From NCBI RefSeq assembly GCF_029227915.1, contig NC_079877.1, positions 26,003,851 through 26,067,850 on the forward strand: a stretch of 64,000 nucleotides of DNA, in the 5' to 3' direction. Both the position numbers and the translations under genes were made by a program. Below are positions 1 to 64,000 of the stretch, in pieces (the stretch's first letter is position 1; the number at the start of each line of letters is the position of its first letter). This DNA comes from Hydractinia symbiolongicarpus. Taxonomy: Eukaryota > Cnidaria > Hydrozoa > Anthoathecata > Hydractiniidae. The notes beneath the pieces were generated by a model, which saw only the letters and a list, made by a program, of their open reading frames with translations, was not told where the DNA came from and made no database searches.

Positions 1-55
1 AGTACCCTCAGAGGATTCCATGGATATGTTGTTATTATTTTTCCATCACTTTTAG

Positions 56-746
56 CACGTTACTGAACAGTAAACCAACACATGATGCTTCTCAAGATAT
101 TTTTATTTCTCCAAATGCCTCAAAGACTAAAAGGAGTGGAATCTTGAGTCCTCTTCTTGGAACAAGAACCAGTATGGAATTATTCAAATCACTATCAGAA
201 CCTTCAGCGTTCACCGTTCAACAACCGCAACGCTTCTGCAGCGACAATACGTTTGATAGAAGGAATAAGAGAGTAGGAGTGCTACCGCTGATATGTGAGC
301 TTGAGAACGAGGAAAACACAGCAATGGTGAACACGTTTACGCACAGAGAAAAGGCTGCGGATGCATTAAATATTTTAAGATCATTCATCAGTAAAGCCGA
401 TGAAGCAACTCAAGGTAACGCTGCAAGGGCTTTTGAAGCACAAGATGCAACGTGCGATGATGATGTTGCTGACCAAACTAGTGAAAGAACAATGTCCAGT
501 GACCATCTAAAAAACAGCAGCAGCTTAGGTATTTCAGTGGATGACGACAATCTTTTTCAGGATGGAGACATCAACGTAACGGACAATGCATTTCCAATTG
601 AAAAATCTCATCTCCAACGTGCAGAGAATGATCAATTCAAAGCCAGCACACCGAGTGTACCGATGCATAGACCGGTATCTTTTGATTTCTCTGATGGCAG
701 CTTGAATAACCTGGATTTATTTTATCAGAAAGTAGAAGATACATGA
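56..746 (+). CDS. 3' terminal exon of an unidentified acidic protein
   Basis: The frame is open from the window edge to the TGA at 744-746. A pyrimidine-rich stretch ending in AG at 54-55 looks like a splice acceptor, so I read this as the last coding exon (about 230 codons) of a gene that starts upstream of the window. The first in-frame ATG inside the exon is at 174, but no start is needed here. The protein is rich in Asp, Glu, Ser and Asn, has few cysteines, no membrane segment and no motif I recognise, and looks largely disordered. It could be the tail of a regulatory or scaffold protein; no function is assigned. Confidence 0.5.
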
Positions 747-1240
747 CTTCTTATTTCTTGTAGTGATATACTGTAAAAGATTTTATTGCTCCCGTTTTGT
801 GCGTGGCGCGCTTGATTCAAATTTTACATCCATTTCGTAATTATTAAGAGCGGTTACTATAAATGACCGATTAAACGCCGAGGTCTTTATGTCGAGATTT
901 TACCCTGAGTGTTTTTTTTTGAAGAGACGTACATTTGGCCCTTTAATGCCTGAATGTTTTCTAAATTTTGAATATTAGGGAAATTGTTAACAGCTGCCTT
1001 AAACAGAGCCATTTAACTACCTATAAAGTGGTAGTTTCGAGCAGAAAAAAAAATGTGCACAATATATTTTTCGCGAAAGATTTTTTTGTTTTTTGAGATT
1101 TCAACCTGGACATTCATTTGTGCAAACATGGGCCTGTGTATTCGGTCATTTACTGTAATCTTAGCTTTGTATTGCTTTTACGTTATATGAATACCTGGAC
1201 GACTTCAAATAATATTCTTACTAATTCCTCTCACCTTATT
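747..1240. other. Noncoding AT-rich stretch
   Basis: No coding frame or RNA gene is visible. It probably includes the 3' untranslated region of the preceding exon. Only homopolymer runs of A and T stand out. Confidence 0.5.
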
Positions 1241-1692
1241 GGTAAAAAAAAAGTTGGCAAAAAAATTAGTCGGCAAAAGTATTAGTCACTTGGACAAAAT
1301 TTAGTTACTTTTGCCGACTTAATTTTTGAATTTAGTCACTTTTTGCCGACCAATTTCTAGACCAAAATGATCAACAAAGTTGAGATTTTGAAGGGTTTTT
1401 TAAACAACAACAACAGTAACAAAAATGTTTATAGGTTTTTCCTGTTTCCTTCACCGGAAATGTTGATAAAATAGTATGAAAATAAAGAGTAATTGGATAA
1501 ACTGATAAAAATTAGCAACCAAGGAAGAAAAAACGGCAAAAAAAATTCGTCTGTAAAAAATCATCAAAAAGTGGTGTTTTTGCAAGGGTCGAAAAAAAAA
1601 AGTCACCAAAAACTTTTGGTGAGTAATAAAAAAGTCGGCAAGAAATATTAGTCACCTAGCCAAAATTTCACTTTTTGCCGACTTTTTTTACC
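1241..1692. mobile_element. MITE with GGTAAAAAAA...GTYGGCA terminal inverted repeats
   Basis: The left end (1241-1259) reads GGTAAAAAAAAAGTTGGCA and the right end (1676-1692) reads TGCCGACTTTTTTTACC, its near-perfect inverse. Internal copies of GTCGGCAAAA and TTTTGCCGAC in both orientations (about 1270, 1311, 1340, 1633) give a nested palindromic structure. No coding capacity is present. The superfamily is unknown because no target-site duplication could be fixed. Confidence 0.6.
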
Positions 1693-1698
1693 GATATT

Positions 1699-1793
1699 TA
1701 CCTTAATGCCATTAATTTTCGTGCGTCTTTTATTTTCACGCAGGAAAGGTGCGCGAAAATAAAAGGCGCGCGAAAATTAATGGCATTAAGGTA
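1699..1793. mobile_element. 95 bp foldback element (near-perfect hairpin)
   Basis: The two halves are inverted copies of about 43 bp. The left arm starts TACCTTAATGCC and the right arm ends GGCATTAAGGTA. The three mismatches I see between arms are all transitions (T/C, A/G). The loop is only a few bases around 1742-1748. It abuts the right end of the preceding MITE, so it may have inserted beside or into it. Confidence 0.7.
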
Positions 1794-2533
1794 TATAACT
1801 GACTTTTACCGACCAATGCTTGTTATAGTAAATAGTATGTGAAATAAATAGACTGTATTTCTTGTTCTGTTTTTCCGATTCTAGTTAAGTTGTGTGTTGT
1901 TTAGCGCAATGCCATGCTGACGTAAGCCGAAAGAGAAACAAACATTAACGTTTTTTTCTTGAATTTCAATTATCAGCACTTAAGTAAGATAATTTTTTAC
2001 GGCTATATTAATATGTTTGCAACTAAATTTACAGGACCATTTCCCTTGGCAGCATGGGACAACAAATTTAGATTTGGTATACTTTTTGTAGTAGCAATGT
2101 ATATATTGAGTAGTTTCTTTTCGCCATAGTAAATGCATATTAAAACGACATGTTTAATATATGTGTATGTTATTAAATTAAATTAAAACGAAGCTTTGTA
2201 AGTATACTTACATCATCAGGTATAAAACTTAAAAACATGTGCTTATATATATACAAAAATTACATAATTAAAACATCGTCTAGGGAACAACCCCGTCCCG
2301 CATCATACAAGATGCCCTTGGGACGAGTTTGGACAGGAAATTAACGAAAACGTGCACAAACTTGCCAGAAGCAAATCTTTTGGTTCCTTTCATGGTATTT
2401 TTGTAATTCCCGACCACGGCCGTGAACAGGATATTCTTCCTATGCATTTAATGCAGAGTTCGATTTTCAGTTTTTGCTCTTGGTATGTGGCCAGTTAGCT
2501 ATTAAAAGTCACATTTTTATTCTGACATTTCAT
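1794..2533. other. Noncoding stretch, nothing recognised
   Basis: No credible frame. A short palindrome, GTAAGTATACTTAC, lies near 2198-2211. The rest is unremarkable AT-rich sequence. Confidence 0.4.
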
Positions 2534-2622
2534 CCTCGTTCCCAGGGTCTCTTAACCCTTAAGGCGTTATAGTGCGCTAAAAAATTAATCAAAAAGGCAA
2601 AATACCCTGGAAATGAGTTTGC
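2534..2622. mobile_element. Short palindromic MITE, CCTCGTTCCCAGGGT family
   Basis: The left end is CCTCGTTCCCAGGGT (2534-2548). The right part, GGCAAAATACCCTGG followed by AAATGAG, is its diverged inverse. Related ends occur near 4388, 5849, 35112, 49015 and 59690, so this is a dispersed family of roughly 75-100 bp foldback elements. Confidence 0.55.
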
Positions 2623-2760
2623 TGAAATTTAAATTATTTAAAAACTTTAATTCAAATGAGATTATCAAACGGAAGGATCTATTTGGTTTGAAATAATTTT
2701 TCTTAGGCACTTAAAACGTTTCTAGCACACAACCATTAAATATGTTTTTTATGCATGTGT

Positions 2761-2776
2761 GGCTTTAAAAAAAGCC
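2761..2776 (-). terminator. Histone mRNA 3' stem-loop
   Basis: On the minus strand this is a 6 bp stem GGCTTT/AAAGCC around a TTTT loop, 22 bp after the H2B stop codon. It matches the 16 nt stem-loop that ends replication-dependent histone mRNAs in animals (bound by SLBP, processed by U7 snRNP), so this H2B message is probably not polyadenylated. Confidence 0.9.
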
Positions 2777-2798
2777 GTATTGTTTTCAAAAGAATCAT

Positions 2799-3245
2799 CT
2801 ACTTGGAACTTGTGTATTTGGTCACAGCCTTTGTTCCCTCGCTCACTGCATGCTTTGCAAGTTCACCAGGAAGCAACAAACGAACTGAAGTTTGCACTTC
2901 ACGGGAAGCGATGGTTTGTTTCTTGTTGTGATGAGCAAGTCTCGACGCCTCGCCAGCCAATCTTTCGAAGATATCATTGACAAAGGAATTCATGATATTC
3001 ATGGCTTTACTTGAAATTCCAACATCAGGGTGGACTTGTTTCAAAACTTTGTAAATATAGATACCATAACTTTCTCTTCGGCTTCTTCGTCTCTTTGCTG
3101 CATTTTTCTTTGCACCCTTTCTCACACCTCCTTTCTTGGCTGCCATGCCTTTCCCTTTCTTTGGGCTTCCCCTTTTCGGACTAGCAGATCTGGATGTCTT
3201 CTTTGGACTCCCTTTTTCTGGACTTCCTTTTTTTGGGCTTGCCAT
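2799..3245 (-). CDS. Histone H2B with SPKK-repeat N-terminal tail
   Basis: Nucleosome core histone of 148 residues. Residues 1-33 carry tandem SPKK-type motifs (three SPKK, one SPEK, one SPKR), followed by a basic Lys/Arg/Gly stretch to about residue 57. The canonical H2B fold then runs to the end: [18 protein letters not shown] (alpha 1), [20 protein letters not shown] (alpha 2), [19 protein letters not shown] (alpha C) and the terminal KYTSSK. SPKK tails bind the AT-rich minor groove and are known from sea urchin sperm H2B and from Hydractinia H2B variants of the male germline, so a sperm role is likely but inferred. The gene is intronless, with a TATA box about 85 bp upstream and a histone stem-loop downstream. 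It is the mirror image of the gene at 5071-5532. Confidence 0.96.
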
Positions 3246-3324
3246 TCTTGAACTTTAATAAATGGCTAGCTATCTCAACCTTCCAACTGATCGCAAGTTA
3301 TAATAATGTTTTCGTGTGTTTAGA

Positions 3325-3360
3325 ATTTATAGAATTTTGTGAGGATCGAAATTTACCGCC
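3325..3360 (-). promoter_or_regulatory. H2B promoter: conserved GGCGGTAAATTTCGATC box plus TATA box
   Basis: On the minus strand a 17 bp box, GGCGGTAAATTTCGATC (3344-3360), is followed by TATAAAT (3325-3331) and, about 80 bp later, the ATG. The same box and TATA box at the same distances precede the mirror-image H2B at 5071. GGCGGTAAA is one base off the E2F consensus GGCGGGAAA. Its role in histone transcription is inferred. Confidence 0.7.
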
Positions 3361-3526
3361 ATTTCAAAATCGAATGTTGGTGTCTAATAAGAAAATTCCG
3401 AACCTACTTGCTTCCAAGTACGTCCTGGCAGCAAACTTTATCAGCAAAAAAAGTAATTAAAAAAATCGTCCTGTCCACGGAAACAATGCACGGCTTTTGT
3501 TTTCTAAATCCTGTTATTGCTTTTCA

Positions 3527-3778
3527 CGACTCAAATATTTCCGCTTTTATCTGTTCCATCTATTTCATGAGAAACGACTCAAATATTCCCGCCTTTTTCC
3601 TGTAGTTTATTTTTATAAGCCGACTCAAATATTCCCGCCTTTTTCTGTGACATCGATTTTGAGCACGGATCGAAATTTCCCGCACTTTTTCTGTGACATT
3701 AATTTCATGAAAAAGGCTCGAGAATTCCCGCCTTTTCCTGTATGATCTTTATTTAAAAACGGCTCGAAAATTCCCGCC
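3527..3778 (+). promoter_or_regulatory. Six tandem E2F-like sites, 45-48 bp period
   Basis: Six imperfect units begin near 3527, 3575, 3621, 3666, 3714 and 3760. Each has a CGACTCAAA / GGCTCGAAA-like half followed by an ATTCCCGCC or TTTCCCGC core. Cores lie at 3586-3593, 3632-3639, 3676-3683, 3725-3732 and 3771-3778; the first unit has only TTTCCGC. TTTCCCGC is the classical E2F binding sequence. The array ends 75 bp before the H2B start codon at 3853, with a CCAAT box at 3803-3807 between, so it reads as an S-phase promoter. Factor identity is inferred. Confidence 0.7.
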
Positions 3779-3852
3779 TTATCTTGGAAAATTTAATTTT
3801 TTCCAATGGAGTATTTTTACAATTGGAAGTTTTTGTTTACAAATTTGTTGAC

Positions 3853-4203
3853 ATGGCAAGCGATAAAACCCTAAAGAGAAAAGCTATAACGAACAAGAGG
3901 GTTCAAAAGAAGCCAAGAAAAAGAAAGGAAAGTTACAGCACTTATATTTATAAAATTTTGAAACAAGTGCATCCTGATGTTGGCATGTCAAACGAATCGA
4001 TGAAAATCATGAATTCGTTTGTATTGGATGTATTTGATCGCATAGCTGGCGAAGCACATAAGTTAGCGGCTGACAACAATAGTCAAACTGTATCTGCTAA
4101 AGAAATACAAACAGCTGTCACATTATTGCTACCTGGAGAACTCGCAAGGCATGCTGTGAGTGAAGGTTCAAAGGCAGTTAGCAAATACAAAATGTCAAAG
4201 TAA
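3853..4203 (+). CDS. Divergent histone H2B variant without SPKK tail
   Basis: H2B of 116 residues. I start it at ATG 3853 ([10 protein letters not shown]) rather than at an in-frame ATG 69 bp upstream, because the upstream codons are not histone-like. The N-terminal tail is short and basic. The fold is conserved ([55 protein letters not shown]) and ends KYKMSK. Compared with its neighbours, the L2 DNA-contact loop is unusual: [10 protein letters not shown] replaces [10 protein letters not shown], and the Arg before the LLLPG helix is Thr. It is intronless, has a histone stem-loop 24 bp after the stop, and sits behind the E2F-like array. It lies between the two inverted SPKK-H2B copies. It could be a specialised replication-coupled variant; its expression cannot be judged from sequence. 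Confidence 0.93.
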
Positions 4204-4226
4204 ATTATTTAAATGTTTAACAAAAA

Positions 4227-4242
4227 GGCTTTATTAAAAGCC
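4227..4242 (+). terminator. Histone mRNA 3' stem-loop
   Basis: GGCTTT and AAAGCC pair around an ATTA loop. The stem matches those of the two neighbouring H2B genes; the loop differs from their TTTT. Confidence 0.85.
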
Positions 4243-4387
4243 ACAAATTTTTAAAAAACTTGAAGAAGGCTTTTTTAGTCATAGTTTTGCATTAGCATAC
4301 GATCAAATTTAGCGCAAGGGTTGGAAGTGCTTTTATGTCAGCCCTGTTTTCATTGCTTGTTAGCTGAATTTTTATTTTTGGGACAAA

Positions 4388-4485
4388 CCTCGTTCCCAAG
4401 GTATTTTCTTTTTGACTAACTTAACAGCGGCGAATTGTTGGCCAAGTGGTCCTGGAAACGAAGATATCTCTGGGAACGAGCTGGA
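4388..4485. mobile_element. Short palindromic MITE, CCTCGTTCCCAGGG family
   Basis: The left end CCTCGTTCCCAAGGTATT begins at 4388. The right end has the inverse CTGGGAACGAG near 4470-4480. No coding frame lies inside. It belongs to the same dispersed family as the element at 2534-2622. Confidence 0.45.
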
Positions 4486-4890
4486 AGGTACAACTTCTCG
4501 AATTTATTTTCTTTGAGGATGGCGCTGCATTTGTTAACGATTCTACTGGATAATAAAATAGATTCAAGATATCTCTGCCACTTTTTAATCTGATAGATCT
4601 TAGAAGTATCACTGCTTATTTTAAGGGTAAACTTTTTAGCTCTTTTTGCGATTTTTTTGTTGATTTTTCTACTAGTATTTTTTCTTGTTTTTATCATTAT
4701 TTGAGTTAGCAGTCTTGTGATTAATATCTTGCACATGTGATATATTTCATTATTTCCCAAAGTTGGCTTAAGATGGATTTATTTAACAAGGCGCTTTATT
4801 AATTAAAAAAATCTTTGCAACTGCCTAAAAAAATTAATTCCATAGAACGAACGGTCATGTCAGTCATAAAAAACGACTTTGTGTACCGAC
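4486..4890. other. Spacer between H2B genes, nothing recognised
   Basis: AT-rich, no supported frame. Homology to the mirror-image H2B promoter begins at about 4891 (GACGTACT, matching 3418-3425 on the other strand). Confidence 0.4.
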
Positions 4891-4956
4891 GACGTACTAG
4901 GAAGCACCTAGGTACGAAATTTCTCCCATTGGGATACCCACATTCGAATATAAATT

Positions 4957-4992
4957 GGCGGTAAATTTCGATCCATGCAACCTTCTATAAAT
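4957..4992 (+). promoter_or_regulatory. H2B promoter: GGCGGTAAATTTCGATC box plus TATA box
   Basis: The 17 bp box at 4957-4973 is identical to the one on the minus strand at 3344-3360. TATAAAT follows at 4986-4992, 79 bp before the ATG at 5071. Identical placement in two inverted copies supports a functional promoter or a recent duplication. Confidence 0.7.
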
Positions 4993-5070
4993 TCAGAATA
5001 CACAAAAAGATTTTCATAATTTGCGATCAGTTGAAAGATTGAATACCTATCTAATTATTAAAGTTCAAGA

Positions 5071-5532
5071 ATGGTAAGTCCAAGAAAAGCCAGTCCAAGA
5101 AAAGGGAGTCCAAAGAAAGGAAGTCCAAAGAAGACATCCAGAGCTGCTAGTCCGAAAAGGGGAAGCCCAAAGAAAAGGAAAGGCATGGCAGCCAAGAAAG
5201 GAGGTGTGAGAAAGGGTGCGAAAAAGAATACAGCAAAGAGACGAAGAAGCCGAAGAGAAAGTTATGGTATCTATATTTACAAAGTTTTGAAACAGGTCCA
5301 CCCTGATATTGGAATTTCAAGTAAAGCTATGAATATCATGAATTCCTTTGTCAATGATATCTTCGAAAGATTGGCTGGCGAGGCGTCGAGACTTGCTCAT
5401 CACAACAAGAAACAAACCATCGCTTCCCGTGAAGTGCAAACTTCAGTACGTTTGTTGCTTCCTGGTGAACTTGCAAAGCATGCAGTGAGCGAGGGAACAA
5501 AGGCTGTGACCAAATACACAAGTTCCAAGTAG
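5071..5532 (+). CDS. Histone H2B with SPKK-repeat N-terminal tail
   Basis: H2B of 153 residues, nearly identical in its core to the gene at 2799-3245 but with a longer tail: two SPRK, three SPKK and one SPKR motif in residues 1-36, versus five motifs in the sister gene. The histone fold is canonical from [18 protein letters not shown] to KYTSSK. The SPKK region is where the copies differ in repeat number, as expected if slippage expands or contracts it. The gene is intronless, TATA-driven, and ends in a histone stem-loop. Together with the minus-strand copy it forms head-to-head arms (about 2761-3425 and 4891-5570). A germline or sperm-chromatin role is inferred from the tail. Confidence 0.96.
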
Positions 5533-5554
5533 ATGATTCTTTTGAAAACAAAAC

Positions 5555-5570
5555 GGCTTTTTTTAAAGCC
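5555..5570 (+). terminator. Histone mRNA 3' stem-loop
   Basis: GGCTTT, loop TTTT, AAAGCC, 22 bp after the H2B stop. Identical to the stem-loop of the mirror-image gene. Confidence 0.9.
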
Positions 5571-6302
5571 ACACATTTTCTAAAAATATTATGAGGCGTT
5601 AAAGCAGTGGAAAACTATTTTTACTATCGTGACCTTCCAGGGTATTTTTTGCCTTTTCGATAGTTCTCTCAAACAGGAATACTTCGCTCCCCTTGTTTAA
5701 TTGTTTGACACAAATAGAAAAAATTATCGTCTGAGTGGTTCACTCAACTAATGGACAGCTGATATTGTCAACGTGTGTTAAGAAACTTATTGTCAAAATG
5801 AACCCGTTCTTAAAATAAACATATTTTCTGATTCACCATTGTGCTCAACCTCGTCCCCAGGTCTATTTTACGTCGGTGATCTGTCACGTCAGAATAAAAT
5901 AAGCGTAGAAAAACACTGGAGGGGAGGTTGGCTTGTGCCTCGTTTATTATCTGAAATAAGATAAGTCCACTTATATGAGCCCTTTTTACTATCTTTTTTG
6001 CTTATTCTGAACTCTTTACTCAAATTTGTTATCTTAAATCGAAAAAATATTTCCGTGAATTCTTTTATCCCCGCCCAAAATACTGGGGTCAATCACACCC
6101 ATATGCATTTCACCGTCGGTTTCCGCACCTATTATTTCAGCCAATATAGATTGTACTTTTTGATGCTTTTACCAAGCGCCAAATAAACGCCCTTTGCGAA
6201 AGGTTTATTAAAAGGGAAGATTACAATAGCGCTTTAAAACACTCTAGGTGTTTACTTAGGAAAAAGTATTAAAAATAAGAGAAAAAAAACGCCCTATTCT
6301 TA
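5571..6302. other. Noncoding stretch with remnants of the CCTCGTTCCCAGGG repeat
   Basis: CCAGGGTATTTTTTGCC at about 5638 and CCTCGTCCCCAGGT at 5849-5862 are diverged ends of the short MITE family. No gene is seen. Confidence 0.4.
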
Positions 6303-7251
6303 AGGTGGGGGCAAACCAGTTCAACTTTTCATACATTTTATCATGTTGAATGAAATTTGGATAAAAAATGCATGTTGGATGAAACAAAATTTTAGGTTTA
6401 TGGGACTGCTTTTGAAAACATTCGAACGATAGAGTTCATTCATTCCTGAAGAAAAAAATGGCGGACGGAAGGAATTCTGCAGAGCTGCTTATGTTGCTAA
6501 TTCGATTCAGACGATGAAAAACTAACTCCCAGAAAAAAAGTGTGAATAAAGAGGGAGGGAACAAAGTGGATATTTTAGTAATATCATTAAAGAATTAAAG
6601 ATCGAAGACAGATTCGGATTTAGGGAAATATTCGAATGGATGTGGGGGATCTCGATTTCCTCCTTAATGAAGTATCCCATCTGATATCACCTGGCGAGAT
6701 GAGCAACTGTGTTGGCCACAGATCAATCATGGCAGAAGAAAGACTCGCCCTTACTCTTCGTTTTCTTGCGACAGGAGAATCGTTTCAATCACTTCACTTT
6801 CAGTTCAGAATTTCTTTGAATGCAGTATCCTATATAATAAAAGGCTGTTCCAAGGCTTTGGTTGATAAATTGGTCCCAAAATTTCTTCAACTACCATCCT
6901 CTGGCTTGAAATTTCCGAGAAGTTTGAGACTAGGTAGAACTATCCTCATGCTTTAGTTGCAACAGATTGATTATATGTTGGATGAAAAGTACCACCAAAC
7001 CAATCCAACGTGAAAATTCACGTAACTCAGATAGAGAATTCCTTTGATCTCGCCGAAAATGTTGGATGAAATGTTTGATGACGGCGATTAAACTTTGTCC
7101 AACATCGTCCAACACGATTTCTTTCTTCTTTTCTAAAAATTTCAATTTTTTCAAAATTTTGAAGTGACTCAAACCAGTCCAACATTTCATCCAACACTTC
7201 AAAAATTGCACGTTGGATGAAATGAAATGTTGGAATGGTTTGCCTCCACCT
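6303..7251. mobile_element. 949 bp internally deleted PIF/Harbinger transposon
   Basis: The left end AGGTGGGGGCAAACC (from 6303) and the inverse of the right end, AGGTGGAGGCAAACC (to 7251), are terminal repeats matching at 20 of 23 positions. The element is flanked by TTA at 6300-6302 and 7252-7254, the 3 bp TWA duplication typical of PIF/Harbinger. GTTGGATGAAA recurs in both orientations just inside the ends (about 6372, 6973, 7062, 7185, 7212), a subterminal-repeat pattern typical of transposase binding. Only a transposase fragment remains inside. Confidence 0.88.
6636..6956 (+). pseudogene. Harbinger transposase N-terminal fragment
   Basis: A 106-codon frame. Residues about 34-71 include ERLALTLRFLATGESFQSL, the helix-turn-helix-like N-terminal signature of HARBI1-type transposases, closely matching the one at 62575-62700. 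The homology stops near residue 92 and the DDE nuclease is absent, so it is the residue of an internal deletion. It lies inside the 949 bp element. Confidence 0.75.
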
Positions 7252-7320
7252 TTATAAGCGGATTAACCACGTTGCATGGCATTGAATTGACAATTTTAGA
7301 TAAGCCAAAAATTAATCCCA

Positions 7321-7367
7321 CACGGCTGTTTCAGCTAGCGAGATTTCGGAAACTCAGACTGCGCATG
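7321..7367 (+). repeat. Left terminal inverted repeat of the putative RAG1-like element
   Basis: 47 bp made of CACGGCTGTTTCAG, a 12 bp spacer, CGGAAACT and a final block ending AGACTGCGCATG. The same blocks occur inverted at 13191-13227. It is preceded directly by CCCA (7317-7320). RSS heptamers and Transib termini also begin with CAC. Confidence 0.6.
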
Positions 7368-7800
7368 TCAAAAAAAAATTTAAAATAAGGACTGGGGCGA
7401 GTTGCGCTTAAAAGTAAACAAATTTTAGGGTAGCTAGCACCAGGTTTAATAGGCATTTTAATCACATAAACCAACTTAAGGACTGGAAACTAAGTGGTTT
7501 AAATAAAATATAGTCCTATACCAATAAGATTAATTCAAATACAAAGCTATTCGCTTGTTGCCTAGCTAAAACAAAACAAAAACTTTCAACCTCCATTTTG
7601 AAGACTGTGGACACCATGCCAACTTAAAGCAAAATATTTTCAGATACGAAGTTATCCCACAGATAATTTTTATAAAAATCATTCCAAGATAGTTACGAGA
7701 TACGAATAAAAAAAGAACTGTAGGTGTATCAGTACATTACGAATTGATATTGTATCAAACATTAGGTACTTTTTTTTCAAAATTTTTGTTAAAGTTCAAG
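7368..7800 (+). other. 5' flank of the RAG1-like gene
   Basis: Noncoding, 433 bp between the left inverted repeat and the ATG. GACTGCGCATG at the inner edge resembles half of an NRF1-type site. No clear TATA box is seen close to the ATG. Confidence 0.4.
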
Positions 7801-10800
7801 ATGGCTACTGGGGATTTACACCTAGCTCGGTTGAACAAGCTGTGTCGAATATGTGGAAACACTCTGCCTGGACGATCACATATTGTCCAAGAGCACATAA
7901 AGAACTTGGACAGTATTTTCAGAGCTGATTTTTATTCTGATCGGGCAGGCATTCACCCAAAAAAATTCTGTCACTCGTGCTTTGCTACAATAAGTAATGT
8001 CCTAAAACGTGACTCAGCTACCGCTATTGTGCCTGTTAAATGGTATACACATAAAGACACCGAGTGCAAAACATGCATATTAAGTGCACAAAAAAAGAGA
8101 GGTGGCAAACCTATGAAAAGAAGGGGCGGTGGTAACCCAACACACAAAGCTGTGGATTCCGCAGAAAAAACTTGGACACCCCTAGAACTTAATAAAATTT
8201 ACAGAAAAACCTCTGAACTTTTTGACTATAGTGGAAACGTTCTCTCAGACATAAATATCAGTGAAGGCAACTGGGAACATCTGATTTGTGCTTTGTGTAG
8301 CAATATTTTAAAAAGGCCATTAATGATAAACCAATGTAACCACGTGTTTTGTGCCTTGTGTTTAACAAATTGGTTGGAAAATTCAAATAGATGTCCCACC
8401 TGCAGCATCCCAACAACACCCGGGGATGTCTCGCCTGGTTTGTGCATTTCCAGGATTTTAAACACACGAGTTGTCAAGGGAACATGTGGTTGTTCATTTA
8501 AACTGCTGTCTGCACAATCGCACACATGCTCTCCAGCATTGTCATTTACAACACTAGAGATGATGCAGTTGAGCCCTTCCAAGCCTGTACCGAAAAAGGT
8601 AGAAGAATGCATTGCTCATGTGGTTGGAATAAAAATGCAGCAGTCAAACTTGCCGAATAAAACTGTCCAATTGCCCAGTGGAAGTTCACAAGTAAGATTA
8701 CTTATGTATGGAGTGGACTCAGTAAAAGTGATTTGACATTGACTTTTTTTAACAAGCAACTGATTTTCAAACGGCTGATAAAGCAAAAAATTTTGATCTT
8801 AGCAATTTTAAGGCTGAAATCAAAACTGAAAATAAGTTGCTTTTGTATATGTCTATATATGTGCATACCTAGGTTATCATTTTTTTACAATTCCAGTGAA
8901 ATGTTTCTTATACACATTTTTTATACAAAAAACAAGCCATAATAAGAACAAGACAAATTTTAAAATGTTCAGAGTAAATAATTAAAAATAATAATAAATA
9001 TAAGTAAGTGGCTAGAGGGGTCACAGAATATAGGAAGTTTTGGGGGTCAATAAAAACCATTCTATATATTAGGAGATTTACTAAAATTTTGATGTGCCCA
9101 CCCTAAATGCTAAGGCGTCTACATCGTTAAGTGATCTTATATAAAAAATGTGTATAACTACTTTATACAAAAATACAAAACTATGCTATGTTATATTAAA
9201 AATAATGTACACATAATTGTCTGTAACAATATGATAATTTTAATAGTAATATTACATTTTACATAAAACAAATTAATAACATATGTTCCATATTTTAGCC
9301 ATTGACAATAACACCCATTAGAATTCCTCGCAAGTCTTCTGATGAAACATGTGAAAGGAATGTGCGGAAAAGAGCAAATACAGCCAAGGAGTTAATCCAT
9401 CTGATGTCTGGTGAAGAAACCCAATCTGTCACAAAACAGACCACAGCACTGCTAAAGTCTATGGAAGAAAGTGACAGAAATACTATCATTAAAAATTTGG
9501 GTACAGAAGTCATTATTCCAGCCAATCACATCACAGCAATGAAATCAAATTTAAACATGCCATGGAATCAACTACGTGAAATATCACGTTGGTTGAAAAC
9601 ATTCAACATAAAAATTGAATCAGAAAAAAAAGCAAGAAGTGTCGCTGCTGAATGGGTAGGCCAAGGACTGAGAGTTGAGCTGGCTCCTCTCACCAAATTA
9701 TCAGTTGGAAACAGGGTATCCGTTATACCTAGGCCCTGGGGGTATCTGTATAATGTAGTTGGCCACATTCTGTATCAACTCAAAAAGCTAGAATGTCACA
9801 ATTTACTTGTAAAACATAGTTTCATTCCTGACAATGAGATCCATGTTAAAATTGGTGGAGACCATGGAGGAAATAGTTTTAAAATGGCATATCAAATAGG
9901 CAATGTTCTAAACCCAAACAAGAAGGAAAACACAATAATGTTTAGCATTTTTGAAGGTAACAAACATTAATGCAATATATTACAAATATGAAAAAAAAAA
10001 AATTAAAACTGGAATTTCCAAAATTCTATGCATGTGATGTCTAATTGTGATCTAAAGTAGAAATGATCTAAGTGATCTAAAGTAGAAATCAAAACATTTT
10101 TTATATTTTTTTTTTAAATTAGGGAAAGACACAAGAACAAACTTAAGAGTCTGCCTTGAACGGTTTCGACCACAAATAAAAATGCTGCAACAAGTCAAAT
10201 ATAAAGAGTCGATATTCCGTGTATTTATGTATGGCGACTACGAATTTCTGTGTGCAATGTATGGTATAACTGGTGCAAATGGTAAATATTAATTACTTAA
10301 GATCTGGGGCAAGTTGCTAGTTGATAATCAAAATTAATTAATTTTTGACCACAAATAAAAATGCTGCAACAAGTCAAATATAAAGAGTCGATATTCCGTG
10401 TATTTATGTATGGCGACTACGAATTTCTGTGTGCAATGTATGGTATAACTGGTGCAAATGGTAAATATTAATTACTTAAGATCTGGGGCAAGTTGCTAGT
10501 TGATAATCAAAATTAATTAATTTTTACAGAACTTTTTTTGCAACTTCATAAAGTTCCTGTAGTTTAACAATGGGTTTTTACTACGCAGATATGGGAAATG
10601 CATAGTTAAAAATGGTTTATTTTTAAAAGTTTCTAATAAAATATGTATACTTTAACATTTGTGTTTAGGGCGTCACAGCTGTTTGTTTTGCAACATTACC
10701 TCAAAACTAATGAACATCCCAGTGTTTACTCGCAAGAAATTTAAGAAAAGGTCACTGGCGACACTTGAAGAAAATTTAGCAGATTTCCGTGAAAGTGGTG

Positions 10801-12478
10801 GGAGCCCTAAAAATGCGAAAGAATTTTATAATGTCATTGACAACATATTTTTTGACATACCTATTGATCAAGTATACATCATATTTTTATGCTTTTCCAC
10901 TGCAAGTTGATTTAATAATCCCAAAATAAAATCTATATAAACACCTAATTTTAGGTCTGTATTCCTGGTCTTCATATTTCCTTGGGTGTATATCAAAAGA
11001 TGTTTAAAATGTTTGAGTCTTCTTGCCAAGACTATGATGTAAAAATAGCTCTGCTGTTGGCAACAGAAGACAATGAACTGGATTCAGATTATGGTGACTA
11101 CATCGAAGTCCTTAAAGAAACAAATGACTTGCAGCAAAAGCTGGAAGATGAAAAAGCCAAATTAGCAAACCAGCAAGATCAGTTAAACTGGCTTGTAATA
11201 TCTGGTGGCTTACAACGAAATATACTGACGTACGAGAAAAGTATAATAAAAACTGAGAAGAAAATCACAGAATTAGAATTAGAAATCTCAACCTTGGGAA
11301 ACAACAAAAGAATTTTAGTGGGTATGATCATTTTTATTACCTAAGTAATTTTTTGTGATATTCGCAAATGTTTTTTTGTCTGGAAATTCCAAGAAATTTA
11401 ATTCCCGAAAAAAAACTTTCCAAAATTATAATTTTCATTCTGATCTTATGATGCAAGCCTTATATTCTCTCCAATCTAAAGCTATGTTTAATAGTTTGTT
11501 CATCTTATTTTAGGTGTTGGTCCTTGTGCTTCTTCAATAGATAAAACGCTGCAAAAAATGGGTGTTGAACGTCAGGCCTACCATGGCCAAAGTTTTATCG
11601 GCAACCATGTACATAAATTGCTAAAGGTTTGTTAATACTAACAATAATGTAGCAATTTAAAAATAACATATTTAAAGAAAATTAAAAAAACAATCTTGCT
11701 CTTATAGAAAGAAAACATCCAAAATTTAACATCCAGCATTAAAGAGATTGTTGCAGCACAAAAGCATGATGACCAGCTTATTCACAGTGTGAATTTAGAA
11801 ATGGATAAGTACGACATGTTATTTACTTACTTTGCAGAAGTTCATAACATTTACAATTCGGCAAAATATCTGTCATGTGAGGAAATACTGGCTTTAGGTG
11901 AGAAACTTGTTCCTTTTTTTAATAATAAATAAGTTTTTTTTAAAATTTCATGTGCCAAAAACAAAACAAAAAGAAAGAATAATATACATATAGTACATAA
12001 TTCTAGAAATTTCAATTAATAAATTCATGATGCATCTGCGAACTAACTGGCCAAAAGTTAATATTTCACCAAAACTGCATATGCTTGAAGATCATGTCAC
12101 TGAGTTCATAGCAAAATGGAATGTTGGATTTGGGTTTTATGGCGAACAAGGTAAACAGCCACTTAAATTTGTAACCTGGTAACACCAAAATTTGTGTTTT
12201 TTACCAAAATGTGTTATTTTTCAGAAAATGTGTAGCTAGCTAGCTTAAATGTCAAATTATAACATTTTTAAGGTGGAGAAAGCTTGCATCATGAAATCAA
12301 CAGGATGTCGAGCAGGTACAGCTGCATCAAAAACCCAGTCGAGCGGTTACGAAATACATTAAAGCAACATTTTGTTAATGTAAATCCTGAATCGAGCCAA
12401 TTAAAACCAAAAATTAAAAAAAGAAAAATTGCACATATCTTTAACTGCATATTAGCATTACTTTGCAAGCTCCTTTAG
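7801..12478 (+). CDS. RAG1-like recombinase, nine exons, 976 residues
   Basis: Exons, all with GT/AG borders and joining in frame: 7801-8691, 9299-9956, 10123-10281, 10669-10871, 10955-11321, 11514-11626, 11708-11897, 12007-12150, 12273-12478. The start ATG 7801 has the context CAAGATGG. Residues 15-92 match the RAG1 zinc N-terminal region in order: CRICGN, SIFR, a second pair HPKKFCHSC, then CKTC. Residues 163-201 are a C3HC4 RING (C163, C166, C179, H181, C184, C187, C198, C201), followed by a Cys/His cluster to 243. A basic patch near 304-325 may equal the nonamer-binding region. The catalytic core has D485 (KIGGDHGG), D555 (YGDYEFL) and E911 (GGESLHHE). The zinc ligands C574/C577 and H885/H890 sit 19 residues after the second D and 21 before the E, against 19 and 20 in mouse RAG1 (D708-C727, H942-E962). 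Residues 687-756 form a predicted coiled coil in the region between the zinc ligands. All key residues are intact. RAG1-like genes have been reported in cnidarians; V(D)J recombination has not. An active or domesticated recombinase is likely; DNA substrates are unknown. Confidence 0.9.
10168..10525 (+). repeat. Perfect 179 bp tandem duplication across RAG1-like exon 3
   Basis: 10168-10346 is repeated without a difference that I could find at 10347-10525. The unit covers the last 114 bp of exon 3, including the codon for catalytic D555, its splice donor and 65 bp of intron. The second copy has a donor but no upstream acceptor, so it should be spliced out as intron. It is very recent, polymorphic, or an assembly artefact. 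Confidence 0.95.
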
Positions 12479-13190
12479 TCTTTGCATTATTGGTGGATCA
12501 GCTGGTCTAGAAAGAAAAAGAATTGAACAGTTAATTAGCTTACTACATGCATAGTTCATTTTTATTTGACTTTTTGTCGAGCTTACGTTAGTAGTGTATG
12601 AGACGCAGAAACCTTATTTAGAGTTACAGAATTGTTTATATAGAATGTTGTTTAGTGTTGTTATTCTGTGAAATATTAGCTTAGTAAACTACAACAGTTT
12701 TAATGCCTACAATAAATCATACAGTAGATTATGTCAAAGAGGGAGTTAAAATTTTCAGGTTTTACACTAACTTTTATTGCCAGAATTCAGCGCTCTAGCA
12801 TTCTTTCAGAAGTACTGATACAGTTTTTTCGTTTTTATTACCTTGTAGATGAGCCTTTCAGCTTTCCAAAAATATATAATACACCAGCCACATAACTTCG
12901 CAACGTCCACAAAACCAAAAATTAGTTGGAACAAGTTGCCATGTTAATTTTAACAAAAAAAAGTATGCCTTCAAAACTGCCACAGTATTACTCCAACAGC
13001 ATGCTTGTCACAAAGGTAAAAGAAAGATTTAGCTTCCAGCGTGTTGAAATGCTTTAAAAAACTAAATTAAATCCACTGAAATAGATTCTATCATGCAAAA
13101 GCGATTTCAAAAAGTTAGTTACTTATTTATCATGATTGTTTTTATTTGCGCCCGCCATCTTGCGCCTCAACGTGGCCGTAATTATTGACG
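12479..13190 (+). other. 3' flank of the RAG1-like gene
   Basis: Noncoding. A polyadenylation signal AATAAA lies at 12711-12716, 233 bp after the stop. No second gene is present between the stop and the right inverted repeat. Confidence 0.55.
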
Positions 13191-13227
13191 CATGCGCAGT
13201 CTTAGTTTCCGCTCTGAAACAGCCGTG
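13191..13227 (-). repeat. Right terminal inverted repeat of the putative RAG1-like element
   Basis: Read on the minus strand: CACGGCTGTTTCAG, a 2 bp spacer (AG), CGGAAACT, then a block ending AGACTGCGCATG; 37 bp in all. The blocks match the left repeat with one mismatch, but the spacer is exactly 10 bp shorter. Followed on the plus strand by CCCA (13228-13231). Confidence 0.6.
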
Positions 13228-13231
13228 CCCA

Positions 13232-14003
13232 CGCCAATATACGGGTCTTTGCGTGGGTCAAAATTCGAGGACCGATAGGTAGTTGTGCGAAAATTTAGAG
13301 GATTTCTGTATTGAATATCGGAATAGTTTATATAGAGAAGAAAAAGCAAACTTAAATTTAACAGAATCGATAAAAAATATATAGGGCCAAAAAATGGGCT
13401 TTGCTTGTATTTAATGAAGAAGAGGCGAACAAAAGACTATTTTGTGGCAACCAGAAAATAAATTTTAAGCGAGAGAAAAATATTTATTAATTTCTAAATC
13501 CTAAAATCTTTGAAGATAGCTATTATAATAACAAATAAATAACTATATTTCAGAACTAAGTATCCATATATCTTCATGGCAACGTCTTTACAGAATTTTC
13601 ATGGCTGCATGGGGTGAAAATAAGTAGGTTTTGGGTGTACTTACCAATAAAAATCAAAAATAGGATCTTTGACTTGAGATAACCAAGAATATTTTACGTA
13701 CTATAGTGCTAACAGCCTTTTATAACCTTTGGGTTTAAACTTCTTTGAAGTAAAGAAATATCTGTCATGACCAACAACAATGTTTTTTTCATGTTTGAGT
13801 CCCTTTTCTGCACCATACTATCAACTTTCAACGATAAAGTTTATGATGAGATGGCGCCAAATTTGAATAAATATACAGACCGGAAACATTCAATAACAAA
13901 TGAAACGAATATGGCGGCTTCATTTTTATTCCGTGAATCTTTACTTTCTTTATCTTTCCTCGCAAATCTTTTTAGCAAGTTCAGTAGTATAAAAAAATGA
14001 AAA
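13232..14003. other. Noncoding stretch, nothing recognised
   Basis: AT-rich, no frame with supporting signal. It ends at the border of the large tandem duplication. Confidence 0.4.
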
Positions 14004-15180
14004 TAATGTTCTTTTCACTTGTCCAACATTTTTGCTATTTTGATCTTCAGGTTCTTCTAATCACTTTGTGTACATTGACTCGTGACCATCACAAGAAAGA
14101 AAAAAATATCCCACTGTTTTTTAATTTAGCCACCCGTTTGGCAAATGTGTAAAAACACTCAATTATAAATAATTCAGCACTCACTAAGACGTAAACAAAT
14201 TTGATTTATAGTTGGACTGTTTTATGGAGCAGACGACCAAGTAAGTCAGTCTGGTCTTTAAAATCAACACTTATCATTAAATTTCATTCAACAGCCGTGC
14301 CGCAACGCAGTTCGCCTCTTCTTTAAACCCGTATAGGCGAAAACCCGTAAAGGGACAAATTCTGTTGATCGTAAAGAACGGAAATTATATAAATATCAAT
14401 ATTTGTCAGCTGTATGTGTTAAAACGTTACAAAAATTAACAGCGTAAAAAATATCTATATATAAAAAATTTTAGACAATCAAAAAATCTTAAAAAATAAA
14501 AAAAGTAAGGCTGCTTATTTAGCCACGTTATTAAATATGTTGTCCACTCAGATTGACAGTAATATAATAGATTAAGGCAGAAATATGAAATATCGCAAAT
14601 CTGGCATTTCACTGGCTGGAATATTTCACATATAACTTCGATGCTTTAGCACGTGACTCAGACATCCCCGCAAAACAAATGACGTTGCGTCACAAGCATG
14701 TTAATCAGATTCCAATGTTTCTCAGGTATGCAAATAAAGACAAGTGACAAAATCTTGTTCGTTCATACACCCGCCCTTTTCATAAGCAACTCAAAAAATT
14801 CGGCTCAAGGTTAAGGTTTTATTTTTTACATGCTAACTGTTGCATACTTAATACTTATCGACTATCTATTTGAAAAGAAAAATTCAATTTTGTTCTTGCT
14901 CCGTAAGTTACTGCACCAATAAAAACAAACGTGGAAATGATACTTAATGACGTTTTCTGTATGAAACTTTAAAAACATTTCTGGAAAACAACTGTTTTCC
15001 TTGTAATCCCTGTTTTTAACTTTTTTTCCCACTTCAGGCTGGGTTGTTACTTACAAGTTTCTTCGTCTTTTAAAACTCATGTTGCTTATAAAAAGAAGTG
15101 TGCATGCATAATTAGACTAATGTATAAAATGAAAAGATAAATTAAAATAAGATTTCAAGGTTATCGATCATAGTTTTAGA

Positions 15181-17138
15181 TCATAGTTCTATCTCGTCCA
15201 TTTGTGAATAATAAATAATAACATTATACCAGTCCAATACTTCCAGTTCATTTTCACCGCGAAGCTTCCATACCCTTCCTTCCTCTTGTATGATCAACAT
15301 ACACGCATCTTCGCTGTTCACACTCACAGGCAATCCGCGCAAATAAATCGCACCGGACAACTTCCCGTCCTCTTTTTTAGAATAATGCAAGTAACCAGCC
15401 GGCGTCACTTCGAAGTGTCGTCGATCCCACTTTGGGTTACGCTTCTTGCCTCCGCTGAGTTTTTCCAAGTAGCCGCTCTTCACTGGAAACGACAATTCAT
15501 CGTCGCTTTCGAACCCTGACTTTTGTCGTTCTATTACAGTCGCTTTCTTCAGCGAATATACTCTCGTAAGTGTGTCGTCTTTTAGTTTGGTTGTGTGCGT
15601 TACAACTTCTTCATACGCGTCCTTTACAGGTGAAACCATGGGTAAAGATTGCCTTTTCTTGTCTACACTTGCCTGGGTCGTTGGGTCAGAAGAAACTGGG
15701 TGATTTTCGCTCAGCTCTTTAACGACTACATTTTCTTTCGAATTCTGCTCGGCGTGTGTTTTTAACTCGTGTTCTTTTCTGTTCGACATCCTTCTCTGTT
15801 TCTGTTCCACGCTCTCTACGGCCCTTTGAAGTTGCTTCATAAAATTCGACACGTTCATCATCCAAACTTGAAAGTCCGCAGTTGGACTTTCTCCAAATTT
15901 CTTTTTCAGCAACAGCGACATCTCTTTGGTGGTATGACAACACACCTCCAGTACACCAATCCGCATTAAATAGTTTTCTGCAAATTGCACAACGTTCTCC
16001 AGGAAGTCCCGACTCAGCATGCTTGACATCTCTTTGCTGACTTTAATCAGCTTCTCCACATCCTTTTTCATGATTTCAACTTCAGCGATCAATCCCTTCA
16101 AAGAGGCGTCAATCGGCGTCAGCAATCCAGGCATAACCTTGTAACACATCAAACATGCTTTGTCTGTCTCGTATAACTCTTCAGTTAGATACTGCAATAA
16201 TGTATGTTTCTTATCCGCACTTCTCACTTCAACTAACTTCACAAGAGCGCTTAGTTTAAACCCGTACGCCCGACCACGATTGGTTCCACCGTTCATATAG
16301 TTACCTAACGATAACACGTATTCTAATAGTCTTACAAAATCTTTGTTATCGATTAGTGTTTTGCAGGCTTCCATCAGTTTTTTTATCGGTTCCTCGATGC
16401 CCGCTAATTCATCAGGTAGCTCGCGAACCGTTAGTAAAATATCCAATCTCTTGCCGAGTTGTGAAATGTGACATAATTTATGCATAAACTGGTCAACACT
16501 GGGCATGTCGTTTATATTTCCTTGAAATGACTTATACATCTCAATCTCCTCCGTTGTGGGTTGAAAACGTTTCAATGACGTGATTTGCTCAGATGACAAC
16601 CCAGCGTCTTCATGGAGAACACTTAATTTGTCTTCAATATCGGAACTAGATAGCTTAAACCCGCTTAAAAATATGCCAAAGTTTTGTGCTTTTCTGGGAT
16701 CCAACAATGTCTTTTGTACTGGTTTAATGTTCTTTTCAGGTTTTGAAACAATTTTTTCAGCGTTTGAACTCTCTGTTCCAGTATTGAATAATTTTTCCAG
16801 CTTGCTTGTGTCCAAATGCATCATCCTATCTTGAGCCTCCTTCCATATCGATGATGTTATTAAATTATCGGGAATCTTAGTCCAAAACAGAGGCTTCATT
16901 TTTAAATTGGGTATCACATCTTCCTTCGCTGGTAGGTGCAACGACATGGCACCCGTTCCTGGCAGTGGTGGAGGTGGAGGTACGGCACCTAGGGGTGGGG
17001 CGGGCGGTATATCATCGGTTTTGATTTCAACCACAGGAACATTTGTTAAAGTATGAACAGGGCTACTTGGACTGCTCCGCACGGTCGTTTTATCATTGGT
17101 AGGTTTTTGTTCGAATGTATGGGATTGATAGACCTTGT
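15181..17138 (-). pseudogene. Truncated duplicate of the PH-domain formin
   Basis: Encodes residues identical to the last 633 of the full formin: FH1 proline runs, the whole FH2 domain and the C-terminal PH domain, ending at the same stop. At the duplication border (17138/17139) the frame runs into 3' flank sequence and meets a stop 13 codons further upstream. The first codon that could be read as a start, at 17082, is GTG, and the first in-frame ATG falls inside FH1. There is no promoter or first exon. I therefore call it a non-functional partial gene, although a 3'-extended transcript of the full gene could run through it. Confidence 0.85.
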
Positions 17139-18315
17139 TAATGTTCTTTTCACTTGTCCAACATTTTTGCTATTTTGATCTTCAGGTTCTTCTAATCACT
17201 TTGTGTACATTGACTCGTGACCATCACAAGAAAGAAAAAAATATCCCACTGTTTTTTAATTTAGCCACCCGTTTGGCAAATGTGTAAAAACACTCAATTA
17301 TAAATAATTCAGCACTCACTAAGACGTAAACAAATTTGATTTATAGTTGGACTGTTTTATGGAGCAGACGACCAAGTAAGTCAGTCTGGTCTTTAAAATC
17401 AACACTTATCATTAAATTTCATTCAACAGCCGTGCCGCAACGCAGTTCGCCTCTTCTTTAAACCCGTATAGGCGAAAACCCGTAAAGGGACAAATTCTGT
17501 TGATCGTAAAGAACGGAAATTATATAAATATCAATATTTGTCAGCTGTATGTGTTAAAACGTTACAAAAATTAACAGCGTAAAAAATATCTATATATAAA
17601 AAATTTTAGACAATCAAAAAATCTTAAAAAATAAAAAAAGTAAGGCTGCTTATTTAGCCACGTTATTAAATATGTTGTCCACTCAGATTGACAGTAATAT
17701 AATAGATTAAGGCAGAAATATGAAATATCGCAAATCTGGCATTTCACTGGCTGGAATATTTCACATATAACTTCGATGCTTTAGCACGTGACTCAGACAT
17801 CCCCGCAAAACAAATGACGTTGCGTCACAAGCATGTTAATCAGATTCCAATGTTTCTCAGGTATGCAAATAAAGACAAGTGACAAAATCTTGTTCGTTCA
17901 TACACCCGCCCTTTTCATAAGCAACTCAAAAAATTCGGCTCAAGGTTAAGGTTTTATTTTTTACATGCTAACTGTTGCATACTTAATACTTATCGACTAT
18001 CTATTTGAAAAGAAAAATTCAATTTTGTTCTTGCTCCGTAAGTTACTGCACCAATAAAAACAAACGTGGAAATGATACTTAATGACGTTTTCTGTATGAA
18101 ACTTTAAAAACATTTCTGGAAAACAACTGTTTTCCTTGTAATCCCTGTTTTTAACTTTTTTTCCCACTTCAGGCTGGGTTGTTACTTACAAGTTTCTTCG
18201 TCTTTTAAAACTCATGTTGCTTATAAAAAGAAGTGTGCATGCATAATTAGACTAATGTATAAAATGAAAAGATAAATTAAAATAAGATTTCAAGGTTATC
18301 GATCATAGTTTTAGA
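17139..18315. other. 3' flank of the full formin gene (copy of 14004-15180)
   Basis: Noncoding. Identical in the parts compared to the flank of the truncated copy. Contains CAGCCGTG at 17427-17434, a 10 bp match to the RAG1-like terminal repeat that I consider fortuitous. Confidence 0.5.
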
Positions 18316-21300
18316 TCATAGTTCTATCTCGTCCATTTGTGAATAATAAATAATAACATTATACCAGTCCAATACTTCCAGTTCATTTTCACCGCGAAGC
18401 TTCCATACCCTTCCTTCCTCTTGTATGATCAACATACACGCATCTTCGCTGTTCACACTCACAGGCAATCCGCGCAAATAAATCGCACCGGACAACTTCC
18501 CGTCCTCTTTTTTAGAATAATGCAAGTAACCAGCCGGCGTCACTTCGAAGTGTCGTCGATCCCACTTTGGGTTACGCTTCTTGCCTCCGCTGAGTTTTTC
18601 CAAGTAGCCGCTCTTCACTGGAAACGACAATTCATCGTCGCTTTCGAACCCTGACTTTTGTCGTTCTATTACAGTCGCTTTCTTCAGCGAATATACTCTC
18701 GTAAGTGTGTCGTCTTTTAGTTTGGTTGTGTGCGTTACAACTTCTTCATACGCGTCCTTTACAGGTGAAACCATGGGTAAAGATTGCCTTTTCTTGTCTA
18801 CACTTGCCTGGGTCGTTGGGTCAGAAGAAACTGGGTGATTTTCGCTCAGCTCTTTAACGACTACATTTTCTTTCGAATTCTGCTCGGCGTGTGTTTTTAA
18901 CTCGTGTTCTTTTCTGTTCGACATCCTTCTCTGTTTCTGTTCCACGCTCTCTACGGCCCTTTGAAGTTGCTTCATAAAATTCGACACGTTCATCATCCAA
19001 ACTTGAAAGTCCGCAGTTGGACTTTCTCCAAATTTCTTTTTCAGCAACAGCGACATCTCTTTGGTGGTATGACAACACACCTCCAGTACACCAATCCGCA
19101 TTAAATAGTTTTCTGCAAATTGCACAACGTTCTCCAGGAAGTCCCGACTCAGCATGCTTGACATCTCTTTGCTGACTTTAATCAGCTTCTCCACATCCTT
19201 TTTCATGATTTCAACTTCAGCGATCAATCCCTTCAAAGAGGCGTCAATCGGCGTCAGCAATCCAGGCATAACCTTGTAACACATCAAACATGCTTTGTCT
19301 GTCTCGTATAACTCTTCAGTTAGATACTGCAATAATGTATGTTTCTTATCCGCACTTCTCACTTCAACTAACTTCACAAGAGCGCTTAGTTTAAACCCGT
19401 ACGCCCGACCACGATTGGTTCCACCGTTCATATAGTTACCTAACGATAACACGTATTCTAATAGTCTTACAAAATCTTTGTTATCGATTAGTGTTTTGCA
19501 GGCTTCCATCAGTTTTTTTATCGGTTCCTCGATGCCCGCTAATTCATCAGGTAGCTCGCGAACCGTTAGTAAAATATCCAATCTCTTGCCGAGTTGTGAA
19601 ATGTGACATAATTTATGCATAAACTGGTCAACACTGGGCATGTCGTTTATATTTCCTTGAAATGACTTATACATCTCAATCTCCTCCGTTGTGGGTTGAA
19701 AACGTTTCAATGACGTGATTTGCTCAGATGACAACCCAGCGTCTTCATGGAGAACACTTAATTTGTCTTCAATATCGGAACTAGATAGCTTAAACCCGCT
19801 TAAAAATATGCCAAAGTTTTGTGCTTTTCTGGGATCCAACAATGTCTTTTGTACTGGTTTAATGTTCTTTTCAGGTTTTGAAACAATTTTTTCAGCGTTT
19901 GAACTCTCTGTTCCAGTATTGAATAATTTTTCCAGCTTGCTTGTGTCCAAATGCATCATCCTATCTTGAGCCTCCTTCCATATCGATGATGTTATTAAAT
20001 TATCGGGAATCTTAGTCCAAAACAGAGGCTTCATTTTTAAATTGGGTATCACATCTTCCTTCGCTGGTAGGTGCAACGACATGGCACCCGTTCCTGGCAG
20101 TGGTGGAGGTGGAGGTACGGCACCTAGGGGTGGGGCGGGCGGTATATCATCGGTTTTGATTTCAACCACAGGAACATTTGTTAAAGTATGAACAGGGCTA
20201 CTTGGACTGCTCCGCACGGTCGTTTTATCATTGGTAGGTTTTTGTTCGAATGTATGGGATTGATAGACCTTGTTTCTACTCGGTGGTTTGCCGGCGTAAA
20301 GATCTAACTCTTCGTCTGTTAACTTAGGAGGTAACGGTGGAGCTTCTCTACTTTCTTCGTGGTAAAAATTTTGTAGATTATAGTAGGACCTGTCTTCTGT
20401 GTTCTTGCGAGGTTTGGAGACCGTAGCGTACTCTACCGACGTTTCGTAAAAATTCGTGGTTTGCGGAGGAGAGTATTGTGGATAAGATACAACTCCATTT
20501 TCTGCCGGTTCGCTCTCATTGTTCTCTTGGACGTAGGACAAATTTAGCATGTTGTAACCTTTATCCGGAGCACCTACATGATGTTTTGACTGCTTAGATG
20601 AAACCTCTTCCAAGTGCGAGTAATTATTCGAATCAAACGCATTACCCATTTCGTTACCAAACCGTTTATTGTAATAAGTATGGTCTGGAAAAGAAGTTGG
20701 TAATACAGGAGCTTGATCTGGTGTCTGATTGTGCTCTGCATGGCGGATTGTCCACGATAGCAACCCGGTTTGGATTTGGTCGTTTAAAGAGTGTACTATC
20801 TCCCTCACCTTCTTCACCTGTGTTGACGCGCGTATAGGTGCGTCGATGATGTTTAGAATAACACCTAGCTGTTCCAGCTCCTGGTTGAGTGAACGAACAA
20901 CGTTTTTCAAGTAAGATTCTTGATCAAATGGTGACATGCTGGACGAAGCGTTGTCAAATTCACCCTTGTACGCTATTGGTTTCGCAGCTTCTTGAATGGC
21001 TAAGATCCAATCATCTCTTTCTTTCTCGACCGACTCGCTATGTCGATTTCCAGGTATGCGAAAAGTGTATTCTTTTTTGCCAATAATTAACAAAAATCCA
21101 TTATCTTCAAGTTTTCTTATAAAAGTCCCACCAGTTAAGGAAATAATACTCAACGCAGCACCATCATTCGATTCGTCGCCCAACTTAAAGTACAATATTT
21201 CTCCGTTCGTAACACGAACATGGCGTTTCGCCCACATCAGAAACGCAGCTGTGCGACCTTTCTTTTCGAGTAGGCCTTCTTTGAGCACAGTCTTGCGTCG

Positions 21301-24300
21301 CACTGCGAAACTTTCACTGCGAATGGGCTGTCCGCTGTTTAATTGACCAACAATGGATAAAATCAATCGAGATATGCGATTCTTTTCTTCGAATGAACCT
21401 GCATCTATCTCAATCTCGGTGGCATCGTCAAACTGTATAAACAAACTGGTCGAATCATCCGCCGACTCCGCGTTTTTAATCGACGCAAATGAGTAACTTT
21501 TTTGCCTTTGACCCCTCTGAAGGAGAGAGAGGCAGTCCTCTTGACAGTCAATCTGCAAGACGCATTTCACGGATTTGTTATTTTTGCTGTATTTATACAC
21601 GCCGAAGTTAAACACCTCTCCACTTTTTTTCGCACTGCCATCTCTCTCATCCAACATTTCGTAGGGTGCAGATGCGATTCCCAAACCGTAGGCTTTCTGC
21701 ACAGCATTATCAACGGATAATTTACCTAAAAAACACGAAACTTACAAATATACAGAGAGCATAAAATTAAGGTTACATATTATACAGTCTTGTCAGTTTG
21801 GGAAAGGTTTGCCGGTTATATATAAGTAGCTATTCCTGCTAAATTAAGGACAGTCACAGCTTAAGTTTGCATTCAGAAAAATTGTGACTCAAGATTAGTT
21901 TATAATTATATTTTTAGATATGTATATTTTATAGAAATTCAGAACCAATCATGCTGATTTGCATAAAAAACGAAAAGAAGTCCAGACGCAGATTAGACTG
22001 AATAACGCGACCTAGTAAATATCCCGATGATTTCGGATTATTATCCGGAATACTGATACCGAAAACAACTTTCCTTCAGTCCGCGTTATTGACTAGTATA
22101 TGTAAATATTTTATAAGGCGAATTTTATTAACCTATGTTGACCTAATCTGTGACAATACCCCTATTTTTATATGTTGCTTTTAAGCTCTATGAGAGTTTA
22201 CTTCCATCAAACAAAAACTTTGCACCTGATAATCACGTTAATCCAATTTTCTTAAGCGGTTATGAAAAACGCTTGTAAGGTTAAGTGAAATTTCTTACTT
22301 TCTCTTTTTTCCCCCCAAAAAACGTAGAGTAAAAGCAAAGCAAATTCAGGTTAATCATAACGAGACTAATTTTGAGGTTCTTATAAATAAAAAAAACACT
22401 GAGCAACTGCTATTGGTTTCACATTCTTTTAATAACATATGGCTACCGAGGCCTAAAACTTTAGATCGTTATAAAAACATATAAGGCTTTACTAAGAAAA
22501 GCTGAAATACTCCTTTAATAAACTTCAAAAATGGCAAAAATAGGAGGAAAATTAAAAACAATTCATATATTAAGAACATGTTTAGGCTCTCTTTAATTTG
22601 AGTGTTCTTATGAAAAAGTGTGTTAGCCTTTGTCAAAAGGTACCCCCTGAATAAATGAATTTACACGTCATAATATTTTTCAGCTCATAGACTTCCCTAA
22701 CACTGTTATTCAATGACACTTAAAAACGTTTAATTCATACACAGGGGTATATACTTTTCTGAAAATAATTATTAAATGCCTAATAGCTAGTGGTAGCTTT
22801 GACGTTTACGAAAATATTCGATCACAGCAAAACTTGATTTTACTCTGACTTTAGCTTCTTTTACTGTCCACAAAGTTCGTTTTAGCAAGAACTTCTGGTG
22901 CTCTGCCCACAGAATTGTAACTGTGTATGTTCTAAGCACCACCTGATTAGTTTATAAAGCACAGAAAATGCACCGATTTGAAGATTTAGAAAAAACACAG
23001 AAGAATTGCGAGAATTAATGTATTAATGTATTAATTTAAAAACCAAGAAAAATTTAATCCTATTTAAGATTTAAAACATACTTTCAAAAGCAACATCTTC
23101 ATCTTAAACCTTCTCTGTAAGTCATCAACTTCTTATTTAGATGTTCTTGGCACCTAATTGAAAGGGCTGCTCATTTCTTCCTAAAGAGGGCACTTGTCTG
23201 GGCACAATTTGTTTTTAATCATTTTTATGTAATCAAAATCCAATAAAAGTTTTTTAATTAAATGCTATGGAAGACAACAAAACAAATAATCGTATATAAT
23301 GGATTACATGTCCTTATAATCGATTACATGTTTTTTTGTAAAAGCAAGTGAAAATTCGAAACCAGACTGGGATATGCATATACGAAAAACATAATTAGGC
23401 ATAAAGTATGTTTATATATTCGTTATGCTTTTTGAAAAAAACAAAATAAAAAAACGTTTCCTTGATGAAATGGTTCTGTTTTTTTTATATAAAAAGTATA
23501 TGTAATTACACAAGACAAGTTCAGACAATGTAGTGGTGATGAGTTGTATTGTGTGTTATATGGAATTAAAAGTCTGTGTCTAATTAAAATACCAATAACA
23601 CAAGAAAGAAGTCACATCAGAAGGATTAATTAAGGCTGGGCAATATGCTAAGCATATGCTTAAAAAATCACTTACTATCTGAGGCTAATACGCGTATAAA
23701 ATAAATGCTTATAAAAACAATAACAAGTACGGATGTTTTGGCTAATTTTTTTATTATTAAATATATAGTTGCAAATTTGCTAACCAATGCCGGCCTACTT
23801 TATTAAAAAACATTAAAAAGCATTAAAAACAATCATCTTATCGGCTTAACGTCTATTTTCAACATAGATAGGTAGATAGATAAATGTGTGAGGTTATATG
23901 CTGTCTATAATTTCCAGGAGGGGCGATTTAGCTTAAGGAGTCCTATAGTTTTTAATGTTCATTTACCAGACAACTCTTCACAACATTTAAAAGCCCATGT
24001 GTCATCTCCCTAATTTCCCTCTCATTGCTTGGGTTTACTTGGGGCTACAGTAACATTCACTTTCCCATATTAAATCACTATCAAGGGGAATCAAACTCTG
24101 GTCTTCTGCACAGAGTGTGACTATATTATACAGAGTTATAATGACTAACCTATGGCACCACAATATTTTTAACAACATTCAAAAACATTTATTTGTTAAC
24201 TACTGTCAAAATAAGAATACATATATATATATATATAAATACATATATACCTTCTTTTACCATGTTCATCAGCATAATCCTCTTGTCATCACCACGCTTC

Positions 24301-24383
24301 AAAGAAGTTCCTCGACTGTGAGTTGTTACAACCTCTGATAAAGAGGGAGGCTTCTTGCGTAGTGAGAATGTTTTCCATGACAT
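18316..24383 (-). CDS. PH-domain-containing formin (FH1-FH2), two exons
   Basis: Actin nucleator and elongation factor of 1,180 residues. Exon 1 is 24251-24383 (ATG at 24381-24383, donor GAAG/GTATAT) and exon 2 is 18316-21725 (acceptor TTTTTTAG). They join in phase 1 to read NMVKEGKLSVDNAVQK. Two PH-like domains lie at about 80-172 and 190-295. A tyrosine-rich linker follows, then FH1 proline runs near 573-592 (profilin-actin binding), FH2 at about 602-997 with the signature GNYMNGGTNRGRAYGFKLSAL, and a third PH domain at about 1078-1180 (GYLEKLSGG, WDRRHFEV). PH domains instead of a GBD/DAD pair fit the PH-domain formins (PHCF type) of non-vertebrate animals, suggesting phosphoinositide recruitment to membranes. 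The 3' half is duplicated just downstream. Upstream in-frame GTG/TTG codons in exon 2 were not taken as starts. Confidence 0.92.
21726..24250 (-). other. Formin intron 1
   Basis: 2.5 kb AT-rich intron. It holds a SINE at about 23834-24162 and a (TA)n run near 24222-24236 close to the splice donor. No coding frame. Confidence 0.6.
23834..24162 (-). mobile_element. tRNA-derived SINE, degraded copy 1
   Basis: Runs on the minus strand from GTGGTGCCATAGG at 24162. It is homologous along its length to the better-preserved copy at 26413-26760. The B box is decayed (GAGTTTGATTCC). Its 3' tail (23834-23861) matches the 3' end of the LINE at 27779-27804, suggesting mobilisation by that LINE family. 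Confidence 0.65.
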
Positions 24384-26189
24384 TTTGCATACACTTGTTC
24401 ACTTAAATTATATATATAGCTATATTTTTTTCTGAAGGAAGGAGACACAAGATATCATTAAAAGTTTTAAATCTATAGTTAGTGTGTAAATTTAATTCAT
24501 ATAATATATAATAAATTTTGTGCAATTTTTGCACAGAAATCAACATGCAGAAAAATTTACTTGTATATATAGGTTCTAAAAAAGTTTTCCAGATGCAAAT
24601 ATATTTTGTCAAACGCCCTATTTTTTCTTGTTAAAGAAGCTAAGTGCACTAAATTAAAATAAGATAAATACGTTTATTTGGCTGTTGCATGAAAATTACC
24701 AAAATTTGATGCTATTCTAGATTAACAATAAATGTAACAAAAATTTAAAACAAAAAAAAAAAAAAACAACATAAAGATTTGCAAATATATTGTAGTAACG
24801 GTATGTTTTAATAATGCGGTTTTTCTTGGGAAATTACACCAATTATATAAGTTAGATAAAGGAACACTGGAAAAATGGTGGGATGTAGCAAGAAGTTAGC
24901 CAACTGACCATGATTTAAGCAATTTAATTTACCATAATCATATCCTGATATAATCACGTCACATATACCATACATGCAAAGTAAGCAACAAGCATTTATA
25001 AAAAAAATTATATATTACAATGCCCACGCTTCTTCAATTAAATTCTATAGATTTGAGCACAAAACAAAGGTTTATACACTGTTAGTGACTCCATATATTT
25101 GTACAATAGAATATAATTTGCTTATATAAATAAGCTAGGGCGACTTTAGAACCCTAGCTAGCTATAGCTAGTTTTTCGAAAAAACCATAGTAAAAGCGTA
25201 TTTTACTGTATATAAGTTAGCTAGCTATAATATAATTAGCTATCTATATATGTTATACACGAAATCTTAAACTATAAAATTAATTACAGAAAATCAACAA
25301 AACTAATCCAGCCTGTGAACCCCCACGCATATTCCACATGATTACATTTTTGTTTTGTTTTGATGCTTGTTCCGAGAAATTGTCAAAATCAGATCAATTA
25401 CGCAACAAATTAACTACTTATGCCCTTATTGGGCCGAACCCATTCAATGTAGGGAGAATTTTATTTAACACTGAAAAGATTTTTAAAAATATTTGCTTAA
25501 AATTTGTGAAACCTTTTTTTTTTGAAAGTCATCATGACCAACCTTGCCTTCTAGACTTGTTTATTTTAGTTAAATTAACCGGAAAAACAAGGTTTAGTTG
25601 AAACATAAAAGCTATTTCAAATTGTACATATATGCACGGCAATGTAAAATTCGTTTACTACGAATAAACCGTTAATAATAATAAAAAAAATTAAATAAAA
25701 AAAAATAAAAACAAAAAAAATTAAAAAAACGAATTGTTAACAGTGAATTCTATGGCGAATTAGCTTTTTGACTTCCACGAGGAAAAAACATTTGACGAAT
25801 TTAAAATACTTGATGTAAATTAACATTAGACTAAAGAAGTTATTTTGAATTTATTTTGATGTAATGTGTTTACCAAGAATTAACACTTGACACTCTCTAA
25901 TGGTTGAAAGCTTGCAGCGAAATATTTTGCTAACTTTTCGGTGAGGTGAATGTATCAAAGTTAAATCATAACAAACGCTTGCCCAAGACATTTCTCCCAT
26001 GCATTCACCGTCGTCCAATGTGCTACGTGAAAACCCGCCAAAAAAGAGGGAGACACCGTCCGCGAAAATTTCCCTTGGTGTCCTGACTAGGCCGAAAGTG
26101 TCAAGATTTGGCCATGAAAACCGGGAACTCGCCCGTTTTTTGTGTATAACATAACCGGGACAGGGACGTTTCACGTTTTTATTTTCAAA
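24384..26189. other. Intergenic region between formin and POLR2H
   Basis: No credible gene. The formin promoter should lie near 24384-24600 and the POLR2H promoter near 26000-26189; the two genes are divergently transcribed. Contains CTAGCTAG-type runs near 25145-25240 and an A-rich block at 25680-25735. A frame antisense to the POLR2H first exon shows no protein-like features. Confidence 0.4.
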
Positions 26190-29100
26190 ATGGCGGGTGT
26201 TGTTTTTGAAGACATATTTGATGTAAAGGATATTGACCCTGGTGGTAAAAAGTTTGATCGAGGTAATATCTTTTTCCTCATCTACAGACGGTTTTTTAAA
26301 GAGAAAGAGAAACTCACAATTGTTAGCACACGAAACGCGACGTAACCTGGCTAAAAGAAGTGTACACAATAATGTTCTGTTAGTAGTTCTGCATTTGATG
26401 ACCAACCTTGCCTAGCTAGCAGATAGATAGATGTGCATATTTTGCATGGCTAGCCTCACAAATATCAAGGGATATAACCTGTCTATTATTTCCATTAGGA
26501 GGGGCCATGGCTTAGATGGAGAGTCCTGAGTATTTAATGCTCATTTTGAGCTATGATGCAGATTCAATTAGGGCCCATGCTCTACTAGACAACACCCGGC
26601 AACATCCAACATCCCCCAATTTCCCTCACATGGCTTGGGTTAACCCGGAGCTAAGGTAACATTCACTCGCCCATGTTAAATCGCTGTCAAGAAGAGGAAT
26701 CGAACCCCAGTCTCCCGCACACAGAGTACAAGAGCTATAACCACTAATTTACGGTGCCACATTCAGTCCAGGCTACTAGCTCAAAATGGAATCAACTTCC
26801 TGATTGAGCAATACTTTCCGTTTGGGAAGTTTTTAATTGTCTTATCTGGAAGTAAGTTCTCCATTTGGGAGGTTTCATTAATTTGAGAATATCAAACTTC
26901 TCACAATCTGGAATTTATGCTATTGTTGACTAAACTTCCCTATTTAGTGCTGTGTTTTTCCTGCGCGCAGACACCATAAAACATTATGTAATACTATCCC
27001 CAAAAGATGCATGCACAAGAATGGAGGTAACGAAAACATTAGTGTTGTAAAAAAAGGCTAGCACAGCGAAAAAGAGAGAGATCGACTGCTTGCTGTGCTA
27101 TAGGGTGCATGAGCATCCAATACTTCTTGGAATAATGGAAAAAGACTGAATGTTCAATTCATGAGGGTTTATGTCATCATTTGTGTTTGTGTAAAGCACT
27201 GTTCACTAAGGCAAATGTTATGGTTTAAATAATAGTTAAAAGATTGCTTTCTCAGATGTCTACTTTGCGTAATCCGTTTCCGAAAATTACTTTGCTAAAC
27301 AAGAATGAAAATGACAACAAATATTGAGCATAGATGCAGTGTTTGAAGTGGTACTTTGAATGTATGTTTTATTTGTGTGAATGTTAAAATAAAATTGTGT
27401 CAGTACAGCATGGTTAAAACATATATATTGTGAATATAATTCCCCCCACATTTTTATTGTGGATTTTGTTGGTTTTGAACGTTTTCCTTTGTGTCTGCTT
27501 GATTAGTTTACATTTTTACCTCAAAATACATTACCTTAAAAAAATTCAATGTGCAGGTGAAAAGCAGGACTTTTGGGTAGCATAAGATCTGAGAGAAACT
27601 ATATTATTATATATACCCGTATATTATAATACCCATATACGTCTGTCCTTATGTCTATCACACAAAATTGTAGCTTAGCTGCGCAAGTAGCGAGACGCGC
27701 GCAATGCGGTATGAAAAGGACGGGCAATTCTTTTATGGATGGATTTCTTTGAATACTGTGGTCTCATCATTATTCTCATCATTCTCGGCTTAATGTCTGT
27801 TTTCCATGCTAGCATGGGTTGGACGGGGTATATTAATCTGATCTAGACTGTGTTAGATCTTAACTCAACTTCCTCTAAGTCTGTCCTTATAACCTCCTGC
27901 CAAGTCTTTCTCTGTCTGCCTCTGGGCTTTGCCCCAGGAACTATCAAGTCTCTACACTTTTTTACCCAATTATACCCCTCCATTCTTTCCAAGTGCCCCA
28001 GCCAATTCAATCTTCTTATCTGGATAACATCTTTAATTCTATGGATACTTACCCTGCTTCTTAGCTCATCTAAACTCTTTATGTCTCTCAGACTGGTGTT
28101 ACACATCCACCTAACCATTCTCATATCATTCCTTTCTAAACGGTCAAGATCTTCCAGCTTCACTGCCCATATCTCACTACCGTACAACATAACACTTCTT
28201 ACACAGGCCTCATACAACCTACCTTTTAACTCAATTGACAAGACTCTGCTAGTCAACAAAGGAAGAAACTCTCTGAACTTTTCCAAGCAGAACCTATCCT
28301 GCAAGTAACACTTCTTCCATCACCCCCTTCACTGCCCAACATATCACCTAAGTAACAGAAATTTTCAACTATCTCTAACGAACCACTGTTGTACATCATT
28401 GAAGCTGAAATATACTTCATTCTCTATAATCTCACCTTTGTAACGCTTCCATACAAACTGGATGTCAGCTCTTAACCTTTAACCAATACTACTGCATTTC
28501 TTATGTACCCAATGCTTGCAAGTCTGACAAAAAATTGAGTTACTACTAACCCCTTTCCTGCAAACTCCGCAAGGCCACTTTCCAACTACAAGGTCACACT
28601 TGCTGCAATACTACTAATCATGATTTTAGACTTTGCTGTGTTCACCCTTAGCTCTTTCTCTTCTAGTCCTTTCTTCCACTTCTCAAACTTTTCAACTAAT
28701 TTTTCCATCAACTCTGCGAACCTAGATGTACACCAACATTTACACTAAATTCATCACTAAGTGAATTGTAATCCTGACACGCTTCTAGAATTGCTGTACA
28801 TAGACTGCACCATCGTAACTAGCCACTCATCCACACCTATAGATTCTTTCTCTTTCCTAAATACTTTTCCTGAAGCTGTCTGAGTAAAAATATTGCCAAA
28901 ATAATGCCACGCCCTGGAACAAAACCAAATTGCATCTTATCTATATGAATTCTTTCTCGAAGTAACAGTATCAATCACTCTTTCAATAACTTTTATTACT
29001 TGATCAACCAACTTCAAACCTTTATAGTGACCTTTCTAATGCATCACTCTTGCCCTTAAAACAATTCACTATTACACTTGACTGCCACTCACACGGAATA

Positions 29101-32100
29101 GCACCATCCTTTGTAATCTGATTAGCAAGACTTGTAATAAGCTCAACTCCAATATATCCAGATGTTTTTACCATCTCTGCAACAATACCTAATACTCCTG
29201 CAGCCTTGCCAATCTTCAATTTCCTAATAGCCTCCACTACCCATTCTGTCTTGATCTGCATAGCTGGCCCTTCTACAACATCATCATCAGACAAATTATC
29301 CTCATCACAATCAAACTTAGTGTTAAGCAACCTCTGATAATAATTCTTCCAAGCTACCCTTTTCTCTTCCTCTGTGCTAGCCAAAACACCTTCATCATTA
29401 CGTATACACTTCTCACCTACAACATCTTGAGTAGTCTTCTTCATTTGCTTTGCTATCTTGAATACCTCATTGTGCTGGTCTTACCTCCTTAACACAGCTG
29501 CAAATCTGTTTCTCTATGCTTCTGATTTTGTCTTATACACTGCTGTATGAGCACGACGCTTAGCTTCTAAGTAAATATTTTTACTACCACCTGACTTCCA
29601 CTCTTTCCAAAGTTTCCTCTTTTCCTTTATACACTGCTCAACCTCACTATTCCACCACCAGGTCTGTCTATGGCTAGCTGGTCCTTTCGTCCACCCACAG
29701 GTATCATCAGAAGCTTCTAGAAGGCAATTCGTCTGTTGTTTATATTTTTTACCTAAAAAATGCTTGTGCATGTGCAAAAAACCACAAACTTTTTAATTTT
29801 TGTAAACATTGGCAAGTCAATTTTTAACAAATAACGTAAAATTTAAACAAATATATACATTTTTATACCAATTTAGCAAACGTGATAGTTTAGCGCTTTT
29901 GCAGAATAAATTGAATAACTCACTGTTTTTGTTAAGACAACGTATAGATTGTGTGTAACTAAACTTTAAAAGTAAGACTTTCACTACCCTAGATTGTCAA
30001 ATTCTAACCTCCTTGAGCCTTTTTTTACATCTAGAGAGCGTTAATAACTTCCTTATTTGTTGTTTTTCTCTAAATGTTCAGGGGAAGCAACATAATGGCT
30101 TGAAATTTCGATTGTTTTCTCATGTCTAGTGCTTCTTGTAAAAACACAAAAAGGAAGCATGGAGGAGAGGAGAATGCAAAACAATATTTACTGGTGACAA
30201 GGTACTTAAAACAACACAAAACATACACACGACTATTGGGTCTGTAAATTTACCACAAGATTAGGAACATTTCAGGATATGATACAATTCTCTCCAACTT
30301 TGAAGTGATATTGACACTGACATTTTGGAACTGTATATAAACACACTCCATCAAGCAGATGTATATATATATAATTTACCAAGCTAGATTTTGTCTGTAG
30401 AAAAAAAAGAAGCAAGATATGCCGGACAAACAATAATCTAGTTGGATACTGTTTTTTAATCTTTTTGTTACTTGCCTCATAAATTGGGTATGAAATAAAT
30501 GTCCTTAGATGTGTCAAAATGAAGCCTGACCCGGTTGACAACCCTTGCAAAGAAAACTTGGTAAATCACCAGAGGTCTTTTATGTATGACTTTTAATTTG
30601 CTATCAGTCTACTACCCAGCTGAAGAAGGTTAAAAACGTATGACAGAAAAAAAGAATATTCTCTTGAATAAGTATTTTTCAAAAAAGTATGTTTGTTGGC
30701 CTGTGTAAGAAGTGTTATTTTCATAATAAACTTAACAAATAAATCTTAGAAGTCTTCAGCTGAAACTATGTTTTAGTTCATTCCCTTTACTTACTCTTAA
30801 ATGCTTAGGAGTCATGCATGTCCAAGTTGGTATGATATGGCCCACATAGCGTAAGATTTAGTCACTTACGAATAATTGAGTACACACTACTGTTAGGCAT
30901 TTTATCTTACATTTTTTGTGATAAACTTTTTAATGCATCATCTTCCATTATTGTTTCAATAAGCAAAGCAAATTACTATGGGCACCTAGTATTTTATGCA
31001 GACCCATAAACCAACCCTTCGTTACATATGCAAGGGGCTTAAAAATAGTATTAATTACACATTATATTTTGCCTAAACTAGTGTTATTATACCTCCACTT
31101 GCGAAATTTTACCCTTTAAATCTCACACTTAAGATTTACTCTTTTGTGCTTAGTTGTAGCGCTATTTTCTGATTTTTTTGCCCCAAAATCATGTTACAAT
31201 GAACCCTCTCTGTTTGCCAAAAATCTGAAATAAAACCACCCCTCACTATATTATTAACCCCCCCCCCCCCCCCCCCACCTTGCATTCCCCTTCCTTTTAA
31301 GATTCTTTCAACCACAATTCAAGTAAATCAAAAACTACTCTTTCAAAAGTAGTGTTGGAACAAAATATGAAAAAAATGCATCATCAGCACTTACAGTACT
31401 AGAAAATATATATATATAAAGGTTAAAAACAAAATTGATTTGAGTTAAGTTAAAATAACTATGTCATTGGTTATAACGGAGTAGCAAATGCACTTGTTGG
31501 ATATTTTTACTTCCTTATTTTTTCTTTCTGTTTATATTTTTTAAAGTTTATTGTGCTACGTTTCACAACTGTGGTATTATATACTTTTAGTCTCTCGATT
31601 ACATTGTGAAAGTGAAAGTTTTAAAATGGATCTAATATTAGACGTCAACACGCAGTTATATCCAGTGGACCTTGGTGAGAAATTCCGTCTCGTTCTTGCG
31701 ACGACGCTAAAAGAGGACGGCACACCAGACGACGGTGAATACAACCCGGTCGACACAGGCCCATCAAGAGCAGACCAATTTGAATACGTGATGCATGGTA
31801 AAGTTTACAGAATTGACGCAGAGAATGCTGGAAGTGATCACCATAGCAACAGGCTGTAAGTATATTCTTATGGAACACATATTTCATCTTTTTTTTTTTT
31901 TGTTTCATCATTTTGGGCGCGATTCTTACGTATTTCGACCACGGTGGTTTAACATGAGAGTTAAAAATGAAGCGGGAGAGGATTTTTTTTCAAATAGTTT
32001 GGTTCTTTGGCTACCTTATTCGTAATTTTAGCGATTGCAGAGAATGATTTTAAGGAATGTATTTAATTTAGTTTGACAATACAGGGAAAATTAAGTTTGG

Positions 32101-32751
32101 CAGAGCTGATTTTTTTTGTGAATTTTTAACCCATAAGCTGCAAATAACACCGAATTTTATTTAGCTGTATGAGATAAATACTTCTAAGACCTAATAGCAA
32201 TTATATTATTTGATTCGTTAGGACAAACCTATAGCCAGAGTATCTTTGCATTAAAAAGTCTCGTGGCTAGTTCTTCAGAACTGCACTCTTCTCGTCGTTC
32301 TGATATCAAATATAAAAAAGATGATATGCGCTGGAAACGAGATTGCGGATTTCCATGATAGTATATTATTTCTGTTATTAGCATTCGGCTTGTCGTCATT
32401 AGGTTTTAGGTTCACGTCCCCACTCCAGCGCGCTCTTAATATAGTTTTGTCAGCCATTTGGTGCCATTTACTCACCGCTAACGGGCTTGTATAGCAGGCA
32501 AGAAAATTAAAGCAATGCCTTACGTATCTATGGCGGTAATGTAACATAGTCACCGTCGGAGAGGAAGAAGAGCTAACAGTTGATGGAATCCCCAACGTTT
32601 AAACTTCCCTATACTTTCTGTTATTGTTTTTAGATCTGCGTATGTTTCATATGGTGGTCTTCTTATGCGTCTACAAGGAGACGCCAACAATCTGCATGGC
32701 ATGGAAATCGATCAATACGTGTACCTACTAATGAAGAAGATAGCATTTTAA
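26190..32751 (+). CDS. POLR2H: RNA polymerase I/II/III subunit RPABC3 (RPB8)
   Basis: Shared subunit of all three nuclear RNA polymerases, an OB-fold protein at the polymerase periphery. Exons 26190-26262, 31591-31855 and 32634-32751 join in frame (phases 1 and 2) to 151 residues; human RPB8 has 150. Landmarks: the start [35 protein letters not shown] across the first junction, [18 protein letters not shown], and [18 protein letters not shown] before the end KKIAF. The ATG context (CAAAATGGCG) is good. Intron 1 is 5.3 kb and carries a SINE and a decayed LINE; intron 2 (31856-32633) carries part of another repeat. This conserved single-copy gene shows that the flanking assembly is genuine metazoan DNA. 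Confidence 0.97.
26413..26760 (-). mobile_element. tRNA-derived SINE, copy 2, with Pol III boxes
   Basis: On the minus strand it starts near GTGGCACCGTAAATTAGTGG (26760). An A-box-like TTAGTGGTTATAGCTC (26732-26747) and a B box GGTTCGATTCC (26696-26706) are at tRNA-like spacing, and a tRNA-unrelated body follows, ending in an AGAT-rich tail. It lies in POLR2H intron 1. Confidence 0.75.
27725..29780 (-). mobile_element. Decayed non-LTR retrotransposon (LINE)
   Basis: Minus-strand fragments in 5' to 3' order: 29514-29777 has [20 protein letters not shown], typical of the linker between endonuclease and reverse transcriptase. 29022-29444 has the N-terminal RT region ([13 protein letters not shown]). 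Around 28620-28710 [20 protein letters not shown]-like RT sequence survives across frame breaks. 27843-28304 is the C-terminal end ([23 protein letters not shown]). Frames are broken by stops and shifts, and the 5' endonuclease is missing, so it is a dead, 5'-truncated copy inside POLR2H intron 1. Confidence 0.88.
31258..31276. repeat. Poly-C tract
   Basis: About 19 uninterrupted C in otherwise AT-rich POLR2H intron 1, shortly before exon 2. Length may be unstable or misassembled. Confidence 0.85.
32510..32605 (-). repeat. Dispersed repeat core, copy in POLR2H intron 2
   Basis: On the minus strand it carries GGGGATTCCATC and ACTATGTTACATTACCGCC followed by AGATACGTA, matching 47938-48030 on the plus strand over roughly 95 bp. 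The homology seems confined to this core, like a shared SINE domain. It ends 30 bp before exon 3. Confidence 0.6.
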
Positions 32752-33599
32752 TTTTGGTTGTTACCATAGCAATGAGCTTGAAGTAGGTCTCGTTTTGAGA
32801 TCCGATCCGATAACCATCTGCAGGCCGTAAAAAATTTCTGCGATGGTAATACTGTTGTAAAGAAAAGAGAGACAAACGACAGATTGGACATGTCTGCTAT
32901 ACGCTTTGTATTTAGGTTTCTTTGTAAATTCGTTATTAAAACCTATCTGCATGATTAAGGAGATACTTCACAGTTATCATGACTAAGTACTCCTTTTATA
33001 AAAAACATTAATATAAATTTCCTTTAACCATATTCAGTTTGGGGTCTGAGTGACCCGCTAAAAAGATGGGGGAAGGAGGGGTGAGAAAAAAATTTAAAAT
33101 TTTGTTTTTGTTACACGTGTTACATTTACCAAAAACAACAAATATATTAGCCTATATTTTCATGTATGGTCACGAGGTTATTGCAGACGTGTGCAAATTT
33201 ATTTGAAAGTTGAAAGTCGCGAGAAAGTAAATCTCACAGAAAAAAAAACTAGTCAAAATAAAGTCAAATAAGTTAATTTCAATTTTATTTAAAAACGCAA
33301 ACCACAAAAATTTACTAATGCGATATTTTCCCAGATATTATTCTGGATTTTTGCCTTCTCAAATACCTAAACAGTATTACCGTAAATCGGTTTGCAAATG
33401 ACAGAAACAAAAAGGTGGGCAGGTTTAACTCAAATATTTTTCAGAGACTGTATGACTGAATTAACTTACTCGTGCACCCGATTCAGCACACGCAGAGCTG
33501 CACAGTTTCGACCGTACTGGCCCTTGCAATGTTCTGTGTATTCTTGACCAACCCTTTAGGATCTTTAAAAATGCCAATATATATTATTGAAATTATTAA
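32752..33599. other. Downstream of POLR2H, nothing recognised
   Basis: 3' untranslated and intergenic sequence. No supported frame. Confidence 0.4.
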
Positions 33600-33865
33600 C
33601 CCAGAATAGCCTCTTCAGTTCCTATTGGTACTGCTATCAACAAGGGTCCTAGCAATGGAGTCTTAGTGCATTTAAAGCTCCCATTTTAGCTACGAAAGTC
33701 GTGCAAGTACAGCAATCGCTCAGCTAGACAACCACCTAAGCTATCAATCCTATTTTCATGCTGAGCGCTAAGCAAAAAGGATAGATTCACACTTTTATAG
33801 TCTCTGGCATGACTTGGCCGGGGCTTGAACCCAAGACTTGCACTGGAAATGAACGCTCTACCAGA
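33600..33865 (-). mobile_element. tRNA-derived SINE of a second family
   Basis: On the minus strand an A-box-like TGGTAGAGCGTTC (33851-33863) and a B box GGGTTCAAGCCC (33821-33832) are at tRNA spacing, followed by an unrelated body to about 33600. The sequence does not fold as a complete tRNA (no CCA-compatible acceptor stem seen), so I call a SINE and not a tRNA gene. Confidence 0.65.
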
Positions 33866-35111
33866 ATTGGAATTTTTGAGTCTTCCCTGTCTTAGAAATT
33901 AGAAAATGAATATGTCTCCAGATGCGCCCATTTTCTCTTTCGCCACAACAACTTGTTCTGAGGACGTGGTTGGACAAGCCTGGATATATGTTTATTTTCC
34001 ATTCACATATAAAATTAAGTTCGCACATACATGAAGTTTCACTGAAGTTCGGAGTTTCTCTTTATAATGTTTGCAAATTCTACACACAACGAATCGCTAA
34101 TGCAGGTATTTTTTACTACAAACTAAGTATAACGATTTAATGTTTCATCACCTTCATGTCTTCTTCCTCGCCTGCATTTTTAGATTTTTAGACTTTCATT
34201 AACAAATTTAAGTAAAATCAGACAAGTCAATCGCATTTCTGTGTACTTTGGCTTTGCGGGAAACATCACGTTCAAGAGAGAGTAGAGGATGCAAAAAATT
34301 AAAGAGAGGACTCCTTATTTCAGAAGAAACAAACAGAAAAAAACAAATAGAAGAACATTCGCGACTTGAAAATTAACTGTTTATTCTCGTTCCTAGAGTT
34401 CTTTAAGATTAAAACCGAGTTTATCTTAAAGAGCTCACGGGTCGAGAATGGCGAAGTACCATAGTACCCAAACCTTGAAACGAAACGAGTAACACTGATG
34501 AAATATATATAACGTTTATACAACAACAATGTCGTCCATTGTTGAGAATTACATGCACCATTACACAATGTTGTCTAAATAATACACAGAAAACAGGAGA
34601 TGCTTTACGAACGCTGTGGACGTACCAATCACAACAAGAACATTTTGGTCAGTAGGGTCTATTATAAGAAGAAACATATAAAAGCTAAACTAGTGTAAAT
34701 GCTTTTATGTTCCCCACTGTTTGAAGTGCTTAGCGCTTCTATGGTCCTACCACATTTAGTTGAGGTTTAACAATTAAATAGTGAACCTATGCGGTACAGG
34801 GAGGTTACGCTGTTGAACTTAAGCCATAAAATTGGGCCATAAGTATCTATGGAGCCACATCTCGTCGGAACAAACATAATTCCCGCCGGAGCACGTGTAA
34901 TTTTGCGAGAAAAAACTTTTGCAATTATTTTATTGACAATGTTTTAAAGAGTTCAAAGCTGAAGGAAGCGGAACTTTCCTTCATTAGAATATTTCATTGT
35001 CACAAAAGAGACCAATGCTTGCCTATGATGGACCACTGATATTTAAAAATTTTGCTAATACTTTTTTTGCACAAATAAGTTGTTGGAGAATAGTACACCA
35101 AGAGGATTCTT
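33866..35111. other. Noncoding stretch, nothing recognised
   Basis: Only short unsupported frames. A single TTCCCGCC occurs at about 34881, without tandem neighbours. Confidence 0.4.
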
Positions 35112-35194
35112 CCAACCTCGTCTTTAGAACTCTTTTTCTCTTTCTGACAATCTCAGACGGCGAGAAGAAAAAAGAGCCCTGGGAACGAGGTTGG
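35112..35194. mobile_element. 83 bp palindromic MITE, CCAACCTCGT ends
   Basis: Perfect 10 bp inverted ends: CCAACCTCGT (35112-35121) and ACGAGGTTGG (35185-35194). The right half contains the family signature CCCTGGGAACGAGG. It is the cleanest copy of the dispersed CCTCGTTCCCAGGG family in the window. Confidence 0.75.
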
Positions 35195-36024
35195 GATTCT
35201 CCAAGAGTGAACAAATATCCTCTTTCAAAAACCGGCTATATTCCCGCAACTTAATTTGTTCCTTTTTGTTGTATGAATGAACATGGAAGAGAAAAAGATT
35301 ACTCTTGTAATTATCCAAACTTGTGTTCATTTTGCCTCTTTACATCATAAGAAACCCACGCTCATTCAAACGAATAGAGCTGATGACGAAGTTGATATAA
35401 GAAGCGTTGGGATTGATTGATGTTGGCACCGTCTGGTTAGACCTAGTGATAAGATCTTTGTAAATCGGAAAAAATAACTGATTTCTAAGTTTGACGTATG
35501 TATTGTAGTTCATACAATAATTGCCACCCATTTTCTTTATCAGACGATGAAAATAAGTAAATACACAAATCACTTATTCGGTGATACTTCGTATCAATTC
35601 GGTGATTACTGGCGCGGCTTATAATTGTGCATGTCTCTTGATTTGGTTCGAAAAAAATATCAAAAAAATAGAAGGGTATGTCTGGGTGGAAAGATGGGTG
35701 TGGTGGTTCATTTTTATTCCTCAACAACCATTAAAACCATTCTACTTCCTTGCTATTTTTTGTAAGGATTCGGTTCAACAAATTTAGTACCAGACCATTC
35801 AAAATTTATAAAATTTTTGTCCGGGCAATACGATAATTTGTCATCATTCAGTTTGCCCTTCTATTTTATATATGCATAAGAAACTCAATTGTCTTCTCAA
35901 CAAAGGGTAGTTTTCTACAACTGTTAGAATTTCGATATTGGCCAAAAGTGCATCACATTTCTTTAGTCATTATAAAGCTTGGCTAAATGATAGGCGTTTA
36001 GTCTCGCATATTCACGCCTTGAAG
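35195..36024. other. Noncoding stretch, nothing recognised
   Basis: No supported gene between the MITE and the Tigger element. Confidence 0.4.
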
Positions 36025-36059
36025 TACAGTGGAATCCCTCTAAAGCGGACACCATTGGT

Positions 36060-36102
36060 GCAAAAAAAAGTGTCCGCTTTAGAGGGATGTCCGCTTTATA
36101 GG
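36060..36102. repeat. Left subterminal GTCCGCTTT repeats of the Tigger element
   Basis: Two copies, GTGTCCGCTTTAGAGGG and TGTCCGCTTTATAGG, lie just inside the left terminus in inverted orientation to the terminal copy. Probable transposase-binding sites. Confidence 0.7.
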
Positions 36103-36395
36103 AAGTTGACCAAAAAATTAGTTTTAGACCTAATGTTGACCAAAAAAGCTTTTTTTGTAGTACTGGCGGGTATCATGGGGTGACTTGCAACACTAGGGTA
36201 GACGGCAACATCAATAGATTTAGCTTATCGAGCAAAGAACCCAAGTTGGCTGTGTAAAGTAAGTTTAGCAGCTCAAATTTGTCGGTGTTGCAACCAACCT
36301 TTAAGTGTTGCTAAGGTTATAAACTAAGAAACCAAGTTATATTACGAAGATATATTTCATTTATCTTATAGGTCTTTCAATACACGTTTTTCTCC

Positions 36396-38002
36396 CTATT
36401 TGAAATAATCTTTGATTGAGGATTGTTTTCTATTTTGAAGCTGAAGTTCCTCAATCTTTTTCCTAATGGTTGACAACATTTCTTGGCATGTATCATCAAA
36501 AATAGTAGATCGCTTAATTGTATCAAGCATAGTGATTAGCTCGGTGAAACCAAGCATTTCTTCTTCAACCACGTCTTCACTCTCATCATCATCCTCGGAA
36601 ATCTCTTCGACCTGACATGCCATCTCTGGATTTTCAATTGCGTTAATGCTAGCTTCTCGGATTTGATGTCGCCAATTTATTTCTAATTCGTTAATTCTTG
36701 GCTCCGAAGCTGGAACATCGGCGTCAAAATCGATGTATTCTGCAGCAGACATATCTTCAGTTAATTCCTTCACCAGAGCTTCAAATTCCAAGTCATCTTC
36801 TTGATCTTCCATCAATTCACTTTCTCCTTGAACTACGCCACATTTCTCGAAACAATTTTTGATGGTCAAGTTGGTTACTTCTTTCCACGCATCTTGAACC
36901 CATTGAATAGCCATAAGTATGTCTACGCTCTTGATAATTTCAGTTGCAGATTTATTCTTCTGGATCCTTGCAAGCACGTATTTGACCAGTCTTTTTCTGT
37001 ACTTCACCTTGAAGTTTTGGATGATCCCCGCATCGAGTGGTTGAAGCCTTGAAGTTGTGTTCTTCGGTAAGAAAATGATTTTGATTTGTGAAAACTGGCC
37101 TATCATTGACTCCGGATGACAGGTGGCGTTGTCCAGAAAAAGAATAACTTTTCTGTCCTCAAATAAAAGTTTTCTGTTAAAACGTGCCAGTACAGTTTCC
37201 ATTACTTGAGATGTCATCCAAGATTTAGGATTTGAAAAGTAGTGAACGTTAGCTGGACGCGATGGATCTTTCAATTTTTTAAAACAACGCGGGACTTTAC
37301 TCTTCCAGATAACAACAGGCTGGTCGATCTTTTCCCCAGCTGCATTTACAAAAAAGCGACAGTTAATCTAAGCTTTGACTTTTTCCCACCTTTTGCTTGT
37401 TTTCCTTTTTCCACTAACCCTTTGGCCGGTAGAGCTTTAAAAAAACAGCCACACTCGTCCATGTTCCAAATATTTTCTAGTGAATAACCTTCAACCAATT
37501 CTTTGATCCTCTCCATCCAGGAAGTAACCGTTTCTGTAGAAACGTCACCAGCTTCACCAACAATACGACGTTCTTTGACGGAATATGTTGTTTTCCAACG
37601 ATCCAACCAACCGTCAGAGGCGGAGAAATTATCAAAATCGCTGTTCTGAAGTTTTTCCTTAATTTCCAACGCCTCCTCTTTAAGCATTACACCATTAGGG
37701 TAGATGTTAGAAGCGCAACATCTTTTGTACCATTCGAATAAGATCTCATTTATCTTGTGATACTTGCCATGGCGGTTACGTTTTTTTGTTTTCTCACGAA
37801 AAATTTCATGTTGTTCACGAATTTTCTTTTCGTCTCTTAAAATATTTGCTGCGGCTGTCTTTCCAATCTTGTAAATGTCTGCTAGTTTTCTACATCCAAG
37901 TTCTGGATTTTTTTTGGCGAAATCCAAAAACTTGATCTTATCATCTAATGATAAAGTTTTCTTCGCTAGTTTACCAGCAAGCTGCTGCTTCGACATTGCC
38001 AT
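36396..38002 (-). pseudogene. Tigger/pogo transposase, one frameshift
   Basis: Reads from ATG 38000-38002 (MAMSKQQLAGKLAKKTLSL) through a CENP-B-like DNA-binding region with two helix-turn-helix segments (KIKFLDFAKKNPELGCRKLA; then KEEALEIKEKL, GWLDRWK). The DDD nuclease follows: first Asp in NMDECGCFF, second in FLDNATCHPE, third in LQPLDAGII, with 32 residues between the last two. Residues 1-218 and the following 292 are in different frames. The break lies at a run of six T near 37345-37350, where one added base would restore LTVAF to FVNAAGE. The tail is acidic. Apart from this slip the gene is nearly intact, so it is a young defect or a sequencing error in a homopolymer. Confidence 0.9.
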
Positions 38003-38007
38003 GTTGA

Positions 38008-38586
38008 ATGTGCATTAGAAATTCAAAATTCGAAATTCTTTCCAGTTTAAAATTTTACGCTGCAATGTTTTCACGATTCGAATGCTATTTTAAAGTTAAA
38101 GAAGCTGAAAAGAACACAGATATGTCGAACGTTCAACTAAATGAGATGCTTCTCAAAAACATTGACCAACAGATTGAGATTATCCTTATAAAACAGAAAG
38201 AATATCGCTTCGACTCGTTTATCCGTGGATACCATGCTTACATGGACATATGGAGCCCAAAAGTCGGAGAAGAGAATTTTTGTTTAAAAGCGGAAGAAGA
38301 TAACGAACATGACAAGTTTGCTGTAGCTGTTACAGATGACGATAAAGTAGTTGGGCACGTCCCTAAAAACCTTAGCAAACTATTCAACAAATTCATGTCG
38401 CTTCCTAACTGTACCATCGGATGTAAAGTGACTGGGAAGCGAGTGAACCGTGGTGCTGGCTACGGACTAGAAATTCCTGCCCAGTACCAATTAATTGGTG
38501 TTGAAAAGGCAGTTGAGTGGGCCGAGAAAAATATAAGGAAAGTGTTGGACTCGGTAAATAACAAAACTCAAAGATGTACTAAGTAA
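38008..38586 (+). CDS. HIRAN-domain protein carried by the Tigger element
   Basis: Up to 192 residues. Candidate ATGs lie at 38008, 38065 and 38122; the domain begins later, so all leave it whole. Residues about 70-170 form a HIRAN domain: FIRGYHAYMDIWSPKVGE, then DKFAVAV, VVGHVPKNLSKLF, and GCKVTGKR. HIRAN is the module that in HLTF/Rad5 helicases binds 3' single-stranded DNA ends; here it is stand-alone, with no helicase. The first ATG is 5 bp from the transposase ATG, so the two genes share a divergent promoter inside the terminal repeats. A role in transposition or in handling the excision gap is inference. It is undamaged while the transposase is frameshifted. Confidence 0.8.
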   Translation: MCIRNSKFEILSSLKFYAAMFSRFECYFKVKEAEKNTDMSNVQLNEMLLKNIDQQIEIILIKQKEYRFDSFIRGYHAYMDIWSPKVGEENFCLKAEEDNEHDKFAVAVTDDDKVVGHVPKNLSKLFNKFMSLPNCTIGCKVTGKRVNRGAGYGLEIPAQYQLIGVEKAVEWAEKNIRKVLDSVNNKTQRCTK

Positions 38587-38638
38587 AATGGTTTAAATTT
38601 TAAGAAAAAGTGACATTTCATCTCGTTATTTTTCCATT

Positions 38639-38830
38639 GTCCGCTTTATAGGGAGTGTTTATAAGGGAAACTGTCATTTGGTGCAAAGATTTTTGTCCGC
38701 TTTATAGAGTGTCCGCTTTATAATCGTCCGCTTTATAGAGATTTTTTTATGAGAGTTTGACCTAAATTCTGCCGGTGCAAAAATTTTTGTCCGCTTTAGA
38801 GGGCTGTCCGCTTTATAGGGTGTCCGCTTT
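38639..38830. repeat. Right subterminal array of GTCCGCTTTATAG repeats
   Basis: Seven copies of GTCCGCTTTA(T/G)AG before and including the terminal repeat (starting near 38640, 38696, 38711, 38726, 38789, 38805, 38822). Much denser than at the left end; likely transposase-binding sites. Confidence 0.75.
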
Positions 38831-38847
38831 AGGGGGATTCCACTGTA

Positions 38848-39400
38848 CAATAAAAGTCAGAGGATACAGTAATGTAAACAAAGAAAACATGTTCAATTTG
38901 CGTTTCGCAGTCTAGAACAAATAAAATTAGGTGCTTGGGACGGTTAAAATTTGTTCAATGTTAACAAAATAAATGTTCTCTGCTCCTGAACTAACTCTGG
39001 ACACAAAATATGGAATGGATACTGTTCTGATGTGTTGTCGAACACATCAGTCTCCATTCTTACACGCGATTAGACGCCTATTGAACACCAAGCTTAAATA
39101 TACGTACTGAAAAACTGGCTGATGTCATATTTGTAAATACATCAGCTTGTTTGTGTTCTAAAATGTGTACGTTACGAAACAACCCAATTCACGATTTGGA
39201 GAAACCTCAAATGTTTGAAAAAGGGACATTGTGGTGTCAGTAACAATTGCAAATATTAGTTTAAAATGTTCACGGACGTGCATTATCTAAGATTTTGCCA
39301 GGCAATGAACAAAAGTGTAACTAGGGTGAGTTTATGCTTTGTCAACTACAAATGAATCACTCGCTGCAGTCTGTTGAAAACTGTTGCTTACATATCCACG
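38848..39400. other. Noncoding stretch, nothing recognised
   Basis: Contains a short inverted pair GTTGTCGAACACATCAG / CTGATGTCAT-type sequence near 39035-39130 but no gene. Confidence 0.35.
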
Positions 39401-39402
39401 AT

Positions 39403-39790
39403 TGAAGGGATACATGAGAATGGAAACATTTTTAAGAAAGAAGGGATACAGAGAGGATATACATTTACCAGAGAATGGATACATATTCACCAGAGAATAG
39501 ATATATATTCACCAGAAATTGGATACATATTCACCAGAGAAGGGATACATATTCAGCAGAGAAGAGATACATATTAAGCAAAGAAAGGATACATATTCAC
39601 AAGGGAAGGGCTGCATACTCACGAGAGAAGGGATACATATTAAACAGAGAAGTGATACATATTACCTGAGAAGAGATACATATTCACCAAAGAATGGATA
39701 CATATTAAACAGAGAAATGGTGCATATTTAGCACATAAGTGATACGTATTTACGAGAAAACGGACACATACTCCCCAGAGAAGGAATACA
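39403..39790. repeat. 22 bp minisatellite, about 17 units
   Basis: Unit ATACATATTCACCAGAGAAGGG with frequent substitutions. Because 22 is not a multiple of three, each frame cycles through the same peptides every three units, giving three overlapping open frames that are artefacts of the repeat. Confidence 0.9.
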
Positions 39791-40438
39791 GTGTGTGTTA
39801 AATTTCTCCATGGATCTAAAGTTTAAAATTTTAAATCGTCAAATATATTTTTACTATTATTCACACTTTTGGCAAATACAACTCAGGAAATTCAGACAGC
39901 CTTTTCTTAGAAACATGCATAAAGTGCTGTTGAGATAACCTACAAATACCATGGGACAGAGGTTGTCTGTAGATAAAAATTATTTCTTCCACACACGACA
40001 ACTAATTATGTTACTCAATAAGTAATAAGACAATAGCCGACCAACTTTATTAATTCATAAAATGTAAACATTATAATATATAAACCCCTAACCTTAATTA
40101 CGTTCAGCTTGATGACAACAATTTAATAGATTCCGATATGGTTCAAAATAAATGAAAATCACGTGTTTTCTCTATAATCACTGATAACAGGGGCCTTCGA
40201 TTTTCATGGAGGAGGTTGATGTAGAATCTAAGTGAAGTTGTTGCCATGCCAACAAAGCAGTTTGTTACATGACCATACAAAACAGACAGACTTGATGACA
40301 AATTAAATTACAACATGATGTTCCGTTCTCTTAATACCGTGCAAAGTTGATGTAGATTAAATTAATCTCGTTAAGATCGTGAAATAATAGTTTATTTTAA
40401 GAATTTCGAATCTGCACTTTTTCCTCTGAATTTTTTCA

Positions 40439-40480
40439 GCCCTCCAGCCCTCCAGCCCCCCAGCCCTCCAACCCTTCAGC
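40439..40480. repeat. (CCCTCCAG)n short tandem repeat
   Basis: About five imperfect units of an 8-mer, a C-rich island in AT-rich DNA. Confidence 0.8.
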
Positions 40481-41654
40481 TATTTGATATGTTTTATACA
40501 TATTGTGTTCTTGACCTAGGAAAAACGACAGAATATAAGTAATCCAGGTTATAGACATAACATATTATTGTTTGTTGCCTGATGTCAAAGCCTCTAGCGA
40601 TTATTTGACGGCTAAAGACCGCTTCGGCGTTGACATAAATGTTAAAAACGAAAGAACCCCTGGTTACGAAGTTGCGTAACAGATTAGATATTGTCAACTG
40701 GTCTCTTATAAGAACAAAATAGAAAATAAGAAGAATCTTTTTGACAAGCTCTATTTGTTAAACAATGTTTTCTTCTGTATGTAAATTAAATAATAAGAGA
40801 TTGATGCAACTTTCCCCTTACTAGAATCTATTTTACTAACCGGGTTTACAGAGCTGTAAAGGCAAAACAGTCTGGGAACTAAGTTGATGTTAAAGCATTC
40901 CAGAGTGTTTTGACAGTACATAATTTTTTAATCGACTGATGAAGTATCTTCCATCGTTGACTTTACTTTCAACTAGATCTGATTATCTTGCCAAAGCAGA
41001 CTAGTTATCTAGATAGAGATTACAAAATCCATCACAAGAATTTTCAACCTTGCATTAAAAGGACTACGAAACAGAAGGTTACGCACCCCTTTTATGACTT
41101 ACACGAAAGTCATCGCTACGTCAATAGAAGAATTATAAAACTAACAAAAAAACCCAGCCGGGCTGTTCTTCTTTTTTTGCCATGAAATGCTTTCTATAAA
41201 TTGGTCAATAATTTTAGAAAGAGTTATCTCTGAAGAAACGTTTATGAATTTTATTAAACTCCGAAATATGTATTCCTAACAAAAATTCACTGGGAAAAGA
41301 ATCAGAAACAAATTATCGCGATGCGTAACCGTCGCTGCGCGCTTGTGCGTCCGAGTAGCCCACTGGAAACAAAATTACGAGCTTAACTTCAATATGGCAG
41401 CATTCCAGGCAAATTCTTTGGTCGAAATCATCTAATTACGTCAAAATTATTTTAAATTATGGAGCGAATAGCACCAAATAACTTCCTTATATAGGGCAAT
41501 GTCGGAAACCGTTTATGCCCGCTACTTTCCGACGTGTTAAAGATCCAAGCAGACTTTTGTCGTAATATTAGTTTGCAGAAAATTAAATGAACACTGCGCT
41601 GGAGGGTATATAAATTACAAATCTTGTATACACGCTAAAAACAACTTTAAAAGA

Positions 41655-42050
41655 ACGCGGGTCTCAAATTTTGCCAAAAAATAAGAACAAAATAAGAACG
41701 GCTTCAGGCTTTAATATTTTTTAAAACGAAAAACAATTCGAGTCTAAATTTTGGCATAAAATAAGAACAATCCAGGTCATTATTTCTTTCGCAATCTTCT
41801 AACTAACGATATTGTTTTAGCTTGTAATTTTTTTTTTCTTGCAATTAGTATGCATGAAAATGCTTACATTGACTCGATGGATCATTAATACAATTCTAGT
41901 AGCTTTATTAGCCACAAAATCACACATTTTTTTCATATCAGCACATTAATTGCTGGGAAATTCAAGAACAAAAAATTCATAAATAAGAACACGATGAAGG
42001 CTATATTCCGGAGTTGTGTTTTTATTATTAAGAACAAAATAAGAACAAAT
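41655..42050. repeat. Direct repeats around AAATAAGAACAA
   Basis: GTCTCAAATTTTG...AAATAAGAACAA (about 41660-41695) recurs as GTCTAAATTTTGG...AAATAAGAACAA (about 41742-41770). AAATAAGAAC is found again near 41980 and 42030. Probably remnants of one or more mobile elements; borders unknown. Confidence 0.4.
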
Positions 42051-43973
42051 CAGTCTATAAAAGTCTCGAAAAATAAAAAGCTAGCCTCAGGTCGGATTTT
42101 ACCAGTTTTTTGGAAAACAACGTGTCTCCCTCCCTTGTTCCTTGCTTTCTTTTTACCACAGACAAAACAAAATTATGCAATTACAGTCAGGGGTTTGGAA
42201 ACAAAGTGGTGATTTTTCTTTCACATCATTAATCTAACAAGATCGATAACTTTTAATGTGATTTCTTAAGATAAAATCTTTAAAATGTGTCACTCAGCCT
42301 CTCCTGAACGCGTTCACAGATCTCATTGTGTGGAAAAAATATCGATATGAAGACATCGCGGAGGAAGCTCTTTAGTCGTCTCAGTAAAGAAAAGTTTAAT
42401 CTTATGAAGAGAGTTTGACAACAAGGCATATTCGTTTATTCTGTTTGTATAACATTTCTGTATTGTGTGTTATTAAAAACTTGTGATATACTGTCCTCTT
42501 TTGTTGTATTGATAATATTTGTAATCTATAGACAGGCAGATAGATGGTAATTTGACACAGATATTCAACGAATCAATAACAACGCTATATACACTGACTC
42601 ACGTAACCATCTAGTAATTTGAGTCTATACAAGATTTTACAAATACGTTTCTTATATGAGACCAAGCAAACGATCACCTAGTAAAAGTTTTCTAAATTCT
42701 TAGGTTATTTTATTATAAAAAGTTTCTCAACAAGTTTCTTAATTTTGTCAGTATACAAGAAGGGTATTCAATCAACAAATATATACAAAGAAAATAGAAA
42801 TAAGGTCTATTTTGCTATACATCATTTAAAATATGTTTCGGTAAAATCGGGAATTCCGTTTATTAGGATAACCCACTTTATCTTTGTCCAATTTTTTGTT
42901 ATCCCTAAATGCTAATACCTGAATGCTAATCGAATGGCATTGGTTGACTGCCACCAGTCAGTTTCTTATAAAGTGGTTTCTTATACAGAAAAACGTGCAT
43001 ATGATGTCCAATGTTTTCTAAGAAACAGGAAGTTCAGCTTCAGTCTGAGGTTTCTCAATTTTTATAATTTTTATAACTTTAGGTTCAAATACTATTCGCA
43101 AAATGTTAAAATTAATTTTGCGAAAATTTTTGTTAAAAGATAATTTTTCATGCTTGTTGTGCAAAAGCCTCGATGTTCTTATATGCTTTGTACTTCTTTA
43201 AAAATATAGCGTGTGTCGGATAATAAATAAGGTCTTAATTTGGGTGCGAAGTGAAGAAAAAGGCTACATGGCCTCGCGCAGTATCTTAGCTTGGTGAAAA
43301 AACAATTTTCGTTCTAAAAATAAGACCACAATTATTGGATCAAATAAATTTCATTTACAAAACCAGTTTTTTACAAACAAGGTTTTGTTTTTCCGAAAAA
43401 CTTTCATGTTTTAGGAATAAGACCATGTTAATCTTTCTCTGTCATGCACGCTGATTTCTACAACAAAATGAAGACCTCGATGAAGAAGTTTGACAACTAA
43501 ACATCGGAAAGAAAAATATTTATTTATAATCCTAGGGAAAATAAAATAGTCTCCAAGGCTTAGAACAATATCTGAGATTATTTTCGGTCACATAAGTACT
43601 TTCAACTCTCCATCGCACGTAAGTTAGCGCTAAAATGATCCTATAGATGTAAGAAAGTCAGCCGCGGTGGTGGTCGTTAATATGGTATTTTGAGTCTTGT
43701 GTGTCGGAACTTAAAAAGAAAAGTTTTAATTTCTTTAATATTGATTTATTTAAAAATAAAACAATTTATTCTGAAGTTTTCCTTCGTAAGGAACGCAGGA
43801 TCAGTTCTTTCCGTTTTTCTGGAAAGAAGCTAATGCCAGCAGTTGGAAGCAGTTAATATTCAAAAAGAACAAAAGTTATCAAATTTTGCCGCTTAAATTC
43901 ATGGTAGACTTCCGTTTTTTTTTATTTACTTATTGCGGAAGTTATCCACGCTAGAAAATAAATAGCCGACAGG

Positions 43974-45197
43974 ATGAACAGCACCGTGCCGACACTGTCA
44001 ACCATTCTGCCGAATGTTACCAACACAACGACGACAGCTATGCCAAAAGAAAACAAATTTGACTGGCGCGATATTATAATTATTATCGCCTTATGTATAA
44101 TTCTTGTGATAGGAGTACTTGGGAATTGTCTGGTTTGCCTTTTGTTTCGAACGAGCAGAAAAACAAAACTAGGCACGATGGAAAGCCTTATATTTTTGTT
44201 AGCCATAGTGGATTTAATCGCGAGTATTATCAACCCCTCGCTGTATATTTACTGGCAAGTGACGTTTAACAAAAAATGGCATTTCGGTGTCGTGGCATGT
44301 AAGATTTTACCGACTATAGCAAAGGCGACAGTTTCTGTCTCGCTTGGTATTATTTTGATCATCACAGTAGATCGTTGTGTAATTATAGTTCGACCGTTTC
44401 ATCCGCAACCCCGAAAATCAGTCATTTATGTCGGCGTTCTTCTTATAGTGGTGATATCACTTATCAAGGAGTTGCCAAATATTGTTTACTTGGAAGATGT
44501 ACCAGGAGTAACCTGCGTAGTCCCCGACGCGAGCAACCCGAAGTTTGTTTATCCGTTGGTAATAATGAACATATTGCGGGATCTTGTGTTCTTAACAGTG
44601 TTTGTAATCACCTCGTTTTTGATCTACAATGAATTGTATAACAAGGAGCATTTAGCTGCGTTAAAAGCTCAAAAAGATATCAAAAAAACGAAAGAAGTTG
44701 TAGTTATGCTCATCACAATGGCCGTCGTATTTATCATTCTCGTTTTCCCTCGTGACATACTACATACAGCATACGCCATTTCGTGGCTCTCTCCTCCGGG
44801 GATCCCATACACAAAATTCGTACGCGATATTAACGCCATTTTGAAAATTTTACATATGTGCAACAGTGTGTGTAATGTATTCATTTATGCGGGATTGCAC
44901 GGTCGATTTCGAAGAGAATTGATAAATTTCGTCAAAAAGCTTTTCTGCCGTGTTGCTGAACGACGTAAAATGACGCTATATTCTGAAACGTCGGCATCAT
45001 ATGACGATCAGTACAGTGCATACTCAAACAAAAACATCAATTACGTATGCCCTCCAACACAGTGGGAGGAAAACCATAACTACAGACGCACAGTCACCAA
45101 TGTAACAACAATGTCGGACATAACCGACCTATCACTTTTGTATCCGATTGATATGGATGAAGAGAAATTCCACCAACTTTTTGAGACAGACATGTAA
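43974..45197 (+). CDS. Class A (rhodopsin-like) GPCR, orphan, copy A
   Basis: Intronless, 407 residues, seven membrane segments. The N-terminus has three N-glycosylation sequons (N2, N14, N17). Landmarks: N51 in TM1 (GNCLV), D80 in TM2 (LAIVD), C109 and C181 for the TM3-ECL2 disulfide, D133-R134-C135 instead of DRY, P259 in TM6, and N301 VFIY in TM7 where the usual Pro is Val. A basic helix 8 (HGRFRREL) and a 90-residue Ser/Tyr/Asp-rich tail follow. About half of the residues in the membrane core match the gene at 49361. The layout resembles peptide or amine receptors, but the ligand is unknown. Confidence 0.92.
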   Translation: MNSTVPTLSTILPNVTNTTTTAMPKENKFDWRDIIIIIALCIILVIGVLGNCLVCLLFRTSRKTKLGTMESLIFLLAIVDLIASIINPSLYIYWQVTFNKKWHFGVVACKILPTIAKATVSVSLGIILIITVDRCVIIVRPFHPQPRKSVIYVGVLLIVVISLIKELPNIVYLEDVPGVTCVVPDASNPKFVYPLVIMNILRDLVFLTVFVITSFLIYNELYNKEHLAALKAQKDIKKTKEVVVMLITMAVVFIILVFPRDILHTAYAISWLSPPGIPYTKFVRDINAILKILHMCNSVCNVFIYAGLHGRFRRELINFVKKLFCRVAERRKMTLYSETSASYDDQYSAYSNKNINYVCPPTQWEENHNYRRTVTNVTTMSDITDLSLLYPIDMDEEKFHQLFETDM

Positions 45198-47580
45198 AGA
45201 TTTGTAGGCTTCATTTATTTTTTGAGAAGGTGGAAGCAAAACTCCCAGAATTATACAGCTTACACGTGATATTGTCTAATTTCGCATAAATTGTGACACT
45301 CATTCATGGTGTTTCTTTTCTTATTATCATATATTTCACACGTAAATTAACTATATGTTATCAACGAAGGAGAAGAATTAATGTATTATACTTCGAAATG
45401 TAGATATGACACCATACACCCTTTATTGTGGAGATCTTTCCTTTCTATACCCTTCCTTGCCGCTGGTTGCTGTTTAAGCGCTCTTTTTTATGTAGTTACA
45501 AAATGGTAGAGTTTTTAGAATTTTCATTGGTTGTTGGATAAGATGTTCGCTGCAAACGTCCCAGAAGCGTTTAAAGATTCTCACGCTCAAGTACATGCTG
45601 TAGAGTATACGTTGTGTATTTTTAAAATATGACCAAAAAATTAAGTTTTTATACCGCGCGGCTAGTGAATGCAAGATTTTAAATGTTAGCTAATATTTTC
45701 TTTCGTAGCTTCATCTTAACTTTAACATCTAGAAAATGTGCATCGGTAGAGAAGTTTTGTTGTCGAAAAAGAGAACAAAAAAAGTTAAACAGTTAAAATT
45801 CTGCTTTTTTTGTTTTGTTTTTAAATGCAAAAGCAAATCTTCTGTAACCCTAATATATCAGGCTCTTTTTCCTTTGTGTAACCCTGAAAAAAGGAGTTTA
45901 ATGACGTCATAGGTATCAGAAATAAATCTTCACGTGATTTTTGGTAGCTATCTGGTTTCAAGCTAAAAAAGTAATTTTAATGACGTCATTAAGGCCAAAA
46001 GTGACGCCTATCTGCAAGAAAATTTCTTATTTTGACGATAAAAGATGTCATTAGGCTTGGAATATAATTAGAATATGGCATTTAAAGGCAATTATTGACG
46101 TCATTAGGATCAGGAAAATGACACCACTTGTTTGAATCAACATTTCCTTTAAACCTTGTCTCTAGGCAAGATTTAAATATGCCTTTTAATGATGTACGCT
46201 GTATAATGATATAATGTAATTGCCAAATAACTTTACAAGGCTGTACAAATCGGAAGAAGCGTTAGATCTAGGGGACTGAATCAGTGGCTACAACTACGTT
46301 ATAACTCAAAAAAAAACATCAACTTGGGAAATCTTCCATTCTGTTGAAATATGTGAAATATTTTAATCACACGAACATACCGATGAAAATAAGTAAAAAT
46401 TAATTAATTAGAATAGATAATTAATCTTGCATAATAAAATTTTATTAATCTCATGTTTTCATCATGCACTGTATACAAAACGTTTTCCCCCCAACATGAT
46501 ACTGCAGACTGTCCCTGAAAGAGTGTCCCTTCGCGATAGGCTCTTAGCAAACCGGTAGAGGGATGGGAAATAAGAAGGGAGGCCTCTTCCTAAGAATTCA
46601 AAAAATAAAAATGGAATGTTATTCTCCTTTTAATAACAACGTTAGGGTTTTGTAGTGCCGTTTGTTTTGTAAAATTTTCTACCCCTTGGGGATAAACTAA
46701 CTTCTTGGATAGTCCTATATCATTGCTCCTTCCTTCCTCTCACTCTCTTTTCCGGTAAAATTTTTAGGACTGAGCACAAATTAAAGTTGTACTCCTTTGC
46801 AAACCGAAGTTAATAAGGTTTTTGGATGGCAAAGATTAACTTGTATAAGCCAGAGAATGACAAGCAAAGTTCGTATTAAATCACGAAATCTTTAAATCCA
46901 TTCGTTTATATCACAACTTTTAAATTACTTTTCAAAAAACCCTGATGTGTTCCTCTTTTTCTTACCTGGTAAAACCTCGCCATGAAAACGAGATTATAGA
47001 ATTGTTAGCCGGTGTTTTTGTTTTATTTATTGGCTATTTTACACGTAAGAGTTAAAACGGAATAAACATACGTGAAAAATTTAGCGCTAACAAGTTATGT
47101 CAATAAATAACGAATTTTTGTGAAGAAAAAAAACAGCATATAGTCATCTTTAAAAAAAAAACAAGACAAAAAATTGATTTAAGCGATCAGAGTAAGGATT
47201 TGAAATTTCCATTAGAATTTACATTGAATCGAAAACAGTAACAGTATAATCAAAAAAGGTAAGTTAATATTCCATCTATACATATTTACACTTGGTAGGG
47301 GGTCATATGAACAGACAAAGCTTTTTAGAGCTTCCCCACAGTCTTTGTTTGACTTTTAACTACTTCACTGATACAAGATTACATCGCATAAGCTCTTCTA
47401 ATCTACCCGTAAAGTCTTTTGGCGCTCGTTTCGCTTGCTTTAACACAAACAAGAAGTCGGATCAAATTTTATCCACTAGATGGCTGGTATAATTTAATCA
47501 GTGCTTAACGTGTTAACGTTGTTTGAATAACGTTGGCACAGCTAACACTCACAAGTTCTCAAGCAGGAAAAGGAATGTAA
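45198..47580. other. Intergenic region between GPCR copies
   Basis: No gene. Contains a cluster of palindromic TGACGTCA sites at 45902-46103. Confidence 0.45.
45902..46103. promoter_or_regulatory. Cluster of three TGACGTCA (CRE) palindromes
   Basis: Perfect 8 bp CREs at 45902-45909, 45981-45988 and 46096-46103, with a degenerate GATGTCATTAGG near 46046. GACGTCATTAGG/AAGG recurs, so the cluster may come from a decayed tandem repeat rather than from selection for CREB binding. Confidence 0.45.
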
Positions 47581-47582
47581 TA

Positions 47583-47883
47583 CAGTCGACACTCGTTATC
47601 TCGAACTTTTACCATGTCGAATTACTATGTCCATTATATATTATATTACTATGTCGAATATTTTTACCCAGTTCCTTAAAACTTTTTAGCAAATCTAGGC
47701 TAAAAAACGTTTACTATCTCGAACTTTCACTATATCGAAATTTTTTACTCCGTGCCTTGAACTTTTCAAACAACTCTAGGCTAAAAAACGCTTGTTATCT
47801 CGAACTCCGTGATATTGAACTTTTATTATCTCGAATTGTTTTTTGCCACTACCTTGGGAGTTACAGATAACGAGTATCGACTG
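47583..47883. mobile_element. 301 bp Tigger/pogo-like MITE
   Basis: The ends CAGTCGACACTCGTTATCT and, inverted, CAGTCGATACTCGTTATCT differ at one of 19 positions. TA flanks both sides (47581-47582, 47884-47885). Inside are two imperfect units of about 90 bp sharing TCTAGGCTAAAAAACG and TATCTCGAAC. No coding capacity. Confidence 0.85.
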
Positions 47884-47899
47884 TATTTGTAATTTAATT

Positions 47900-48125
47900 T
47901 GTAAAGTAAGTAAGTAAGTAAGTATTGGGAATTTTTAACGTCCTTGGGGAATCCATCCTAACGGTTGGCTCCTCCTCCCTTCCGACTGTAACTATGTTAC
48001 ATTACCGCCAGAGATACGTATAGCAATGCATTATATTAGCAGTAGAGCTGCTTCTATATGCCTACACAGATTACACTATTGCCCTCATGATTTGTGGTCC
48101 GAGATCAGGGTGAACCATTATCAGA
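47900..48125 (+). repeat. (GTAA)n followed by a dispersed repeat core
   Basis: A short GTAA microsatellite at about 47903-47922 precedes a segment whose core (47938-48030) matches 32510-32605 inverted. SINE-like, but no Pol III boxes are evident. Confidence 0.55.
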
Positions 48126-49360
48126 CGTGCCTTAATAAATTAAAATTAAGAATATACCCATTTTTCGGATAAGCGATTTCCGAGTCTTACCAATTGTGTA
48201 CTGCATGTAATTTAATTGTGGCTTGCAGTTCTGGGAACCGCGGATCAAATCTCTCCACTTCCAGGCTGCATGTGTTAACAGAGTATCTATTTTATGTGCC
48301 AAAAATATATCTATTACTAACAGAAATTTAAAATAGAAATGCAAAATTTCTCTCGTTCTTACACAAAAAATAATTATGGTAATGTACTCCGTTTGTATTA
48401 TACCACAATTGTGCCATGTTTTATGTTGTCAGATGGCACTTTACACCCTCCATACTTTTAAGGCCTCAAAAGCTTATACCAAATAGAGTTATAGAGGGTT
48501 AATAAGCCTGTGGTGGTGAGAGGATTTTCTGTTTTTATTTCATCTGTTCTCCGTCAAAAAAAAAATCGTTATGTGCTAGAGAATCTTTCTATCTTATATT
48601 TGATTTTGTTGTTGTTTACACAGCCGTTTTTCTTTTACACAAATGTGTTTTTGTTTTCTAACATGAACGTTGGTATGTAAATCGCGACAAAATATAAATA
48701 TATGAAATAAAAATGACAATTAAGTAAACTATAGCATTGACTAATATAGAATATCTTGATTATCTTAAAATTGATTTTTAATTTCTTTATCATAATTTTA
48801 CTGATGCTCGGGTGGAACCACGGAAGATATGGGCTTGTTCTAGAGCACTACATAAGTGAATGGGTGGAGGCGGGTTTAGAAGGAATAAACAGGGCGTTGG
48901 AAAATGTCTTAGAAAGTGGGAGAGTAAGAGAAGGTACGAGGGGGCGTTGATTGGAAAATAAAAAGCATGGATTTTTCGAATTACATAACATGTTAATGCA
49001 ATGCATTATTGTTTCACCCTTGTTCCCAGGGCTAATTGCCTATGATAATGAAAAAATATATTTCCCAGTCTTTTTTCACATCAAAAAAGCAAAAAACGCT
49101 ACAAACGGGGGTGAATCTTTAGCCTGTCCTGAATTCCATCCACACGGATTTTGCAGACTAAGTGAATATAAGAAATTAAAGGTATCCATAAATGCATTTT
49201 TTAACTGTCCACAGTGCTACCAAAGGAGATTCTTTAGCCTAATCAAGTGAGAGAAATTATGGAGAAACGGGGGTCCTTTTTATATAAATATCCTGAATAT
49301 CATTTTCCATCTAAATTTCTTCACTAGGTATATGTTTCACGAAAGCAAACTAAATCCAAA
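48126..49360. other. Noncoding stretch upstream of GPCR copy B
   Basis: No supported gene. TGTTCCCAGGG at about 49021 is a remnant of the CCTCGTTCCCAGGG repeat. Confidence 0.4.
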
Positions 49361-50560
49361 ATGGTAGCCAGCCCCAACGTGACAGACTTTAAAGACGGAT
49401 CATATGCATATCCTACAGAGCATATAACTAACTTTGACACTAAAGATATATTACTGGTATTTTCGTTCTGTTTTATATTCACAGTTGGTGTAGCGGGAAA
49501 CTCTCTAGTTATTTATTTATTGAAGTTTAAAAATTCAAGAGCGTTAACAACGACGGAAACTCTGATTTACTACCTTGCCGTCGCCGATCTAATGTCTAGC
49601 ATATTCAACCCGATCATGTTCATATACTGGACACTTACTTTTCATAAAGCGTGGCATTTCGCGGAAATCGGTTGCAAAATATTACCAAGTGCCACAAGAG
49701 TTACTGTCAGTTTTTCTATTGGCATCATTCTAATCATTACACTTGACCGGTGCCGTTTAATTTGTCAACCTTTTGAGAAACAGCTGAAAAGCTTTCAACT
49801 ACACGTAGCCGTAATCCTTGCGTTAATTTTGTCCATCGTATTTGAATTACCTTATCCGATTTATCAGGAAATTGATCCAAAAAGTACGTGCCAAGTTCCC
49901 GATTCGGCAATACCGGGATTTGCCTATCCAATAGTGACGATATACATTTTAAGAGATACTTTTTTCATCGGAATCTTTTCGGTTACCGTGTTTTTTATAC
50001 GAAGAGGTTTATACGACAGCGAAAAAATACACACTTTGCAACAACAGTCAGAACTTTATAAGCTCAAAAGAGTTGTCATTATGTTAATTACCATGGCAAC
50101 TATTTTCACGCTTTTAGTCTTCCCGCGTGATATTTTACACGTGACATTTATCATATCTTGGCTCTCTCCTCCTGGACTGCCTTACACGAAAGCTTTTCTA
50201 GACACAAACAGTTTCTTGAAGTTCCTTCATATGTGCAACTGTATATGCAATCCGTTTATCTATGCAAGATTACATGGAAAATTTCGAAGAAGGCTAGTTC
50301 GTATGGTTAGGAGATTGCTTCAAAGAGAAGATTACGACACTATAGCAGAAGAGAGAACTTTTATATCCTTTGATTTTGTCCAATCAATGTACCCTAAATC
50401 ACGTGACACAAAGATGTCTCCTAGTGGACCAATTCAATTTCGGTTAACCAGAATGAGTGCTAATTTAGCGAAAAAGAAATGTTGCCACAGAAAAGGCGGC
50501 AAAATAATGAGAACAGTTAGTTACTACGCAAACTGTAATGAGAAAGTTACGTCGATATAA
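49361..50560 (+). CDS. Class A (rhodopsin-like) GPCR, orphan, copy B
   Basis: Intronless, 399 residues, paralogue of the gene at 43974 in the same orientation, 4.2 kb downstream. Landmarks: N-glycosylation site at N6, N47 (GNSLV), D76 (LAVAD), C105 and C177, D129-R130-C131 in place of DRY, the TM6 run LLVFPRDILH shared with copy A, and a TM7 NPFIY with the Pro intact, followed by HGKFRRRL. The basic tail with CCHRKGG differs from copy A. Tandem position and shared unusual motifs (DRC, SWLSPPG in ECL3) indicate local duplication. Ligand unknown. Confidence 0.92.
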   Translation: MVASPNVTDFKDGSYAYPTEHITNFDTKDILLVFSFCFIFTVGVAGNSLVIYLLKFKNSRALTTTETLIYYLAVADLMSSIFNPIMFIYWTLTFHKAWHFAEIGCKILPSATRVTVSFSIGIILIITLDRCRLICQPFEKQLKSFQLHVAVILALILSIVFELPYPIYQEIDPKSTCQVPDSAIPGFAYPIVTIYILRDTFFIGIFSVTVFFIRRGLYDSEKIHTLQQQSELYKLKRVVIMLITMATIFTLLVFPRDILHVTFIISWLSPPGLPYTKAFLDTNSFLKFLHMCNCICNPFIYARLHGKFRRRLVRMVRRLLQREDYDTIAEERTFISFDFVQSMYPKSRDTKMSPSGPIQFRLTRMSANLAKKKCCHRKGGKIMRTVSYYANCNEKVTSI

Positions 50561-52040
50561 ACAAGCTAGTTTTTGGTGCTTAGTTCCATTAGCGCTTATC
50601 TGACGGCTTTTGGAGAGTTGCCTGTTTTAATCATTGAGCAAAACAGATTTATTGTTGTCTTAGGCAAAATCTAGATAAGCCATCATCAATCATTTTAGCT
50701 CAAAGGAACGAGAATGCTCACATCGAGATGACTTTAAGATGTCAAGTTATGGGTAAAAAAATCAATAAAGTAATGTATCATTTGAAAGTACTTGTAAATA
50801 TATTATATCTTTATGCACACTGGAAAGGGCTAGAGAAAATGAGAATAGTTGTTATTTTAAAAAAATAAATACTTAAAGTACAGTATTACCATTTTCTTTT
50901 TTGTTAGCTATTTAATTTCTGGTAGATTATTTTGTGCAGCAAAAAAATGCTTTTTATAGTATCCTCTAATACTACGCGATATTTAGAGAGTTTTTACCGG
51001 TGCAACTGCGTTTTGTCTGTTAATAGATCTTTTTCGTATCCATTTTCGTTCCGCGAAATATACACACCAAAATGTCAAATAACATGACAACGGGATTAGT
51101 TTACTGTTAGTTGGTTGGAAATATGGAGCAATTCTAGTCTTTACTACCAGAAAAAATAACTGCAAAATGTCTGGAAGACCATGTAACTGTTTTAAAAAAG
51201 GATACCTTCTGTTTATGAAAAGAAAACATCTGGTAGATACTGTGGCATTGTAAACAGTTTAACCCCCTCTGTGGCCGAAGTAACGTCCACAGAGTAAGAT
51301 AGTAACACCTACGGCATAATCAAGGCTTAGTGTGCAAACGTCACATAACGTCAAGACCTCAGAAAACACCCAGACTACATTTACTCAGCTTCAAGATCAC
51401 TTTGTTTTAAGCACTGTTAAATACAAACACTAAATTAAAAAAAAGTATGTAAAACTTAAATCGTTTCAGTTTTGCTTCAATGCCTCAATTTATTCAAGGC
51501 TATTAAGAATATCCTAGTAAAAGAAGTAAACAGAAAAATCTTGTTAATAACAGAGCTGCTTACTGATATGTAAGGCAAAAATTAGGTATGCTCATAACTA
51601 ATATCGCTTTTGTGTTATTCTGCATTTTTGCATGTATATTTCGCGAAACCAAATGGATATAGAAATAGGTCTATTAGAGGTGTCTGTTTTTTGGATTTTC
51701 AATAATTCGAGAACCGACTGTAAATATGTTTTGTGTCATCTTCTCTCTTACTTAGTCATATATTAACCATGCGATTTTTGTCGGTTTGGTTAAAAATTAT
51801 TTATCAGTAATATTTTACTTAAAACAAAGTTTGTATTTAGTGTAAAATTTAACAGCTCCACCGCAGAAGCATTAAACACGGCTAAACATATCTCATTTCT
51901 TAAAAATCTAGATGCTTGACAAAAACAAAAACAAACAAACAGATTGTTAAGACCCTGCAGCTATTGGAACCTTTTACTGTAAGACGCACAGTATTCAAAA
52001 TGTTTCCGATGATGCTAGGGACGATTATGAGATATTTCAG
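50561..52040. other. Noncoding stretch between GPCR B and the Helitron
   Basis: No supported gene. The 5' terminus of the Helitron probably lies in the last few hundred bases but could not be fixed. Confidence 0.4.
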
Positions 52041-52673
52041 ATGTTGAGTAGTTTGCTTTCGTTAAATACTTCTTTGGAAACTTTTATTGTAGTTTTCCTG
52101 GCATTCATTATAGAGTTCAACCTTAATTGGCTGTTTTTGAGAATTATGCTGTTACTTAGTGATGGTGATATCGAAAGTAATCTAGGTCCAACATACAACT
52201 TTGTTAAGTCTGTTCAAGGAATTTTCAACCAGGCCAATATAAAATATGGTAACAGTGCTGGAACTCAATGTGTCACAAATGCGTTATATGCCAAAGTATG
52301 GTCAGTTATTTCCAATGCCTTTTTGTGGACCCCTTAGGATTTGGACTACATATTAGATAATGGTGACAATTTCTATAAGTCGTTGAGTGTTCCTGGTGCT
52401 ATTGCATTTGATGAACTACCTAACTCCATTACGATTGAGGGCGTCAACTTGCATGTGATGCTTTTGGATAGCATACACGGTGAACTAACATTGACTCCAA
52501 ACAATTTTTTGAAATTCACAGAAGGCCAACAGGGAATAATGTTCATGACAGATGGTTTTACCACATCAATTCTATATAATAAATCACACTTCCTCCTTTT
52601 TGATTCTCATATCCGAAAGAGTGACGATTTTTTCACTGCAAATGGTAATTCACTGTTACTGATATCAAAATGA
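52041..52673 (+). pseudogene. Helitron upstream frame: decayed 2A site and peptidase-like domain
   Basis: Two frames broken by TAG at 52336-52338 (WTP stop DLDYIL) but otherwise continuous. Residues 41-50 of the first frame are DGDIESNLGP, a 2A-type ribosome-skipping motif whose essential NPGP is changed to NLGP. AGTQCVTNALYAKVWS follows, the cysteine-protease-like (OTU-type) segment that accompanies such 2A motifs in metazoan transposons. The mutated Pro should abolish skipping. Confidence 0.7.
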
Positions 52674-52799
52674 TTTCTGATGTTGAAAACTATGCCAAGG
52701 ATGTTTATTTGTGTCAGTAGAACAAAATTTCCCTATACTACGAAATACAACCTGTAAAAGTTGACTTGACTGAATTGTAGTCAGTAGAGATTTCTACAT

Positions 52800-53110
52800 C
52801 TATTCATGCAAAAAGAGGTGTGAAAAATATGTAGCTCGGGCAGAAAAAATAAAAGCAACGAAAGAGAGAACTATGCAGCTCAGCATGAAAAAATAAATTA
52901 AAACGAAAAGAGCTCTATGTAGCTGATCGCAAAAATATTATACCAAAACAGAAGGAACACTATGCAGGTAAGCATGAAAATATCTAATTCAAGCATAAAG
53001 AGTTCTATGTAGCTGATCACGAAAATAATAAATTGAAACAGAAAGAGTACTATGCTATTAATGCTGATAACATCAATTTCAAGAGAAAAGTGAAGTATAA
53101 AATTGAATGA
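52800..53110 (+). repeat. Degenerate about 57 bp tandem repeats inside the Helitron
   Basis: Units encode variations on KQKEYYAADHENNK with internal stops. TATGTAGCTGATCACGAAAAT and AGAAAGAG(A/T)(A/C)CTATG recur about every 57-60 bp. Lys/Tyr repeats of this kind sit between the peptidase-like and Rep parts of many Helitron proteins. Confidence 0.6.
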
Positions 53111-53157
53111 GATAATGTACTGATAATGTCATGTCAATAATAATGAGAAAATAAAGG

Positions 53158-53959
53158 AGCAATCTTGCAAAAGGTATCAAAAAATATAATTGCTAGTAAT
53201 GCCAGTGATAGACAAATACTCAAGTTCAAAAATATTATTGAGGAAGGCCCATATTATATTTGTGTTGCATGTAACAGATGCTTATACAAACGATCTGTTT
53301 CAAAGTTTAGGGAAGAAAATTATACAATATGGCTTTTTTGATTTAAATTTTCCTTAGCTACAAGCTATGATAGACAATATTATGTTTGTCAAACTTGTCA
53401 TAAGAAATTAAAATCTAAGAAACCACAAATACCATGCCAGTCTGTATCAAATGAGCTTCAGATTTTCGATTTTCCTCTAAGCTTCCCTCCTCTAAGAAAA
53501 ATTAAACAAGTTTTGATTGCACAGAGATTGTTGTTTGAAAAAGTTGCAATAATGCCAAAAGGGCAATGTCCAAAACTCAAAGGAGCTATCTGTAATGTTC
53601 CTGTGAAAAATACTGATATATGTGATGTCCTCCCAAGACCGGCTGACAGCAATGGATTGATTCTAATAAAACTAAAGAGATAACTGATGTACAATGGTCA
53701 GGTTTATTTTGAACCTGTACGACCACAGGTCTTGAGTGATGTGTTGGAGTACCTTAAACTGAATAACCCTCTGTATCAGATCACTTTAATTGATTTGAAT
53801 GGAATACCACTTGAGTTATTAAATTTTAATGAAAATGCTCAGCTTGAAATACTTGTAGATAATGGATCGGAAAATGCACAAGAAGGGTATGAAGAGGAGG
53901 AAGAAAATCAATTAGATCAGTATAGAGCAGCCGCTAATGAAAATTCCACACACAGTTGA
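53158..53959 (+). pseudogene. Helitron cysteine-rich region
   Basis: Broken frame with CVACNRCLYKRSV, then CQTCHKKLKSKKPQIPCQSV, PRPADSNGLILIKLKR and a TAA, followed by QVYFEPVRPQVLSDVLEYLK. It matches the conserved block that precedes the helicase-like N domain in Helitrons. At least two internal stops. Confidence 0.75.
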
Positions 53960-55637
53960 TGCTGATATGTTGGTTGTGGCTCCAGGTGAAGGAAAAAAAC
54001 CATTATCCATCATCAGTGATAAAAATTGTGAAGAACTGGCACATCCTCACCTGTTTCCTACTGGTAAATTTGGTTATAATGTGGAACGTCTTACAAAGCT
54101 GAGTCCTACTAAGTGTTTTAACCAGTGTTTACTTAATTATTCGCAAAGATTTACATCTAATGCTGACTATATATTTTATGCCCATCATGTTATTCAGCAA
54201 CTTAATTTAAAAAGCAGTATAAATATTTCCATGAAAAAATTATGTGGTAATAATGTAACTGCTGGTATTTTCACTGCAAATTTCAAGGAAACTCTAAAGT
54301 CTTTCAGAGCTAATGAAAAAGCTTTTAACTTTATGAATACTATCAAAGGTACACCTGCTTACTAGAAAAACATTTTTCATGAAGTTTTAGCTATGGCAAA
54401 ACAATTAGGAACATCAACATTTTTTTAACATTGTCCTGTGCTGACCTGCGTTGGAACGAACTTGTGTTCATATTATTAAAACTCGATGCTTATTAATCTC
54501 ACAAAAGATGATTTTGAGAATATGGACTACATGGAGCGGTGTAGAATTTTGAACATGAACCCTGTTTTGGTAAGACGAAATTTTCAATACCGAGTGGAAT
54601 TTTTTTTCAAAGAGATCGTTCTCGATGGACCACGTGGTAAAGTTAAGTATAATGTGATTCTTGTAGCATTTAAAGTTAGAGGTAGTCCCCATGGTCATGT
54701 ATTTTTATGGATTGTTGATGCACCAGTATTAACAAAAAAACAAAACAAGGAGGAATACATCAGCTTTGTTGATAATATTATAAGAGCAGATCTTCCAGAC
54801 TCTGAGACAGAACCAGAGTTATTTCGTGCTTTAAAATGTTCCTGATTCATTCCCATTCTAAAACTTGTTAAAAATATAAGAAGAGTGTATGTTGGTTTAA
54901 TTTTGAACATTTTTTCACAGATGAAACAATAGTAGCTGAACCTTTTAGTGATAAAATGTCTCTGCGTGCAGGGAAGATATATTGTCAAAGAGAGAAGAAA
55001 TACTGAGCAAAGTCAAAGATTATATAAATTGCAACCTTTTTTGTAAGAAAAGAAATATCATTGATCCTCAAAGTGAGAATTTTGAACCTCCAGAAAGCAT
55101 ACCTGGTACACTGGAAATTTTAGACATTTCAGAGAGTGAATACTATAACGCCCTTTCTATATCATCAGATTCGAATTTCCAAGTTCATTTACGGCGCCCT
55201 CCCAATTCGTGTTTTGTGAATAGCTATTTTTTTCAGAGGGAATTCTTGCATGGCAAGCAAACATCGACTTGCAGCCGGTTTTTAATCACTATGAAGCAAT
55301 AACATACATGTGTAAGTATCTTTCCAAATCATAAGATGAATGTTCGCGTGCAATGAAGCAAGCATTGTCAGAGGCACGTGAAAATAGCGACAACAAATAT
55401 GAACAAATGATTAAAATTACAAACGCATTTTCAAATCATAGGGAAAACTCTGTGCAAGAAGCAGTGTATCATTTAATGCCTGAATTGCGGGTTCGAAAAA
55501 CATTTCCTAAAGTAATCTGTGGAAATAGTAATTTACCAGAAGACGGTTTAGAATGTGCGAAAGTAAGACAGAACTTAAAGACCTACCTGATGGCAGTGTT
55601 GATATATTTAAAACAACCATGCTTGATCGATATTTAA
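53960..55637 (+). pseudogene. Helitron Rep: helicase-like N domain, HUH and YxxxY motifs
   Basis: Begins with the HPHLFPTGKFGYN block of the Helitron-like N domain (about 54040-54090). The HUH relaxase motif is SPHGHVFLW (HGH at 54690-54698). The two-tyrosine motif YMCKY lies at 55305-55319, immediately before a TAA. HUH coordinates the metal and the tyrosines cleave and join DNA in rolling-circle transposition. Frames change at least at 54363, 54843 and 55300. Confidence 0.85.
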
Positions 55638-57550
55638 TCAGACCTGATACTTCTTTCAAAAGTGGTAAATATGCTGCTTTGGATAAAATGTGCTATGCAG
55701 AATTTTTAGTATTTTTTTATTTAGACACCATGACAACCAACCTTTAACTTTGAATGATGAGTCCATGGCAATTAATCACATTATTTCTACGTATCCATCA
55801 CCGATACCTTTCATGAATTCTAAACAAAAACTTAAGTGTCGTAAGGTTTGTGCTTGTTGTTTTTATACTGTCCTTTTCGTTTTGAATCTAATTTACTTGA
55901 TGATACTTACACGAAGAAGCTTAACCATGCAGGAGTTTTAAATATGGTCAATGTTAACAAACAAAAGTTAGAACCATATAGTGAGATTGTTGACAAAGCG
56001 TTTGCAACCTTTAGAGCTGACATGGACACTAATCAAGATCCATATGCACAACAGGAAAATGAAGAAGTTGACTTTTTTAGCATCAAAGGAGCAAGATGAC
56101 ACAGAAAATGGAACTGAACCAACTTGTTCCAACTTATCGTCTCTACCTAGAAACAGTATTGTTGTGGCATCAGACCAGGAGATTAATATAGATATCAGAT
56201 CTTTTAACGCTAAGCAACTTGAAGTATTTGAAACAGTGTTCACTTGGGCTGGAAAATTTATAAAAAATCGTAACTGCATTTCACCTACTGATGTTAAACC
56301 TCTGTCTATATTTTTAACTGGTGAAGGTGAATGTGGAAAGTCATATTTAATCAAAACTATTTACAAGTCTGTCACAAAATTAATAATATACAAAGGTAAA
56401 AATGTAGAACAGCAAAGACTCTGTCTTGTAGCTCCAACAGGTGTTGCTGCTGTGAGCATTGGAGGTACAATGTACATTCATGTTTTGGAATTCATGGGAA
56501 TTATTATGTCCCCCTTAGGTATAAAATGCAAACTTATTTACGAAAAAAATTAGCAGAGGTGTGTCTTATCATAATTGATAAAATTTCGATAGTTCAAATA
56601 TACTTCTTGTCAATAACCACCAAAGACTAATAGAAATATTTGGAGGAACAAGTCGGATTCCCTTTGCTGGAAAAAGCATGATAGTATGTGGTAATCTTTA
56701 TCAACTTCCCCCTGTCATGGGAAAGCGTGTTTGCTCAAATATGATGAATTTCTTGTAAGCATATTAAAGTTATGACATAACTTCAAGTTAGCTGAACTTA
56801 CAAAAGTTATGCGACAGAAAAGCGATGATGTTTTCATTGATTTTTTAAACAATATAAGAACTGCAAATCTCACACCAAAGGATGAAAACCTTTTGAAATC
56901 CAGGTTTATCAGTACGAATGATCACAACTATTCTGTTGATGCCCTTCATTTATTTGCAGAAAATGCGCCTGTTCCGAAACGTGTAAATGGTACTTTGTGT
57001 AAAATAAATGCTATTGATGAAATACCAAATGATGTACCATCTCATATTATTGATGAAGCTTTGAATAGGAAACAAACTGATACTGGTGGTCTTACGAGAC
57101 AATTGGTTCTTAAAATTGGTGCCCAGGTCATACTAACTACAAACCTATGAATATTGATGATGGATTATTCAACGGGTGTATATGGACTAATTATGTTCCA
57201 AAAATAAATGTGAAATTTGAAAATGCTCAAACTGGTGTTTTTAAAATATCAAAAGAGAACTACGCAAAGCTGCACCAAGTTGTTCCAATTGGAAGGACTG
57301 ATACTGATATTTATGTGGTAAAAAGAAACCTGTCATCACCAGTTATCAAAAGAACTCAGTTTGCACTTAAGCTTTCTTGAGCTTGCACTGTTCATGAAGT
57401 TCAAGGTTTAAGTTTACTCAATGCTGTTATTAGTTTTGATTTATTCAGGTCAAGTCAATTCAATCCAGGCCAAATGTATGTTGCTGTGAGTTGTGTCACA
57501 TCTTTAGCTTGATTGTATTTAGTGTATATCGTGGAGAAGAATTTTTATAA
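55638..57550 (+). pseudogene. Helitron Pif1-type helicase, broken
   Basis: Walker A is GEGECGKS (56320-56343). LVAPTGVAAVSIGG follows, then a frame break, DKIS in place of DEIS near the Walker B position (56577-56590), GNLYQLPPV, and at the end VHEVQGLSL plus GQMYVAVS (57397-57500), the last Pif1 motif. At least five frame breaks or stops. Confidence 0.85.
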
Positions 57551-58220
57551 AATGTAAGAAATAATTTTTCCTACGAAGTGGTTGATGTCGTTATAAATAA
57601 ACCCTATTATCATGCACCTCGCGCGGAACAGAATATTTTTGGATATTCGTGCAGTCGTTAGCTGAGAGTCGAATATCTCAGGAGATATCCGATATCGAAT
57701 ATGTGCTCGAGATATTCGATAGTTTCTTCGGCATTTTATATTTCCTTTACACATATAGTTTCTTTGAAAAATTACATGGAAGTCAATGAGATGGAGAGTT
57801 AAAACTAATTAAAAATAAAAAAATTATCAAACAAAGGATGTATCATATCGCACTCCATCTTTTATTGTTCTCGATAGTAGTACACAAAGGATAAGCAATC
57901 AGATGGAGAGCTGAAAATAACTGAAGCGCGAACGTTTTAAAACAACAAGAAACAAGAACAACAAAAAAGACAAAAACAAAAACAAAACAAATTAAAATAA
58001 AATAAAATAAAATATTGAGAGGTTCTTCGCTTTAGAAAATGAATGGTGCATGATAAAACAGATATTCAGCGCGGTAAAATCGAATATCGTAATTATTAAG
58101 TCTCGCTTAGTTTATGTTGGACTCCACTGTGCGTCGTCGAATATCACAAGCTCGACTGAATAATTACGGATATCCGACTTTACCTTGTTGAATATCTGCT
58201 TAGGGTACACAAAATTAAAT
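57551..58220. other. Noncoding stretch rich in GATATTCG palindromes
   Basis: Clusters of GATATTCG/CGAATATC at 57636-57725 and 58070-58195 are in roughly inverted arrangement, suggesting a decayed foldback element of about 550 bp downstream of the Helitron. Borders not determined. Confidence 0.35.
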
Positions 58221-60080
58221 TAATGTTTACAAGTTGCCGTTTGAAATATATTCGATTCTTAAATTCGAAAACACTGCATTGTTATCATGCACGGCACGTT
58301 TGGGCAATGGGAGGGTTGCTGTATGCAATAGACTAAATAGCTAGTTTGGTATGATGCATTAGAAAATGTACGTTGTGGAAATTTTTCAATAACCTTTTTT
58401 GTGTGACTTAACGATTTTTTGTAATAGGTGGCATACTCTTTTCCCTGGTGTACTTCTGGCATGGTAGAGCAAGTACATAGTTTTAGCAGATTTATCCTTT
58501 TACATAACCGTTGTTAGACACCTTCGATTGTGTTAGAACTACCGCATTTTTATTTTTATTTATTTTTATTTTGTTGTTGGACGTGCTTATTTTTTGGATG
58601 TTTTGTTTCAACGGTTACAGATATAGAATAATGCAAATTGTGACTTATAAAAATTCAAGTGTTCTATGTTTTTATTTTGCACTCGTCATATAGACTCGGA
58701 GATTCAGTAGATTCTTTCACGGTACTTCGGCTATATATATGTATTTAATATCGAAGAGTCACTTTTGACATATTTTAGTGGGAAAAGACCTTTAAACGTT
58801 GCATGGCGGATTGCTAGAGAAAGATGAAAAATAAATATATCTCCTGGAGAACATCTCCTCTAAAAAGCTGCTTGTTAGTTCGGCTTAGCTTGTGAGTGGA
58901 AATAAAGAAGCTAGCTGGATATCACTCATGTGACGATTTTACTCAGAAACGCTTATCATATCAGGACAATACCTGACAAAAATGGCCGTAGTTTTCTCGC
59001 TGAAAACGCCATCATGAAAGCAAACTTTTTCGTCAGTATATTCTGCTTTTATGATAAGGGGGTAACACGAGGACAATAAAAGGAAGTAGCAATACAAACT
59101 ACCAACGTCCCGTATGAAAGAAATAGCCTTTTTACCGTAAATGTACCGTTATTTATTATTTTTATTACTTTTAAATAAATAAAATTAGACACCAAATCTA
59201 TGTACCATATCTATGTGATTTTTAGTCAACATAATATTTCTTAGAAATGTGATGGATAATTTTATTATCTCACTGACTGTGTTCTCTTCAAATCTTAACA
59301 CAGCCACCTTGTCACCAAAATCTTTATAAATATAAACTCGAACATTGACTTTCAACATTGGGTTTAGTACCCAAGAAGTAAGAAAATAAGTTCAACTTAA
59401 ATCCTCGATATATATTGCTAGCTAGCTAGCTAGCTACAATTCTGCAGGGAAAGGAAAAACAGAAATATGGTACTGGCTTTATCACTATCCACTTAACGTG
59501 ATACATCGACAACATTATTTGCTATTTTTGTTTACAAAAAACCCCGCGCGGGACAGAAAGAAATTTTTGCAAGACACTTAACGCGCAAAAATTATTTTTA
59601 GTCATTATCATAATAAATTACAAGCAATCATGTGACCAGCCTGTGCCTGGGCCTTTTTGCCGCTACTAAATAAATCGAAAAGGCAGAATACCTTGGGAAC
59701 GATGTTGGCAAATCAGTTAATCTATCTTGTCTTAGCAATTGACAACCACATTCTCTTCTAAACGCCTTCAACATCAACTATACCCTCCAGCCCACGTTTA
59801 TCACACTAAGGGAGATTTGTTATTTTTTTTCTTTTTTACGTGAGTTAGTCAAACAAGAAGAACAAAGTATGTGTGCATATGAGCTTTGTATTGTGATTAA
59901 AAATATATATATATATATTTTTAAACTTTAATTACAGGTGGTAAATTAACTAGTAGTTTTCTAACATCCTGAATATTTACGTTCCACTTTGATCTAATTA
60001 ACGCGACATTTCAAAATTTGAGTTAATTGTTTGCCTCCTTAACTTCATAGGAAGCGTGGATAAAGAAGAAATCAGTACTT
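58221..60080. other. Noncoding stretch, nothing recognised
   Basis: Contains (CTAG)n at about 59420-59436, and near 59690 a CCTTGGGAACGATG end of the short MITE family (about 59636-59706). No gene. Confidence 0.4.
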
Positions 60081-60986
60081 CTAGTGTTTCAACTTTCTAT
60101 CAAAAGCAGTTTTAGTGGTACTTCTAAAGACTACAGTGGTCTGTGATTCTACCCTTCTTGCTCTTGAACCATAAACAAACGTATCAAACACTGCATTTGT
60201 CAAGGTAATGAAGTATATCCATGGATCAATATAGCTCTGCTGAAATGCAGAATTGCTGTATATAAGTACATAGATATTCTTTAAACCTCCAGGCAAGTAA
60301 CATAAGATATAAACAAGAAGAATTTGCAACGCGATCTTGGCTGGTTTCTTATTTTTTGCTGCATGTTTGCTTGGACATACGTGAAGATACCTTTGAACGG
60401 TTAAATGACAAAACAGCATAAGAATAAACACTAGCACACCCCAAACTGTGGTTACAACTTTGTAAATACCATATAGAGATGGAAAAATGTAGTAAAAGAA
60501 TAACGGACTGAATATCCATAATACCCAGAATATAATCAACAAATAAACAAGCACTTTGTTAACGGGTTTTGTTTTGTATAAAAACGGTTTCATGACGGCC
60601 ACACACAAAGCCGCAGTGATGAATCCAATTGTTGTAATTGCCAATGTAGCACATACGTACCCGGTTATCAACCGGATCCTTAGCATCGTGCAATTTGGAA
60701 TTCCTTTATGATAACCTGTCAGAATAACTGCATATATAGGTAACGACACTATACCTGTTATTAAATCACATAAAGAAAGCATTACATACAAATCATTTGT
60801 CACTCGTTTTGAACTCTTCGAAAATTTTACAGACCATATAAATATACTGTTTATTGTCATTATAAAGAATATACATATCAAGCTTGCCCAACATGAAACG
60901 ATCAGATTCACTTTAGCGCTACTTGTTGACAACATTTCATATTTTGTAGAGGAACATCTGATAACACCACTACAGTTAGGATCCAT
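60081..60986 (-). CDS. Class A-type GPCR, divergent orphan
   Basis: Intronless, 301 residues, seven membrane segments, short N-terminus. N46 in TM1 and D74 in TM2 (LSLCDLITG) are present and C99 is the likely ECL1/TM3 cysteine. The DRY position reads AVMKPF: the Arg switch is missing but the following KPF block typical of class A remains. TM6 has CYLPGG rather than CWxP, and TM7 reads NAVFDTFVYG with Asp for the NPxxY Pro. Unrelated in detail to the tandem pair at 43974 and 49361. Several cnidarian-expanded GPCR families show such losses, so signalling may be atypical; ligand unknown. Confidence 0.85.
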   Translation of the reverse strand: MDPNCSGVIRCSSTKYEMLSTSSAKVNLIVSCWASLICIFFIMTINSIFIWSVKFSKSSKRVTNDLYVMLSLCDLITGIVSLPIYAVILTGYHKGIPNCTMLRIRLITGYVCATLAITTIGFITAALCVAVMKPFLYKTKPVNKVLVYLLIIFWVLWIFSPLFFYYIFPSLYGIYKVVTTVWGVLVFILMLFCHLTVQRYLHVCPSKHAAKNKKPAKIALQILLVYILCYLPGGLKNIYVLIYSNSAFQQSYIDPWIYFITLTNAVFDTFVYGSRARRVESQTTVVFRSTTKTAFDRKLKH

Positions 60987-62020
60987 GTTATACTAGCGAA
61001 ATATATGTAGATTTGAGATATCAGGTTTTTAACTCATAATATGAACAGTATTGTCACAAAGGTAACATTACGCAACCCTCAAGTTATTATATACACATTA
61101 ATTTTTCTTTTTATCATACTTAGCTATTTACATGTAAAGCTAATATTACTAGGAACTACACTAGCTAGCTATATGGTGCGTGAAGGGTGTTTTTTTTGAA
61201 ACATCTGCTAAAATATAAGCGGAAATAAAAACGTGAAAGGGTGATATTGAATCGCATCAATTTATAATACTTTATATCTTGTTTGCTTGTATCCTAAATA
61301 CACTTTAAAGGAACCTATTCACCCTTATTGATTAGCATATGGTTTTTCTTATATAATTTAAATTTCACAACAAATAATAGTACTCTAATTTTTTCAAATT
61401 TTTTGTTTTTTTTCCATCCGCCATATTTACCGGTTTTTTTGATCGAGTCGGCTAAATAGAACGCGTGAAATTAGATTTTATGAAATATCGGTCTCTATCG
61501 CATAAAAAGCCACTCTGGTCATAAAGAAACCCCACGATGATTGTTTTGTAAAATTATGTTGCAACTAAAAAGCTTTAGAAGTGATTTTAGTTTACTGGGA
61601 ATTAGATCGAGATGATTACGAAATAACATTGCATTTTAGCAAAAAATTGTATTTTAATTGTACGAATTTTCACGAGATTTACATTAATTTACAGACATTG
61701 TCTGTATGCGTAAATAGAACAAAAATTTAATCCAGATTTTGTGCATGTTTGGGTAAATAAAGAACTCTTGTGGTTGTTGTTTAAACCAGCCAATTAAAGT
61801 CAAAGTCAAAAAGCCATAGGAATAAAGTATTTGCCAGCTGCATGTAGCAGTAAACTTTTGTAGAGTTCAAAAGATTGGGGTATTTTTTCAGACAGACAAA
61901 GATTTTTGACCAAGGTGGGAATTTTAAGGTGGATACTGCCAATAAAAGGTTTTTATAATCATATTTTAAATTAATTTGATGAGAAGCACCAACAAATATG
62001 CAAAATAACTGAAAATGTTG
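60987..62020. other. Noncoding stretch, nothing recognised
   Basis: Promoter side of the GPCR and left flank of the Harbinger element. No supported frame. Confidence 0.4.
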
Positions 62021-62179
62021 AGGGTCCGTTACACGTAGCAAAGTTTGCAATAGCAAATAACATACAAGTACTTCTGCAAGTACTTGTACAAGCAGTTGTG
62101 CAAGTTTTTATACTTGCACAAGTTTTGTCGATTTCAAATAAAAAAAACAAATGTAAGTTTTTGCGCGCTCATTTTGAAA

Positions 62180-63552
62180 ATGGTTTGCGAACAAGAAGAC
62201 GTTGTTTTAATTCTGGCGCTATCGCTGGCAGTAAAAGTAAAGACAAGTCGGTGCAAAAAAAGAAAGCAACGCAAACGTTTTTGGGTGCGACCATGGTTAT
62301 TAGACAGACAAACGAAAGGGGCTTGCAATAGCATCCTTAGTGAATTAAGATTACAAGACACTGAACATTTCCGTTATTATCTTCGAATGAATACGGAAAC
62401 ATTTGTTGTAAGTAATTTTTTTTGTTGATCAAAGATTTTGTAGGACTGTGGTAGCGCATCTCACATAATAAGTCTCTTTTCTTTTAGGAACTACTGGAGA
62501 AAGTACGCCCATGCATCACCAAACAAACTACCTCTTGTCGGAAACCGATATCAGCAGAGGAGAAACTGTCAGTAACATTGCGATTTCTGGCTACTGGAGA
62601 GTCATGTCAAAGTCTGATGTACCAATTTCGCATGTCGGATAAAACCATTTCCCTTTTCGTACCTATAGTTGCCAGGGCGATTTATCGAGTTCTTAAGAAA
62701 GATTATTTACGTTTGCCACAAACGGAGGAAGAGTGGAAAGCGCTTTCAGATAAAATAAACTTGAAGTGGCAGTTTCCCAATTGCATAGGAGCTCTCGATG
62801 GAAAACATATTCCTATAAAGTTACCGCCGAACACTGGATCTACATTTTACAGCTATAAAGGATTCTATAGTATAGTTCTATTGGCACTTGTCGATAGTGA
62901 ATACAAATTTATCTACGTAGACGCTGGATGCCAAGGCCGTATTAGCGATGGTGGAGTTTTAAGAAATACAGAGTTATATCATTTATTGAGCAATGATAGG
63001 TTAGCCCTTCCACCTCCGAAGCAACTTCCACTGAGTGAAGATCCAGCGTGGGATTAGCTTGATTTGCCAGAAATACCTTACGTTATCGTTGGGGATGACG
63101 CATTCGCATTATCAAAAAATTTAATGAAGCCTTTTTCCAAAAACACGCTTTGTGATGCCGAACGAATTTTCAATTACCGGCTTTCAAGGTTTCGAAGAGT
63201 AAGTGAAAACGCTTTTGGTATTTTATCTGCTAGATTTAGAATCATCAACAGCACAATTAACCTTTCTCCGAGTAAAACCACGAGCCTCGTTATGGCCATC
63301 GTAGCGCTACACAATATGCTGATGACGAAGTCTAAAGACTCGTACGCACCAGTTGGTCTTGTCGACCAAGAAGATTTACTGACGAATCGAATCGTTCCTG
63401 GTCAATGGAGGGGAATGGCTGATGTCTCAAATGACTTACAAACTTGCGCACAGAGAAAAGCTAGTTCAAATGCAAAAGAAATACGTGATGTCTTTAAAGA
63501 TTATTTCATGGGCTCAGGTCAAGTATCTTGGCAATGGAATATGCTTGTATAA
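62180..63552 (+). pseudogene. Harbinger transposase (HARBI1-like), one nonsense codon
   Basis: Exon 1 62180-62407 and exon 2 62488-63552, with an 80 bp GT/AG intron (GTAAGT...TTTTAG), joining in frame over 429 residues plus one internal stop. N-terminal region: RLQDTEHFRYYLRMN and LSVTLRFLATGESCQSLMYQ. DDE nuclease: first D in GALDGKHI, second in VIVGDDAF, E in RRVSENAFGIL, then the C-terminal MAIVALHNM. The only lesion seen is TAG at 63055-63057 between DPAWD and LDLPEIPYV, cutting the protein before the second catalytic residue. HARBI1 N-terminal homology to the fragment at 6636-6956 is clear. Recently inactivated, a segregating null, or a sequence error. Confidence 0.88.
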
Positions 63553-63656
63553 TTGTCTTAAATCTTTACAGAAAACACTACGGGTAGCTAGCTACAAAAG
63601 TTTGTATAAATACAACAAAACCGTTTTTTATATAAAGTCTATACCATAAGTGAAAG

Positions 63657-63992
63657 TTAATTGTTGTTGTAATTACTGTTGTAAACCTGGAAACCGTAGT
63701 AGTTGAAACGCGATGGAAGTGAGATATCGGAATCTTCTGAGTTACTAGGTGATAATTCTTGGCTGATAGCATTTGTTGTTCTCCCAGTTTGAATTCTCTC
63801 AGGACCGCGGAAAGTACCAGTTTGGTGGCCTCCATTGTAGTTGAAGGGTGACGAAGTTGAAGGAACGGTCGTCAGTTGTTTATTCTGAAACCTTGCGTCA
63901 AACAGAAGCTGTTGTATTTGAAGTTTACACTTTTCTCGGGTGTACATATTTTCTATATCAAGCAAATTCTTGGAAATCATTTTACCAAACAA
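63657..63992 (-). CDS. Harbinger second gene, C-terminal part (Myb/MADF-type DNA-binding partner)
   Basis: Open frame of 111 codons, possibly continuing beyond the window; stop at 63657-63659. It starts with KMISKNLLDIENMYTREKCK, a C-terminal helix like those after MADF/Myb-like domains in Harbinger partner proteins, and then a Ser/Asn-rich tail. In Harbinger elements this protein carries the transposase to the nucleus and binds the ends. Convergent with the transposase, 104 bp apart. The DNA-binding domain itself is off the window, so the call rests on position and tail. Confidence 0.6.
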   Translation of the reverse strand: MFGKMISKNLLDIENMYTREKCKLQIQQLLFDARFQNKQLTTVPSTSSPFNYNGGHQTGTFRGPERIQTGRTTNAISQELSPSNSEDSDISLPSRFNYYGFQVYNSNYNNN

Positions 63993-64000
63993 TTGTTCTT

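Follow-up and report, generated by a model that had tools for sequence, protein, structure and literature searches.

The window, a stretch of 64,000 nucleotides from contig NC_079877.1 of Hydractinia symbiolongicarpus, contains a gene whose nine exons are joined through GT-AG introns into a frame of 976 residues with zero internal stops (7801-12478). The gene lies inside a longer unit bounded by inverted repeats, and the coordinates of both are collected in Table 1. Four of the 16 nearby splice-site combinations gave open models, the other three being shorter by 2, 3 and 5 residues, and the 976-residue model retains the stretches GITGANGRH and GEQGGES, which are present in homologues. Seven of the eight exon junctions, read by eye against homologues that are themselves predicted proteins, fall within ungapped alignment to at least one homologue; the junction at residues 759/760 borders a coiled stretch that varies among homologues. 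The tandem duplication at exon 3 (10164-10342 and 10343-10521, 99%) has its second copy inside the intron that follows this exon. Neither this duplication nor the surrounding 5,907-bp unit had been recorded in the initial annotation, which described a complete, intact gene. Its nine exons and its frame were confirmed, whereas the description reaches no further than the open frame; judged from the sequence, the transposase gene is intact only in the sense of an open gene model.

Table 1. Features of the element and of its transposase gene (positions in the window)
Feature	Position	Strand	Evidence
Left target-site duplication CCCA	7317-7320	.	identical to 13228-13231
Whole Chapaev-type transposon, 5,907 bp	7321-13227	+	inverted ends and 4-bp duplication
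Left terminal inverted repeat CACGGCTGTTTCAG	7321-7334	+	exact inverted match to 13214-13227, 14 bp
Exon 1: RAG1-like (Chapa-type) zinc N-terminus and RING	7801-8691	+	PF12560, zf-C3HC4_2, RAG1 match
Exon 2: most of DUF1280 region and first catalytic D (D485)	9299-9956	+	PF06918
Exon 3: second catalytic D (D555)	10123-10281	+	gene model, alignment; mostly within 179-bp tandem duplication
Exon 4: zinc ligands C574, C577	10669-10871	+	gene model, alignment
Exon 5: conserved LH motif (643-644), coiled insertion	10955-11321	+	gene model, motif scan
Exon 6	11514-11626	+	gene model
Exon 7	11708-11897	+	gene model
Exon 8: H885, H890	12007-12150	+	gene model, alignment
Exon 9: catalytic E911; stop at 12476-12478	12273-12478	+	gene model, alignment
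Right terminal inverted repeat	13214-13227	-	inverted copy of CACGGCTGTTTCAG
Right target-site duplication CCCA	13228-13231	.	identical to 7317-7320

Elsewhere in the window, two segments of 1,959 bp, 100% identical and in direct order (15181-17139 and 18316-20274), hold the 3' part of a minus-strand reading frame that we take to be formin-like; either they arose by recent duplication or they are an artefact of the assembly. At 6297-7257, imperfect inverted repeats (36 nt, 83%) flank an ORF (6624-6956) that gave no Pfam DDE match and by eye resembles part of the ORF at 62488. The latter, presumably a Harbinger-type transposase, extends over 62488-63552, its frame broken by one in-frame stop, and matches DDE_Tnp_4 at 1.9e-13 in its first part. 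Two overlapping minus-strand ORFs at 36396-38014, assumed here to be a pogo/Tigger-like transposase, match DDE_1 at 1.8e-37 in 36399-37367, and a broken run of ORFs at 51951-57150, one of them weakly PIF1 helicase-like (5.6e-05, below cut-off), is possibly a degraded Helitron. The ORFs at 2799-3254, 3757-4203 and 5062-5532, two with N-terminal SPKK-like repeats, are presumably histone H2B-like, and those at 43962-45197, 49328-50560 and 60081-60992 are taken to be single-exon GPCR-like ORFs.

Ends of the element and its mobility

Allowing 2 mismatches, the terminal sequence CACGGCTGTTTCAG was found at only two places in the window, namely both ends of the element, and an inner inverted block (7347-7367 and 13191-13211) agrees at 95% over 21 nt. 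At the target site 4 bp agree, while the 5-mers differ. When 2,000 flank pairs were resampled with settings picked after the ends had already been seen (13-bp threshold, 2-kb flanks), 434 contained some 13-bp exact inverted pair and six combined such a pair with a matching 4-bp duplication, none of these six beginning with CAC. The RSS heptamer is CACAGTG, and four of the seven end bases agree with it, CAC among them. From the stop codon to the end of the element there are 749 bp, in which no ORF of at least 110 aa was found.

According to the available portion of PMC4079192, the hallmarks of Chapaev elements are target-site duplications of 3-4 bp, CAC..GTG ends and the motifs C(2)C, LH and H(4)H. 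The element at 7321-13227 displays all of them, and the window protein carries the full motif set with D485/D555/E911, C574/C577 as C(2)C, LH at 643-644 and H885/H890 as H(4)H. Through these signatures, the DUF1280 domain and published descriptions runs the assignment of the element to the Chapaev transposons, and it is very likely that the locus holds an autonomous-looking cut-and-paste DNA transposon of this type (CMC group) with a nine-exon transposase gene. The transposase would bind the CACGGCTGTTTCAG ends and cut with D485, D555 and E911 coordinating the metal ions, and the cut may proceed via a hairpin on the flanking DNA, as in RAG1 and Transib. Joining of the element to its target with a 4-bp stagger, followed by repair, would then leave the 4-bp duplication.

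A host gene domesticated from a Chapaev element, with mobility lost, would be in keeping with the single open nine-exon model and with the remaining 58 kb of the window, where a search for further copies gave no blastn matches and a best tblastn E of 5.6. However, domesticated transposon copies usually lose their inverted ends and target duplication, and both are still present here, which renders domestication very improbable. A pattern scan of viral contigs yielded 139 matches, none of which was confirmed.

N-terminal zinc domains and RING

The N-terminus of the window protein matches RAG1 156-357 at 4.2e-11, and at 1.3e-19 by profile. Pfam assigns the RAG1-like N-terminus PF12560 to aa 38-103 (26.2 bits, cut-off 23.3) and a RING (zf-C3HC4_2) to aa 163-201 (44 bits, cut-off 27). 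The matches to RAG1, together with a domain order that is the same as in RAG1, argue for a genuine RAGL (RAG1-like) gene or transposon, and the locus had indeed been annotated as a RAG1-like recombinase in a cnidarian, with an N-terminus taken as specific to RAG1. This specificity is not borne out, since PF12560 also occurs in other Chapaev-type proteins: it was found in four of the five members of alignment A1, and P0001, P0002, P0004 and P0005 carry it above the cut-off. Compared with these four, only the window protein has a RING above the cut-off; P0002 and P0004 match RING models below their cut-offs, and P0001 and P0005 gave no match.

As described in the accessible part of PMC4411706, the Chapa domain owes its name to Chapaev transposons that were found in lancelet and in starlet sea anemone, and in two Chapaev subgroups, whose hosts are not named there, a RING comes after it. 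Going by that description, the PF12560 region would correspond to the Chapa domain. The same part of PMC4411706 mentions reported ubiquitin ligase activity of the RAG1 RING, and by analogy the RING of the window protein may likewise be a ubiquitin ligase.

Family and predicted fold of the catalytic core

The core, which the initial annotation had ascribed to RAG1, is placed in the Chapaev/DUF1280 family by both Pfam and profile HMMs. Residues 373-540 match DUF1280 (PF06918) at 4.4e-15 (56.3 bits, cut-off 25), and this domain was found in all five members of alignment A1. The RAG1 core (PF12940) gave no Pfam match at E up to 1 in the window protein or in any of the five sequences of this alignment, whereas the mouse RAG1 core (387 residues) and the RAG1L protein P0041 of the acorn worm Ptychodera flava, used as controls, reached 777 and 423 bits, respectively. 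Homologue searches returned 11 proteins (4 + 7), including ones from Antedon mediterranea, Strongylocentrotus purpuratus, Branchiostoma belcheri and Hydractinia symbiolongicarpus, and PF06918 is present in all 11; it occurs in none of 36 proteins from a RAG1-core search that admits only about 213-677 residues. With an HMM built from the 11 Chapaev-type proteins, the window protein left out, the window core reached 780 bits, whereas six of seven RAG/RAG1L proteins stayed at or below 8.7 bits (the seventh not reported). Conversely, the HMM of the seven RAG/RAG1L proteins gave 5.3 bits for the window core and up to 12.7 bits for Chapaev-type rows, versus at least 609 for its own seven. In the full-length RAG1 alignment the C-terminal piece of the window protein scored -2.7 bits, and among the 60 PDB matches listed, RAG1 chains were reached through its N-terminal part only. 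In the sections available, PMC3985635 identifies DUF1280 with the Chapaev transposases and groups it with RAG1 in a single clade, and according to the Hydra genome paper (PMC7642931) six out of seven cnidarian genomes contain DUF1280.

With the mouse RAG1 core as query, amphioxus RAG1L was retrieved from the PDB at 1.5e-60, and HzTransib was not recovered at E up to 0.001. Since the RAG1 core itself misses HzTransib, the silence of the sequence searches excludes closeness to RAG1/RAGL only, not deeper kinship. A weak sequence kinship to RAG shows in hhalign (68.8%, E 4.5e-05), in BLASTP to RAG1L P0041 (0.005 in a small database) and in the scores of up to 12.7 bits that Chapaev-type rows reach with the RAG HMM.

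The catalytic residues and zinc ligands previously listed are all in place. In alignment A1, D485, D555, C574 and C577 are conserved in four of four homologues, and H885, H890 and E911 in all three that reach them, P0004 ending earlier; we infer that E911, not E907, is the catalytic Glu. The spacings had been taken to point to RAG1, but the distance from D to CxxC is 19 in six of seven RAG-type rows (P0043 not scored) and, by script, in 10 of 12 Chapaev-type rows, the exceptions being P0001, where an N-terminal Cys pair was caught (19 by alignment A1), and P0011, which stops before the motif. As 19 is common to both groups, this spacing does not discriminate and was dropped as a pointer to RAG1. 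Every Chapaev-type row long enough to show it, seven with the window included, has an H-E spacing of 21, against 20 in five RAG-type rows, so that the 21 cited in the annotation is the Chapaev value. The D-D spacing is 70 in the window protein and 70-75 across the 11 Chapaev-type rows having both motifs (window included), as opposed to 108-109 in four RAG-type rows (P0012, P0013, P0015, P0041; P0043 and P0044 gave no value, and the 38 of P0039, taken for a defective gene model, was dropped). From C to H, 308 residues were counted in the window protein, 263-319 over six Chapaev-type rows including it (P0001 mis-scored) and 203-207 in seven RAG-type rows.

Two homologues, modelled in place of the window protein, have predicted cores of a RAG1/Transib-like fold with RAG1 as the best fit, and the fold of the window transposase is probably similar to RAG1. 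The best structural alignments mostly start near RAG1 459-480, after the nonamer-binding domain; a few have their start at about 391-411, and their rmsd is higher. The 50 structural matches listed include no solved structure of Chapaev, Mirage or CACTA, an absence that carries no weight as evidence. Placement of the core in another DDE superfamily had been named beforehand as the result that would refute the RAG1-like reading, and by sequence this is the outcome, the core falling to DUF1280; by predicted fold the Chapaev-type and RAG groups look like kin. What stands of the earlier interpretation is a RAG1-like N-terminus, a RING and a core in RAG1 order, the RAG1/Transib fold being predicted for relatives of this core, but the core is not that of RAG1/RAG1L.

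The fit of the homologue models to RAG1 is a further point for a RAGL gene, to be set against the core family, the D-D spacing, a duplication of 4 instead of 5 bp and the 749 bp behind the stop codon, which leave little room for RAG2L and are short for six Kelch repeats. The C-terminal motif Cx2Cx3GHx4C of invertebrate RAG1L is absent from the window protein as well, with a thin control in that one of the seven RAG-type proteins has it (the RAG1L P0041), while the available sequence of the other six, including the RAG1L P0043 and the unnamed P0044, lacks it. Taken together, a true RAGL gene or transposon is extremely improbable.

As a Chapaev transposase, the window protein is a distant cousin of vertebrate RAG1 whose domains follow a similar order; it is not the product of a RAG1 gene. 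Because the Chapa-type N-terminus, the RING and the RAG1/Transib-like core share their order in the element and in RAG1, the whole RAG1 architecture, not the core alone, could stem from one transposase predating the cnidarian-bilaterian split, a proposal that we put forward tentatively and rate at somewhat below even. The vertebrate RAG1 N-terminus may accordingly have been inherited rather than added by later fusion. The crinoid homologue P0002 shows the order N-terminus, RING and core with a RING only below cut-off, which slightly lowered our estimate. That Chapa and RING had joined the core in an ancestor shared with RAG1 was already proposed in the part of PMC4411706 at hand, and the two predicted folds add support for the core portion of that proposal.

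Relatives and comparison with known systems

In a tree of the window protein and its 11 homologues, the window protein groups with the Hydractinia protein, which fills 41% of the tree columns, and four others in a clade of six rows (97/96). The Hydractinia homologue has 57% identity over 294 residues, and the placement fits a cnidarian host. The uncharacterized crinoid protein P0002 of Antedon mediterranea aligns over 98% of the query with 32% identity; it resembles the window protein in having both PF12560 and DUF1280 above cut-off and differs in its RING (17.6 bits, cut-off 27).

The RAG1 likeness of the Chapaev transposase is real, ancient and already noticed, and Chapaev transposons had been known before from animals, sea anemone and lancelet among them. 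Kapitonov and Koonin are said to be the authors of work on Chapaevs with Chapa and RING domains. Our search, with Repbase and most subscription papers outside it, returned no published report of this very element. The locus provides a complete-looking example of a transposon group that has both its N-terminal domains and its predicted core fold in common with the V(D)J recombinase. Having defined ends and an open gene, it could be used for testing RAG1-like cutting by a Chapaev transposase and for asking if the RAG1 N-terminus is ancestral.

The published Chapaevs, compared with the window element by description and not by sequence, have a Chapa domain, a RING in two subgroups and a core only distantly related to Transib/RAG1 (PMC4411706, available part). 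With the DUF1280/PF06918 family (PMC3985635, as far as available), the core match exceeds the curated cut-off and no difference was found in the tests made. According to a citing paper, RAG1-N-terminus-like sequence is also found in the N-RAG-TP element of Aplysia. RAG1L-RAG2L pairs had already been published from three cnidarians. RAG1/RAGL, as covered by the accessible text of PMC7204232, share with the window element the N-terminal zinc domains, the RING, the predicted core fold and the D-CxxC spacing of 19, but differ in core sequence family and in D-D and H-E spacings. In the same text, duplications of 5 bp and a RAG2L gene in convergent orientation are given for RAGL elements, and these, with the C-terminal motif, set them apart from the window element. 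Finally, canonical Transib (HzTransib) is described without an identifiable domain beyond the core (PMC4411706, available part), whereas the window transposase has N-terminal domains.
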